Shown: piece by piece, positions 1 to 47,776 of the stretch
How the letters are laid out: every line of letters begins with the position of its first letter
Position numbering within the stretch: position 1 is the first letter of the stretch
DNA from: Lentimicrobium sp. L6
Lineage (GTDB): Bacteria > Bacteroidota > Bacteroidia > Bacteroidales > UBA12170
Direction of reading: 5' to 3'
Length of the DNA stretch: 47,776 nt
Assembly: GCF_013166655.1 (NCBI RefSeq)
Contig: NZ_JABKCA010000043.1
Span: 1-47,776 of the forward strand
Made by a program: the position numbers and the translations under genes
Notes under the pieces: generated by a model
What the model was told of the DNA's origin: nothing
What the model saw: only the letters and a program-made list of their open reading frames with translations
Databases searched by the model: none

Positions 1-39
1 TTAATGTGTAAATTTAGCCTAGAAATTATAGCTGTTCAC

Positions 40-84
40 ACTGGCACAATAACGTTGGTATGACTGGCACAATAACGCCGGTAT
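40..84. repeat. Two tandem 22-bp direct repeats
   Basis: Two near-identical 22-bp units begin with ACTGGCACAATAACG and end with GGTAT, one at 40-61 and one at 63-84, differing at two positions. Short repeats of this kind are typical of transposase-binding sites at the end of an insertion sequence, for example of IS21 type. The remainder of any such element would lie to the left of the window. No coding sequence is associated. Confidence 0.5.
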
Positions 85-121
85 ATCCAGAATAAAGAAT
101 CAAATTATTATTTCTGGTTTT

Positions 122-651
122 GGTTCTATTCGCATTAATTAGTCAAAGGCAAATTAATTTGGACTTTTATACACAGATAAAATCATAATTAATGTTTCAA
201 GCACCATCGATATTCCATAATTATCATCCTTCAAGAAGTATATTTCAAATTAAGAATCACATTATTTATAGAGATGTAGAGGAATTGTTATCAATAAGAG
301 GGATAAAGGTTAAGCTCTACTATTCAATGATGAGTTTTTAAGTTTAATCCTTTGATTGAAACAAATATGAATGGGAGGATACGGAAGGTCAATAATAGTT
401 AGAGGATGGATGAAATCTATGTCAAGGGAAGGAGGCAAGGGCCACAATTTATATCGAGCTTCGATAAGCTTGGAGATATTATAAATCTTATGTTCCCTAA
501 GCGAAGAATAGAGGATTCAGTCCAAAGAAACTAGCAGGAATAAAACCAACAACATCATTAGAAAGAGTCAGATGGAATAATCAAAGGCCAAGCTTTTATA
601 ATATTTATTCAATTTGATTTTTATGATGATTTGAATTAATGCGACAGAACT
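122..651 (+). mobile_element. IS6-family relic A, internally deleted and frameshifted
   Basis: The left end matches the terminal inverted repeat GGTTCTGTCGCATTAAT of the other IS6 copies with a few changes, and the right end reads ATTAATGCGACAGAAC. Between them lie decayed transposase pieces: the N-terminal HRYP...RDVEELLSIRGIK region, the MDE(T/I)Y segment and the C-terminal KRRI region. Frameshifts and a large internal deletion leave about 530 bp, so no functional transposase remains. It fills the first 657 bases of the window, which hold no intact gene. Confidence 0.8.
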
Positions 652-657
652 CTGGAA

Positions 658-1632
658 TTAATAAAGTAGCCTATTTTTAAAGCTTCCATTTAAAGTACAA
701 ACAGGTTCTAAATCTTTAATAATAGATTTCATTTGAAGTCTTATATGCTCATAATAAACATAATTAACACTGTTTATACCTGAAATTGATAATTTGGTAT
801 TATGGTTTCCTTTAATACTCCCTTTTTCATTATAATAATCAAACCCATGCCCCGATTCTGCTATCCAATAATTTGATAATATTGTCCTATCATGGACTTT
901 GTTTTTTTTAACTAAATAAACATTTATCTTGATGGTGTAATCTCGTAATGCAGTTAATTTTTCTAATCGCTTCTGGAAATAGGCTGGTACATTTAGACTA
1001 TCGTCATCTAAAGTAATTATTGAAATATGATATGAAGTATTTAAATGAGATGGTAATATAGCATCCACCATAGCTTCCAAATTATTCTTGACATCATTTT
1101 TCTTATCTAAAATATAATGATCTGTAATTATCAAACTATTTGATGGTAATTTAGTATTCTTAAATTCATTCCAGACATTCAAAGCTTTATCATTAATGAA
1201 GATATTGGTATGTTTTAGTAGTTTTGGGAACTTATCATTCCAGTTAGCTTTACTACAGGTGAAGTACCCTCTATTTTCATTTATTATAGCATTATCCTTA
1301 AATTGAATTATATTGGGTTCACATACTTCTGAATAATCTACATCATCCAAATACTGATAATCCTCAAAATTTAATTTGAAACTACTCCCAGTATGTTTTT
1401 TTAGTAATTGTTTAAATAAAGGATTACTAGCTTTTTCCTCAAATTTATCTATGCAGTCAAGATGCAATTTTGATCTATTGAGTACTAATTCTACGAATTC
1501 TGAATATAAATAGATTTCTTCTCCAGTTTTAGCCTTCAAAAGCATATCATTGAAGGAATCTTTAGGAGTTAACAATACTATTTCCAATAAATCGTCAACT
1601 GAAATGTAAAGATTGAGTTTTACTTTTTCCAT
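658..1632 (-). CDS. Unknown protein with HDR motif, last gene of ATPase operon
   Basis: This 324 aa soluble protein has no signal peptide or membrane segment and I do not recognise its family with certainty. The most conserved-looking part is near residues 245-265, where HDR (247-249) is followed by a Trp and by GHGFD. This resembles the H-x-R...W...G-R-G-L-D pattern of phospholipase-D-like MIT C-terminal domains, but I can only offer that as a weak resemblance. It starts 2 nt after the stop codon of the AAA ATPase gene, so the two are translationally coupled. In analogous systems the partner of a DUF3696/OLD-type ATPase is the effector, and that is the inferred role here. Confidence 0.75.
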   Translation of the reverse strand: MEKVKLNLYISVDDLLEIVLLTPKDSFNDMLLKAKTGEEIYLYSEFVELVLNRSKLHLDCIDKFEEKASNPLFKQLLKKHTGSSFKLNFEDYQYLDDVDYSEVCEPNIIQFKDNAIINENRGYFTCSKANWNDKFPKLLKHTNIFINDKALNVWNEFKNTKLPSNSLIITDHYILDKKNDVKNNLEAMVDAILPSHLNTSYHISIITLDDDSLNVPAYFQKRLEKLTALRDYTIKINVYLVKKNKVHDRTILSNYWIAESGHGFDYYNEKGSIKGNHNTKLSISGINSVNYVYYEHIRLQMKSIIKDLEPVCTLNGSFKNRLLY

Positions 1633-1634
1633 TG

Positions 1635-3542
1635 CTAGTTGTATTGTCCTTTGGTTAATTGAAACAGATTCATTGCAATTTTATCTGCCTCATCAAAAAA
1701 ACCTTCCCCAAAATCATCTAAAAGTAGCCCATTCTCTGCAATTCGTATTTTTTTTACTTGCTCACCCCCAATCATAGTTTCATCGGGATGTGTAAAATAG
1801 TATATGGAGATATCAGAACTACTGCAAACACCTTTTGATACTGAACTTTGTATCTTTCGTATAAGGTATTCCGAATGTGTTTCAATGATGAATTGATATT
1901 TAAATTCTTTTTGCGCATCAACGAAAAAATCTGCTAATTTGGACTGCAATGCAGGGTGAAGATTAGTTTCTGGTTCTTCAATTACAAATTGCTCATCATT
2001 ACCTAATAAACTAACTTTCATTAGAAGTGGCAATAATTGAGAAAAACCATATCCTACATCTAATAAATTTTTATAATTTCCGTTTTCTTCAATAAGCTCT
2101 AATTCTATTAGGCCTGAAGTTCCTATTAATTTAAAATCAACACCTTTAGCAATTCCAAATTCCTTAAGCCATTTAGTGAAGAATTGTTTTTTCTTATCAC
2201 TAATATCTCCAATATTATAATCTTTAATGATTTTCTCGAAATAAGAATTTCCGTTCCTTTCAAATGTTCTAGAATTATTTGACCTAATAGATGGGATAAA
2301 ATGAAATGACAATTCCTTTTTAAGTGTTTCAAAAGAAGACGATAATTTAGTTACATATAAGTTGAATATATCCATGTTTCCAGTATTATTAGATATTGAG
2401 TATTTATCATAACTAGTCCCAAAAAAACTATTAAACGCATCCACTAACTCATTACCTATCTCAATATCAAAGCCTGGATAATCTATTGGCTCTCTAAAAA
2501 GGTAATTATGTTGACTGATTTTTCGAAAATAGTTACTTTCAAATCTTAATAATTCGTCGTTTGCAAACGACGAAGCTATTTCATTACAATAATTCAAAAG
2601 CAAATCTGTTCTGGAGTATTTAGCAATCAATTGAGAATGTTCGTTTCCTGAATTGCTTAATAATTCACCATTAACGAAACACATCAAATTATAATCACCT
2701 TCACCATACGAAAAATCAAATAACTCAGGATGAAGAAATAGGGGGCTGTTTAAATTATCGGGGTATTTATCGTATCTAATAGAGATGTAATTTTCATATT
2801 CTTCAATCGTTCTCCACAACTCTAATGCTTTTGTGCCAAGTAAAGAATATGCAACTGATTGGTTATTTTTGTAATTTTCAAAAAAGTTAAACTGGTCTTT
2901 TCCATTTAATTCTTGAATAAAAATTTGATATAAATCAGCAGCTTCTTTATGTTTATTTAAACTGTCAATATCTTCTTTTATTTTTGAAAATATTATTTCT
3001 TTTATTTTTGAAATATTTAGTTGAGCATTAAATACAGGAGCTTTCATAGCTTCATTTTCCTCTTCAGTTATACCTCCATTGGTTAATACGTAGACTTTAG
3101 GATCAGTAAGTTCAACCACATATATAGAAATATTTCCGTCAAATGCTTCTATTTTTTCCAAAAGGGCATCTTCAAATTTCGAATCTGCATCATAAATAAA
3201 CGTAAGCTCAATGTATACACTCTTTGGTAAGCTCAACCACTCAACAGGTAGGCGAAATATTAACTTTTTCTTTAAATCATTCTTATTAATTATGCTTTTA
3301 AAACTACCCATGATCGAAGAAACAGTACTGAAATTTAATGATATATTCTTAAATTCTTTCTTCGAGCTAAAATCGCTTGTTGATAAGACATTATCCTTGT
3401 TCTCTTGGAATAATCTTAGAGAACTTGTAAATGATGATTTTCCTGAACTATTTGTTCCCACCAAAAAAGTAAGTGGCCTTAAATCCAGTTCTTGTAGGTC
3501 TGAAAAAACTTTAAAATTTTTGACTCCAAAATGTTCTAACAT
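1635..3542 (-). CDS. AAA/ABC-type ATPase, DUF3696 family
   Basis: This 635 aa ATPase is of the OLD/RecF-like type. The N-terminal IENFK-like strand (FGVKNFKVF) is followed by a Walker A motif GTNSSGKSS at residues 29-37. The C-terminal third holds an ABC signature-like segment (GYGFSQLLPLL), a Walker B with EEPETNLHP, and the switch ETHSEYLI. The end of the protein (ENGLLLDDFGEGFFDEAD) is characteristic of DUF3696. Between the two ATPase halves is a long insertion expected to form a coiled coil or dimerisation region. Such ATPases power two- or three-gene antiphage systems (Septu- or PARIS-like logic). It sits between a 195 aa unknown protein (25 bp gap) and the 324 aa HDR protein (2 bp gap). 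Confidence 0.9.
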   Translation of the reverse strand: MLEHFGVKNFKVFSDLQELDLRPLTFLVGTNSSGKSSFTSSLRLFQENKDNVLSTSDFSSKKEFKNISLNFSTVSSIMGSFKSIINKNDLKKKLIFRLPVEWLSLPKSVYIELTFIYDADSKFEDALLEKIEAFDGNISIYVVELTDPKVYVLTNGGITEEENEAMKAPVFNAQLNISKIKEIIFSKIKEDIDSLNKHKEAADLYQIFIQELNGKDQFNFFENYKNNQSVAYSLLGTKALELWRTIEEYENYISIRYDKYPDNLNSPLFLHPELFDFSYGEGDYNLMCFVNGELLSNSGNEHSQLIAKYSRTDLLLNYCNEIASSFANDELLRFESNYFRKISQHNYLFREPIDYPGFDIEIGNELVDAFNSFFGTSYDKYSISNNTGNMDIFNLYVTKLSSSFETLKKELSFHFIPSIRSNNSRTFERNGNSYFEKIIKDYNIGDISDKKKQFFTKWLKEFGIAKGVDFKLIGTSGLIELELIEENGNYKNLLDVGYGFSQLLPLLMKVSLLGNDEQFVIEEPETNLHPALQSKLADFFVDAQKEFKYQFIIETHSEYLIRKIQSSVSKGVCSSSDISIYYFTHPDETMIGGEQVKKIRIAENGLLLDDFGEGFFDEADKIAMNLFQLTKGQYN

Positions 3543-3567
3543 AATTACTAATTAATAAGTTTATAAA

Positions 3568-4155
3568 TTACCACACATCACCAAATTGGTCTGGTTGACC
3601 TCCAAAAATTTCGAGATTTTCTTGCCAAATATCAGATGATGTTGGATAATTGTCTTTTTCTATATTGTCTTCCAATTCAATTTCTCCCATAGCCTTTTTT
3701 ATTATAAGAGAATCAAGCTCTTTTTCATTGATTACATCTTCAATAATTGCAGTATAAGAATAGAGTTTATGAGATATGAAATCTGTTTCTTTTATCTCAT
3801 TACCCAGTTCTTCATCTTTTTTTGTATTTGGACGGTCTATAGAATATTTCTTATATGGGATACAGTATTTCCCATTCCACATAGCTAAAGAAATTGCTTC
3901 GCTCATTCCTATTTTCAAAAGATAATCAATTACCTGATCTAAATCTGTAAAATACTTGTAATTCTTTCCATAGTTAACGGTTGAATATTTTGCTATTCCA
4001 CTCCACCAAAAATACAATTTGTATTGGTTGTCGCATGTTTTTTTTAGATAGCCTGTGTTATTTTTTGCATTTTCAGCAAATGACATTAGATAATAGTTTT
4101 TATCAAACTGTTTTTCTTGCGGCTCGTACTTTCCACCAAATATTAAATATAACAT
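3568..4155 (-). CDS. Unknown 195 aa protein, first gene of ATPase operon
   Basis: The product is rich in aromatic residues in its first half and acidic in its second, with no signal peptide and no family I recognise. It starts at an ATG preceded by an AT-rich 240-bp gap and ends 25 bp before the ATPase gene, so it is probably the promoter-proximal gene of a three-gene operon. Its role could be specificity or immunity, but nothing in the sequence decides this. Confidence 0.65.
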   Translation of the reverse strand: MLYLIFGGKYEPQEKQFDKNYYLMSFAENAKNNTGYLKKTCDNQYKLYFWWSGIAKYSTVNYGKNYKYFTDLDQVIDYLLKIGMSEAISLAMWNGKYCIPYKKYSIDRPNTKKDEELGNEIKETDFISHKLYSYTAIIEDVINEKELDSLIIKKAMGEIELEDNIEKDNYPTSSDIWQENLEIFGGQPDQFGDVW

Positions 4156-4394
4156 TCTATTTCTACTTTAGTTATTAACTATGCAATTACAAGATTTAAA
4201 ACTTTCCAGAAGCACCTTCCTGTTGTTGCTTAAAGAAATATACATAAAGTGCTTATGATAAGTAATTCATGTTTACCATACTTTTTTTTTTGATGTTGCA
4301 AATATTGAGCGAACTTGTGCAGCCAAACTGCACACTAAAAATATTTCTTAAAAGCTAGTTCTATTCTCCGCTTAATATTATCTCTTAAATCCAA

Positions 4395-7058
4395 TTATTT
4401 CTCTAGGTGCTTATGCGGCCTTTTGAATTTGTATATTGAGGTTTTATACTCGATATCACAATTTCTACAATTGAATATATCAGGTTTGGTTTCTTCCATT
4501 TTATTTGAGCATTTATGACAAAAATAAACTCCTCGTTCAAGGTGTCCTGCTTTTTTTTCAATTAAAACTCTAAGGTTGTTATGGATAAATCCTCCATTCA
4601 GCTGAAGGTTACTTAATCTTCTTTTAAACATTGCATCAGAGCAACAAGTCCCACATTTTTCACATATATAAAGCCCATGAGTACACTTTTTGGAATTCCT
4701 ACTATCAATTATAGATTTGCATTTCCCATTTAAGCAATGGTTTAAATATATTATGTCATTGTTTTCACATGAATCATTAGCGCATTTAAATTTAACTACT
4801 GTTCGAGATGCGAAATTTGAAGTTTCAGCTGGATGTAATATATGGTTACAATCTTGGCAATATAATTTTTCGAGAAGTGTATTGAGTCTGTTGACCAGAC
4901 CTATGAATTGATAATATTTCCCTTTAGGGATAACTTCACCATTTTTAGTGCGTTCATCAGTATTTAAATTTAAGGCCTCGCAAAAGTCAAGCAGAGTGTA
5001 TTTTTGCCATTCATTATTATCATGAATTGACTCACAGATTTCATAACAAGGTCTGTTCGCACACCACCAAAATTCTTTATTAAAAATGAGATCTAATTTG
5101 TTTGATTTTCTTGCTTCACAGAAGGATATCCCATTTGGTATTTCCTCCCTAATAAACTTTGCAAAATGAGTATTGTTTGCATATGCACTTCCACCAAAAT
5201 CTAAGAAGAATCTGTTTTCGGTTGCGAATTCCTTTACTTTGTTTTCATGAGTGATAGGAACTTGCCATGTTTTTGATACTGCGTTATATCGCTTGTCTGG
5301 TAAGAGTTTAACTTTCTCAATGATAGAAGGGTTGTATCCAAATTCAATAGAATAATATAGATTATTATTTGAGTCAACTATCTTTTTAATTTCACCATTC
5401 TTTTCCCAATCAAATTTTGGCGTCATTCTACCTTTGCAATCTTCAAAATAGTTTGTCAGTAGAAACTTGTGATCAGTATTGTATTTCAAATCTTCAATTA
5501 TAATTTTCAAGGCTTCACTTTCAACAAGAAAATCTCCTCTGTCTCTAAATGCAATTAGTGCTTTAATAATAACATCAGTTGAAATATCTATTGGAATTGC
5601 AGGATGAGCTTTTGTGTTTTCATGAAATAATTCTAAATCAAATCTTGTTATTTCATCTAGTTTCTCAATTGAAAGGTCTAACTTCCCTTCAGCTTTTAAT
5701 TTGAATAACTTTCGAATTATCCTAACCTGATCTTTAGGAAGAAAGTATATAAACTTAGTTTTTAATATGTTAAAATCCAGTTCATCCTCATTATCTAAAA
5801 ACCATAGAATAGTGTTGTAAAATACAGATCCTAGCTCTTTTATTCTTATAATAGAATCTTCATTATTAAGAACAATAAACTTTATTTTGTTGAATTGAGT
5901 GTAGAATATCTTCCTATCTGTACAAATAGTATTTTGTTGAAGATAGGATAAGAAATATGATGTGATATCATTTAGTGAGATTGCTTTTCTTTGAATCCAA
6001 TCATTAATTTGATTGTAGTTTGTATAGTCGTCTTGTAAAAATTGGTTGATATCAGAAGATGGAAATGTTTTTGCTATCCCAGATTTCCATAAATCGAAAT
6101 ATTCATTTGAATCTTTTATTTCATATATTTTCTTATCTATTTTAGTAATCTCTTCATTATCTAAATAGGTTTCGCCTTTTAAATAAATCCATTTCAGGTC
6201 TAAATAACTTGCAGTTGATATTTTGTGATCTAGAATTTTATAAATGAGGGTTGTGTCAGTTTTGTTTTTATTAAAAAGGAAATTGCATTTTTCCACACTA
6301 AGTTCAGACATTCTATTGATAATAACTTCATCTGGGATGGAATTTAAGATGCCTTGAAAAAACAGACTGAATTTCTCGTCATCGGAAGATTGTTCTGTTA
6401 TAATATTGTATAGAGTATAGACTAATTCTTGTCCATTCTTATTGGTCCAAAAATTTTCATCTTGATAGTGATCTTCAACTACTATTTTATTTTCTAAAGT
6501 ATTTATTTTCTTTATAAAGGTTTTGAGTATGTCGAGAGAATGAGCCCAGCTATATTTATTGGAATAGGCTGTTAATGCCTCTATTTGTAAGTTTAAAGAG
6601 CTTTTTTCTAAAACAGACACTCTTTCATGCGGATTTAAATTTTCATCGAGAAATAAAGTCTTTATCGATTCTTGAGGAATCTCGATATGGAATCCTTTGA
6701 GCCAAAGTATAGGCTTGAAATTACTCGAACTAGCTTCCACGATTATTTTATTAATCTCCGCTTTCAAATAATTTTGGTAATCTATACTTATAGAATTGGG
6801 TAAACTAGTTTTGAGTTTGTCATATCTTATCAAATCAGCATTATTGTTAATTCCCCCAAGCTCAGTGGCCTTATTTATTAGATCCAAAAGAACTCTATTT
6901 TCAAAAGCTTTATTGATTTGTTCTAAGCGTAATTGTTTATCTTTATCATCTTGTATGATTACTAAATATTTTTTTAATTCTTCGATGTCTCCCAATCTGG
7001 AAAAGCCAGTCACATTGACCACCCTGTGCCAATCTGATTGACCACCCCTCAGTTTCAC
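4395..7058 (-). pseudogene. Zinc-ribbon/HARP-like protein, 5' end replaced by IS21-like end
   Basis: The open frame encodes 887 aa, but its first roughly 20 codons (MKLRGGQSDWHRVVNVTGFS) are read from the terminal sequence of an IS21-like miniature element at 6998-7275. The authentic N terminus is therefore lost. The remaining protein has a long helical region, then near residues 540-600 a segment (KLLPDKRYNAVSKTWQVP) resembling the HARP-type domain found next to SNF2-like helicases. The last 230 residues are Cys-rich, with about six CxxC-type pairs forming several zinc ribbons. A missing N-terminal NTPase or helicase domain is likely but cannot be seen. It lies within defence-type genes. Whether the chimeric frame is expressed is unknown. 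Confidence 0.65.
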
Positions 7059-7275
7059 CGTGAAAAGCTCTCATTACATTATCAATTAGTTATTCAAATT
7101 AGTCTGTTTATTTGTTCCCTAACTCATATAGCAACTCAAATACAGGATTAAGCAGGGTAGGTGAGTGTTCTTTTTTAGGGTGGTCACTTTGCTCTGGCGA
7201 ACATGGTCAGTTTGCTCTGGCTTTGGGTGGTCAGTTAAATTCGGCTAAGGGTGGTCTAGGGCAGCGTTTTTTCCA
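6998..7275. mobile_element. IS21-like miniature element, copy 1 (non-autonomous)
   Basis: This 278-bp element starts with TGGAAAAGCC and ends with TTTTTTCCA. It carries inward repeats of the form TGACCACCC on the left and GGGTGGTCA...TTGCTCTGGC on the right, the latter several times. Multiple internal terminal repeats of this kind are typical of IS21-family ends, which bind the IstA transposase. There is no istA or istB inside. It occupies the 5' end of the zinc-ribbon gene and abuts an IS6 right end (ATTAATGCGACAGAA) at 7275-7289. Confidence 0.75.
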
Positions 7276-7291
7276 TTAATGCGACAGAATC
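7275..7291 (+). repeat. Solo IS6 right terminal inverted repeat
   Basis: ATTAATGCGACAGAATCC is the right-end inverted repeat of the IS6 family in this window, with one change. It directly follows the IS21-like element, which has apparently replaced the rest of that IS6 copy. Confidence 0.7.
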
Positions 7292-7334
7292 CGTTTGCTC
7301 GCATTACGTTTGCAAATTGTTGTGTTTTCGTGCT

Positions 7335-8096
7335 TTATCGGAGGCAATTCGGTAACATTTCTAAAAAACCAATACACCTATCATAATTCAATTCGTAAAA
7401 GTTAACGCCAAGATTAATAGCCTCATAATACTTAACTTGATTCTTTTTGTAAAATTCCTCCGATGGCATTTTCCAAAATTCATGTCCCAATTTCTCCGCG
7501 ATAAACCATTTTTCAATTAATCTAGCTGCTCTTCCGTTTCCATCTCTAAAAGGATGAATGTGTGCAAATCGTAAATGAATCAATGATGCAAAGTAAAAGA
7601 CTTCAATTTCGTTAAGGTCAGATGAAATCAACTGACTTATATCCTGAAAAAACGATTTCATTTCTTTTTCTACAAATTCTGGCTCAATTGCCATATATGC
7701 TAATCCTGATTTTCCAAATACGCCAACCTGCTCAATTCTATATTTTCCTCTTTTGCTTCTTATCAATAATGTGTCTGAAAATATTTTATGACAATTCAAT
7801 AAATTCTTCTCATTCAGGTGGTTGTTTTGTGCAAAACTATATGCTTCAATCAAATCCTCAATTTCTTCAATTTCTTTTCCTACTTTGAATTTGTCCTTAT
7901 TCATTTCATAATTCATGTAAGAATTCAAATCGATACTATTTCCTTCAATATTTGATGAGTAAATAGCTGCAGATTTTGTCAAGTATTCAAATCCACCTCG
8001 ATTTTCCGAGAAATCAAATTCCTTAATCAATTCAGAAATTTCATTCCCAATTGACTTCTTATATGTATCTAAATATTTCCTTTCTGCTATCTTCAT
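7335..8096 (-). CDS. Fic/DOC family protein (probable AMP transferase, class II)
   Basis: This 253 aa Fic-domain protein carries the canonical active-site loop HPFRDGNGRAAR at residues 181-192. His181 is the general base and Asn187/Arg192 bind the nucleotide phosphates. An N-terminal inhibitory helix motif [S/T]xxxE[G/N] is visible as SSNIEG at 47-52, which defines class II Fic proteins that are auto-inhibited in cis. The expected reaction is transfer of AMP from ATP to a hydroxyl side chain of an unknown target. It stands alone between IS6 ends and is framed by inverted GTTGTG(C/T) motifs. No antitoxin gene adjoins it, consistent with built-in inhibition. Confidence 0.9.
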   Translation of the reverse strand: MKIAERKYLDTYKKSIGNEISELIKEFDFSENRGGFEYLTKSAAIYSSNIEGNSIDLNSYMNYEMNKDKFKVGKEIEEIEDLIEAYSFAQNNHLNEKNLLNCHKIFSDTLLIRSKRGKYRIEQVGVFGKSGLAYMAIEPEFVEKEMKSFFQDISQLISSDLNEIEVFYFASLIHLRFAHIHPFRDGNGRAARLIEKWFIAEKLGHEFWKMPSEEFYKKNQVKYYEAINLGVNFYELNYDRCIGFLEMLPNCLR

Positions 8097-8185
8097 TCAA
8101 TCCAATTATTTAAACACAAATATACTCATTTTTGAGGTCATTTTTTTAGTGCTACTTCGCTTTTTTTTGCATGAAGCACAACGTA

Positions 8186-8610
8186 GGTTCTGTCGCATTA
8201 ATTACTCAAAGGTAAAATAATTTCTACTTTTACCCACCAACAAAACCATAATTGATGTTCAAGCACCACCGATATCCCAGAATTATCATCCTTCAAGCAG
8301 TTTATTATAAATTAAGATTCACATTAAGTTATAGAGATGTAGAGGAATTGCTATCAATAAGAGGAATCAAAGCAGATCATTCTACTATTCAAAGATGGGT
8401 ATTTAAGTTTAGTCCATTGATTGAATCGAATATGCATAAACGAAAACGGAAGGTCAATAATAGCTGGAGGATGGATGAAACTTATATCAAGGTAGGAGGG
8501 AAGGACCGCTATTTATATAGAGCTGTAGATAAATATGGGGGTACAATAGACTTCCTATTAACCAAGAGAAGAATGAAGGGATCAGCCCAGAAATTCTTGA
8601 ATAAAGCCAT
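8186..8610 (+). mobile_element. IS6-family element B, 5' half only
   Basis: It starts with the intact terminal repeat GGTTCTGTCGCATTAAT and proceeds through the best-preserved transposase N-terminal half of the window. It is interrupted at 8611 by an IS1-family element. The 3' half of the IS6 is not found on the other side, so the insertion was accompanied or followed by a deletion. Confidence 0.85.
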
Positions 8611-8662
8611 GGTAGTGTACCATATGGCGCTTTTCCTTTCACTAAAAACATATTTAACATAA
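8255..8662 (+). pseudogene. IS6-family (IS26-like) transposase, truncated
   Basis: About 120 genuine residues remain: the N-terminal helix-turn-helix region (SYRDVEELL...STIQRWVFKF) and the first catalytic Asp in WRMDETYIKVGG, followed by YRAVDKYGGTIDFLL. IS6 transposases are normally about 230 aa with a DDE triad. Here the second Asp and the Glu are lost because an IS1-type element begins after codon ...NKA. The last residues (VVYHMALFLS) are read from that element's end. The ATG at 8255 is preferred over a TTG one codon upstream. Confidence 0.85.
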
Positions 8663-9535
8663 TATGAGGCATTTAGGGTGTTTAAAATACAAGTATTTCT
8701 GTAGTATTGAGGTCTCCCATCGATAATAAAATTCCTTAGAGCCCGTTAAACAAGCATTCTAGATTATATAGTGTACCATATGGCACCTGATATTAATATT
8801 AAAAGTTTGTTTTGATGAAATCACCTACCAAAGTTTGTAAATATTGTAGTGGAATCTGCATAAAGAAAGGAAAACGAAATGGGAAACAACGTTTCCTTTG
8901 CAAACACTGCGAAAAATATCAATTATTACATTATAGCAAGAATAGAATCCCAAAATCAAAAGAAAACTTGCTAGTAAAGCTTAATAATGAAGGAATGGGA
9001 ATCAGCTCTATTTCTCGTATACTACATGTTTCAAAATCTAGTGTGCAACGCATCATTATTAAATTTAGCAGGGCTGTTTTAAAACCATTGATTTCAGAGA
9101 GAAATCAAGTTTATGAGATTGATGAACTTCGTACTTATGAAGGTAATAAGAAAAATGAAAGTTGGGTTATATATGCTATTAATAAAGCAAATGGAAATGT
9201 CATAAATTTGGTTGTAGGTAGGAGAACCAAAGAGAATATTAAGAGGGTAGTAGATATGGTTTTATCATTGAATCCTGCCAAAATCTATACTGATGGTCTT
9301 AATGTTTATAGAAGTCTAATCCCCAAAAGTATTCATAGAGTTTTTAAGTATTGCACCAATAAAATTGAGAGAAATAATCTTACTCTGAGGACTCACATGA
9401 AACGACTAAATCGAAAGACTATTTGTTTTACAAAAGCAAATCTAATGTTAGAAGCTTGTTTGAGCCTTTATATTTGGAGGAGAAGTAATGCTGCTTAATT
9501 AAGCTCTTTATGCTTATTATTAAAGGTTCTATACC
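8611..9535 (+). mobile_element. IS1-family insertion sequence
   Basis: The left end GGTAGTGTACCATATGGCGC at 8611 is shared with a second copy at 33962, which fixes the boundary. The right end is less certain: GGTTCTATACC at 9525-9535 is an imperfect inverse of GGTAGTGTACC and lies 27 bp after the transposase stop. About 150 bp inside the left end, the near-palindrome GTACCATATGGCAC is repeated at 8771-8784 in direct orientation, just before the transposase gene. I see no target-site duplication, because the host IS6 has lost its 3' part. Confidence 0.7.
8815..9498 (+). CDS. IS1-family transposase, single-frame InsA-InsB type
   Basis: This 227 aa protein has an N-terminal zinc ribbon (CKYC near residue 7 and CKHC near 29), a helix-turn-helix (GISSISRILHVSKSSVQRII), and a DDE-like core with DELRTY, YTDGLNVY and KIERNN. 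These correspond to the Asp, Asp and Glu of IS1 transposases. The classical insA/insB frameshift is absent and both parts are in one frame, as in several Bacteroidota and archaeal IS1 relatives. It appears intact. The ATG at 8815 is preferred over the TTG at 8812. Confidence 0.85.
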   Translation: MKSPTKVCKYCSGICIKKGKRNGKQRFLCKHCEKYQLLHYSKNRIPKSKENLLVKLNNEGMGISSISRILHVSKSSVQRIIIKFSRAVLKPLISERNQVYEIDELRTYEGNKKNESWVIYAINKANGNVINLVVGRRTKENIKRVVDMVLSLNPAKIYTDGLNVYRSLIPKSIHRVFKYCTNKIERNNLTLRTHMKRLNRKTICFTKANLMLEACLSLYIWRRSNAA

Positions 9536-9573
9536 TTAATTACTTCCATTTTAAAATACTAGCAGAATAAAAT

Positions 9574-9660
9574 ATTCCATATTCCAATTCAGAATAATAT
9601 GTGTTAATAACTTGATTATTAAATAATAAAATACTATTATTGCATATTCGAATATGGAAT
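9574..9660. promoter_or_regulatory. Palindromic operator region of the HTH/nucleotidyltransferase pair
   Basis: ATTCCATATTC at 9574-9584 is exactly inverted as GAATATGGAAT at 9650-9660, and the second arm is itself part of the perfect 14-bp palindrome CATATTCGAATATG at 9643-9656. These sites end 10 bp before the ATG of the HTH gene. The layout suggests autorepression by the HTH protein, with looping or two-dimer binding across about 65 bp. Confidence 0.6.
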
Positions 9661-9670
9661 AATTAAGAAA

Positions 9671-10195
9671 ATGAAAACACAACAAGTTAGTATGAGTCCA
9701 CTTGATATAGTGGTGCTCTTAAAAATTATCAGTTTGAATCAGCAAGTTTGGCATCAAAATTCTATGGCTGAGGCCTTGGGCATTAGTCAATCGGAGATCA
9801 GCAAATCATTAGCACGCTCCAAATATGCTGGTTTATTAGACCCGTCGGGTAAAAAAGTAAGACGAGTAGCTTTTGTAGAGTTTCTACAATATGGACTTAG
9901 CTATGTTTTTCCACAGCATCCAGGAGCTATTATTAAAGGGGTTCCTACTGCTCACTCTGCCCCTCCTCTAAATACTAGCATTCAAAGTCAGGAATTATAT
10001 GTTTGGCCATCGGCAAAAGGAACTGCAAGAGGACAAAGTATAGTTCCCCTTTACCCTTCCATACCACAAGCAGCCTTAAAAGATTTCAAACTCTACGAAT
10101 TATTAGCCTTAGTTGATGCTATAAGAGTTGGTAGAGCCAGAGAAAAAGAAATAGCCATAAAAGAACTGAAATTAAGAATACTACATGGAGAATAA
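9671..10195 (+). CDS. Helix-turn-helix regulator, probable antitoxin
   Basis: This 174 aa protein has a winged-helix-type N terminus (residues about 10-60, with SMAEALGISQSEISKSLARS as the recognition part). A conserved-looking C-terminal part contains GVPTAHSAPPL, YVWPSAKGTARGQSI and LYELLALVDAIRVGRAREKE. I recognise this as a family usually found upstream of a nucleotidyltransferase gene. The stop overlaps the start of the next gene by 11 nt, so the two are co-translated. A palindrome directly upstream fits autoregulation. The antitoxin role is inferred from context. Confidence 0.8.
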   Translation: MKTQQVSMSPLDIVVLLKIISLNQQVWHQNSMAEALGISQSEISKSLARSKYAGLLDPSGKKVRRVAFVEFLQYGLSYVFPQHPGAIIKGVPTAHSAPPLNTSIQSQELYVWPSAKGTARGQSIVPLYPSIPQAALKDFKLYELLALVDAIRVGRAREKEIAIKELKLRILHGE

Positions 10196-10877
10196 AACCA
10201 TCAATATAGCCAATGTGGCTCAAGTAGCCAAGGCTTTAGCAGAACTGAAAGAGCAAATGGTGTTTGTAGGAGGAGCCATTATCAGCCTTTATGCCGATGA
10301 TCCATCTGCAGATGAAGTTAGGCCTACTGGAGATATCGATATGACCATTAGAATACTAAACTATAGTGATTTCATCAAATTGAATGAGCGATTGGCTGAA
10401 TTAAACATTTACCCAGACCCCAATGGTCATGCCATTTGCAGCTATTTATATAAAGATATTCCTCTTGATATCATGTCTTCAGAAGATGGCCCTCTAGGAC
10501 CATCTAATTCATGGTATAAAATAGGTTTTGAAGATTTGCAATATATGGATGTAGAAGGTGAAGAAATCCAATTATTTACAGCTCCTTGTTTTCTAGCCAC
10601 CAAATTTGAGGCCTATTATCAAAGAGAGCCAGTCCCAGATTACCGTCTTAGTCATGATTTTGAAGATATTATTTATGTGTTGGATAATCGGATATCTATC
10701 GTTGAAGAAATACAAAAGTCCCCAGAAGTATTAAAAGATTTTCTAAAAACTGAATTACAAAAAATCATGGATGACCCCCATGAGGAAGAGATTTTATCAG
10801 CTCACCTACACCCTTTCATTCTTGAAGAACGGTATCCGATTCTAATAGACAAAATCAAGAAAGTTATTAATATCTAA
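10185..10877 (+). CDS. Nucleotidyltransferase-fold protein, probable toxin (AbiEii/MNT-like)
   Basis: This 230 aa protein has the nucleotidyltransferase signature: GG at residues 29-30 in VFVGGAIISLY, followed by DID at 50-52, the metal-binding carboxylates. It continues with a region typical of AbiEii-like or DUF-type nucleotidyltransferases (LATKFEAYYQR...DFEDIIYVL). Such enzymes transfer nucleotides to tRNA or protein targets and act as toxins with an HTH partner. It overlaps that partner by 11 nt. Both catalytic motifs are intact, so activity is expected. Target and substrate cannot be deduced. Confidence 0.8.
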   Translation: MENKTINIANVAQVAKALAELKEQMVFVGGAIISLYADDPSADEVRPTGDIDMTIRILNYSDFIKLNERLAELNIYPDPNGHAICSYLYKDIPLDIMSSEDGPLGPSNSWYKIGFEDLQYMDVEGEEIQLFTAPCFLATKFEAYYQREPVPDYRLSHDFEDIIYVLDNRISIVEEIQKSPEVLKDFLKTELQKIMDDPHEEEILSAHLHPFILEERYPILIDKIKKVINI

Positions 10878-10970
10878 GCATATTTATTTCTGTGAATCAA
10901 GTGGGGTTGGTAGGAGCTGGAAGATGGGTAAATAATCAAACCTTTTGGCAAGAACAACAACTAATTTTTA

Positions 10971-10990
10971 TTTTGTCAATATTGACAAAA
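10971..10990. repeat. Perfect 20-bp palindrome TTTTGTCAATATTGACAAAA
   Basis: This is the most complete copy of a palindrome whose core GTCAATATTGAC recurs at four other places in the window (27992, 34409, 41224, 41403). It lies at the left of a repeat unit that runs to the tRNA-Ala fragment. It could be a protein-binding site or the end of a miniature element. Confidence 0.7.
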
Positions 10991-11009
10991 ATAACCTCTC
11001 CAAAATTGA

Positions 11010-11177
11010 TTTTTCAATCATCAAACTGGAGTGCCCTTTTAAGGTGCCAAAATGCTACAAAATGCGCTATTTTGTGCACTCTGCATTTTTCAACTATCTG
11101 ATTAACAACAATGTAAAATAATGACTTATCCACTGGCAGTCAAAAGGTCAGCGGTTCGATTCCGCTATTCTCCACCC
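11010..11177 (+). repeat. Dispersed repeat ending in tRNA-Ala fragment, copy 1
   Basis: About 165 bp is repeated at 39310-39477, with the shared stretch TTTTAAGGTGCCAAAATGC followed by similar text up to the tRNA fragment. No gene is present from 10878 to 11422; this repeat, the terminator after it and AT-rich sequence are all that I see there. Confidence 0.7.
11132..11174 (+). other. tRNA-Ala(GGC) 3' fragment, probable attachment-site scar
   Basis: The sequence runs from the anticodon loop (CTGGCAG, anticodon GGC) through the anticodon-stem 3' strand, variable loop AGGTC, T arm (AGCGG-TTCGATT-CCGCT) and acceptor 3' strand ATTCTCC plus discriminator A. U at the position-70 equivalent fits the G3-U70 pair of alanine tRNAs. 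The 5' half is absent. Integrases commonly recombine in the anticodon loop and recreate the 3' part, so this is best read as an att remnant. A perfect terminator follows. Confidence 0.65.
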
Positions 11178-11185
11178 ATATTATC

Positions 11186-11220
11186 AAAGAGTTACAAAAT
11201 TATATTTTGTAACTCTTTTT
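11186..11220 (+). terminator. Rho-independent terminator after the tRNA-Ala fragment
   Basis: A 14-15 bp perfect stem (AAAGAGTTACAAAAT paired with ATTTTGTAACTCTTT) with a 3-nt loop is followed by a run of T. It sits 12 bp after the tRNA fragment, where a tRNA terminator would be expected. The equivalent position of the second fragment also has a hairpin. Confidence 0.8.
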
Positions 11221-11422
11221 TATTTGCAAGCCATTTGCAAGCGAAAAATGAATATGCTGGATAAAAATACATGGAGAATCATTGTATTAAACAAAAATGG
11301 AAGTATTACATCCTATCATTTTGCTTTGATTAAGAATCTCAACTGATTAAACTCTTAGTATATTTAAAAAACATTCAAGTTTAAAACATATATTTTTGAC
11401 AAGTATTTTTAGTTATTATTAC

Positions 11423-12979
11423 TTATTGTCTTTCAAATATTGCATCTATATCATCATGAGTTGAAATCCTATCATGATGAACTCCCACATCGTTGTCATA
11501 AGAATGATCCTGGCTTTCTATGTAATCGTTAGCCATTTTCTCGGGATCTAAATCACGAAGAATATCTGTATAATCAATTTCAATTTTTTGAAGAACCGTT
11601 GAGTTGAAATCAACTAAGTATGTTTCCAACTGGTTAACAATCTCTAACTCAATCCCAGATTCATCAATTTCATAATCGTCAAAATAGCAATCTGACAAAC
11701 TGTTAGGGTAAGAGTAATCTTTTATAAAAGAATAAAAATCAATATCAAAATCGTTATTTTTAGCTATATCATATAAATATGCTTGGATTTGGTTCTCTAC
11801 TAAGCGTAAGATATCTTCATTATCAATATTATATTTTTCTATGAAATCTAAAATTTCCTTTAATGTATCCTCATCTAATGTATATAAATCTTCATCAAGA
11901 AACCCTGCTAAAAAATCAAAATGATCAATCTTAATTCTAGGCTCAAAATCTGAAAGAATATAAAGAAGCTCAGATAATTTATTCCCATAAGCATTTTTTG
12001 TTTTTATTATTGTTTTTAGGAAGTATTCTATCCTACTAACTACAGATTGATTAAAAAAATCTAGATAACATAATAAAATGAGAAAATCCCAATCCTCTAC
12101 TTTAAGTTTTTCATCAAAAAAGTGATCAAATAATCCCTTTTGAATGGCCTTATAGCCTTTTTTATTCTTGTGAGGATATAAAGTGTTTATGAAAATAATG
12201 GAATCTTCTGTTCCTAAAGATTTTAAAATGTTTGTTATCAGCTCTGTATCTTGAAAATATGTGTTAATAATGAAATCAGCAATTGATGGATTGAAGAGAG
12301 TATATTCAAAACAATCTCCTGATGTTTGATTTCTATTCAACAATGATTTGGTCGCTAATCTCCGTATTGCATTAAAGCTTTTATCAGAATGGTCTCCTAG
12401 ATTTATCGCATGAATTTTAATAAATTTGTTATAAGCTTCTTGAAGTTTACTTTCACTGATTCGACCATTATTGAAAACAGTCAAAAAGGTCAGAGCTCTA
12501 ACAGGATCGTCAGCTTGATTTTGAAAATAATCAGCCCAGATTTCTTCAGGATTATCCAGTTTTTCATTAATGTAATTCCAATATACATCAGGTGTGACAC
12601 TTCCAACTCTTTGAGAATCTAACACAAATTCGATAATGCGAGGATTGAAATTATTGTGATTTATAATCCTTTTATAATTCTTTTTATTATAAATTTCATC
12701 AATATAGGATTTATCCAGATTTGAATGAAATATGTGATTATACAATATCTTTGCCTTGTCTATATCCGTTAAACTCTTTATAGTTATTAAAAATTCATTA
12801 TCACGAACTTTTCCATTTTGGAAAATATGACTTAAACCATATGCCTTATTGAGAATGTTTGTCCTAGATGTAAGGATGAATTTTTTTGTATTGTCTTTAT
12901 TATGGAAAAGCCAGTCACATTGACCACCCTGTGCCAATCTGATTGACCACCCCTTAGTTTCACCGAGAAAAGTTATCAT
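11423..12979 (-). pseudogene. STAND-type NTPase (nSTAND3-like), N terminus lost to IS21-like element
   Basis: The frame encodes 518 aa, of which the first 25 or so (GWSIRLAQGGQCDWLF) are translated IS21-like terminal sequence. The genuine protein begins at KKFILTSRTNIL, which matches the sensor region late in the NTPase domain of STAND proteins, so Walker A and B are missing. The rest is a helical, acidic region that would follow the NTPase domain in nSTAND3-type proteins, which are frequent in antiphage systems. The frame ends in a normal stop. I consider it a gene fragment. Confidence 0.7.
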
Positions 12980-13204
12980 TACATTATCAATTAGTTATTC
13001 AAATTAATCTGTTTATTTGTCGCCTAACTTCTATAGCAACTCAAATACAGGATTAAGCAGAGTAGGTGAGTGTTCTTTTTTAGGGTGGTCACATTGCTCT
13101 GGCGAACATGGTCAGTTTGCTCTGGCTTTGGGTGGTCAGTTTGCTCTGGCTTTGGGTGGTCTGTTAAATTCGGCTAAGGGTGGTCCAGAGCAGTGTTTTT
13201 TCCA
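12903..13204. mobile_element. IS21-like miniature element, copy 2 (non-autonomous)
   Basis: This 302-bp element has the same ends (TGGAAAAG and TTTTTTCCA) and order as copy 1, but one extra unit of the GTTTGCTCTGGCTTTGGGTGGTCA repeat array (split here over 13118-13160). It carries no transposase genes. It cuts the 5' end of the STAND gene in the same relative orientation as copy 1 cuts the zinc-ribbon gene. It accounts for the gene-free stretch up to 13312. Confidence 0.75.
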
Positions 13205-13312
13205 GTATGCCCTATGGAAGCTGATATAAGTTGGTCAAAAATCTGACACATTGAAAATGCATTCTTCTTTGCCCTTTTCAACATCTAAAACTTTCCAGAA
13301 GCTTTCAATTTT

Positions 13313-13765
13313 CTATTTAGATTTTTTCAATACTTTTATTTGCCATAAAACATTCAAAGCCTTCCATTCACCATTGTATTTAACCATTTGTAAGTACTCA
13401 ACATAATCAGCAGACTCAACTCGTATGCTTGCGATATCTTCACAAATATCAAGCATCTCTATTTTATCGTTTTGTTTATCTTTAGGTGTGTGTTTTCCAT
13501 ATCCTGCAATAGTATACTGCATCATTGTGTTGTAGGATAAATTATTGACGACATCGTTACCTGTGTGCTCATAATTCCGTATGGTTCTTTTTACCAATTC
13601 CGGATGGAGTACCTTGCTCATTTTCAGAGAATCGCCTTCGTACCAGGCCTGACTATATAGGCTTGCAATTTTTAATACCTCTATTGAGTCCTGCATTATT
13701 TGTGCGTTTAATGACAAAGTGAATGTCAGGAAAAACCCTATGGTGATCATTTTAGTTTTTTTCAT
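13313..13765 (-). CDS. Exported lumazine-binding-like (NTF2-fold) protein
   Basis: This 150 aa protein has a signal peptide (MKKTKMITIGFFLTFTLSLNAQ) followed by an NTF2-like fold: ASLYSQAWYEGDSLKMSKVLHPELVKR near the start and WKALNVLWQ at the end. This is the pattern of the Lumazine_bd_2 / SnoaL-like proteins common in Bacteroidota. The function is unknown, probably small-molecule binding in the periplasm. It is the last gene of a long minus-strand operon, 4 bp after its upstream neighbour. Confidence 0.75.
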   Translation of the reverse strand: MKKTKMITIGFFLTFTLSLNAQIMQDSIEVLKIASLYSQAWYEGDSLKMSKVLHPELVKRTIRNYEHTGNDVVNNLSYNTMMQYTIAGYGKHTPKDKQNDKIEMLDICEDIASIRVESADYVEYLQMVKYNGEWKALNVLWQIKVLKKSK

Positions 13766-13769
13766 CTTT

Positions 13770-16010
13770 TTATTTGATTTTTATAAGTTTCTTGATGTTT
13801 ATAACATCCTCATTTTCACAATCAATTTTAATAGCTTTTAATATAAACTCTTCCGCTTCATTTCGTCTATTTGTGCTAAATAAGATAAAAGCCATATCAG
13901 CATACGCTCCAGCATTATTGCTATTTGCTTGCAGACTCTTTTGGATGTTTTGTTCGGCAGAAATGTAGTCAACTTCATTTATTTGAGCTTTGGCTAAAAT
14001 ATGATATGAATCTTTTCTCCTGAAATTATAGGGGTCTGGATATGGATCAAGTTCTATGGCTTTTTCTAATACTTCAATTGCTTTTTGATGCTCTCCTCCT
14101 AATAAATAATAATATCCCAATTGAGAAAGCATTTCTGCGTTAATCTCTTCATGGTCTTTGACCATTTCTAAAATTTTAACAGCCTCTTTTACTTCTTTTT
14201 TCTTTTCGAAAAGATCGTTTGACAACTCATATTGGGCATAAACATTTTGAGGATCTTGTTCTATTATTTTGCTATGAATTTCAGTAGCTTTTTGATAATT
14301 ATGATCTTCCCTATAGAGGTTTCCTATTTCTATTGGTAGACTATGATTTTGGGGGAAGAGACCGGAAGCGCTGTCCAATAAACTAATAGCAGCTTCAATA
14401 TTCAGATAATTTGATTTGACAATGTATGCCTGAACAATATTATCAATATAGGAAGGTTGATTGATTAATGATTCTATAAAATGATATAGGTCAATATCTT
14501 TGTCAATTAAGTCTTCTCTGGTATTAATAAATGCTGCAGGTAAACCAGGCCGCTTTTGTGTTGAAAGATATGCTTCAATTCCTTGTGCAAAGTATTCTCG
14601 TTCATTTAAATCTGCATACCAATCAAGCGTGTAATTTCCTCTTTTTGCTTTTATATACAATGACTTCAGATCTAAAGTCTGTTTTGGAGTAAATAGCCAG
14701 TGAATGAGATGCCCAAACTCATGAAAAGCAACATTGTACTTTCCGAAAGTATTTTCTATTTGTTGAATTTTATTGCTTGTGGTATGATGGCCACCCTGTC
14801 CTTTTAAATCATCACTTAACCTCATCCCAACCGTTCTTGTTCCGCGAGTATTTTCGAGGTGAGGGCAATTCCATAACAAATGATGGAAATCCATAAAGTA
14901 TACCGTAGAACCTGAAATATAAATTGCTTCCATAAAACCCTTAAAAGGTTCAGTATTAATGAGGATATTCTTTTGTAATATTTCATCACAAAGGTGAAAA
15001 TTGATAAAAACTTTTCGAAGAAAAGGAAATTCATTTGGGGTTTCTTTTTTAGAAAAATCGTATTTAAACTCTTGTATTAGAATATTGTGTTCATCTTTTA
15101 ACTTTCTCAGAGATTCCGCAATAAAATAATGTGCTATGCCATAATTTGGTTTTCTATCTAAAATGCTAAAAGCATGGTTTATACATGCTCTATAATTCTT
15201 CATATGGAATTCAGTAGCAGCTTTTAGTATCAACATATCAATATCCAAAGTAACCTCATCATATTCCATCTTCATTAACAAATCTGCTTTTTCAAATTGG
15301 TTATGCATTAGGAGGCTATCAACTTCCAAAAGACTTTTTTCAGTGGTTATCATTACACTTGAGTATTCTGCAGGAGAATATCCTCTCCCTAATAAGTGAT
15401 GTGCAGCATAGTTTAATGGATTTGATTCTAATGCTCTATTAAGATATTTAGCACTTTCATTTATATCATTTCCATATCGGGATAAGTAGCCTCCCATTTC
15501 ACAAAGTGCTTCTGAGTTTGTTGAATCTATTTTCAGTGCTTTATTAATTGCATTTAAAAAAGAATTAATATCACGGTTTTTATTCAAAACATTTGCATAA
15601 TTAATCCAGCTAACAATATGGTTTGAGTCTATTTCTATTGCTTTCCGAACATATTTTAATGAAGCATCTATATGGTTAAGATCAAGAGCAATAAGTGCTT
15701 TACAATTCAGGGCATCAACATTAATAGAATCCATTTCCAATGCTTCTGAACATAAACGCTCTGCTTCTTGATAATTCATTGTAAAATAGGCCCAATCAGC
15801 TTGTAGAATTAGTGAGAAAATGCTGTCTGGGAACTGGGTTTTGACTGTTTGAGTATATTCTTCAACCTCATTAAACCGATAGTTACTTTTAAACTCCTTA
15901 ATCTTTTGCTCGGCCTCTTTTATACTAGAAATTTTAAAGGCGAGATCTGAATGCTTTCTGTTACATGCAAAGCAAGAAATTAATATCAAAATGAATAAGC
16001 TATATCTCAT
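13770..16010 (-). CDS. TPR lipoprotein with HExxH metallopeptidase-like centre
   Basis: This 746 aa protein has a lipoprotein signal (LISCFAC) and TPR repeats over roughly residues 35-330 and again 530-740. A central non-TPR domain contains FHEFGHLIHW at about residues 428-437, a HExxH zinc-binding motif. The domain also has YADLNEREYFAQGIEAYLS, which could supply the third zinc ligand (Glu), as in gluzincin-like peptidases. It is expected on the outer or inner membrane, facing the periplasm or surface. TPR arms flanking a peptidase suggest a multi-protein scaffold. It is the penultimate gene of the operon. Confidence 0.8.
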   Translation of the reverse strand: MRYSLFILILISCFACNRKHSDLAFKISSIKEAEQKIKEFKSNYRFNEVEEYTQTVKTQFPDSIFSLILQADWAYFTMNYQEAERLCSEALEMDSINVDALNCKALIALDLNHIDASLKYVRKAIEIDSNHIVSWINYANVLNKNRDINSFLNAINKALKIDSTNSEALCEMGGYLSRYGNDINESAKYLNRALESNPLNYAAHHLLGRGYSPAEYSSVMITTEKSLLEVDSLLMHNQFEKADLLMKMEYDEVTLDIDMLILKAATEFHMKNYRACINHAFSILDRKPNYGIAHYFIAESLRKLKDEHNILIQEFKYDFSKKETPNEFPFLRKVFINFHLCDEILQKNILINTEPFKGFMEAIYISGSTVYFMDFHHLLWNCPHLENTRGTRTVGMRLSDDLKGQGGHHTTSNKIQQIENTFGKYNVAFHEFGHLIHWLFTPKQTLDLKSLYIKAKRGNYTLDWYADLNEREYFAQGIEAYLSTQKRPGLPAAFINTREDLIDKDIDLYHFIESLINQPSYIDNIVQAYIVKSNYLNIEAAISLLDSASGLFPQNHSLPIEIGNLYREDHNYQKATEIHSKIIEQDPQNVYAQYELSNDLFEKKKEVKEAVKILEMVKDHEEINAEMLSQLGYYYLLGGEHQKAIEVLEKAIELDPYPDPYNFRRKDSYHILAKAQINEVDYISAEQNIQKSLQANSNNAGAYADMAFILFSTNRRNEAEEFILKAIKIDCENEDVINIKKLIKIK

Positions 16011-16032
16011 AAGTTTTATGCTTTTGGTTCTG

Positions 16033-16842
16033 TCAGTTTTTATCTATCTTTAGGATAAACTTATCCCCTTTGATTTCAGCACAATACACTTCTGTTTGAA
16101 CTTCTTTATCTTTAATCAATATTGCGAATTTTTTATACTCATTTTCTTTATTTATGTTATGCATTGGGAAAAAATACTGTGCTGCGAATTGTTTCATTAA
16201 ATACTTAGCCTGCAAAATGTATTGCGATTTCTCCCAGGGATCTGAATTTGAAAAAACGATATCAATTTTTTCAGTTTTTGATTTTAAATACTCATAGTCA
16301 TTTTTATAATCCCCTTTATAGTCGCCATTGTGATAAATAACAATTCCATCAATTATAATTAAAAATGCAGATTCGAATACTCCAGAATGTTTAGAGTTTA
16401 TTGTATATACCTCAATTGTTTCATCTTTGTAGTGTGATCGTGGATTTCTTAAACAATGATATTTTTCTTCTGATGAGAAATCCCAACCAAAGAAATAAGT
16501 AATATTTTCGATTTTTTTATCCCAATCGAGAATTAGAGGATCATAATGGTCACCATGTTCATGCGATGTAAATATAAATACATTATAGTCTTTTATTTCA
16601 TCAGGATCTATATAACCAGATAGCAGATTCTTGACGGGTTGTTTTTCCCATTTAAAATCATACTTTTCCTGATAATCAAAAATGAGGAAGTTGCTCTTCG
16701 TTTTTATTGCCCATCCAGAATGACCCAGATACACAATGGAGATTTTATTATTATTCAAATCTAGAGGGTTTCTGTCACTTTTCTGAGCCTTTAATGTTGC
16801 CATTATAACAATTATACCACAAACCAATAATATTTTTCTCAT
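16033..16842 (-). CDS. Exported metallo-beta-lactamase-fold hydrolase (UlaG-like)
   Basis: This 269 aa protein has a signal peptide ending in LKAQ. The metallo-beta-lactamase fold begins with IVYLGHSGWAIKT and carries the metal motif HEHGDH at residues 94-99, with later His and Asp candidates (HSGVFESAF, YHNGDYKGDY). The family resemblance is to UlaG-like L-ascorbate-6-phosphate lactonases and RomA-type proteins, but substrate specificity is not readable. It is in an operon with exported proteases, with gaps of 22 and 44 bp to its neighbours. Confidence 0.85.
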   Translation of the reverse strand: MRKILLVCGIIVIMATLKAQKSDRNPLDLNNNKISIVYLGHSGWAIKTKSNFLIFDYQEKYDFKWEKQPVKNLLSGYIDPDEIKDYNVFIFTSHEHGDHYDPLILDWDKKIENITYFFGWDFSSEEKYHCLRNPRSHYKDETIEVYTINSKHSGVFESAFLIIIDGIVIYHNGDYKGDYKNDYEYLKSKTEKIDIVFSNSDPWEKSQYILQAKYLMKQFAAQYFFPMHNINKENEYKKFAILIKDKEVQTEVYCAEIKGDKFILKIDKN

Positions 16843-16886
16843 CTTGTTAAGTCTTTTTTTATTCTTATCCCATCCATAGGTGATTT

Positions 16887-18005
16887 CTATTTTATCAATA
16901 CAATTGGCTTGTTTTGTAGCCCTTGATTGGATGTTAACCGAATGAAATAGGTTCCATCTGCAACTCTTCTTCCTTTTGAGTTTTTACCATCCCATGAGGC
17001 AGAATGATTGCCGTAATCCTTCATTTCATCCATCAGAATATTTACTAAATTCCCATAAGGATCATAAACTTCTAGCTTGATTCTAGTTTGATTATAAATT
17101 TGGAAATGTATAGTTGTTTTATCATTAAATGGATTTGGATAATTCTCCAGAACGATATTAGAATTGTATAATTCCTGCGAAACTATAGCACTCGGTGTGA
17201 GAAATATTTCTGCCCAATCATTTTGCCAATAAAGAGTAATAAGTAAAGAATTGTTTAGGGGGTTAAAAGTTGGGTAAATGATATAATCATCCTCATAAAA
17301 CAGCTCAGGTTCACTACTAAAATTAGGGTCGAATTTATATATCCCAGGCAGTTCATAACCTGCGATATAATAATTGTTTTCCAAATCTTTTGCTATACCA
17401 TCGCTACCTGCTAATGATGTATTGGCCATTGTATAAACTGTAGAGTCGGTTAGATTTACTGCAAGAACTGGAGGATTGGGTTTGTCAAGACAAACTAATA
17501 TTCGATTGAACTCAGGCTCATAAAGCAAGCCATTTGGTCTATCAATTCCATTACCCTCAGCAAAAACCCAAAAATCTCTTGTAGCCGGATTGATTTTGAA
17601 AACCCTATCTCCAAATCTTTCTGTAGCGATTATATTTCCTGAATTAACGGCAACTAATCCTGTCAATAGACTGACTCCCTCATCAGATAAATTCAAATCC
17701 ATAACTAACGATCCTGTTTCCAAAGAGTACCCCTTAATTCTGCCACCCAAAGCTGTTCCATATATCGTATCATCAACGATTGCCAAGGCATCTATCATAC
17801 CAGCATTTTCAACAAAGTAGCTTTGATTACCAAGGTTGTCAATTGCAACTAAATCTCCTCCACCTCCATAATTCGATACTAAATATCGATTGTGCATCGA
17901 ATCAATAATGATTTTTTGTGGTTGAATTAATAAGTTCTGTGCATTTATTGATAGAGTGGTGATTAGGAGCACTGTTAAAATGATTACTTTTTTCATATTA
18001 TCCAA
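16887..18005 (-). CDS. Secreted SMP-30-like propeller with T9SS sorting domain
   Basis: This 372 aa protein has a signal peptide (ILTVLLITTLSINAQ) and a beta-propeller like SMP-30/gluconolactonase or NHL-type proteins (GLLYEPEFNRILVC, DGIAKDLENNYYIAG). A C-terminal type A sorting domain begins with LENYPNPFNDKTTI and ends PIVLIK. It should be secreted or surface-anchored through T9SS. A start at the fourth codon (MKKVII) is equally plausible. It is the only T9SS cargo in the 13-gene operon. Confidence 0.85.
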   Translation of the reverse strand: MDNMKKVIILTVLLITTLSINAQNLLIQPQKIIIDSMHNRYLVSNYGGGGDLVAIDNLGNQSYFVENAGMIDALAIVDDTIYGTALGGRIKGYSLETGSLVMDLNLSDEGVSLLTGLVAVNSGNIIATERFGDRVFKINPATRDFWVFAEGNGIDRPNGLLYEPEFNRILVCLDKPNPPVLAVNLTDSTVYTMANTSLAGSDGIAKDLENNYYIAGYELPGIYKFDPNFSSEPELFYEDDYIIYPTFNPLNNSLLITLYWQNDWAEIFLTPSAIVSQELYNSNIVLENYPNPFNDKTTIHFQIYNQTRIKLEVYDPYGNLVNILMDEMKDYGNHSASWDGKNSKGRRVADGTYFIRLTSNQGLQNKPIVLIK

Positions 18006-18021
18006 TTATGTGGTGTAATTA

Positions 18022-19383
18022 TTAATTAGTTTTTTCTTTTAATGGATACTTATCACCATCACTGTCAAAATCATACATTCCTGAAATAATTCCATTTTCA
18101 TTTCTTGTAAATTGTATCCTGTACTTTTCTTCATTTATATCCTTATACTTGAAAACATCATTACCCATAGGTATCATTTCTTGCTTTATTGAATTACCAC
18201 GTTGAAGTATCAATCCTTCTCTTTCGATACTGATTTTAATGTTTTTATAAATTCCTTGATATTCTGATAACTCCAAACTACCTATGTTTTTTGGATTTAA
18301 TTCAATTTCTTTCCCAGCAATAGACCATTCAAGCTTGTGTTTTTTTAAGCTATCTGTCTCTGTTTTTAGTAATTCCTTTGCGGCCTCCAACTGCGCAACA
18401 ATTAGTGCTTTATCAGAAGAACATGGAAAATCTGGAATTACACCATTAATGTAGTTCGTTTTAGAATAGGGATTTATTTCCTGGGAATAGGGTACTTTCA
18501 GGTTTATTAGTATATCAGGAAAGCTCATATAACGCACTCCGTGCGCTCCTCCTCTTGTTTTTTCTCCCACTATTTTGGCTCTTTTCAGTTGCTGTAACTG
18601 ATATGCCAACACTTCAGCCGAAGAATAAGAATAATTGCTCATTAGAATGTAAATTGGTACTTCAGTTATTCTTGGACCAGAAACCCATTCTTGTGTCCAT
18701 CTTTGCTCTGTAATGCTATCCTTGCGAATAAAATTATCTGTCAGATGTGTACTTTTATCAAAAAAATAACTGCTAATTAGTTGAGCCATAGCTTCATCTC
18801 CACCGCCATTCAACCGAAGGTCAATTATCAATGCATCGCTATTAGCAACAAAATTCATTGCAGCAATAGCTGTTGGTCCTGCTGATTTTGGATTGTTGAA
18901 TGTAGTTAGATTTATATACCCAATATTTCCAGTCTGGATTTCTACTTTTTGAAAACCAAAATTATTTTCAGGATATCCTAGCTTTATTTCAGCCAATAAG
19001 TCATCTGGAATCTTTTCATAGGGATAAACCCTGATATGGTCATCATTAGATATTTTACGTAAGTCTTTTGTTAGTTGAGAGGTGAAGTCCTTTACATTTT
19101 TAAATTGATGGTAGTCTCCTTTTTTTTGTTTTTCATTTAAGTAGTTAATCATTTTTAAGGATACTTCAGGTAAAGGGTAGTATTCGAGAAATATTTCTTT
19201 AGTTTTCTCAATGATTTCCGAACGATTTCTGCTGGTGAGTTGATCATTTTTATAGCTATTACTTTTCTGAGAAAATGAACTGTAAGGGTTAATAATTTGC
19301 AATAAAAGAACCACTAATACACTTAGAATTTTTGATTTCATACTTTTCATTTCTTTATTTGACATATTTTCTGTTGAAAACAT
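18022..19383 (-). CDS. Exported S41-family serine protease
   Basis: This 453 aa protein is an S41 (tail-specific/IRBP-like) protease. The helical N domain (TKEIFLEYYPLPEVSLKM) is followed by a core with DALIIDLRLNGGGD near residue 190 and YSYSSAEVLAY near 252, where the second Ser is the expected nucleophile. The Lys partner is probably in ARIVGEKTRGG-like text (AKIVGEKTRGGAHG). The real start is probably ATG at 19341 or 19350, which gives a proper signal peptide (SKILSVLVVLLLQII). It is a paralogue of the S41 protein at 21102 with an extra C-terminal domain of about 90 residues. Confidence 0.85.
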   Translation of the reverse strand: MFSTENMSNKEMKSMKSKILSVLVVLLLQIINPYSSFSQKSNSYKNDQLTSRNRSEIIEKTKEIFLEYYPLPEVSLKMINYLNEKQKKGDYHQFKNVKDFTSQLTKDLRKISNDDHIRVYPYEKIPDDLLAEIKLGYPENNFGFQKVEIQTGNIGYINLTTFNNPKSAGPTAIAAMNFVANSDALIIDLRLNGGGDEAMAQLISSYFFDKSTHLTDNFIRKDSITEQRWTQEWVSGPRITEVPIYILMSNYSYSSAEVLAYQLQQLKRAKIVGEKTRGGAHGVRYMSFPDILINLKVPYSQEINPYSKTNYINGVIPDFPCSSDKALIVAQLEAAKELLKTETDSLKKHKLEWSIAGKEIELNPKNIGSLELSEYQGIYKNIKISIEREGLILQRGNSIKQEMIPMGNDVFKYKDINEEKYRIQFTRNENGIISGMYDFDSDGDKYPLKEKTN

Positions 19384-19427
19384 AGATGTTTATTTATTTC
19401 TACTTTTTTTAAAATCAATAAAAACCA

Positions 19428-20462
19428 TCATTCTTCGGGCAAACCGCCCACGAAGTTCAAACCTTCCAGATTTCGTATTCTTGTTTTTGATTGATTATTA
19501 ATTCTTATATACTTTCCACCACTGGAAACACCTGAAAAAACACCATATCCATTTTCGATGTTTGTATAAACTCCTCTATTCATTACTACTGTACTAGATG
19601 GTTGATAAGACTCATGATAGGCATAGAAACTATATTCAGAAGTGGCTATAACAAACTCAATTTTGCCGTGGTAGCGCTCTAAGCTATTGGATGATGGAAT
19701 GGTTTTTAATAAATTGCTATAAAAGTCTACGCCTACTACTGGGACATTGATGCTTTCTCCTCCAAACAAAGTTCTAGAAGTCACAAAAGGGAAAGGCCAA
19801 TCAACATATTTAAAAACAGCTGTATTTGGTTCATTTGGTACCTGCTCCATATAGTGAAATCGAATATATGGTTGGTAAATACTAATATCTGCAATAGTTT
19901 CAAATGAAAATGTGCTGTTTTTTTCAAACGAAATGAAATACATAGGATCAGTAACCCTTATTGCAGAGGAGTTATGTAGATTTGTTTTAGAACGGATTAT
20001 TTCCCCTGATTTAGGATTCTTTATTTCTAATAATAAAGGTTGATTGATATCTAACCTATTGATTGTTCCAGCATAATAAACTTGCATTTTGGGGGCATAA
20101 AAAATCCCTTCTTTTTTATTATAAACTGTGATGGTATCAAATTCGATTATTTGATTCCCGGATAATACTTTTACATCCAATTTGTGAGAATATAAATTAG
20201 AATCAGGGATTTTAGCAGACTGATATATGTTTTCGGCTGACAAAAAAGCTTTTTCGATTCTGATATAACTGATGCTATCTTTTGGATTAATGAGTCCATA
20301 TACGATCGTTATATCTTTGTATTCATCAAATAGCTCTACTGTTTTATCGCAAGATGAAAAAATGAAAAGGCTTGTGATGAGTATAGTTGCTATATAAGCC
20401 TGAACAATGGTATTCTTTATAGCGCAATTTTTTCGGTTTGTTATTTTGCAATAATAATTCAT
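19428..20462 (-). CDS. DUF4249-like lipoprotein
   Basis: This 344 aa protein has a lipoprotein signal (LITSLFIFSSC, Cys near 38) and a beta-rich body with YGLINPKDSISYIRIEKAFLS near the N terminus. That is the pattern of DUF4249 proteins that accompany TonB-dependent or secretion functions in Bacteroidota. It lies between an S41 protease and an isochorismatase-like pseudoenzyme (6 bp gap). The function is unknown and the family call is moderately sure. Confidence 0.65.
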   Translation of the reverse strand: MNYYCKITNRKNCAIKNTIVQAYIATILITSLFIFSSCDKTVELFDEYKDITIVYGLINPKDSISYIRIEKAFLSAENIYQSAKIPDSNLYSHKLDVKVLSGNQIIEFDTITVYNKKEGIFYAPKMQVYYAGTINRLDINQPLLLEIKNPKSGEIIRSKTNLHNSSAIRVTDPMYFISFEKNSTFSFETIADISIYQPYIRFHYMEQVPNEPNTAVFKYVDWPFPFVTSRTLFGGESINVPVVGVDFYSNLLKTIPSSNSLERYHGKIEFVIATSEYSFYAYHESYQPSSTVVMNRGVYTNIENGYGVFSGVSSGGKYIRINNQSKTRIRNLEGLNFVGGLPEE

Positions 20463-20468
20463 ACCTCT

Positions 20469-21077
20469 TTATTTATCATTTAGTGAGTGAAAGGCGAATG
20501 TTTTAATCCCCAGCTTTGTAAGCTTTTTAATCGCCTTGTCTTTCTTTTTTGGTGTTTGTCCCTGAATTGCTTCAGGAATCATATACATATCGAAACCTAT
20601 TTCTTGTCCTTCTAATATGGATTGAGAAATAAATTCTTCCGCTAACAGCCCTATCACCATAATTTCTTTAGCATTATTCTGCACCAGAAAATTGAGGAGC
20701 TCCTCAGATGAAAATGCATTGGATTTCTCTCTGCTTATTATATTCTCATTCACTAAAACAAGCCGCTTATCAAATTGCATGGCTATAGTATCATGAGATG
20801 TATACACTAGCGGAAACGAAAATGACAGGTTTAGTATTTTGTGAATTCTCTTTATATAAACAACATGATCAGGGTCTAGAATCTCGATTATTCTATTAGC
20901 AGCATCCATTGTATTTTGAGAAGCACTCTCTGATAATTTCCCATTCGTATTGTATTCCTGAAAACCCATGACTATCAGAAATTTATCCACAATGAAAGTG
21001 CTCTTTTGTGAAAAACAAAAATGCGTACTTTCGATACCGATTAATAAAAATAGGATTAGAACTCCTCTCATATTCAT
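20469..21077 (-). CDS. Isochorismatase-like pseudoenzyme, exported
   Basis: This 202 aa protein aligns end to end with the 191 aa isochorismatase-like protein at 22190 but has lost the catalytic centre. Asp of LDMQED is replaced by Gly (VMGFQE, residue 38), and the nucleophilic Cys of LLAERCV is replaced by Phe (LLAEEFI, residue 149). The Lys of the triad is kept (REKSNAF, 118). An N-terminal signal (ILFLLIGIESTHFCFSQ) predicts export, unusual for a family that is normally cytoplasmic. A binding or regulatory role, perhaps by pairing with its active paralogue, is inferred. Confidence 0.75.
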   Translation of the reverse strand: MNMRGVLILFLLIGIESTHFCFSQKSTFIVDKFLIVMGFQEYNTNGKLSESASQNTMDAANRIIEILDPDHVVYIKRIHKILNLSFSFPLVYTSHDTIAMQFDKRLVLVNENIISREKSNAFSSEELLNFLVQNNAKEIMVIGLLAEEFISQSILEGQEIGFDMYMIPEAIQGQTPKKKDKAIKKLTKLGIKTFAFHSLNDK

Positions 21078-21101
21078 GTTGTAGTTAATGATTAAATTTA
21101 T

Positions 21102-22154
21102 TTATTCCTTTTTCAGTTTTTCTAAAATCTTTTCCAGTTCAACCTTATGTTGTGCATCTAAGGTCTTTTCTAAAATCTTTTCGACTGCAATTTTATAAGC
21201 TGCAGTTAGTGCCTCACTGGAGGCAACTTCTATATCTGGTTTGATACCAACACTTTCCCAATTCGGTTCGTTTGATTTGCAAATAGGAAATTGAGTTAAA
21301 ACATCTCCTTTTACTATAAGAATATCAACGGGGTGACCTCCTCCTTTGGTTGTTTCTCCAACAATTATGGCTCGTTCTAATTTTTGAAGTGAAAAAGCCA
21401 ATCCTTCAGCTGCTGAAAATGTCCTTTTATTGGTTAGAACATATAAATCAACTTCGGGCATGCGCTTGCCTGGGACATCGGTAAGGGTCCAAAATTCTTG
21501 ATTCATACTCGTATCTCTGCAACTCATACTTCCAAGATATTTTAGTTGAGGAGGGAGAAAATAATTCAATAGCAGATCATTTCCTTCCCCTCCTCCATTA
21601 TCTCTCAGGTCAATAATAATGGCATCTGAATTTGATAAAAACTGCATACTCCCGATCAAGGCCTGGTTAGATGTATCAGAGATAGTGAAATAACTCAGTT
21701 TTAAATAACCCACATTTCCTTCTAGTAGCTCAACCTTTTTATACCCAAAGTTCTCCCTTTTGTCCATTTCCAAATACATTTTATTGAGCTCTTGAATCTC
21801 TTTTTCAGGCAATAAATGATGGTATGCTTTAACTTCCCATGCTTCCTCCTGGCTATAAAAAACAAATAGGTGTTTATCGTTATCAATAAATCTCATATCA
21901 GAAGTCAATTTATTACAAAATTCATTCACTTCATTTAAAGAATCGTAAACTCCCATTTTATACTGACTGATGATATATTCTCCCATTATTTTTCCAGTCT
22001 CGGCAGATAAGTATTTATTCTTCATAATGATGGCTGTATTCTTCACCACTTCTGATTTAAATTCTTCGTTAAACACTAATTCTTCTTGCGCCGATACCTG
22101 GAATACTACTAGGATAAGCATTAAAATGGAGATGATTTTTTTACCTATTTTCAT
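21102..22154 (-). CDS. Exported S41-family serine protease (short form)
   Basis: This 350 aa protein has a signal peptide ending VSAQ and the same layout as the protease at 18022: an N-terminal helical domain, DAIIIDLRDNGGG near residue 183, and RTFSAAEG near 246 with the nucleophilic Ser before AA. RAIIVGETTKGGGHP has the corresponding loop, with Thr-Thr-Lys in place of EKTRGG. It is about 100 residues shorter than the other copy, lacking the C-terminal domain. It is paired with isochorismatase-like genes on both sides, which suggests duplication of a protease-isochorismatase unit. Confidence 0.85.
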   Translation of the reverse strand: MKIGKKIISILMLILVVFQVSAQEELVFNEEFKSEVVKNTAIIMKNKYLSAETGKIMGEYIISQYKMGVYDSLNEVNEFCNKLTSDMRFIDNDKHLFVFYSQEEAWEVKAYHHLLPEKEIQELNKMYLEMDKRENFGYKKVELLEGNVGYLKLSYFTISDTSNQALIGSMQFLSNSDAIIIDLRDNGGGEGNDLLLNYFLPPQLKYLGSMSCRDTSMNQEFWTLTDVPGKRMPEVDLYVLTNKRTFSAAEGLAFSLQKLERAIIVGETTKGGGHPVDILIVKGDVLTQFPICKSNEPNWESVGIKPDIEVASSEALTAAYKIAVEKILEKTLDAQHKVELEKILEKLKKE

Positions 22155-22189
22155 TGGGTTTACGATTTATAATTTCAATTTACTTTAAA

Positions 22190-22765
22190 TTAATTGATGA
22201 CTTCGACTCCCATATTTATAAGCTTCTTGATTGACTTGGATTTTGTTCTTTCTCTATTGCCTAAAATGGCATTGGGGACTAAAAACATTTTGTATCCTAT
22301 TTCTAATCCTCCTCTGGTGGTATGTGTAACACACCTCTCAGCGAGCAAACCCACAATAATGATTTCTTTTGCATTTTTACCTTTAAAGTATGCAGCTAAT
22401 TCGCTATTATTAAAGGCATTGCCATCCTTTTTGATATAGATGTTGCTATTTACGATTTGTAAGCCTTTACAAAAGTTCAGATCTGCAATTGTATCGATAG
22501 AAATTCCTTTAAATGATAGCGAGGAAACAATCATTTCAGTTTTCACATATACAATATTTAGGGGATCTACACAGCCAATTATCTTATTTACATTTCCGAT
22601 GAATTCATATGCTGCACTGTCAGGAATTTTGCCTTGAATATAGTCTTCTTGCATATCCAATACAATTAAATACTTATCCTGAAAAAAATCTTTGTCTTGT
22701 GATTTTGCTGACAAGTTGAATATCGTTAAAATGAGCAACAGGAAAATAATACTATTCGTTTTCAT
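22190..22765 (-). CDS. Exported isochorismatase-like cysteine hydrolase
   Basis: This 191 aa protein has the complete triad of the family: Asp37 in LIVLDMQEDYIQG, Lys112/113 in IYIKKDGNAF, and Cys145 in VGLLAERCVTHT. Family members hydrolyse amides or vinyl ethers such as nicotinamide and isochorismate. The substrate here is not readable. A signal-like N terminus (SIIFLLLILTIFNLSA) predicts export. It lies 35 bp upstream of the short S41 protease and is the active counterpart of the pseudoenzyme at 20469. Confidence 0.8.
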   Translation of the reverse strand: MKTNSIIFLLLILTIFNLSAKSQDKDFFQDKYLIVLDMQEDYIQGKIPDSAAYEFIGNVNKIIGCVDPLNIVYVKTEMIVSSLSFKGISIDTIADLNFCKGLQIVNSNIYIKKDGNAFNNSELAAYFKGKNAKEIIIVGLLAERCVTHTTRGGLEIGYKMFLVPNAILGNRERTKSKSIKKLINMGVEVIN

Positions 22766-22797
22766 ATCTGTCGTTGTTATTGATCAAATGAACATCC

Positions 22798-23712
22798 TTA
22801 ATTTATGGACGCTTTTTGCTTTAGTAATTGAATTATTTGAGAATCAACCCAATAAATATCACCTTTCCCGTCAACTCTTCTATGGAAGAATAAATATTTA
22901 CCATCGGGTGAAACACTAGCTCCAAATTCTGTTTTAGTGGCATTAATCTCAGCTCCCATATTAATCGGTTTTCCCCAGCTGTCATCATCATTTTTAAAAC
23001 TAATAAACAACTCTGGCTTCCCTCGGCCACTTGGTTGCGCATCCATAATCATATAACTTTCGTCAGGAGCAACATAGGGATGAGAATAGAAACTTGAATT
23101 TATTTCACCCTCTAAATATTTAACATCTGGATATTCCCCATTTATGCATTCAGCCTTATATATTCCACGGACTCCATCATAATTACTAGAGAAATACAAA
23201 GTTCTACTATTGGTAGGACAAACAGACATACACCATTTTTTATTCGCCGGACTTAAAAAATACTGTGGTTCACTCCAAGCACTTGGTGTTTTTTCTGTAA
23301 ACCATAAGTCTCCATCATATTGATTATTTCTGTTTTCCTTTCTCTCTGAATAGAAGAATATTTTATCCTCATAAGGAGACATAACAGGTTCAAATTCAAA
23401 AACATCTTTGGCAAATGGAGCCAAATTGGGTTCAGACCATTTACCATCTATCAATTGAGAGTAAAAAATTCTATTTTGTGAACCTTCATAAGTAGGTCTT
23501 CGTGTAAAAAAATAAACGGTTCCATCTTTAGAAAAGGTGCCACTGAATTCAAACTCCTCTGTAGAAATAATTCCTGGTGCAAAAATCTCTGGTATATTTC
23601 CCGGTGGTTTTTGATTGAAATACAAACGATCAGAACTTTGAGCATTGCTCACTTCTATAATAAGTGCGAATAGCAGCATACTTAATACTTTTAGTTTCAT
23701 AGTTTGTTTCAT
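22798..23712 (-). CDS. Exported PD40/TolB-like beta-propeller
   Basis: The frame is open from 23784, but the ATG at 23712 directly follows the upstream stop (TAGG-ATG) and yields a proper signal peptide (MKLKVLSMLLFALIIEVSNAQ), so I place the start there (304 aa). WD40-like PD40 repeats are visible: SGTFSKDGTVYFFT, FEPVMSPYEDKIFFYS, YVAPDESYMIMD and FGASVSPDGKYLFFHR. Such propellers bind peptides or glycans in the periplasm. It is a middle gene of the exported operon. Confidence 0.8.
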   Translation of the reverse strand: MKQTMKLKVLSMLLFALIIEVSNAQSSDRLYFNQKPPGNIPEIFAPGIISTEEFEFSGTFSKDGTVYFFTRRPTYEGSQNRIFYSQLIDGKWSEPNLAPFAKDVFEFEPVMSPYEDKIFFYSERKENRNNQYDGDLWFTEKTPSAWSEPQYFLSPANKKWCMSVCPTNSRTLYFSSNYDGVRGIYKAECINGEYPDVKYLEGEINSSFYSHPYVAPDESYMIMDAQPSGRGKPELFISFKNDDDSWGKPINMGAEINATKTEFGASVSPDGKYLFFHRRVDGKGDIYWVDSQIIQLLKQKASIN

Positions 23713-23713
23713 C

Positions 23714-24751
23714 CTATTTGGTTTTATAGGGCTCGTTAAAATTCTGATTTGGTTCCAGATATAATGTCTCGTTGAAATAGTCAAATACCAAGTTGAATTT
23801 CATCAGTAATGGAAGACCGATTGTCGTATTTATATAGTTTCCTTCGTTATCCGATTCCTCAAAAATGGCAGGGACATTCATCATTTCATAACCTGCTATA
23901 TTTAAGTATTCAATACTCCCATTGTAGCCATAAATTTCACCAGAAGCACCAGTTCCTAAATATATTTTCTCAGTGTTTGGTCTATCAAACCCTAGCTTTT
24001 CGTTTATGGGTAGGGCTACTGGATCGATTCCCCCTAAATCAATAAAAATGTCATGATCAATGCTTTCTTTACCTTTCATCTTGAGATGCATAGGAATGCT
24101 ATAAGAACCTTCTGCATTTCGTGTCATTTTGATTTGGTTTCCATTTCCAACATATTCGAAGGTCTCTTTTCTATGTAGAACAACAACTCTTCTATCGAAA
24201 TCTATCTCCACTACAAAATGTTTGAAGAATGCACCACAAACTTGGCCAGCAATTCCGGGGAAATAATTGAAAAATCCTGATTCCTTTGAAGTTACTAGTG
24301 CATCTTGATCTTTAAAAAGAATTTCACCAAATGCAATTGACAAACCATATGCATTACTAGAATTAACGCCATCGCCTTCTCCTGCACCGGTTACTAGTGT
24401 GTTACCATCTTTTTGAATGCCTAATGAATCTGTAATATCGCTACCATAAAACCAAAGTTTATCCCACATCACTCCATTATCAATCAGCATTTTAATATCC
24501 ATTCCGTTCATTCTGGCATCAACCATCATGTTCATATCATAAAACTCGAAAGGGATGATGTATTCATTTTTTTGCTCAGAGACAATGTAGAAACCGGGAG
24601 GATTCCCCAATGAGTTATTTACCCTCTCAGAATCATCTGATTTATTTCCTTTCGTTGGATCATTCTCTTGATTGGAGGGTGGCCCACAACTTATCAAAAT
24701 GGTCAAAAATAGGATGCTAAAAACGGTCATTAATTTTTGAATATCGTTCAT
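23714..24751 (-). CDS. Retropepsin-like aspartyl protease family lipoprotein
   Basis: The frame extends to 24820, overlapping the previous gene, but ATG at 24751 gives a lipoprotein signal (MTVFSILFLTILISC), which I prefer. The body has the two halves of bacterial retropepsin-like proteins: VDARMNGMDIKMLIDNGV in the first, and IDLGGIDPVALP with NTTIGLPLLMKFNLVFDY in the second. The active-site D-T/S-G reads D-N-G here and the second is D-L-G, so catalysis is doubtful. It is probably a lipid-anchored periplasmic binding protein. Confidence 0.7.
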   Translation of the reverse strand: MNDIQKLMTVFSILFLTILISCGPPSNQENDPTKGNKSDDSERVNNSLGNPPGFYIVSEQKNEYIIPFEFYDMNMMVDARMNGMDIKMLIDNGVMWDKLWFYGSDITDSLGIQKDGNTLVTGAGEGDGVNSSNAYGLSIAFGEILFKDQDALVTSKESGFFNYFPGIAGQVCGAFFKHFVVEIDFDRRVVVLHRKETFEYVGNGNQIKMTRNAEGSYSIPMHLKMKGKESIDHDIFIDLGGIDPVALPINEKLGFDRPNTEKIYLGTGASGEIYGYNGSIEYLNIAGYEMMNVPAIFEESDNEGNYINTTIGLPLLMKFNLVFDYFNETLYLEPNQNFNEPYKTK

Positions 24752-24806
24752 CTCTTTTGTTTTGTTCAACATATTTATATTCAGCATATACTCAATTGTT
24801 CTCTCT

Positions 24807-25196
24807 TTACGATAATTCACGAAGCAAATTCAAAGCCTTAACGGTGTTTTTTATTGGAACAAAAATGTGGTCATGATAATAACCTGCTATGATGTTACAA
24901 CTGATCTGTTGATCGGCAAATTTCTTGCTTATGATTGCGCTTAAACCAACCAATTCTAGAGAAGAATTTACACTTAGTGTGATCCAGTTCATGCTTACAC
25001 TATAAGGAAACTTTAAACTGTCTGCTATCTCTTTTTTCAACACAATAGTTCTGCCTTCAATTTCAACTATAGAAGCCATTATATATTCCTCTTTAATATT
25101 TTTTACATTATGCACTGAGCAGAAAACAAAGACCCCTTCATTTAGTTGGGGAGATATGTTTTTTAAAACGTAATTTATATCAAGTTCCGCGTCCAT
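24807..25196 (-). CDS. ACT-domain protein
   Basis: This 129 aa cytoplasmic protein carries two ACT-like halves: IVEIEGRTIVLKKEIADSL...WITLSVNSSLELVGLSAIISKKFADQQI, then CNIIAGYYHDHIFVPI. It resembles the short ACT_7/CASTOR-like proteins that sense amino acids. It is the only clearly cytoplasmic product of the operon. Its ATG overlaps the CPBP stop (TGATG), showing translational coupling. Ligand and partner are unknown. Confidence 0.75.
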   Translation of the reverse strand: MDAELDINYVLKNISPQLNEGVFVFCSVHNVKNIKEEYIMASIVEIEGRTIVLKKEIADSLKFPYSVSMNWITLSVNSSLELVGLSAIISKKFADQQISCNIIAGYYHDHIFVPIKNTVKALNLLRELS

Positions 25197-26101
25197 CAGT
25201 TTGCCCTTTTATTCATGAATTTAATGGTTTGCTTAAATTTAATTGCATAAATAAGTAATGAAATTCCAACAATTATGTTAACGATCAAGCCAAGCCATGA
25301 AGCTTCAATACCAAATGCTCCTCCAGTCAACCAATGGGGCCCTGTAATAATTGGGCTAATAAATCCACCTTGATCCATCCCTGAATTATTCATGCCGAAA
25401 ACTCCAGCTTGAAAAAAATTCCAGCTGAAATGAACAGCCCAACCCATCCATATTCTTCGTGTTAATATGAAAGGAGCAATTAATGTAATTTGAATGACAC
25501 TAATAGAAAGTGATGTGAATATTGTCGCGTTGTCATTGATAAAATGCATTCCTCCAAAAAATAAAGACACGATCAGAAAAGAAATCGCCGTACCTAGTTT
25601 CTCTTCTAATAGTCGAAAAATAATAACCGTGAAAATTAATTCTTCAATAAAAGAGCCCTGGGCATATCTGAAAATCCTGGTGATAAGGATGTTCCAGCTA
25701 TTAATATAATCAATGGTGTAATAGCCTAAAACAAATAGCACAGCTGTGATTATTATCACCATTCCTCCTCCTATTACTATCCCCCAACCCAAATCTATAT
25801 GCCATCTTTCGAAATTGAATTCAAAGGCTGGCCTTTTTTCGATTCTTTTTGTATAAAACCTATAGGAATAGATCAATAGACCGATAATAATGATTGCTTT
25901 AAAGGCCTTTAGTGTCGATAATACAATTACCTCCTCCATTTTATCGAGAATAAATATCGTTATCACATTATTAACCAGGAGCATAGGAATTAAAAATAGG
26001 ATAGCAATAATAATTCTAGAAAATGGAGAATATATAAATTTCTGAATCCTGTTTTTAGGTATTCTATTTAAGAATAGTTGGTTTGATTTTATAAGTATCA
26101 T
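25196..26101 (-). CDS. CPBP-family intramembrane metalloprotease (CAAX-like)
   Basis: This membrane protein has about eight transmembrane segments. Its CPBP motifs are FIEELIFTVIIFR (Glu-Glu...Arg), FFGGMHF (F-x-x-x-H) and HFSWNFFQ (H-x-x-x-N), the metal site of Rce1/Abi-type proteases. The frame is open to 26191, but ATG at 26101 (MILIKSNQLFL) removes an unlikely N-terminal extension that would overlap the divergent kinase gene. It is the first gene of the 13-gene operon. CPBP proteins often serve bacteriocin self-immunity or peptide processing. Confidence 0.8.
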   Translation of the reverse strand: MILIKSNQLFLNRIPKNRIQKFIYSPFSRIIIAILFLIPMLLVNNVITIFILDKMEEVIVLSTLKAFKAIIIIGLLIYSYRFYTKRIEKRPAFEFNFERWHIDLGWGIVIGGGMVIIITAVLFVLGYYTIDYINSWNILITRIFRYAQGSFIEELIFTVIIFRLLEEKLGTAISFLIVSLFFGGMHFINDNATIFTSLSISVIQITLIAPFILTRRIWMGWAVHFSWNFFQAGVFGMNNSGMDQGGFISPIITGPHWLTGGAFGIEASWLGLIVNIIVGISLLIYAIKFKQTIKFMNKRAN

Positions 26102-26183
26102 TATTGTGTATTTATGTGCAAAACTCTCAACTATTTGCATTTTTTTATAATAAATGTGATATTCAAGAGATTTAGGTGACAAA

Positions 26184-27248
26184 ATGGGCAAAAGAGTTGA
26201 TGAATTACGTTTATCACAAATTTTATTTAGGGTAGAAACATTGAATTATATTTGTAAAATGCTAAATCACAGGAAAACTTCATTGCGTAAATTTCTCTTC
26301 CATTGTATTTTTTGGATCGGATTATTCCTTTTGACTTTTCTATCACTTGCCAGATACGGTGAGCTTCTGTTTTCTTTTCAATTCAGTTTAGTTTTATTAG
26401 GACCACTGATAATTCCCACCTATTTTCACGCTTATATTTTTGAAAGATTTTTCCAAAAGAAGAGATATTATGTTTATGTCGCAATTACCATATTGATCAT
26501 TTTCAGCTTTGGATACTTCAATGCTTGGCTACTAACATTATTTCATAAACAGATTAAATCAGAAACATATTTAACCTTAACCATATTTATGTTTATGTAT
26601 CCTGGCTTGAAGTATTTAAGGATAGGTAGCAAAACTCAATTTAAATTAGATTTAGAGGAGAAAAAACGAATTAAAGCAGAAAATGAGTTGCTAAAATCGC
26701 AAGTTAACCCCCATTTTATGTTCAATACACTGAATAGCATATATTCTTTAATTATTTCTGAGGATAAAAAGTCTGGAGAAGCTGTTCTAAAACTTTCAGG
26801 CTTAATGCGATATATGCTTGAAAATTCAAAAAACAAAACTGTTTCCTTGCAACAAGAATGTGATTTTCTACATAATTATATAGATTTGGAGAGAATTCGC
26901 TTGAATGATAGGTGTGAAATTAAATTCGAATTTACAGGTAATTTTGAAGGCAAAAACATATCCCCTATGCTATTCATCCCTTTTGTTGAAAATGCATTTA
27001 AACATGGAATAAGCGCACAATCAAACATGAACTATATTAAAATCTTAATGAATTCTGAAAATAAGGAAGTGTCACTTCATGTAGAAAATAGAATAGCACC
27101 AGCGAGTAATATTTCAGCGCAAAAACAAAACAAAATTGGGATAGATAATGTCACTCAGAGATTAGATTTGCTATATCCTGAAAAGCATAAGCTTCAAATT
27201 TCTGAGGAGGATGGTATATACATCATTGACTTAAGAATACTCCTATGA
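26184..27248 (+). CDS. LytS/YehU-type sensor histidine kinase
   Basis: This protein is up to 354 aa, with four predicted membrane helices in the first 135 residues and then a His_kinase domain with QVNPHFMFNTLNSIY (phospho-acceptor His177 counted from this start). The ATPase part has FIPFVENAFKHGI and IGIDNVTQRL. An alternative start at 26259 (MLNHRKTSL) avoids overlap with the divergent gene. It overlaps the response regulator by 4 nt (ATGA). Transcribed away from the 13-gene operon, it is a likely regulator of it, sensing an envelope signal. Confidence 0.9.
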   Translation: MGKRVDELRLSQILFRVETLNYICKMLNHRKTSLRKFLFHCIFWIGLFLLTFLSLARYGELLFSFQFSLVLLGPLIIPTYFHAYIFERFFQKKRYYVYVAITILIIFSFGYFNAWLLTLFHKQIKSETYLTLTIFMFMYPGLKYLRIGSKTQFKLDLEEKKRIKAENELLKSQVNPHFMFNTLNSIYSLIISEDKKSGEAVLKLSGLMRYMLENSKNKTVSLQQECDFLHNYIDLERIRLNDRCEIKFEFTGNFEGKNISPMLFIPFVENAFKHGISAQSNMNYIKILMNSENKEVSLHVENRIAPASNISAQKQNKIGIDNVTQRLDLLYPEKHKLQISEEDGIYIIDLRILL

Positions 27249-27946
27249 AACTAAATTGTGTGATCATTGACGATGAGTATTTAGCTCAAAATGTTTTGTT
27301 TAGTTATATAGAAAAGCTAAATGATTTACATTTAGTGGCAAGATGTAATACTGCCCTGGAAGCCATAACAACTCTAAATACTCACAAGGTTGATTTGATT
27401 TTTTTAGACATTAATATGCCAGAAATTTCAGGCTTAGATATGCTGAAAATGCTAGAAAACCCTCCCAAGGTTATACTGACAACAGCCTATTCTGAATTTG
27501 CACTAGAAAGTTATAATTTTGGCGTAGTAGATTATCTATTGAAGCCTATTCCATTTGAACGTTTCGTTAAAGCAGTAAATAGAGTGCATGCATTACTCAG
27601 CAAAGGTGATGAACTATCGTCAGAAAAATTTGATGCAAGTATCATGCTCAAACAGGATGGTATATTCTATAAAGTGTTGTTCGAAGATATTCTATTTATG
27701 GAGGCCAATGGAAACTATATCAAAGTCTATACAACATCAAAAGAATTCCTGATCAGGGAAAAACTCCACCTTATTGAAAAGCAAATCCCTCCATCCTTGG
27801 TGGCGAGATCACATAAATCTTATCTTGTATTCTTAAATAGAATATCAAAAATAAGCGGGAATAAAGTTTTTATTCAGAATTATAAAATCCCAATTGGTGC
27901 TTTTTATAAATTGGAATTTCTTAAAAAGATTGAACATAAATATTAA
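27245..27946 (+). CDS. LytTR-family response regulator
   Basis: This 233 aa protein has a receiver domain with the acidic pair DD at 9-10, phospho-acceptor Asp55 in LIFLDINMPE, and Lys in DYLLKPIPF. It is followed by a LytTR DNA-binding domain (FMEANGNYIKVYT, LVARSHKSYLVFLNRI, IPIGAFYKLEFL). The start overlaps the kinase stop. LytTR domains bind pairs of short direct repeats; no such site could be defined confidently in the intergenic region. Confidence 0.92.
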   Translation: MKLNCVIIDDEYLAQNVLFSYIEKLNDLHLVARCNTALEAITTLNTHKVDLIFLDINMPEISGLDMLKMLENPPKVILTTAYSEFALESYNFGVVDYLLKPIPFERFVKAVNRVHALLSKGDELSSEKFDASIMLKQDGIFYKVLFEDILFMEANGNYIKVYTTSKEFLIREKLHLIEKQIPPSLVARSHKSYLVFLNRISKISGNKVFIQNYKIPIGAFYKLEFLKKIEHKY

Positions 27947-27991
27947 AGATGTATTGGCCCCTCAATACCCCAAAGCAGTCCAATTAATTCT

Positions 27992-28250
27992 GTCAATATT
28001 GACTTTTTTTAAATAATCCGATAATACTTAGAACAAGACCATCGGAATATCAAACGAAGAATAGCCATCAATACTGGATTTAAAGAATTCGAGTCAGCCC
28101 AAAGAGCTCTAGCAGGAATAGAAATAGTAAGTATCATTAGAAAGAAGCAGATAGAAAAATCAATAGAAAATTTGCTTGTAAAATTAAATATTGAAGGAAT
28201 GGGAATCAGATCAATTTCTCGTATACCATAATATTTAATTATATTTGATT
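27992..28250 (+). mobile_element. Mosaic IS6/IS1 relic C, with palindrome
   Basis: It opens with the palindrome GTCAATATTGAC (27992-28003) and a T tract, then directly enters the C-terminal part of an IS6 transposase (NIKRRIAINTGFKEFES, RALAGIE). At about 28164-28226 this switches to a piece of the IS1 transposase gene (ENLLVKLN..EGMGI..ISRI), then back to the IS6 tail TATTTAATTATATTTGATTTTT. It lies in a 335-bp gap between the response regulator and the next gene, with no functional frame. Confidence 0.75.
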
Positions 28251-28268
28251 TTTAAAATTGAGTTGGAT

Positions 28269-28305
28269 ATAAGATGCTATTTTTATCTTAATAACAGCAT
28301 CTTAT
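28269..28305 (-). terminator. Hairpin over the stop codon of the propeller gene
   Basis: ATAAGATGCT at 28269-28278 and AGCATCTTAT at 28296-28305 form a 10-bp perfect inverted repeat spanning the last codons and stop of the minus-strand propeller gene. No clear T tract follows on that strand, so it may protect the mRNA end rather than terminate efficiently. Confidence 0.4.
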
Positions 28306-29476
28306 TTCTGTCCACAAATCTCCCAGCCGATAATTCATAAAAATAAATTCCAGATACCATGGCATTCCCATTAGCATCATTGCCATTCCATTGAATACTA
28401 TAATTTCCCGCTGGCTGTCGAGAACTAACAAGTGTATTAATTAGTTGACCAATAGAGTTGTAAATTTTCAATTGAACAAAGGCTCCTCTATTGATATCAT
28501 ATTTAATTTGGGTAGCTGAATTAAAAGGATTGGGGTAATTTATTTCAAGATGGTGAATCTGCTCCTTTTCAATTTCTTCTTCAATACTAGAAGGGAGATC
28601 CATAGCATAGCGCATTTTATTAGTTGAGTTGATGGCGGAGATAATAAATAAAGTATCTCCTGAAACAGCCATCCCATTTGGGTTCTTAAAGGAAACGTCA
28701 GGAACTATACCATCTTTATCAAGGTATTCTCCATCACCAGCATAAACGGAAACTTCACCATCCAATGTGGTTTTGTAAATTTTATTTTCGCTAATTGCGG
28801 AACTAAAAAGCGAGGCTTTCCAAAATTTTAAATACCCAATTTTCCATTGCCCAGTAGCTGGAATAGTAGCAAAAAGCTCTTGTGTGCCATCCGTATTGAT
28901 TTTTGTTATTCTACCATCTCCAAGATTACTAATGTAATAGTTTCCTTCTTCATCTTGGGTTGCTCCGCTAGGCTTATAAATCGATCCTCCCGAAGCAAAT
29001 GTGCTGATATTACCTTCTGGTGTTACTTTTATCACTTTCCCAGGATTTGGATGTGCTAGACCAGGATTAATCGTGCAAATAATATCGCCATTATAATCTT
29101 TATATAATGATGCAACACCCACCGATGATTGAACAAATATAGTAGAACTACCATCAGGGGCTATTTTTAGTAAGCGACCATTTTGGTAGCTGCTTCCTAT
29201 GATGGTATCATTATCTCCCCAAACCATGTCAACAATACCTACAAATCCACTTGCAAATACTGAAACAGTTCCATCTGGGGCAATTTTATAAATGTTTGAA
29301 CTATCCCATCCTCCAGATGCGAAGATACTTCCATCCTCATGATATAATATGGCATCTACATTTATACTGCTTGAGAGGTCTCGGCTACTTATTTCCTGTG
29401 CGTTTAATACATTTGAAAATGCAAGTAGTATGCAGATCGAAAGAAAATTGATATAATCTGTACTTATTTGTTTCAT
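28283..29476 (-). CDS. Secreted SMP-30/NHL-like propeller with T9SS sorting domain
   Basis: This 397 aa protein has a signal peptide ending VLNAQ and six-bladed propeller repeats with the pattern FASGGxIYK / IAPDGTVSVFASGF. A C-terminal type A sorting domain (NYPNPFNSATQIKYDI...GIYFYELSAGRF) ends KMLLLR. It is a paralogue of the protein at 32508 (same blade motifs, VFASGGWD/VSGGWNKDNI). It is transcribed from a dyad-controlled promoter and lies downstream of the membrane AraC gene at 29586 in the same direction. Its role outside the cell is unknown, possibly binding or lactone hydrolysis. Confidence 0.88.
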   Translation of the reverse strand: MKQISTDYINFLSICILLAFSNVLNAQEISSRDLSSSINVDAILYHEDGSIFASGGWDSSNIYKIAPDGTVSVFASGFVGIVDMVWGDNDTIIGSSYQNGRLLKIAPDGSSTIFVQSSVGVASLYKDYNGDIICTINPGLAHPNPGKVIKVTPEGNISTFASGGSIYKPSGATQDEEGNYYISNLGDGRITKINTDGTQELFATIPATGQWKIGYLKFWKASLFSSAISENKIYKTTLDGEVSVYAGDGEYLDKDGIVPDVSFKNPNGMAVSGDTLFIISAINSTNKMRYAMDLPSSIEEEIEKEQIHHLEINYPNPFNSATQIKYDINRGAFVQLKIYNSIGQLINTLVSSRQPAGNYSIQWNGNDANGNAMVSGIYFYELSAGRFVDRNKMLLLR

Positions 29477-29509
29477 AATTTACTCTATTTAATTGATTAT
29501 TATTTTGGG

Positions 29510-29558
29510 CGAAAATAGAGCATAATCTAGCAATAAGGGACTTTCTCGATGGAGAGAG
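29510..29558 (-). promoter_or_regulatory. Promoter and dyad operator of the propeller gene at 28283
   Basis: On the minus strand a TATTTTCG box (29510-29517), close to the Bacteroidota -7 consensus TAnnTTTG, lies 33 bp before the ATG. The dyad CTCTCTCCATCGAGAAAG (29541-29558) is 23 bp further upstream. The identical dyad at the same distance stands before the FG-GAP gene at 34862. No -33 TTG box is at the right spacing, which suggests activator dependence, plausibly on the neighbouring AraC protein. Confidence 0.65.
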
Positions 29559-29585
29559 ACTAATAGTTAAAAAAAATACCAAGAT

Positions 29586-30740
29586 TTAAGTGTTATCTTC
29601 TTTCATCATGTTTTCTTTCATAAACTCTGTTGGACTTTTTCCAACAAACTTCTTAAAAATCTTATGAAATGATGATTTACTGTTAAAACCTGCATCATAT
29701 GCGATGGCAATTATTGTCAGATTTTTGTTTTCTTCCTTTAGTAATTGAGTTTTAACTTCATCAACTCGATACTTGTTAATGAATTCGTAGAAGTTCATTT
29801 TATAGTGCTGATTGATTACTTGTGACAAAGTATGCTGTTTAATATCCAATGCCTTCGCTAGATTTGATAAGTTAATTTCACTATCCAAATAGAGTTTCTT
29901 ATCAATCATTGCTTCATCCAGTTTTTTGGAATACTTACTTAAATCAGATGCTGAGAGTGTGGAAGTTTTATACTTGGTCTTGCTGATTTCCAATTGAAAA
30001 AGCTTCTCGGGTTGCTGAATAAACGTATAAGCAATAACAAATATAAAAATGCTCAATGAAATTGAGATAAATTGCATGATTTCGATGCTGGTTTGATCGG
30101 AAATAAAAGAAGCACCCATTCCCACCAAATCAAGAACTTTATATATAGCATACACCAATACTAATCTTTTTATCCCATCAATATGCTCAAAACTGGTATT
30201 TGCAAAACCCTTTTTATAATTCTTTTCGAAATCCCATATTACATATATGCTTGCTGCTAAATATGCAAAACTATAGACAATGATGAACCCAGAACTTAAT
30301 GACAAACTTTTAGGTGAAGTAATATAATTTTCAAGCCAATGAATTTTTATTTCAGCAAATAAAAGATAGAACGGGATTACATCTATCAACATATAAACAA
30401 AGGGGGATAAATGAAGCAATTCATACCACTTAAATCTATAATTTGCATGAACACCTATTTTAACATAAAAATAAAATGCAGGCGGTAAGACATACCAAAG
30501 CAAAAAGGAGGAGCCTATTAAATGCGGGAACATCTTATAAAGATGACTGAGTACAATAAAATTAGAAAATAGTAGGATGGTAATTGTAAAAAGAAATAGA
30601 GCTAAAAAGCGGTTGGCTTTTTTATTCCCTTTCTGATGCCTGAATATATTTATAGAAAATACAAATCCAAATACAATAGAAATGGATATAATGATTACCC
30701 ATGGAGTAATTAACACAGTAGTTTCAGGGTTCTGTAGCAT
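29586..30740 (-). CDS. Membrane-anchored AraC-family regulator
   Basis: This 384 aa protein has seven predicted membrane helices in residues 10-250 and a C-terminal AraC DNA-binding domain with two helix-turn-helices (INLSNLAKALDIKQHTLSQVI and TIIAIAYDAGFNSKSSFHKIFKKF, followed by GKSPTEF). Such proteins sense an envelope signal and activate a nearby exported gene. Its start codon (30738-30740) lies inside the left terminal repeat of IS6 relic D, so the native promoter and perhaps the first codons were replaced. It precedes the propeller gene it may control. Confidence 0.88.
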   Translation of the reverse strand: MLQNPETTVLITPWVIIISISIVFGFVFSINIFRHQKGNKKANRFLALFLFTITILLFSNFIVLSHLYKMFPHLIGSSFLLWYVLPPAFYFYVKIGVHANYRFKWYELLHLSPFVYMLIDVIPFYLLFAEIKIHWLENYITSPKSLSLSSGFIIVYSFAYLAASIYVIWDFEKNYKKGFANTSFEHIDGIKRLVLVYAIYKVLDLVGMGASFISDQTSIEIMQFISISLSIFIFVIAYTFIQQPEKLFQLEISKTKYKTSTLSASDLSKYSKKLDEAMIDKKLYLDSEINLSNLAKALDIKQHTLSQVINQHYKMNFYEFINKYRVDEVKTQLLKEENKNLTIIAIAYDAGFNSKSSFHKIFKKFVGKSPTEFMKENMMKEDNT

Positions 30741-31116
30741 TGATTAGGCAAAGGTAAAATAATTTCTATTTACACACCAACAAACGATAATTAAGGCTCA
30801 AGCACTATCTTTATCCCAGAATTATCACCCTACAAGCAGTTTATTTCAAATTGAGATTCACCTTAAGCTATAGAAATGTAGAGGAATTGCTTTCCATAAG
30901 AGGAATAGAGGTTGAGCATTCTACTATTCAAATATGGTTTTTATTTTAGCCCTTTGATTGAAGCGAACATGCATAAAAGGAAACAGAAGGTCAATAATAG
31001 TTGGAGGATGGATGAAACCCAAGGCCACTGCTTTTAAAACTTTTTTTCTTTAGCTGTATAATAATTAATTATATTTGATTTTTAATTTTAACGTTGGATT
31101 AATGTGACAGAACCTT
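30728..31116. mobile_element. IS6-family relic D, internally deleted miniature
   Basis: Both terminal repeats are present: GGTTCTGTAGCATTGAT at the left and ATTAATGTGACAGAACC at the right. Inside, an N-terminal transposase part (RDVEELLSIRGIEVEHSTIQ) is fused after WRMDET directly to the C-terminal PKATAFKTF segment, a deletion of about 330 bp. The frame also carries stops. At 389 bp it is a non-autonomous element in the intergenic space between two divergent AraC genes. Confidence 0.8.
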
Positions 31117-31258
31117 CTAAGTATTTTTATCTGGGGATTTTATTTTTTGGTTATAGGTCTGCTCTTAGTTTTTATTCCTGGCAAAAACACTAGTTCTGTT
31201 TGGGTTGATAAATTTAGATTGTAAATTTGTATGCGTTTATTTTATGCATTAAAAACTT

Positions 31259-31266
31259 TATATTTG
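31259..31266 (+). promoter_or_regulatory. -7 box of second AraC gene
   Basis: TATATTTG fits the Bacteroidota -7 consensus TAnnTTTG. It lies 23 bp upstream of ATG 31290 and downstream of ATG 31227, which favours the later start for the AraC gene. Confidence 0.45.
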
Positions 31267-31289
31267 TCGCATATGACATCTTCTATTCT

Positions 31290-32399
31290 ATGAGTGAATT
31301 GACTATTTGGCTTGTAATTGCTATCCTGGCTATATTTCAGGGATTTTTTTTATCCGTGGTTATTATTATTAAATCTGCAGGAAAAAACTCTGCGAATCTA
31401 CTATTGGGCCTATTTATTTTATTAATCTCTTTGTCGTTGATTGGAAGAATATCCCCTAATTTTTCAGCATTGAAAGACTCTTTTCTTCTGGGTGGTTTGA
31501 TGGACATTATTATTTTCAGCTATGGGCCATTGTCCTTTCTTTATCTTAAAAATTTGTTTGAGGAGAAATACTTTCCTGGTTGGAAAGATTATCTCCATTA
31601 TGTTCCTTTGGCAATATTTCTATGCTATTTCTTTTTCCGGTTGTTATTACCCCGACAGTTTGAGAACTCTATTTTTTATGCCAACCTAGGGTATGTATAT
31701 TTCTTTTTGGAATTAATGGCGATAGTGCAAAACGCGATTTACATCACTATTGGGTACAAAATGGTGAATGACTATGAAAAAAGGTTTGTAAAAGAATTGT
31801 CGTTTTTACCTCAGGTAAAATACATCAAGATTTTTCTGGCAGTTATTTCTGTAATCATTTTATTGTGGTTTTATGGATTTGTTTCCAAGTTTGTCGATGG
31901 CCTTCAATTTAGCACAGTTTTCACCTATAACTTCGTTTGGGTGTTGATTTCCTTTTTAACTTTTTTGTTTGCCTATTTTAGTTTTTTCGATTCAGACATA
32001 CTATCCATTCCTGAAAAACAGGCTAAATATGAACAAGGTTATTTTTCAGATGATTTTTACATCGACCTCAATGAGAAATTGGAAAAAGTAATGAATTCTG
32101 AAAAACCTTTTCTAAACCCTAAATTAACATTAAATGAACTAGCCAGACAGATGGGTATAAAACAACGGGATTTATCGAGGGTAATCAATGAATACCACAA
32201 CAAGAATTTTTATGAATTTGTCAATACCTATCGAATTCAAAAGTTCAAAGAATTGGTACAACTGGAAGAAAATAAAAATTACACAATTCTTTTCCTGGCT
32301 TATGAGTCAGGATTTAATTCTAAAGCCACTTTTAATTCTGCTTTTAAGAAAATAACGGAACTCACTCCACGTGAGTATATTAACAAAATTGCAAGTTAA
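31290..32399 (+). CDS. Membrane-anchored AraC-family regulator, second copy
   Basis: This 369 aa protein is a paralogue of the regulator at 29586: seven membrane helices, then two helix-turn-helices (LTLNELARQMGIKQRDLSRVI and TILFLAYESGFNSKATFNSAFKKI, then LTPREYI). The frame is open from 31227, but a TATATTTG box at 31259 and the clean membrane start MSELTIWLVI support 31290. The next gene, 108 bp downstream in the same direction, is a T9SS propeller with a dyad promoter between them. Confidence 0.88.
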   Translation: MSELTIWLVIAILAIFQGFFLSVVIIIKSAGKNSANLLLGLFILLISLSLIGRISPNFSALKDSFLLGGLMDIIIFSYGPLSFLYLKNLFEEKYFPGWKDYLHYVPLAIFLCYFFFRLLLPRQFENSIFYANLGYVYFFLELMAIVQNAIYITIGYKMVNDYEKRFVKELSFLPQVKYIKIFLAVISVIILLWFYGFVSKFVDGLQFSTVFTYNFVWVLISFLTFLFAYFSFFDSDILSIPEKQAKYEQGYFSDDFYIDLNEKLEKVMNSEKPFLNPKLTLNELARQMGIKQRDLSRVINEYHNKNFYEFVNTYRIQKFKELVQLEENKNYTILFLAYESGFNSKATFNSAFKKITELTPREYINKIAS

Positions 32400-32427
32400 C
32401 TTCAACTTTTTTTTAGCAAGTAAATTT

Positions 32428-32478
32428 GTCCGAAAGTAAGTGTTCGGACGATTAATACGTTTTGCCAACATAGTTTTG
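32428..32478 (+). promoter_or_regulatory. Promoter and dyad operator of the propeller gene at 32508
   Basis: The inverted repeat GTCCGAA-N8-TTCGGAC (32428-32449) is 21 bp upstream of a TAGTTTTG -7 box (32471-32478), which is 29 bp from the ATG. Placement is the same as for the dyads before 29476 and 34862, but the arm sequence is different. It could be read by the AraC protein encoded just upstream. It could also act as the AraC gene's transcription end, though no T tract follows. Confidence 0.6.
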
Positions 32479-32507
32479 CTTCATATTTAATAATTAAAAG
32501 TAAAATC

Positions 32508-33659
32508 ATGAAATACATTATTACATTGCTTCTTTGCAGTATAATTCTACAATTATCCGCCCAGTATGTGAGTACAATTGCTACTATTCCAACTAATTTC
32601 GGTGACGGCATGATAGTCTCTCCAGATGGTGATGTGCTGGTTTCGGGTGGATGGAACAAGGATAATATTTTAAAAATTACAACCGAGGGTGTTGTATCAG
32701 ACTATGTGACCGGATTGCCCGGACCGGTAGGAATGGGTTTTGATTCAGAAGGAAACCTTTACGTTTCAAATTATTCTGGTAATTCAATTAGCAAAGTTAC
32801 TCCGGAAGGGGTTGTTTCAGAATTTGCTTCTGAGTTGGATGGCCCGGCAGGCTTGATAGTTAGTGATGGTGATGAAATATTCGTTACTTTATACGGAGCA
32901 AATTTCAGTGGGAATGGCAAAACTGTGCTCAAATTCGACTTAGACGGGAATTCTGAAATATATGCTTTTGGTTCTGGTATTAAGGATGCCATTGGAATTA
33001 CAATGGATGAAAATCAATTAATGTATGTAACCAATTTTGCTGGTGGAGATGTTTTCACAGTTGATTCAAATCAAATTATCTCCAACTTCAGTATGGTTGC
33101 CGGAGCCAGTATCAATCAGATTGTTTATGCTGATAACTATGTGTATATCCCCAGTCCGAACCTGAGAAAAATTTTTCGGGTCAATACCACTGATGGAATT
33201 GCGGAACATTATGCCGGCACAGGCGGAAATCAGATAGTTGATGGTGAGTTGTTGGAAGCTCAGTTTAATAAGCCAAATAGTTGTGCAATAAGTCAAACAG
33301 GTGACACCCTCTATATCCTCGATGGTGCTCTTGGTAAGATTAGAATGATTCATATGAGCGAAATAACAGGTATTAACAGCAACAAAGAAAAGCCTAACAA
33401 TTTTAATCTCGAACAAAACTATCCCAATCCATTTTCTTTAGCAACAAGTATCAATTTTACTTTAAATGAAGAAGAATTCGTAACACTTACCGTATATAAT
33501 ATACAGGGTTTATTGATTGAGCAGCTTATCTCTAATACATTAAGCTCAGGAAATCACAGTGTATTATACAGTGCAAAAAATATTCCGAAGGGATTTTATT
33601 TTTATCAACTTGCTACAAGTAGTTTTGTAGACACAAAGAAAATGTTGCTAAAGAGATAG
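32508..33659 (+). CDS. Secreted SMP-30/NHL-like propeller with T9SS sorting domain
   Basis: This 383 aa protein has a signal peptide ending QLSAQ and propeller blades (GDGMIVSPDGDVLVSGG, GMGFDSEGNLYVSNYSGN, ITMDENQLMYVTNFAGG). The T9SS domain begins EQNYPNPFSLATSINF and ends KKMLLKR. It is paralogous to 28283. Its base composition is slightly less AT-rich than its neighbours, which might indicate separate origin. It is followed after 25 bp by a small lipoprotein gene. Confidence 0.88.
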   Translation: MKYIITLLLCSIILQLSAQYVSTIATIPTNFGDGMIVSPDGDVLVSGGWNKDNILKITTEGVVSDYVTGLPGPVGMGFDSEGNLYVSNYSGNSISKVTPEGVVSEFASELDGPAGLIVSDGDEIFVTLYGANFSGNGKTVLKFDLDGNSEIYAFGSGIKDAIGITMDENQLMYVTNFAGGDVFTVDSNQIISNFSMVAGASINQIVYADNYVYIPSPNLRKIFRVNTTDGIAEHYAGTGGNQIVDGELLEAQFNKPNSCAISQTGDTLYILDGALGKIRMIHMSEITGINSNKEKPNNFNLEQNYPNPFSLATSINFTLNEEEFVTLTVYNIQGLLIEQLISNTLSSGNHSVLYSAKNIPKGFYFYQLATSSFVDTKKMLLKR

Positions 33660-33684
33660 CTAACTCAGGTAACAATTAAATAAA

Positions 33685-33966
33685 ATGAAACAATTAGGGA
33701 TCATATTTGCTGTTCTATATATAATTCTTCTACTCTATTCTTGCGACTTTCAACCTTCTGACAAAAAGGATAAAAACCTTAATCAAGACTTAAAAGTTGT
33801 GTCGGATAGTATATCAATGCTGATGTCCAAATACCTTTACAATAGTACAGAACTTAGCACATACGAATATCTTGCTTTAGAAAAGAAAGTGATGGGTCTT
33901 GCGAAAACAGTCCAAACAAAACAAGAATTTATAAACGGGTTCAATGAGTTATGGAAAGATGGGTAG
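33685..33966 (+). pseudogene. Small lipoprotein, 3' end truncated by IS1-type end
   Basis: This 93 aa frame has a lipoprotein signal (AVLYIILLLYSC) and a helical body. The stop TAG is supplied by the first bases of an IS1-family left end (GGTAGTGTACC, 33962), so the natural C terminus has been lost. No similarity is recognised. It may still yield a short lipoprotein. Confidence 0.65.
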
Positions 33967-34262
33967 TGTACCATATGGCGCTTTTCCTTTTTCAAGAAAT
34001 TTATCTGCCTTAATATGAGCATCTTATAATAATTAAACCAATCAAATTCCAAAAGTATTGAAGTCTCCCATCAATAATGAAATTCCTTAGAGCCCGTTAA
34101 ACAAGCGTTTTACTTTTTATAGTGTACCATATGGCACCTGACAAAATTATAAAATGTCTATTTTGATGAAATCAAATTATAATAAATGTATTTATTGCAA
34201 AGGTTTTTGCATAAAGAAAGGGAAAGGGTTTTTAATGAAAATGGATTGTTATATTTATTGAT
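33962..34262 (+). mobile_element. IS1-family relic, left 300 bp
   Basis: It shares with the copy at 8611 the left end GGTAGTGTACCATATGGCGC, the stretch CCTTAGAGCCCGTTAAACAAG, the second TAGTGTACCATATGGCAC and the transposase start (MKSxYNKCIYCKGFCIKKGKG). The transposase is cut after about 25 codons. It truncates a lipoprotein gene. Together with IS6 relic E it fills the gene-free stretch 33967-34673. Confidence 0.8.
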
Positions 34263-34408
34263 GGCTGAAGATAAAATTGATCAATTAAATCTGCATCTTT
34301 TTAATGGTTCCCCAATGATTTTATTGAATACTATATCTTGATACTAAAAATGAATTATTATGCACCAAACCTAACCCCTTAATACCCCAGAGCAGTCCAA
34401 CTAATTTT

Positions 34409-34673
34409 GTCAATATTGACTTTTTTAAATAATGCAATAAAACATAGAGCAGGATCATCTGGATACCATGAGAAGAATAGCCATCAATACTGGATTTAAA
34501 GAATTCGAGTCAGATCAAAAAACTCTAGCAGGAATAGAGATAATAAATATTATTTGAAAGAATCAGATAGAAAATCCCAAGGCCACTGCTTTCAAAACAT
34601 TTTATTTTTTAGTTGTATCATATTTAATTATATTTTATTTTTAATTTAACTTTGGATTAATGCGACAGAACCA
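34409..34673 (+). mobile_element. IS6-family relic E, 3' part, with palindrome
   Basis: GTCAATATTGAC (34409-34420) plus a T tract runs directly into an IS6 C-terminal segment (RRIAINTGFKEFES, PKATAFKTF) and ends with a perfect right terminal repeat ATTAATGCGACAGAACC at 34673. The preceding 40 bases (CCCCTTAATACCCCAGAGCAG) are also found before relic C, so the two relics share the same left junction. Confidence 0.75.
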
Positions 34674-34778
34674 TGAAGCAACACTTAAAATAATTCATAC
34701 GGAGCTTAATTCTATATGATGATTTGGAATTGATAATTTTCAAAACTAAATCTTCTCTCTTTTTTGAAAACTACTAGT

Positions 34779-34827
34779 CTCTCTCCATCGAGAAAGACGA
34801 TTATTAATCATCGGCACTTTACATTTG
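34779..34827 (+). promoter_or_regulatory. Promoter and dyad operator of the FG-GAP gene at 34862
   Basis: CTCTCTCCATCGAGAAAG (34779-34796) is identical to the dyad before the propeller gene at 28283, and is 23 bp upstream of a TACATTTG -7 box (34820-34827), which is 34 bp from the ATG. Identity plus identical spacing, in opposite orientations 5 kb apart, indicates co-regulation of the two genes. Confidence 0.7.
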
Positions 34828-34861
34828 CCTCAAAATTTATTAATTCAAAATAAAGAAAATA

Positions 34862-36775
34862 ATGAAAAATCTGATTATGATATTTTGCCTCATACTTGTG
34901 GTTCCCATAATTACAAAATCACAAACATTTACAGCAATTGATGTTTACAATACCGCAACTGGTAGTGGGACAGGATTTATTGATTTTGATAACGACGGAT
35001 ATCAGGATTTAATTCAAATTGGGGGAAATGGCAACAAATTATGGAGAAACAATGGAAATGACAATTTTACTGAATTTGATGCTGGTGAGTTTTCAGAATT
35101 AATGCAGATTTCCATTGGCTTTAGCTGCGCCGATTATGATAACGATGGTGATTTGGATATATACCTGGCCAACGGACCATCAGAATTGAATCCTCAATAT
35201 GGTTCAATACTATGGAGAAATGATGGCAATTCTAATTATTCAATGGCTACAGAGGGTGTCATTGGAGCCGAAAATGATTATTTCTCATTTTCCGGAATCT
35301 GGTCAGATTACGACAATGACGGTTTTGTAGATTTATTTTTACCCACAGGTACAAGTGGACTTTTTCCTAATACAAACTATAAGAATCTACTTTTCCATAA
35401 TATTGGTAATGGAACTTTTTCCAGAGATACGATTAGTGCTATTGTAAACGAAGCATTCGATCATTATAAAACGGCAACCTGGTCAGATTATGATCAGGAT
35501 GGAGATCTAGATCTTTCCATTGGAGTATTTAATCAGTTTACAGCTGAAGAATCATATTGTTACTTTTATATTAATCAGCTCATCGAAACTGGAGAAGCTG
35601 AGTTTATCCGGGACACAGAATCACCTTATGCAAACGAACAAATGCAAGCAATGAATATAAGATGGATTGATTTTGATAATGATGGCGATTTAGATATGTA
35701 TGCAATAAATGCAGGACGAGGATCGGGCAATACATATGGTCCGGGCACTACCAACACTTTGTATAAAAATGAAGGTAATAGCCAGTTTGTTAAAATAACG
35801 GACCTGCAAATTACACAGGACATTGGTCAGTTTAATGCCCAAATGTGGGAAGACTTTGATAACGATGGTGACCTGGATTTATATTTGGCAACTCAGGCAA
35901 GTGGACCACCGTGGTTTGATCAAGGTGCTAATATGTATTATAGAAATTCAGGCTATCCGGATTATACATTTACAAAAATTGAAAATATAAATATTGCAAG
36001 TCCGGGAAATACATGTTACGGATTTGCAAATGCTGACTATGATAACGATGGTGATATAGATCTTTTTGTTTCATACTTTACTGTACAAGGCGCTGTAAAA
36101 AATGATATGCTTTATAGTAACAACACAGATGGTCAAAAAAATTGGATAGGTATCAAATGTTTAGGAAGTAAAACAAACAGTCCAAATTCAGCAGGCTCAA
36201 ACAAATCAGCAATTGGAACAAAAGTACGTTTGAAAGCTAGCATTAATGGCGTTTCATATTGGCAAATTAGAGAAATTGCAAGCAATGATGGCTTACTGGA
36301 GCAAAGCGACATGCGAGTTCATTTTGGACTGGATGGAGCCTTACAAGCCGATTCCATTATTATTGAATGGCCATCAGGAATCATAGAATCATATTCTGAT
36401 ATTGAATCAAATGAATATTATATTGCCAATGAAGGAGAAGGTGTTTTAGATCCCATCATTACTTCAGTGGATAATAATGAAAGTAAAAATATTCTCAGTA
36501 AAATTAGGCTATCAGAAAATTTCCCCAATCCTTTTAATCATTCCACAAGCATAAATTATAGATTAACAAGCAAAGCTTTTGTTAAGCTTCAAATCTATAA
36601 TGAAAGTGGCAGACTTTTAAGAACCATTGTTAATAATAATCAGCAAGCAGGTGATTATGTTGTTCAATGGAACGGAACTGACATGAATGGAAACGCACTG
36701 TCATCTGGCGTATATATTTATAAACTATCGGTTGACAATATTAGCGAAAGAAGAAAAATGTATTTATTGAGATAA
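34862..36775 (+). CDS. Secreted FG-GAP/VCBS repeat protein with ASPIC/UnbV and T9SS domains
   Basis: This 637 aa protein has a signal peptide (FCLILVVPIITKSQ) and seven calcium-binding repeats of the form DxDNDGDxDL spread over residues 35-420 (for example DYDNDGDLDIYL, DFDNDGDLDMYA). An ASPIC/UnbV domain follows (VRLKASINGVSYWQIREI...VHFGLDGALQADSIIIEWPSG). A type A sorting domain (LSENFPNPFNHSTSINY...KMYLLR) closes it. The repeats form a propeller used for adhesion or carbohydrate interaction on the cell surface. Its promoter dyad is shared with the propeller gene at 28283. Confidence 0.92.
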   Translation: MKNLIMIFCLILVVPIITKSQTFTAIDVYNTATGSGTGFIDFDNDGYQDLIQIGGNGNKLWRNNGNDNFTEFDAGEFSELMQISIGFSCADYDNDGDLDIYLANGPSELNPQYGSILWRNDGNSNYSMATEGVIGAENDYFSFSGIWSDYDNDGFVDLFLPTGTSGLFPNTNYKNLLFHNIGNGTFSRDTISAIVNEAFDHYKTATWSDYDQDGDLDLSIGVFNQFTAEESYCYFYINQLIETGEAEFIRDTESPYANEQMQAMNIRWIDFDNDGDLDMYAINAGRGSGNTYGPGTTNTLYKNEGNSQFVKITDLQITQDIGQFNAQMWEDFDNDGDLDLYLATQASGPPWFDQGANMYYRNSGYPDYTFTKIENINIASPGNTCYGFANADYDNDGDIDLFVSYFTVQGAVKNDMLYSNNTDGQKNWIGIKCLGSKTNSPNSAGSNKSAIGTKVRLKASINGVSYWQIREIASNDGLLEQSDMRVHFGLDGALQADSIIIEWPSGIIESYSDIESNEYYIANEGEGVLDPIITSVDNNESKNILSKIRLSENFPNPFNHSTSINYRLTSKAFVKLQIYNESGRLLRTIVNNNQQAGDYVVQWNGTDMNGNALSSGVYIYKLSVDNISERRKMYLLR

Positions 36776-37030
36776 GTATAGCAGTTTTTTTAAAAAACTT
36801 TAAATAAATGAGCTTCGGATGATCCGCTTTTAATTATTAAATCAAGTAGATGATAAGATTCCATCAGATCTATTGGAATTGTCTTACTCTGGCTAATTCA
36901 TCTAATCTCAGGAGACTCATCCTACTTATAAGTAACTTTTTTAAACTACCCTTCTCTATTTTCGTCAATAAAGCAGCCTCCCTTCAAACTTTTTTAGTAT
37001 TTCAAAAAATTAAATACCTTATTGCCATAT

Positions 37031-37298
37031 GGTTCTGGCGCATTAATTACTCAGAGGTAAATTAATTTCTATTTTTACCCACCAGTAAAACAATAATTGA
37101 TGTTCAAGCACCACCGATATCCCAGAATTATAATACTTCAGGCAGTCTATTTTAAATTAAGATTCACATTAAGCTATAGGGATGTGGAAGAATTGCTTTT
37201 AATAAGAGGCGTAAAGGTAGATCACTCTATTCTTGAGCCGTATAATATATAATTATATTTGATTTTTAATTTTAACGTTGAATTAATGCGACAGAACC
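37031..37298. mobile_element. IS6-derived miniature element F
   Basis: It is bounded by GGTTCTGGCGCATTAAT and ATTAATGCGACAGAACC. In 268 bp it keeps only the first 60 or so transposase codons fused to the terminal 65 bp. Along with the IS21-like solo end that follows, it accounts for most of the gene-free stretch 36776-37480; the remaining 36776-37030 shows no feature I can support. Confidence 0.8.
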
Positions 37299-37434
37299 CT
37301 CCCTAGCCCTTAAGGAATCTTAGATACAGGATTAAGTAGGGGAGTTGAGCGTTTTGTTTTAGTGTGGTCACTTTGCTCTGGCGGACATGGTCAGTTTGCT
37401 CTGGCTTTGGGTGGTCTAGGGCAGCGGTTTTTCC
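37299..37434. mobile_element. IS21-like right end, copy 3 (half element)
   Basis: It contains ATACAGGATTAAG, GTGGTCACTTTGCTCTGGC, CATGGTCAGTTTGCTCTGGC and the final TTTTTCCA in the same order as copies 1 and 2, but without the left half. It directly abuts the right end of IS6 miniature F. Confidence 0.7.
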
Positions 37435-37480
37435 AGTTTGTTAAGTAGGTTTTCTCATTTTAGCAAGAACCCAGAACCAT

Positions 37481-38470
37481 TCAGATACTTTGGTTTAGTT
37501 TCTTGAGTCTAGATAAATAAGACTGAAAGAAATTCCTTTGTGAATGTACATCTAGATAGGAGGAAAAGCTTAACTGCTCAACATTTTCGGTTTGATGAAG
37601 CATTGAATTCATTATTTCTACAAAAGTTATTTCCCTTATACCAGCTTGTTCCGAAAGGACCTTAAATTGTTTAACTATTTTACCATGGGTTAGTTCTCTT
37701 GGAAGAAGGCCATCCTCCAAAGCAAAGTCTTTGTCGTCAATATGTATTCTACTATTTAGTAAGTCATAGGCTGGGCTCAATTTAAAATCTCCCAAAGAGG
37801 TTTCTATTAGTGAGAAATTCTTCAAATGAGCATCCCCATTTGAAAATAAATAATTAAAAATGATGATCTTCAAAAGCTTTGGAGCCTCTATAAGATAAGC
37901 AGGAACATACTTTTTTAAAATTTTAAATAGATCCAAATAATTTCCAGTGTATTTATACTGTTCCCCATATGTCTGTGGAGTCTTTCCTGCTAGAGATGCA
38001 AAATCTTCTTGTGCTAACTTTGAACCATCATCTTTTACATCAAATCTCTTTGTAATATATGCTGGCTCTCCATTTTTAAAAAAGATGAGTGCATTTTCAG
38101 CAGTTTCAATTCCATATACTTGTTTTGCTATTTGCATAGTCAGGTGTTCATTAGCTGGCATTTGTTCCTGCCTTTTCCCAATGCTTGGAATAGGCTTAAG
38201 TATATACGCTCCTTTTTCACCTTCTTTGATGAGTCTTAGTTTATTTTTTTCAAGCAATACAGAAAATTTCTCTTGCACTCCAGAAATGGAAATTCGTTTT
38301 CGGTTGTCATCAAACAATTCATCTGTTTCAGGGTTTGAAGCAGGTGAATCATATGGCAATATATGATGTACTTTTTTTCCTCGGAAGACCTTTGTCAAAC
38401 AAGCTCTGCTATAGGAGCTATATCCTTCTGCTAATGTTCCAGGACAATATTTTAATTCATTTAAAATCAT
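37481..38470 (-). CDS. hipT: HipT-like serine/threonine kinase toxin
   Basis: This 329 aa protein is a HipA-fold kinase lacking the N-subdomain 1, as in HipT. The Gly-rich loop is preceded by SIS (Ser61 and Ser63 in SISGVQEKFSV), the position of the autophosphorylation sites described for HipT. AYILKP gives the ATP-binding Lys. The catalytic loop NGDAHLKNF (Asp213, His215, Asn218) and the metal-binding AYD (Asp236) are intact. Known HipT phosphorylates tryptophanyl-tRNA synthetase; the target here is an inference. It is the last gene of a three-gene operon, 4 bp after the HipS-like gene. Confidence 0.88.
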   Translation of the reverse strand: MILNELKYCPGTLAEGYSSYSRACLTKVFRGKKVHHILPYDSPASNPETDELFDDNRKRISISGVQEKFSVLLEKNKLRLIKEGEKGAYILKPIPSIGKRQEQMPANEHLTMQIAKQVYGIETAENALIFFKNGEPAYITKRFDVKDDGSKLAQEDFASLAGKTPQTYGEQYKYTGNYLDLFKILKKYVPAYLIEAPKLLKIIIFNYLFSNGDAHLKNFSLIETSLGDFKLSPAYDLLNSRIHIDDKDFALEDGLLPRELTHGKIVKQFKVLSEQAGIREITFVEIMNSMLHQTENVEQLSFSSYLDVHSQRNFFQSYLSRLKKLNQSI

Positions 38471-38474
38471 ACAA

Positions 38475-38801
38475 TTAGTCTATTTTAATGACTCTTATAG
38501 CACCAATATTATCAGTCTTTGCTGTTGTAAGTAGTAAACCAAAGTGATCATTTGTGTCCAATCGATTTAGTTTACAAACTACTTGTTTGTTTGAACCCTC
38601 AGGTAACATATTATAAAAAAATGGAAATATGAATTCTGAATGGTACTCTTGCTGCTTCTTAGGCATTGTTAAACTAATAGCAGGTTTGCCATCATCATTT
38701 ATCCATGAATGGTGATATTGGAAAGTGAATGACCCTTCATTATGTTGAGTCAGTATACCTGCTTCCTGGTTTTTATAAAGTATTTTCGCTTGTCTCATCA
38801 A
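38475..38801 (-). CDS. hipS: HipS-like protein (HipA N-subdomain 1)
   Basis: This 108 aa protein corresponds to the N-terminal subdomain of HipA (YKNQEAGILTQHNEGSFTFQYH...KPAISLTMPK...FFYNMLPEG...DTNDHFGLLLTTAKTDNIGAIRV), encoded as a separate protein. In HipBST systems this small protein acts as the antitoxin. It overlaps the HTH gene by 29 nt and precedes the kinase by 4 bp, indicating coupled translation. Confidence 0.85.
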   Translation of the reverse strand: MMRQAKILYKNQEAGILTQHNEGSFTFQYHHSWINDDGKPAISLTMPKKQQEYHSEFIFPFFYNMLPEGSNKQVVCKLNRLDTNDHFGLLLTTAKTDNIGAIRVIKID

Positions 38802-39009
38802 TCAGTTGCTTCTTAACTCTTAAACATAGCTCTAAACCTAAAGTATCAGCTAATTTCTGTATAGTTTGTAATGTGGGATTCCCTTTACCACTCTCAAACT
38901 GCTTCAATGTTCTTAATCCTACTCCAGATATTTTTGCCAAGTTTTCTTGGTTTACTTGTAGGTTCTCCCTACGTTCTTTTATGGTACTTATTAAATCTAG
39001 AAGGTGCAT
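38773..39009 (-). CDS. hipB: HipB-like XRE-type DNA-binding protein
   Basis: This 78 aa protein has a single XRE helix-turn-helix (QENLAKISGVGLRTLKQFESGKGNPTLQTIQKLADTLG) and a short C-terminal strand. It is the first gene of the operon and the expected autorepressor, reading the inverted repeat just upstream. In the HipBST arrangement it enhances neutralisation but the small HipS protein is the main antitoxin. Confidence 0.88.
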   Translation of the reverse strand: MHLLDLISTIKERRENLQVNQENLAKISGVGLRTLKQFESGKGNPTLQTIQKLADTLGLELCLRVKKQLIDETSENTL

Positions 39010-39013
39010 TTTA

Positions 39014-39059
39014 AAGCTCTTTTATTTGCAATAATACAAAAATATCCAATAAATTCGAT
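39014..39059. promoter_or_regulatory. Inverted-repeat operator of the hipBST-like operon
   Basis: GCTCTTTTAT near 39015 is inverted as ATTAAAAGAGC near 39057, about 25-30 bp apart and just upstream of the HTH start at 39009. The spacing suits two HipB-type dimers. The 960 bp up to the Fic gene otherwise hold only relic sequences. Confidence 0.55.
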
Positions 39060-39109
39060 TAAAAGAGCAATAAATTACACTATTTGAAGGTGTTTTGTAT
39101 CTAGAACAT

Positions 39110-39213
39110 CATATCAATACAAATAGTGCCGTATTTAGCACCAAATACATGTCGTTTTATGTAGTGTAGCCTTGGTCATCTGATCAAAATGTGAAATGTC
39201 TATTTTGATGACA
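39110..39213 (+). mobile_element. Decayed IS1-family left-end relic
   Basis: TAGTGTAGCC near 39162 and AAATGTCTATTTTGATGA at 39190-39210 match the segment just before the transposase start in the IS1-type copy at 33962 (TAGTGTACCATATGG and AAATGTCTATTTTGATGA). No coding part is left. Confidence 0.45.
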
Positions 39214-39309
39214 GCTAGCACTAGGATTTGGCCAATTACCATTATACCTTTCAAATTCAATTCCGACAAGATTGACAAAATCAAACATCAAAAACCTGCA
39301 TATAATCTG

Positions 39310-39477
39310 TCTGTATTGAAAATGTAGACTGGTTGCCCTTTTAAGGTGCCAAAATGCTGTAAAATGCGCTGTTTTGCGCACTCTGCATTTTTCAACTGCC
39401 TGAAAAACAATGGTATAAAATAATGACTTATCCACTGGCTTCAAAAGGTCAACGGTTCGATTCCGCTATTCTCCACT
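39310..39477 (+). repeat. Dispersed repeat ending in tRNA-Ala fragment, copy 2
   Basis: It parallels 11010-11177: CCTTTTAAGGTGCCAAAATG, a GCGC-containing stretch, GCACTCTGCATTTTTCAAC and then ATGACTTATCCACTGGC into the tRNA fragment. Copies differ by scattered substitutions, so they are old. A more divergent third copy of the left part is at 41224-41320. Confidence 0.65.
39431..39473 (+). other. Degenerate tRNA-Ala(GGC) 3' fragment
   Basis: From CTGGC at the anticodon loop to TTCTCCA it matches the fragment at 11132-11174. It has changes in the anticodon stem (TTCAAAA) and one T-stem mismatch (AACGG against CCGCT). It cannot be a functional tRNA and, like copy 1, lacks the 5' half. Confidence 0.6.
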
Positions 39478-39485
39478 CAGAATAC

Positions 39486-39521
39486 TAAAGGGTTATAAGT
39501 TTTACTTATAGCTCTTTTTTT
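39486..39521 (+). terminator. Hairpin terminator after second tRNA-Ala fragment
   Basis: AAAGGGTTATAAG pairs with CTTATAGCTCTTT around a short loop, followed by a run of T. It corresponds in position to the terminator after copy 1 and has kept its pairing despite sequence divergence. Confidence 0.65.
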
Positions 39522-39699
39522 AGTTTTAATACACGAATATATACGAAAGCATAGGATAAAGTTTTATTCAATCCTTAATTAAGCGAAATCTCATAACAAC
39601 CAGTAATTAATTGGTTATTGTTCAATAATCCCCCATAGAACTTCATGATTTTTCGATATAGCCCTAATTTTATTGGGGCTTTTTTTAAAACATTATTCT

Positions 39700-39966
39700 T
39701 ATCAAGAGGAGAATAGCCATCAATACTGGATTTAAAGAATTTGAATCCGCTCAAAGAAACTAGCAGGAATAGAAACCGTAAGTATCATTAGAAAGAATCA
39801 GATAGAAAAACCCAAGGCCACTGCTTTTAAAACCTTTTATTCTTTAGCCGTATAATATTTAATTATATTTGATTTTTAGAATTCGTTTGAATTAATGCGA
39901 CAGAACCTGTTTGAGTCTTTATATTTGGGGCAGAAGTGATTACCTAGGTTCTTAATGTGACAGAAC
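39700..39966 (+). mobile_element. IS6-family relic G with IS1 transposase tail between two right ends
   Basis: The C-terminal IS6 transposase part (RIAINTGFKEFES..., PKATAFKTFYSLAV) runs to a right terminal repeat ending at 39907. Then 39908-39950 matches the last codons of the IS1-type transposase (CLSLYIWRR region). A second IS6 right repeat TTAATGTGACAGAAC closes at 39966. The mosaic reflects recombination or nested insertion and deletion of the two IS families. Confidence 0.7.
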
Positions 39967-39969
39967 TAT

Positions 39970-41091
39970 CTAAACAGACTTAATATGAAGTGAATATCGT
40001 GTGCCTTTTAATGCTCCTGTCCTTATTAGTATTTTCTTTTCCACTAAATCTTGTAAGTCTCTGGTTGCAGTAGAAGCAGATGTCTTGGCAATTTTAGTAT
40101 AGTTATCAGCACTTAAACCTCCTTTAAACCCCGAATATCCTGCGTCAAACAGTCGCTTTACTACTTTTAATTGGCGTTCATTTAATTGAGGAGAGAAGTG
40201 ATCGAAAAACTTTGTTTTCTCGATTAAAAACTCAATTTGTTTTAAGGTGTTTTGTTGGGCATCTAAAATAGTTTGACCAAAGTAAACCAACCATTCTGTA
40301 ATGTCTAAAGTTGTATTATGTTTTGCCAGTGAAGAATAATAGCTTTTTTTGTCTTTTTCTATGGTGTATGATAGTGATATTAATGTTGGTTGTTGAATGC
40401 TTTTAGCAATTGATTTTTCAGCAATAGCTCGTCCAATTCGTCCATTTCCATCCTCAAAAGGGTGGATACTAACGAAATATAGATGTGCAATTCCAGCTTT
40501 TGTCAATGCTAGCATCTCCGATTTGTCTTTATCTTCGTGAACAGAGTTAAACCAATAAATAAATTGGTCCATTTCATAAGGCAGTTGTTTTGATGCTGGA
40601 GCTTCAAAATGAACTCTCTCTTTGCCTAAAGCACCAGAGACAATCTGCATAGAGTCTTCATGGTTTCTGTATCCTCCGATATTTATTAAATCACGCCGGC
40701 CATTAGTAATCATTTTGTGCCATTCAAATAGTTGTTCGTGTGATAAGGGTTTGTTATAATTCTTATATAAATCAACCATCATTTCAGAAATACCAAACTC
40801 AGCGGGTGGTATTTTTCTTTTTTCAGTTTTGAGGCCTAAGTTATTTTTGATTGAAGACTGGACACTTTCTCTGCTAAGAATCTCACCTTCTATTTCAGAT
40901 GTTTTAAGAGCTTCCGTACTTAGTATTTCCACCAAAAGGTCATCTTTAGAATCTTTTTGAATATGTTTTAATACACCAGAAACCATACCTGTGTTTTGTA
41001 AAAACAGGTATTCTAATTTCTGTAATACCTTTTTGTCATAAGTAAAGTGAGGCCACTTATTATGTTGCCAATTCCATTTTTTATAGATCAT
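39970..41091 (-). CDS. Fic family protein with DUF4172-type N terminus and winged helix
   Basis: This 373 aa protein has an N-terminal DUF4172-like region starting WNWQHNKWPHFTYD and the inhibitory motif TSEIEG at residues 64-69 (class II). The complete Fic loop HPFEDGNGRIGR is at 210-221, and a C-terminal winged helix (TKIAKTSASTATRDLQDLVEKKILIRTGALKGTRY) follows. It should be an AMP transferase controlled by its own inhibitory helix. The winged helix may bind DNA and autoregulate. The last codons abut IS6 relic G. The frame appears intact. Confidence 0.92.
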   Translation of the reverse strand: MIYKKWNWQHNKWPHFTYDKKVLQKLEYLFLQNTGMVSGVLKHIQKDSKDDLLVEILSTEALKTSEIEGEILSRESVQSSIKNNLGLKTEKRKIPPAEFGISEMMVDLYKNYNKPLSHEQLFEWHKMITNGRRDLINIGGYRNHEDSMQIVSGALGKERVHFEAPASKQLPYEMDQFIYWFNSVHEDKDKSEMLALTKAGIAHLYFVSIHPFEDGNGRIGRAIAEKSIAKSIQQPTLISLSYTIEKDKKSYYSSLAKHNTTLDITEWLVYFGQTILDAQQNTLKQIEFLIEKTKFFDHFSPQLNERQLKVVKRLFDAGYSGFKGGLSADNYTKIAKTSASTATRDLQDLVEKKILIRTGALKGTRYSLHIKSV

Positions 41092-41170
41092 GAGCTATAA
41101 TATTATCATATATCGCTCAAATATATGTATAATATGAGCTATAAGCAAGTTTTTATAGCTCAGCCATCCT

Positions 41171-41594
41171 GATTCTGTCGTATTATTTACTCTAGCTTAG
41201 GACAAATTCACATTTTATATTTTGTCAATATTGACATAATTAACATCTTTTATGTTGTTCTCTCAATAGTCACACTGGAGTGCCCTTCTGGAGTGCCTTT
41301 TCCATTTTTTTATTTCCAGAAGAGGTATGTAAACCAAGCTTGTAAATATACTTGAGCCTTTGACTGTTTTTGACTAGAATTAAGGTCACTGAATTTAATT
41401 TTGTCAATATTGACTTTTTTTAGAAATTCGAGTCAGCCCAAAGAACTTTAGCAGGAATAGAAACCATAAATATCATCAGAAAGAATCAGATTGAAAACTC
41501 TAAAGCCACTGCTTTTAAAACATTTTATTCTTTAGCTATATGATATTTAATCATATTAGATTTCTAAAATTGAATGGATTAATGCAACAGAACC
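41171..41594. mobile_element. IS6-family relic H with two palindromes
   Basis: A left-end-like GATTCTGTCGTATTATT (41171-41187) and a right end ATTAATGCAACAGAACC (to 41594) bracket a C-terminal transposase fragment (EFESAQRTLAGIE, ATAFKTFYSLAI). The inside also holds GTCAATATTGAC at 41224 and 41403 and a degenerate copy of the tRNA-linked repeat (ACACTGGAGTGCCC at 41275). It fills the gap between the Fic gene and the response regulator. Confidence 0.65.
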
Positions 41595-41617
41595 AGCAAT
41601 GAAAATCAAATGGAACA

Positions 41618-42313
41618 TCATTCAAGTTGTTTCAAAACATCTTTTTGATAATATTTACCAATTGGAATAAGATGACCATTGATATCAATTTGGGTTTTTG
41701 TATAAGAAGTCACCTTATTTATGGATACCAAGAATGAGCGATGTACCCTTAACATATGATGTTCAGTAAACAGTTTTTCGATTTTTGTAATGCCAAGTTT
41801 GGTTTTTACATCATGATTTTTACAAACAATCCGCACATATTCTTTTTGGCTTTCAATAAAAATGATGTCATCAATTAGAATCTTAATATTCTTCCTGTTT
41901 TCTTTTACATAGATATACTGATCATTGGAAATGATGCTCTCATTATCGCCAGATTCAAAATGATTATTTATCCTCGATATTGTTTTAACAAATCGCTGAA
42001 AAGAATAGGGCTTTAACAGATAATCAAAAACAACAAGTTCAAAGGCTTCAATGGCATGTTCGTTATAAGCCGATGTAATTACTATCAGTGGAGGATTCAC
42101 CAGTGTTTTAATAAAATCTATTCCATTTAATTCAGGTAACTGAATATCCAGAAATATGACATCGACTTTATTTTTCGACAAATAGGAAATTGCATCCAGG
42201 GCATTGTCAAAACTTGACATGATTTCCCAATCGGAAATTTTCCCAATAAATTCCTTTAGTATCTCAACAGCAGGAAATTCATCTTCAATAATAATGCATT
42301 TTATTTTTGTCAT
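41618..42313 (-). CDS. LytTR-family response regulator, second copy
   Basis: This 231 aa protein has a receiver with ED at 10-11, phospho-acceptor Asp56 in VIFLDIQLPE and Lys in DYLLKPYSF. The LytTR DNA-binding domain follows (FIESQKEYVRIVCKNH, MLRVHRSFLVSINKV, IPIGKYYQKDVL). It overlaps the kinase gene by 4 nt. It is a paralogue of the regulator at 27245. Confidence 0.92.
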   Translation of the reverse strand: MTKIKCIIIEDEFPAVEILKEFIGKISDWEIMSSFDNALDAISYLSKNKVDVIFLDIQLPELNGIDFIKTLVNPPLIVITSAYNEHAIEAFELVVFDYLLKPYSFQRFVKTISRINNHFESGDNESIISNDQYIYVKENRKNIKILIDDIIFIESQKEYVRIVCKNHDVKTKLGITKIEKLFTEHHMLRVHRSFLVSINKVTSYTKTQIDINGHLIPIGKYYQKDVLKQLE

Positions 42314-43362
42314 TTAACACTGATTGGAATCTCTAAAATACAATTATAATTATGATCTACAATAGAGCTATCTAAAACATATCTTGAATCATAAATAATA
42401 TCCAACTGCTTAATTGTGTTTTCAAGACCTATTCCTTCACTTGCGCCCAGGCTGTCTTTTTTAGTATTTCGTGAAATTGGATTCCTAATATGTAGTCTAA
42501 TATTGTCACTTTTAACTGCTATGGATATATCGATCTGATTTACTCCCTTTTGTTCAGAAACACCATGTTTAAAGCTATTTTCAATCAAGGAAAAAATGAT
42601 CAATGGCGGAATCATTATATTTGGTTTCCTATCATAGCTGAAATTAACTAATAATCGTTCTCCATATCTGCTTTTCTCTATTTCTATATAGTTTTCAATT
42701 ATTTTTAATTCTTTGTCTAAAAGTATAAAATCGTCTTTACACTCATATAAAGTAAACCGAAGTAATTCTGATAATTGGATGACAAGAGCTGCCGCTTTAT
42801 CAGATTTTTTCAATACTTCATAATAGATGGAATTCAAGGTATTAAATAAAAAATGAGGGTGAACCTGAGCTTTCAGGAAATTTAATTCCGCTTCCTTTTT
42901 CTCCTTGGTTAAAGCATCTATTTTATTCCTATTTCGATTCCAGTCTCTGTAATACTTAATAGCTGAAACTATTCCTATCACTTCAATATTTTGAACAAAG
43001 TGCCCACCAATTCGGTACCAATCTAAAAAAACAAAGGTATATCCTGAATCAGCAAAAAATAATGGAAACTGGATATATGCAATTAAAATTCGCCGAAGAA
43101 TTACAGAAGTAGCTAGTAATAAAATGGAAAAGATTAAAAATAATATTAGTTTCTTCTTATAAATTAGAGGCAAGATAAAGTAAATAAAGAAATAGGTGGA
43201 AACTATTGTCAAGGGTAGATTCATCAAACTACTCAATAGTATTTTTACAAAATCAAGATCATATAGTCCTTGAAAAAAACTGATCATAAGCCAATAAACC
43301 ATCCAAAAAAGCAGATGCTCCAAAATTCTTTTTATGTCCCAAACTTTCGTCATAGCAAGCAA
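42310..43362 (-). CDS. LytS/YehU-type sensor histidine kinase, second copy
   Basis: This 350 aa protein has four membrane helices in the first 140 residues, a short coiled stretch (KIDALTKEKKEAELNFLKAQ) and the His_kinase motif HPHFLFNTLNSIY with His170. The ATPase part contains IFSLIENSFKHGVS and GIGLENTIKQLD. A start at the fourth codon (MTKVWD) is equally possible. It is transcribed divergently from the T9SS FG-GAP gene at 43569, with about 200 bp between, mirroring the arrangement at 26.1 kb. Confidence 0.9.
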   Translation of the reverse strand: MLAMTKVWDIKRILEHLLFWMVYWLMISFFQGLYDLDFVKILLSSLMNLPLTIVSTYFFIYFILPLIYKKKLILFLIFSILLLATSVILRRILIAYIQFPLFFADSGYTFVFLDWYRIGGHFVQNIEVIGIVSAIKYYRDWNRNRNKIDALTKEKKEAELNFLKAQVHPHFLFNTLNSIYYEVLKKSDKAAALVIQLSELLRFTLYECKDDFILLDKELKIIENYIEIEKSRYGERLLVNFSYDRKPNIMIPPLIIFSLIENSFKHGVSEQKGVNQIDISIAVKSDNIRLHIRNPISRNTKKDSLGASEGIGLENTIKQLDIIYDSRYVLDSSIVDHNYNCILEIPISVK

Positions 43363-43568
43363 AGATATCTCATTTCATAAATAATTTGATACTTTATCTA
43401 CATATAGCTGATTCAGGTCAATAAAACTGACTTTAAGTATACAAAAATAGGCCTGTATACAGTATTAATCTTTCCATTGACTCTAAGAATGAATCTGTTG
43501 AAATAGTTTTTTTGTAAAAAACCATATAGCTAGTTTTAGCCAGAATTTAACCCAAAAACATCATCATC

Positions 43569-45281
43569 ATGAAAAGATTAATTTACATGGCATTATTAGT
43601 TTTCGCCACCTTAAACATCAATGCACAGCAGTTTAGCAAAGTAATTACCGGAGAGATAGTAAATACTCCAAGTGGTTCGCGTAGCTGTAATTTTATTGAT
43701 ATTAATAATGATGATTTTCAGGATATACTGATCACAAATGGTAAAACAGGCGGTGAGAATAATATGATATATATTAATAATAACGGTGAGTCATTTAGTT
43801 TGATGGAGAGTGTTATTACTAATGACGGAACACCATCTGATGGAGCAAGTTGTGCGGATTATGATAATGATGGAAATACTGATGTGTTTATTGTAAACTG
43901 GTATAATATGAATAACCTCCTCTATAAAAATATGGGTGAAGGTGTTTTCAATAAAATAGACACAGGCCTTATTGCCACCAATGGCGGGTATTCAGAAACC
44001 GCCTCTTGGGGCGATGCAGATAATGACGGTTTCGTTGATCTTTATATAACAAATAGCGCAGGTAACAAGGCAAACACATTATTCAGAAATACGGGAACAG
44101 GATTTTTTGAGGAAGTCGTAAATATTAGTCCCACAACCGATAGTTATTATTCCCGATCAGTAAATTGGATTGACTATGATAATGATGGTGATCAGGATTT
44201 ATTTGTTAGTAATGAAAGCAATCAAAAGAATAACCTATACCGAAACGATGGGAATTTTCAATTTACGAAATTGACCGATATCTCTATCACATCAGACAAT
44301 TATACCTCAATTAGTAGTAGTTGGGGCGACTACGATAATGATGGGGATTACGATTTATTTATCAGCAACTATCAACAAAACAACCAGTTATTTAAAAACG
44401 AAGGTAATGATATCTTTACAGAAGTATCTGGACCTTGGGATACTGAGGAGGATTGCTCATTTAGTTCCTCTTTTGGTGATTATGATAACGATGGTGATTT
44501 GGATTTGTTCGTCACAAATGGCTATTGTTCAAATGATCTACAGAATCATCTATACAGAAATGATGGTGATGATGGCTTTATAAAAGTTACGGATGAACTT
44601 CCAGCAACAGATCTGGGAAACTCCTATGGGTGTGCCTGGGGCGATTATGACAATAATGGTTTTCTAGACTTGGTGGTTGCCAATTGGCAAGATGAAACAC
44701 AAAACAACTATTTGTATAAAAACGAAGGAAACCAAAATAATTGGATTAAAATAAATCTGACTGGTTTGATAACAAACCAGTCGGCTATTGGAGTAAAGGT
44801 AAGATGCAAAGCACAAATCGATGGAAACTCCATTTGGCAAACTAGAGAAGTCAGTTCGCAATCAGGCTATTGTAGTCAAAATAGTTTGGTAGTTCATTTT
44901 GGTTTAAAAGACGCAATAGTAATCGATAGTCTGCAAATACAATGGACTTCTGGTATGATACAAAACTTTACAAATCTGGCACCCAATGATCTGATTCATA
45001 TAACTGAAGATATTAATACAGGAGTAGGAGTTCACACAAAAAAGATCTCTATATATCCTAACCCAATAAAAGACTATTTAACTCTAAAAAGCCCGGAATT
45101 AGGTGCTGAAGATACACAGATCGAAATATTTAATCTGCAAGGGGATATAGTTTTTAATTCTTTAATAAAACCCATACAAAATGTAGCTATTATTGATTTA
45201 AATGAACTAAGCAAAGGTATATACATTTTAAAAATTAGGGATGTAGCTTTCCAAGAAAACATGAAAATTATTAAAGAATAA
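43569..45281 (+). CDS. Secreted FG-GAP/VCBS repeat protein with ASPIC/UnbV and T9SS domains
   Basis: This 570 aa protein has a signal peptide ending NINAQ and seven DxDNDGxxD-type calcium-binding repeats (DYDNDGNTDVFIV, DADNDGFVDLYIT, DYDNDGDLDLFVT and others). An ASPIC/UnbV domain (VRCKAQIDGNSIWQTREV...VHFGLKDAIVIDSLQIQWTSG) and a C-terminal T9SS domain beginning SIYPNPIKDYL complete it. It is a paralogue of the 34862 protein. Divergent from the second LytS/LytTR pair, it is a likely target of that system. Confidence 0.92.
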   Translation: MKRLIYMALLVFATLNINAQQFSKVITGEIVNTPSGSRSCNFIDINNDDFQDILITNGKTGGENNMIYINNNGESFSLMESVITNDGTPSDGASCADYDNDGNTDVFIVNWYNMNNLLYKNMGEGVFNKIDTGLIATNGGYSETASWGDADNDGFVDLYITNSAGNKANTLFRNTGTGFFEEVVNISPTTDSYYSRSVNWIDYDNDGDQDLFVSNESNQKNNLYRNDGNFQFTKLTDISITSDNYTSISSSWGDYDNDGDYDLFISNYQQNNQLFKNEGNDIFTEVSGPWDTEEDCSFSSSFGDYDNDGDLDLFVTNGYCSNDLQNHLYRNDGDDGFIKVTDELPATDLGNSYGCAWGDYDNNGFLDLVVANWQDETQNNYLYKNEGNQNNWIKINLTGLITNQSAIGVKVRCKAQIDGNSIWQTREVSSQSGYCSQNSLVVHFGLKDAIVIDSLQIQWTSGMIQNFTNLAPNDLIHITEDINTGVGVHTKKISIYPNPIKDYLTLKSPELGAEDTQIEIFNLQGDIVFNSLIKPIQNVAIIDLNELSKGIYILKIRDVAFQENMKIIKE

Positions 45282-45459
45282 AAAACCGTGCTAGTCATAA
45301 GTGGACTTTCTTATCAAAATCAATCTAATAGCTAAGTAATTTTTAAAACTATTAATAAGTATGATAAGAAAACCTAGATATAAGAGCAAGCACTTTTAAT
45401 GTAACAATCTGATGGTCAATGCCATCATTTAAATAGCGAAAATTCAAAAACTTTAAATT

Positions 45460-46104
45460 ATGAAACAAGAAAAAAGCACCATTCATCAAATAGAAAAAAT
45501 AGGAGCAATATCAGGCATTGTATCTGTGTTTTTCTATTTCGGAGCAGCAGTATTACCACTTCCATTAACTTTAGGTCAACTGATTGGTTTTGCCTTCCCA
45601 TTGCTTTGGATTATTTCATACATGGGTTTGTATCATTTCCTAAAAAAAACTCACCACACACCAACATTAGAAATTGCTTATATTTTTGGAATCATTGGTG
45701 GAGCTCTGGCTTGCACATTAATAGTAGTACAACAAGCTAATATAATGTGGAATCAAGAGGCCTTGGCTTTAGCTCCTTCGGAAGATACAAAAGCACTTTT
45801 AAAGGCCACTTTCAAAGGAGCTAATCGTGTGCAAGCTGGACTTGATGTGGCTTTCGATATTTTCATTACCATCTCCTTATTCTTCTTTGGTTTGAATATT
45901 GCTAAATCACCCAAATTCCCAGCTTTTCTTGGGTATATTTGTTCTTTGATTGCTGCTACATTGTTAATTTTAAATATGATCACTTTCCCAAATTCACCTG
46001 CAAGTTCAGGTTTATTTGATGTAGGTCCGTTTATGGGCATTTGGATGCTCGTCATATATATCTGGTTTACAGTAGTTTTATTCAAGAAAAAAAACAGCCT
46101 TTAG
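45460..46104 (+). CDS. Six-helix membrane protein (DUF4386-like)
   Basis: This 214 aa protein has about six transmembrane helices and almost no soluble part. The arrangement (EKIGAISGIVSVFFYFG..., GLYHFLKKT, IFGIIGGALACTLIV) resembles DUF4386-type small membrane proteins. Function is unknown. It lies between a T9SS cargo gene and a PQQ-like propeller gene, 24 bp upstream of the latter, so the last two may be co-transcribed. Confidence 0.7.
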   Translation: MKQEKSTIHQIEKIGAISGIVSVFFYFGAAVLPLPLTLGQLIGFAFPLLWIISYMGLYHFLKKTHHTPTLEIAYIFGIIGGALACTLIVVQQANIMWNQEALALAPSEDTKALLKATFKGANRVQAGLDVAFDIFITISLFFFGLNIAKSPKFPAFLGYICSLIAATLLILNMITFPNSPASSGLFDVGPFMGIWMLVIYIWFTVVLFKKKNSL

Positions 46105-46128
46105 TCCTCTATCTAAAATATTACTGAG

Positions 46129-47592
46129 ATGAAAAATTCCATTCTTTTAATCGCAATGCTGCTTTGCATGTTTCATGTAAAGTCGCAGCAAAATCCTTTT
46201 GTTCAATGGTCCTTCGAAACCAATGGAAAAATCCTGTCTCATCCAATCATTGATGAAGAGGGTATTTATTTTGGCAGTAATGACTCTATTTTCTATAGGC
46301 TTGATTTAAAAACGGGACAGCAAATTTGGAATTTGAAAACCAAGTCAAGCATACAGTCAAAAGCATTGATAAATAAGGACATGGTATATTTTAAAAGTGG
46401 AAATGATGTTTTTGCATTGCATAAAGATAGCGGAGAACAAGTCTGGTGTTACAGTAGTAAGGATAAACAAGGCTCTTCTCAAATTGACCCCTGGGATTAT
46501 CATAGTGGTGCTCCAGCAATTTTCAATTCAATAATATATTTTGGTTTAGGAAATGGTGAATTGAAAGGATTCGATTTGAAAACCGGCGAAATAAAACAAG
46601 AGATATTAAGAACAGATACGGCTGCAATTAAAAGTGGTTTAATTATAGAGAATTCAATTCTGTATTTTGGTGATTGGAATGGTAAAGTTGATGCCTATAA
46701 CCTAGCAACTGGAGAGAAACTATGGGAACATAAAACTTACGAAAAACAGCTGTACAATACCTTCGGACAAATAAATACACAATTGACAATTAATAATGAT
46801 TTGTTGTTTTTTGGGATGAGGAATCCAGAAATGCAAGTACTGGATAAAAACACTGGAGAAAAAAAATGGAATTACATAGAAAAGGCCGGTGGATGGATTT
46901 CTGGTGACCCATTGGTGCATAATGACACCCTATTTATTGGGGGTTCTGATAATCACGAAATGTTGGCTTTCAATGCAAATACTGGAGAAAAATATTGGGC
47001 TTATCTGTTTTTGAATAACAACTTCTCAAAACCATTGGCTTATAAAAACTCTTTGCTTTTCACAACTGGCGATGCTTATAATGTTTATGGTACAAGCCCG
47101 GGAAGGGGATATCTTTATGCATTAAACAAATCCGATGGCAGTCTTAAAAATTTCACTACGCTTGGAGGGAATATCTATTCGAGCCTGCTTGTAGCAAATG
47201 ATATGTTGTACATGGGTAGTGCCAACGGAAACCTTTATGCTCTTGATTTAGATGCATTTCTTCATGAGAAACCCAACTTAAAAACTAAAGGCTATAATTC
47301 TGTTGAAATCCTTGATGTTACTCCATCTTCCTTTTCAGACACCTTGAATATTAGTTATGAAATAAATTACAATACAATTATTAGTATTCAGATAAAAGAT
47401 TTGAACGAAGATGAAGTGATTGAGTTGTATTCAGGGAAAATTAACAAGGGAGAACATTTAATAAAGTGGGATGGTACAGATAGCCATGGCAATAATGCTC
47501 AGGATGGGTATTATTTTCTTGAAATAAAATCTAGTGAATATTATAAAAAGACAATAATTCAGAAACAAATACCTGACAACGAAACCAAGTAA
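46129..47592 (+). CDS. Exported PQQ-like beta-propeller with FlgD-like C-terminal domain
   Basis: This 487 aa protein has a signal peptide ending VKSQ and repeated PQQ/BamB-type blades (YRLDLKTGQQIWNLKTK, FALHKDSGEQVWCYSS, YNLATGEKLWEHKT, LDKNTGEKKWNYIEK, FNANTGEKYWAYLF). At the C terminus lies an FlgD-Ig-like or T9SS-type domain (KGEHLIKWDGTDSHGNNAQDGYYFLEIKS). The final residues are less typical of T9SS cargo, so secretion by that route is less certain than for its neighbours. The Trp/Gly pattern is that of a seven- or eight-bladed propeller. Confidence 0.85.
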   Translation: MKNSILLIAMLLCMFHVKSQQNPFVQWSFETNGKILSHPIIDEEGIYFGSNDSIFYRLDLKTGQQIWNLKTKSSIQSKALINKDMVYFKSGNDVFALHKDSGEQVWCYSSKDKQGSSQIDPWDYHSGAPAIFNSIIYFGLGNGELKGFDLKTGEIKQEILRTDTAAIKSGLIIENSILYFGDWNGKVDAYNLATGEKLWEHKTYEKQLYNTFGQINTQLTINNDLLFFGMRNPEMQVLDKNTGEKKWNYIEKAGGWISGDPLVHNDTLFIGGSDNHEMLAFNANTGEKYWAYLFLNNNFSKPLAYKNSLLFTTGDAYNVYGTSPGRGYLYALNKSDGSLKNFTTLGGNIYSSLLVANDMLYMGSANGNLYALDLDAFLHEKPNLKTKGYNSVEILDVTPSSFSDTLNISYEINYNTIISIQIKDLNEDEVIELYSGKINKGEHLIKWDGTDSHGNNAQDGYYFLEIKSSEYYKKTIIQKQIPDNETK

Positions 47593-47721
47593 TGTATTGT
47601 GAAACTAAGCAAAAGAAACTTAAATAATTGGCTCATGATCAATTTAATTCTGAAATATTGGTGCTGATTGTTGAACCAGGACGACTTAGATATTTTTATG
47701 CCTTCACTTTGATAGGTATAG

Positions 47722-47776
47722 TGGAAAAGCCAGTCACATTGACCACCCTGTGCCAATCTGATTGACCACCCCTTAG
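47722..47776. mobile_element. IS21-like left end, copy 4 (runs off the window)
   Basis: TGGAAAAGCCAGTCACATTG starts here and continues as in copies 1 and 2 (ACCACCCTGTGCC...TGATTGACCACCCC) up to the last base of the window. Whether it is a full IS21 element or another miniature one cannot be told. Confidence 0.75.

Follow-up and report, generated by a model that had tools for sequence, protein, structure and literature searches.

Introduction

In Staphylococcus aureus, the CPBP/Abi protein SpdC is under two-component control; it also interacts with the kinase of that system, WalK, and inhibits the synthesis of four peptidoglycan hydrolases (PMC5854430). In group B Streptococcus, another CPBP/Abi protein, Abx1, regulates the histidine kinase CovS without needing protease residues (PMC3578759). 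The same sources give EExxxR, FxxxH and HxxxN as the CPBP motifs (PMC5854430, PMC3578759). As for mobile DNA, IS26 translocatable units are described as arrays in which the cargo is flanked by directly oriented IS6-family copies (PMC4894685).

We have compared these systems with a locus of Lentimicrobium sp. L6 (Bacteroidales), in which a CPBP gene stands between a LytS/LytTR pair and a run of genes for exported hydrolases. The window, i.e., the whole stretch of DNA analysed, is contig C43 (NZ_JABKCA010000043.1; 47,776 nucleotides) of a 5.14 Mb genome assembled in 195 contigs.

Results

A tight run of 13 genes divergent from a LytS/LytTR pair

The ORF list of the window contains 13 consecutive ORFs on the minus strand, from 26101 down to 13313. 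The largest intergenic gap between the longest ORFs is 44 bp and three pairs overlap, which bears out the co-directional, tightly spaced run reported in a first-pass annotation of this DNA. The first ORF is open from 26191, the probable ATG of the CPBP gene being at 26101. The two-component genes diverge from this operon head, as had also been noted, with 82 or 157 bp between the CPBP ATG and the LytS ATG at 26184 or 26259. They encode a LytS-type histidine kinase (PF06580; 26184..27248, plus strand) and a LytTR response regulator (27245..27946, plus strand), and have everything by which we recognise such a pair: the PF06580 kinase, the receiver plus LytTR domain and adjacent genes. The run is thus a real, tidy operon-like unit, from which we infer a single transcript. 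Three minus-strand terminator-like sites lie inside the run, none of them in a gap. The sigma-70 scan of the window was uninformative (64 sites versus 77 expected). The Bacteroidetes-type promoter pattern occurred six times in the window, versus a shuffle mean of 3.1, and not once upstream of the operon head. We also searched the divergent intergenic region for LytTR direct repeats and saw no convincing one.

From its head, and all on the minus strand, the run encodes a CPBP (Rce1-like) membrane protein (25196..26101); an ACT_3/ACT_7 protein devoid of export signal (24807..25196); a retropepsin-like protein with a lipobox seen by eye (23714..24820); an exported PD40 propeller (22798..23784); the exported isochorismatase-like protein ISOa (22190..22765); the exported S41 peptidase S41a (21102..22154); ISOb, an exported isochorismatase-fold protein and probable pseudoenzyme (20469..21077); a protein that looks by eye like a lipoprotein (19428..20462); a second exported S41 peptidase, S41b (18022..19383); a protein with a T9SS sorting tail (16887..18005); an exported MBL-fold protein (Lactamase_B_3; 16033..16842); a TPR protein containing an HExxH motif (HEFGHLIH) and, by eye, a lipobox (13770..16010); and an NTF2-fold protein (Lumazine_bd_2; 13313..13765).

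Pfam backed most of the gene labels of the first-pass annotation, namely CPBP/Rce1, ACT_3 plus ACT_7, PD40, the two Isochorismatase and two S41 domains, Lactamase_B_3, TPR and Lumazine_bd_2. Two labels came out weak: the retropepsin call is marginal (Asp_protease_2, 24.9 bits for a cut-off of 24.3), and the sorting tail of the "T9SS propeller" protein was detected by both Pfam and NCBIfam, its propeller by neither. The DUF4249 label received no library support, as the 19428..20462 protein matched PF14054 neither in Pfam at E 0.1 nor in NCBIfam at 0.01. This protein has matches of 27–28 amino acids (41–43% identity) to two proteins adjoining other LytS pairs, one of which is a DUF4249 protein by Pfam. 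Its single-sequence AlphaFold model (pLDDT 30) was discarded.

By a simple and generous hydrophobicity rule, 10 of the 13 operon ORFs passed as exported. Of 168 control ORFs taken from this genome, 65 passed (p=0.006). Lipoboxes were read by eye. The NTF2-like protein narrowly fails this rule and looks exported by eye. The resulting count of 10–11 out of 13 agrees with the earlier statement that nearly all products are exported or membrane-bound. Pfam recognised no transporter family in the operon.

Catalytic state of the exported proteins

Isochorismatase/nicotinamidase-like cysteine hydrolases possess an Asp-Lys-Cys catalytic triad. ISOa keeps this triad and matches PF00857. ISOb, which still matches PF00857, has a Gly for the Asp and a Phe for the Cys. 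Its model (pLDDT 83) keeps the fold, with 3hb7 as the best Foldseek match, and resembles isochorismatase-like hydrolases (TM 0.47–0.68 on query length and rmsd 3.5–8.9 among the 50 matches listed). In a tree of 21 rows, ISOb falls in a clade of eight (support 95/94), five of which have lost the Cys (ISOb and the proteins of G002, G304, G207 and G367) and three of which keep it. Outside this clade, G090 and G163 have a Ser at the Cys position. Judging from its residues, ISOb is probably a pseudoenzyme. Our literature search, which covered few subscription papers, found no relevant paper on isochorismatase pseudoenzymes or on secreted isochorismatases in Bacteroidetes; the papers on secreted isochorismatase effectors that it did find concern fungi and plants.

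The MBL HxHxDH and the HExxH of the TPR protein are intact, and the S41 serines are present. Where DTG is expected, DNG and DLG stand in the retropepsin-like pair, to which the window protein belongs. On contig C54 of the same genome, an M1-like protein lacks the Glu following the HExxH helix, which is present in two relatives, and an S8-like protein lacks one Asp that G002 keeps. The exported S8-like proteins at L089:12173-13084, L155:6565-7491 and L087:3-896 share a conserved FPNANTRPT, and two of the three have lost an Asp of the first motif.

A rare CPBP subfamily linked to LytS and to isochorismatase-like genes

The CPBP protein matches PF02517 with 43.6 bits (cut-off 22.4). ISO-profile and CPBP searches covered 393 genomes of the order and, for CPBP, a class sample of 395 as well. 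At 50% identity or more, the CPBP subfamily occurs in four of the 393 order genomes (the window genome, G207, G304 and G367; relatives 51–53% identical); the class sample yielded the window genome (1/395) and no further member. All four members have EExxxT in place of EExxxR, and keep FxxxH and HxxxN. Since EExxxR is replaced, we do not claim a protease.

All four genomes are among the 15 of 393 with a match to the ISO profile at 1e-20. Without the window genome, the overlap is 3/3 (p=3.7e-5) and, counted by genus, 2/2 (p=0.0026). In G207, the CPBP gene (53% identity) is divergent from a LytS-LytTR pair, as in the window, and the tree places the LytS of G207 as sister to that of the window (support 94/91). 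The LytTR tree lacked resolution and did not group the CPBP-linked regulators. G207 has no hydrolase operon behind its CPBP gene, and its ISO gene is on another contig. In G304 and G367, the CPBP gene (51%) directly precedes an ISOb-like gene, with no LytS pair at the CPBP head. Of twelve loci with more distant CPBP genes, nine were viewed; when the same rule was applied, neither LytS/LytTR nor ISO turned up at any of the nine. Among these distant loci, L153 shows by eye a nicotinamidase-like frame without signal about 5.5 kb off, and the CPBP gene of L155 lies among S8-like, S41, aspartic-protease/PDZ and NTF2-fold genes. Links among CPBP, isochorismatase-like and LytS/LytTR genes thus recur in a few other genera. 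The literature search, with its few subscription papers, found no paper on LytTR with CPBP in Bacteroidetes or on LytTR with DUF4249.

The run is unique as a whole among the genomes searched, and some of its parts recur

We searched for the gene order in 60 genomes, comprising that of the window, those of ten congeners and 49 from other members of the order, using six of the 13 genes as queries: ISOa, TPR/HExxH, S41a, retropepsin-like, MBL and T9SS-tailed. No second copy of the order was found with the six queries in the 60 genomes, so that conservation as a fixed operon is rejected for the genes searched. The first-pass annotation had named scattering of the genes in relatives as evidence against its own reading; for the genes that served as queries, such scattering is seen inside the genus and only in part outside it. 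Here the close relatives of ISO stand alone in the genus, those at G000:C23 and G003:C253 having one common setting and that at G002:C287 another. The MBL gene has no match among the ten congeners. In G002:C112, a relative of S41b (73% identity) lies one gene away from an S8-like gene that matches the S8-like gene of C54 at the DNA level, and the T9SS-tailed protein has a 38% identical relative in L042. The TPR/HExxH protein was rejected as a marker because, beyond its own copy, it gave mostly TPR background matches; two G042 matches span the HExxH part.

We then compared the neighbours of 20 ISO loci (window excluded; L142 counted, with its ISO frame broken) with those of 50 control regions, 48 of which begin at the first base of a contig (phmmer, 1e-5, 50% coverage). 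Other families of the operon occur near ISO at 8/20 loci versus 2/50 controls (Fisher p=0.0004). These neighbours are T9SS-tailed plus PD40 in L042; NTF2-like in L129; NTF2-like plus PD40 in L131; LytS/LytTR in L128, L132 and L142; CPBP in L130; and CPBP plus LytS/LytTR in L133. The controls with a match are L181 (LytS/LytTR) and L193. With the regulators excluded, the counts are 5/20 versus 1/50 (p=0.006), and against the 38 controls of at least 10 kb the p value is 0.002. The result is weakened by two recounts: restoring two dropped ISO loci gives 8/22 (p=0.0008), and collapsing by genus leaves no difference, with 4/14 cases versus 2/7 controls (two loci being taken as their own genera, and controls comprising up to fifteen regions per genus). 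Two genera, g98 and g117, contribute three case loci each, all six with a match. No repeats of at least 40 bp were found in L130, L132 or L133. In the control L193, which was kept among the controls, an exported isochorismatase gene adjoins a PD40 gene (15404-19898), with an MBL-like neighbour seen by eye. The run is therefore unique as a whole among the genomes searched, and parts of it recur in a few genera.

Mobile DNA and gene transfer around the module

The module lies between repeat B on its left (12903..13207), possibly an IS21-type end, and an IS6 remnant with a nested fragment on its right (27958..28268, plus strand). The 14.75 kb between them are the longest mapped repeat-free stretch. 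Other copies or pieces of repeat B lie at 6998-7278, 37324-37437 and 47722-47776, and on C54 and C150. The IS6-family element is 785 bp long and has terminal inverted repeats (ends GGTTCTGYCGCATTAAT). Among the best 40 of 101 candidates, it gave at least 18 matches at about 14 positions: of the copies in the matches listed, eight are on C43, three on C54 and one each on C91, C123 and C150, i.e., 11/14 on C43 and C54. Relative to the contig sequences as given, these listed matches all lie on the plus strand; they come from one of the 11 genus genomes, that of the window. The eight decayed copies in the window (119-607, 8186-8610, 28010-28268, 30728-31114, 34445-34672, 37027-37298, 39700-39907 and 41425-41594) have one orientation and separate the gene modules of the contig. 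A fragment of IS6/IS240 DDE transposase (PF13610) lies at 8252-8659. That these remnants bound the module is observed, and we infer that they may have moved it.

The GC content of C43 is 0.323, versus 0.33–0.37 for most other loci measured in the genome, one being at 0.321. The flanks contain AbiEii-, nSTAND3-, HipA- and Fic-type genes and transposase fragments. At 658-12979 and 37481-41091 of the window, the possible defence or toxin-antitoxin genes are PLD-like, AAA_15, Fic (two), AbiEii, nSTAND3 and HipA. Elsewhere in the window, two AraC-type regulators (28283-33659; 28% identical) each adjoin a T9SS-tailed, propeller-like gene, the two secreted products being 30% identical to each other; L042 also has an AraC gene followed by a T9SS-tailed gene.

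The ISO DNA of G304 and G207, which belong to different families, is 94% identical over 829 bp (L130:6712-7540 and L132:9605-10431), and an SGL-type gene is 87% identical over 845 bp. As the CPBP genes are about 67% identical, the 94% points to transfer of single genes; the ISO similarity would reflect either such a single-gene transfer or contamination of a MAG (G304, 3%).

A second run on C54 and other LytTR neighbourhoods

C54 (L089), in the window's own genome, carries a LytS-LytTR pair followed on the same strand by genes for exported hydrolases, encoding aspartic protease/PDZ, M13, S8-like, beta-lactamase-fold, retropepsin-like (about 32% identical to that of the window), alpha/beta hydrolase, T9SS-tailed and M1-like proteins. 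Its genes are less tightly spaced than those of the window operon: gaps within the run reach 254 bp, and one of 632 bp follows LytTR. This second run appears to lie in island DNA too, since the GC content of C54 is 0.312 over 22500-41956 versus 0.359 over 1-20000. Around the LytS/LytTR pair of G003:C45 are a CPBP gene of another subfamily and S9, alpha/beta hydrolase and S41 genes, one S41 copy being short. Of the 12 further LytTR neighbourhoods viewed in the genus (L088, L089 and L095-L104, of which L098-L104 were judged by BLAST and N-termini without Pfam), only C54 and G003:C45 are rich in hydrolases. L105-L107 show LytS/LytTR only.

In L095 and L097, LytS/LytTR pairs adjoin DUF4249 lipoproteins, and L097 also has a TonB-dependent receptor. 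In L108 (8713-13012; contig C60 of the window genome), a PD40 gene lies 1.6 kb from the pair. The window itself has a second pair, divergent from a T9SS-tailed FG-GAP/ASPIC protein (41618-45281).

Discussion

The reading that we favour, tentatively and with somewhat less than even confidence, is that of a mosaic, horizontally assembled regulon of exported hydrolases, the first gene of which encodes an Abx1/SpdC-like CPBP partner of LytS. The LytS/LytTR pair would sense an envelope or extracellular signal and switch the divergent operon from the shared intergenic region. By analogy with Abx1 for CovS and SpdC for WalK, the CPBP protein, of a rare subfamily, may be a membrane partner of LytS, either a feedback brake or an amplifier. 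Exported hydrolases would make up the cargo together with a propeller and one or more enzymes that are probably dead, all located in the periplasm, at the outer membrane and outside the cell, possibly with a digestive or scavenging role. IS6-family and other IS elements would add and exchange genes, so that the regulator and CPBP genes would be more stable and the cargo variable. Overall, the locus suggests a plug-in toolbox built with the help of mobile DNA. This reading draws on the LytTR-LytS/CPBP arrangement of G207 with its sister LytS, on the CPBP-ISO adjacency in G304 and G367, on the occurrence of CPBP within ISO genomes, on the 8/20 versus 2/50 neighbour counts, on the C54 run with its retropepsin-like relative, on the probable ISO transfer between G304 and G207, on the IS6 clustering on C43 and C54, and on the published kinase partners of CPBP proteins. 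Against it stand the searches for LytTR sites and promoters, which gave nothing convincing upstream of the operon, the ungrouped LytTR tree, the few genera behind the case-control result, the nine negative distant CPBP loci, the single class-sample genome, G207 without a hydrolase operon, and the two hydrolase-rich neighbourhoods out of 12.

Its main rival, which we regard as rather unlikely, is passive accretion, in which an IS-rich island gathered exported hydrolase genes of the same direction, sharing a promoter at most and no common role. The unique gene order among the genomes searched, the GC-poor contig dense in IS remnants, the nearby toxin-antitoxin- and defence-like genes and the genus-collapsed recount all suit accretion; it accounts less well for the short gaps, a 14.75 kb module with no mapped IS remnant within, the LytS-CPBP link of G207 and the finding that other genera and families also keep some of these gene families together. 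Another view is that of a fixed catabolic pathway, induced by one extracellular peptide, amide or ester substrate. Several hydrolase classes and the intact ISOa speak for such a pathway, which we nevertheless find improbable given that Pfam recognised no transporter family in the operon, that the content is shuffled elsewhere and that ISOb lacks two triad residues.

The first-pass annotation had combined exported hydrolases beside a LytS/LytTR pair, which stands, with a coherent peptide- or amide-processing system, which is not supported as a fixed pathway: none of the other genomes searched has the order, what recurs are reshuffled subsets, and at least one member, ISOb, is without some of its catalytic residues. 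For its further suggestion of a bacteriocin or peptide-signal link there is no evidence, Pfam having recognised neither a peptide exporter nor a RiPP enzyme in the operon and window. Maturation of and immunity to such a peptide, with the CPBP protein as the processing or immunity factor (cf. AgrD/MroQ), is the least probable explanation, and a very improbable one. In its favour, staphylococcal agr links a CPBP protein with a LytTR-class regulator (PMC10482373). Nevertheless, Pfam and the ORF lists revealed no bacteriocin or RiPP precursor, exporter or modifying enzyme in the operon or beside the module, where the adjoining ORFs are short and unremarkable only; the CPBP subfamily departs from the EExxxR motif with its EExxxT; and LytS is of the PF06580 type.

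If the regulon reading is true, it gives the CPBP-kinase partnership described in two Gram-positive systems a genetically linked counterpart in another phylum, helps to explain exported hydrolases in unstable clusters of such bacteria, defines a family of exported isochorismatase-fold pseudoenzymes with a ligand to seek, and makes the local LytS/LytTR pair testable. A wider proposal, speculative and in our opinion unlikely to hold in full, is that Bacteroidales-type envelope toolbox regulons recur, with LytS/LytTR and a probably non-proteolytic CPBP partner as a portable control unit, and with exported hydrolases exchanged by IS6 or horizontal transfer, the dead ones serving as binders.

Comparison with known systems

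To our knowledge, SpdC is not encoded together with hydrolases, and we know of no shared operon for Abx1 and CovS. Like SpdC-WalKR, the window combines a CPBP protein with a two-component system; the kinase and regulator types differ, and contact and control in the window would be by analogy. A CPBP protein and a histidine kinase are likewise common to the window and to Abx1-CovS. Like L097, where LytS/LytTR stands with DUF4249 and a TonB-dependent receptor, the window has a local pair beside envelope genes; unlike L097, its operon has no TonB receptor, and the DUF4249 label of its lipoprotein is unproven. IS26 arrays share with the window the direct orientation of the copies, those of the window being mostly decayed and their cargo other than drug resistance. 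Finally, agr/MroQ resembles the window in having a CPBP protein and a LytTR-class regulator (PMC10482373); agr makes a peptide signal, whereas no peptide-signal gene was recognised in the window.
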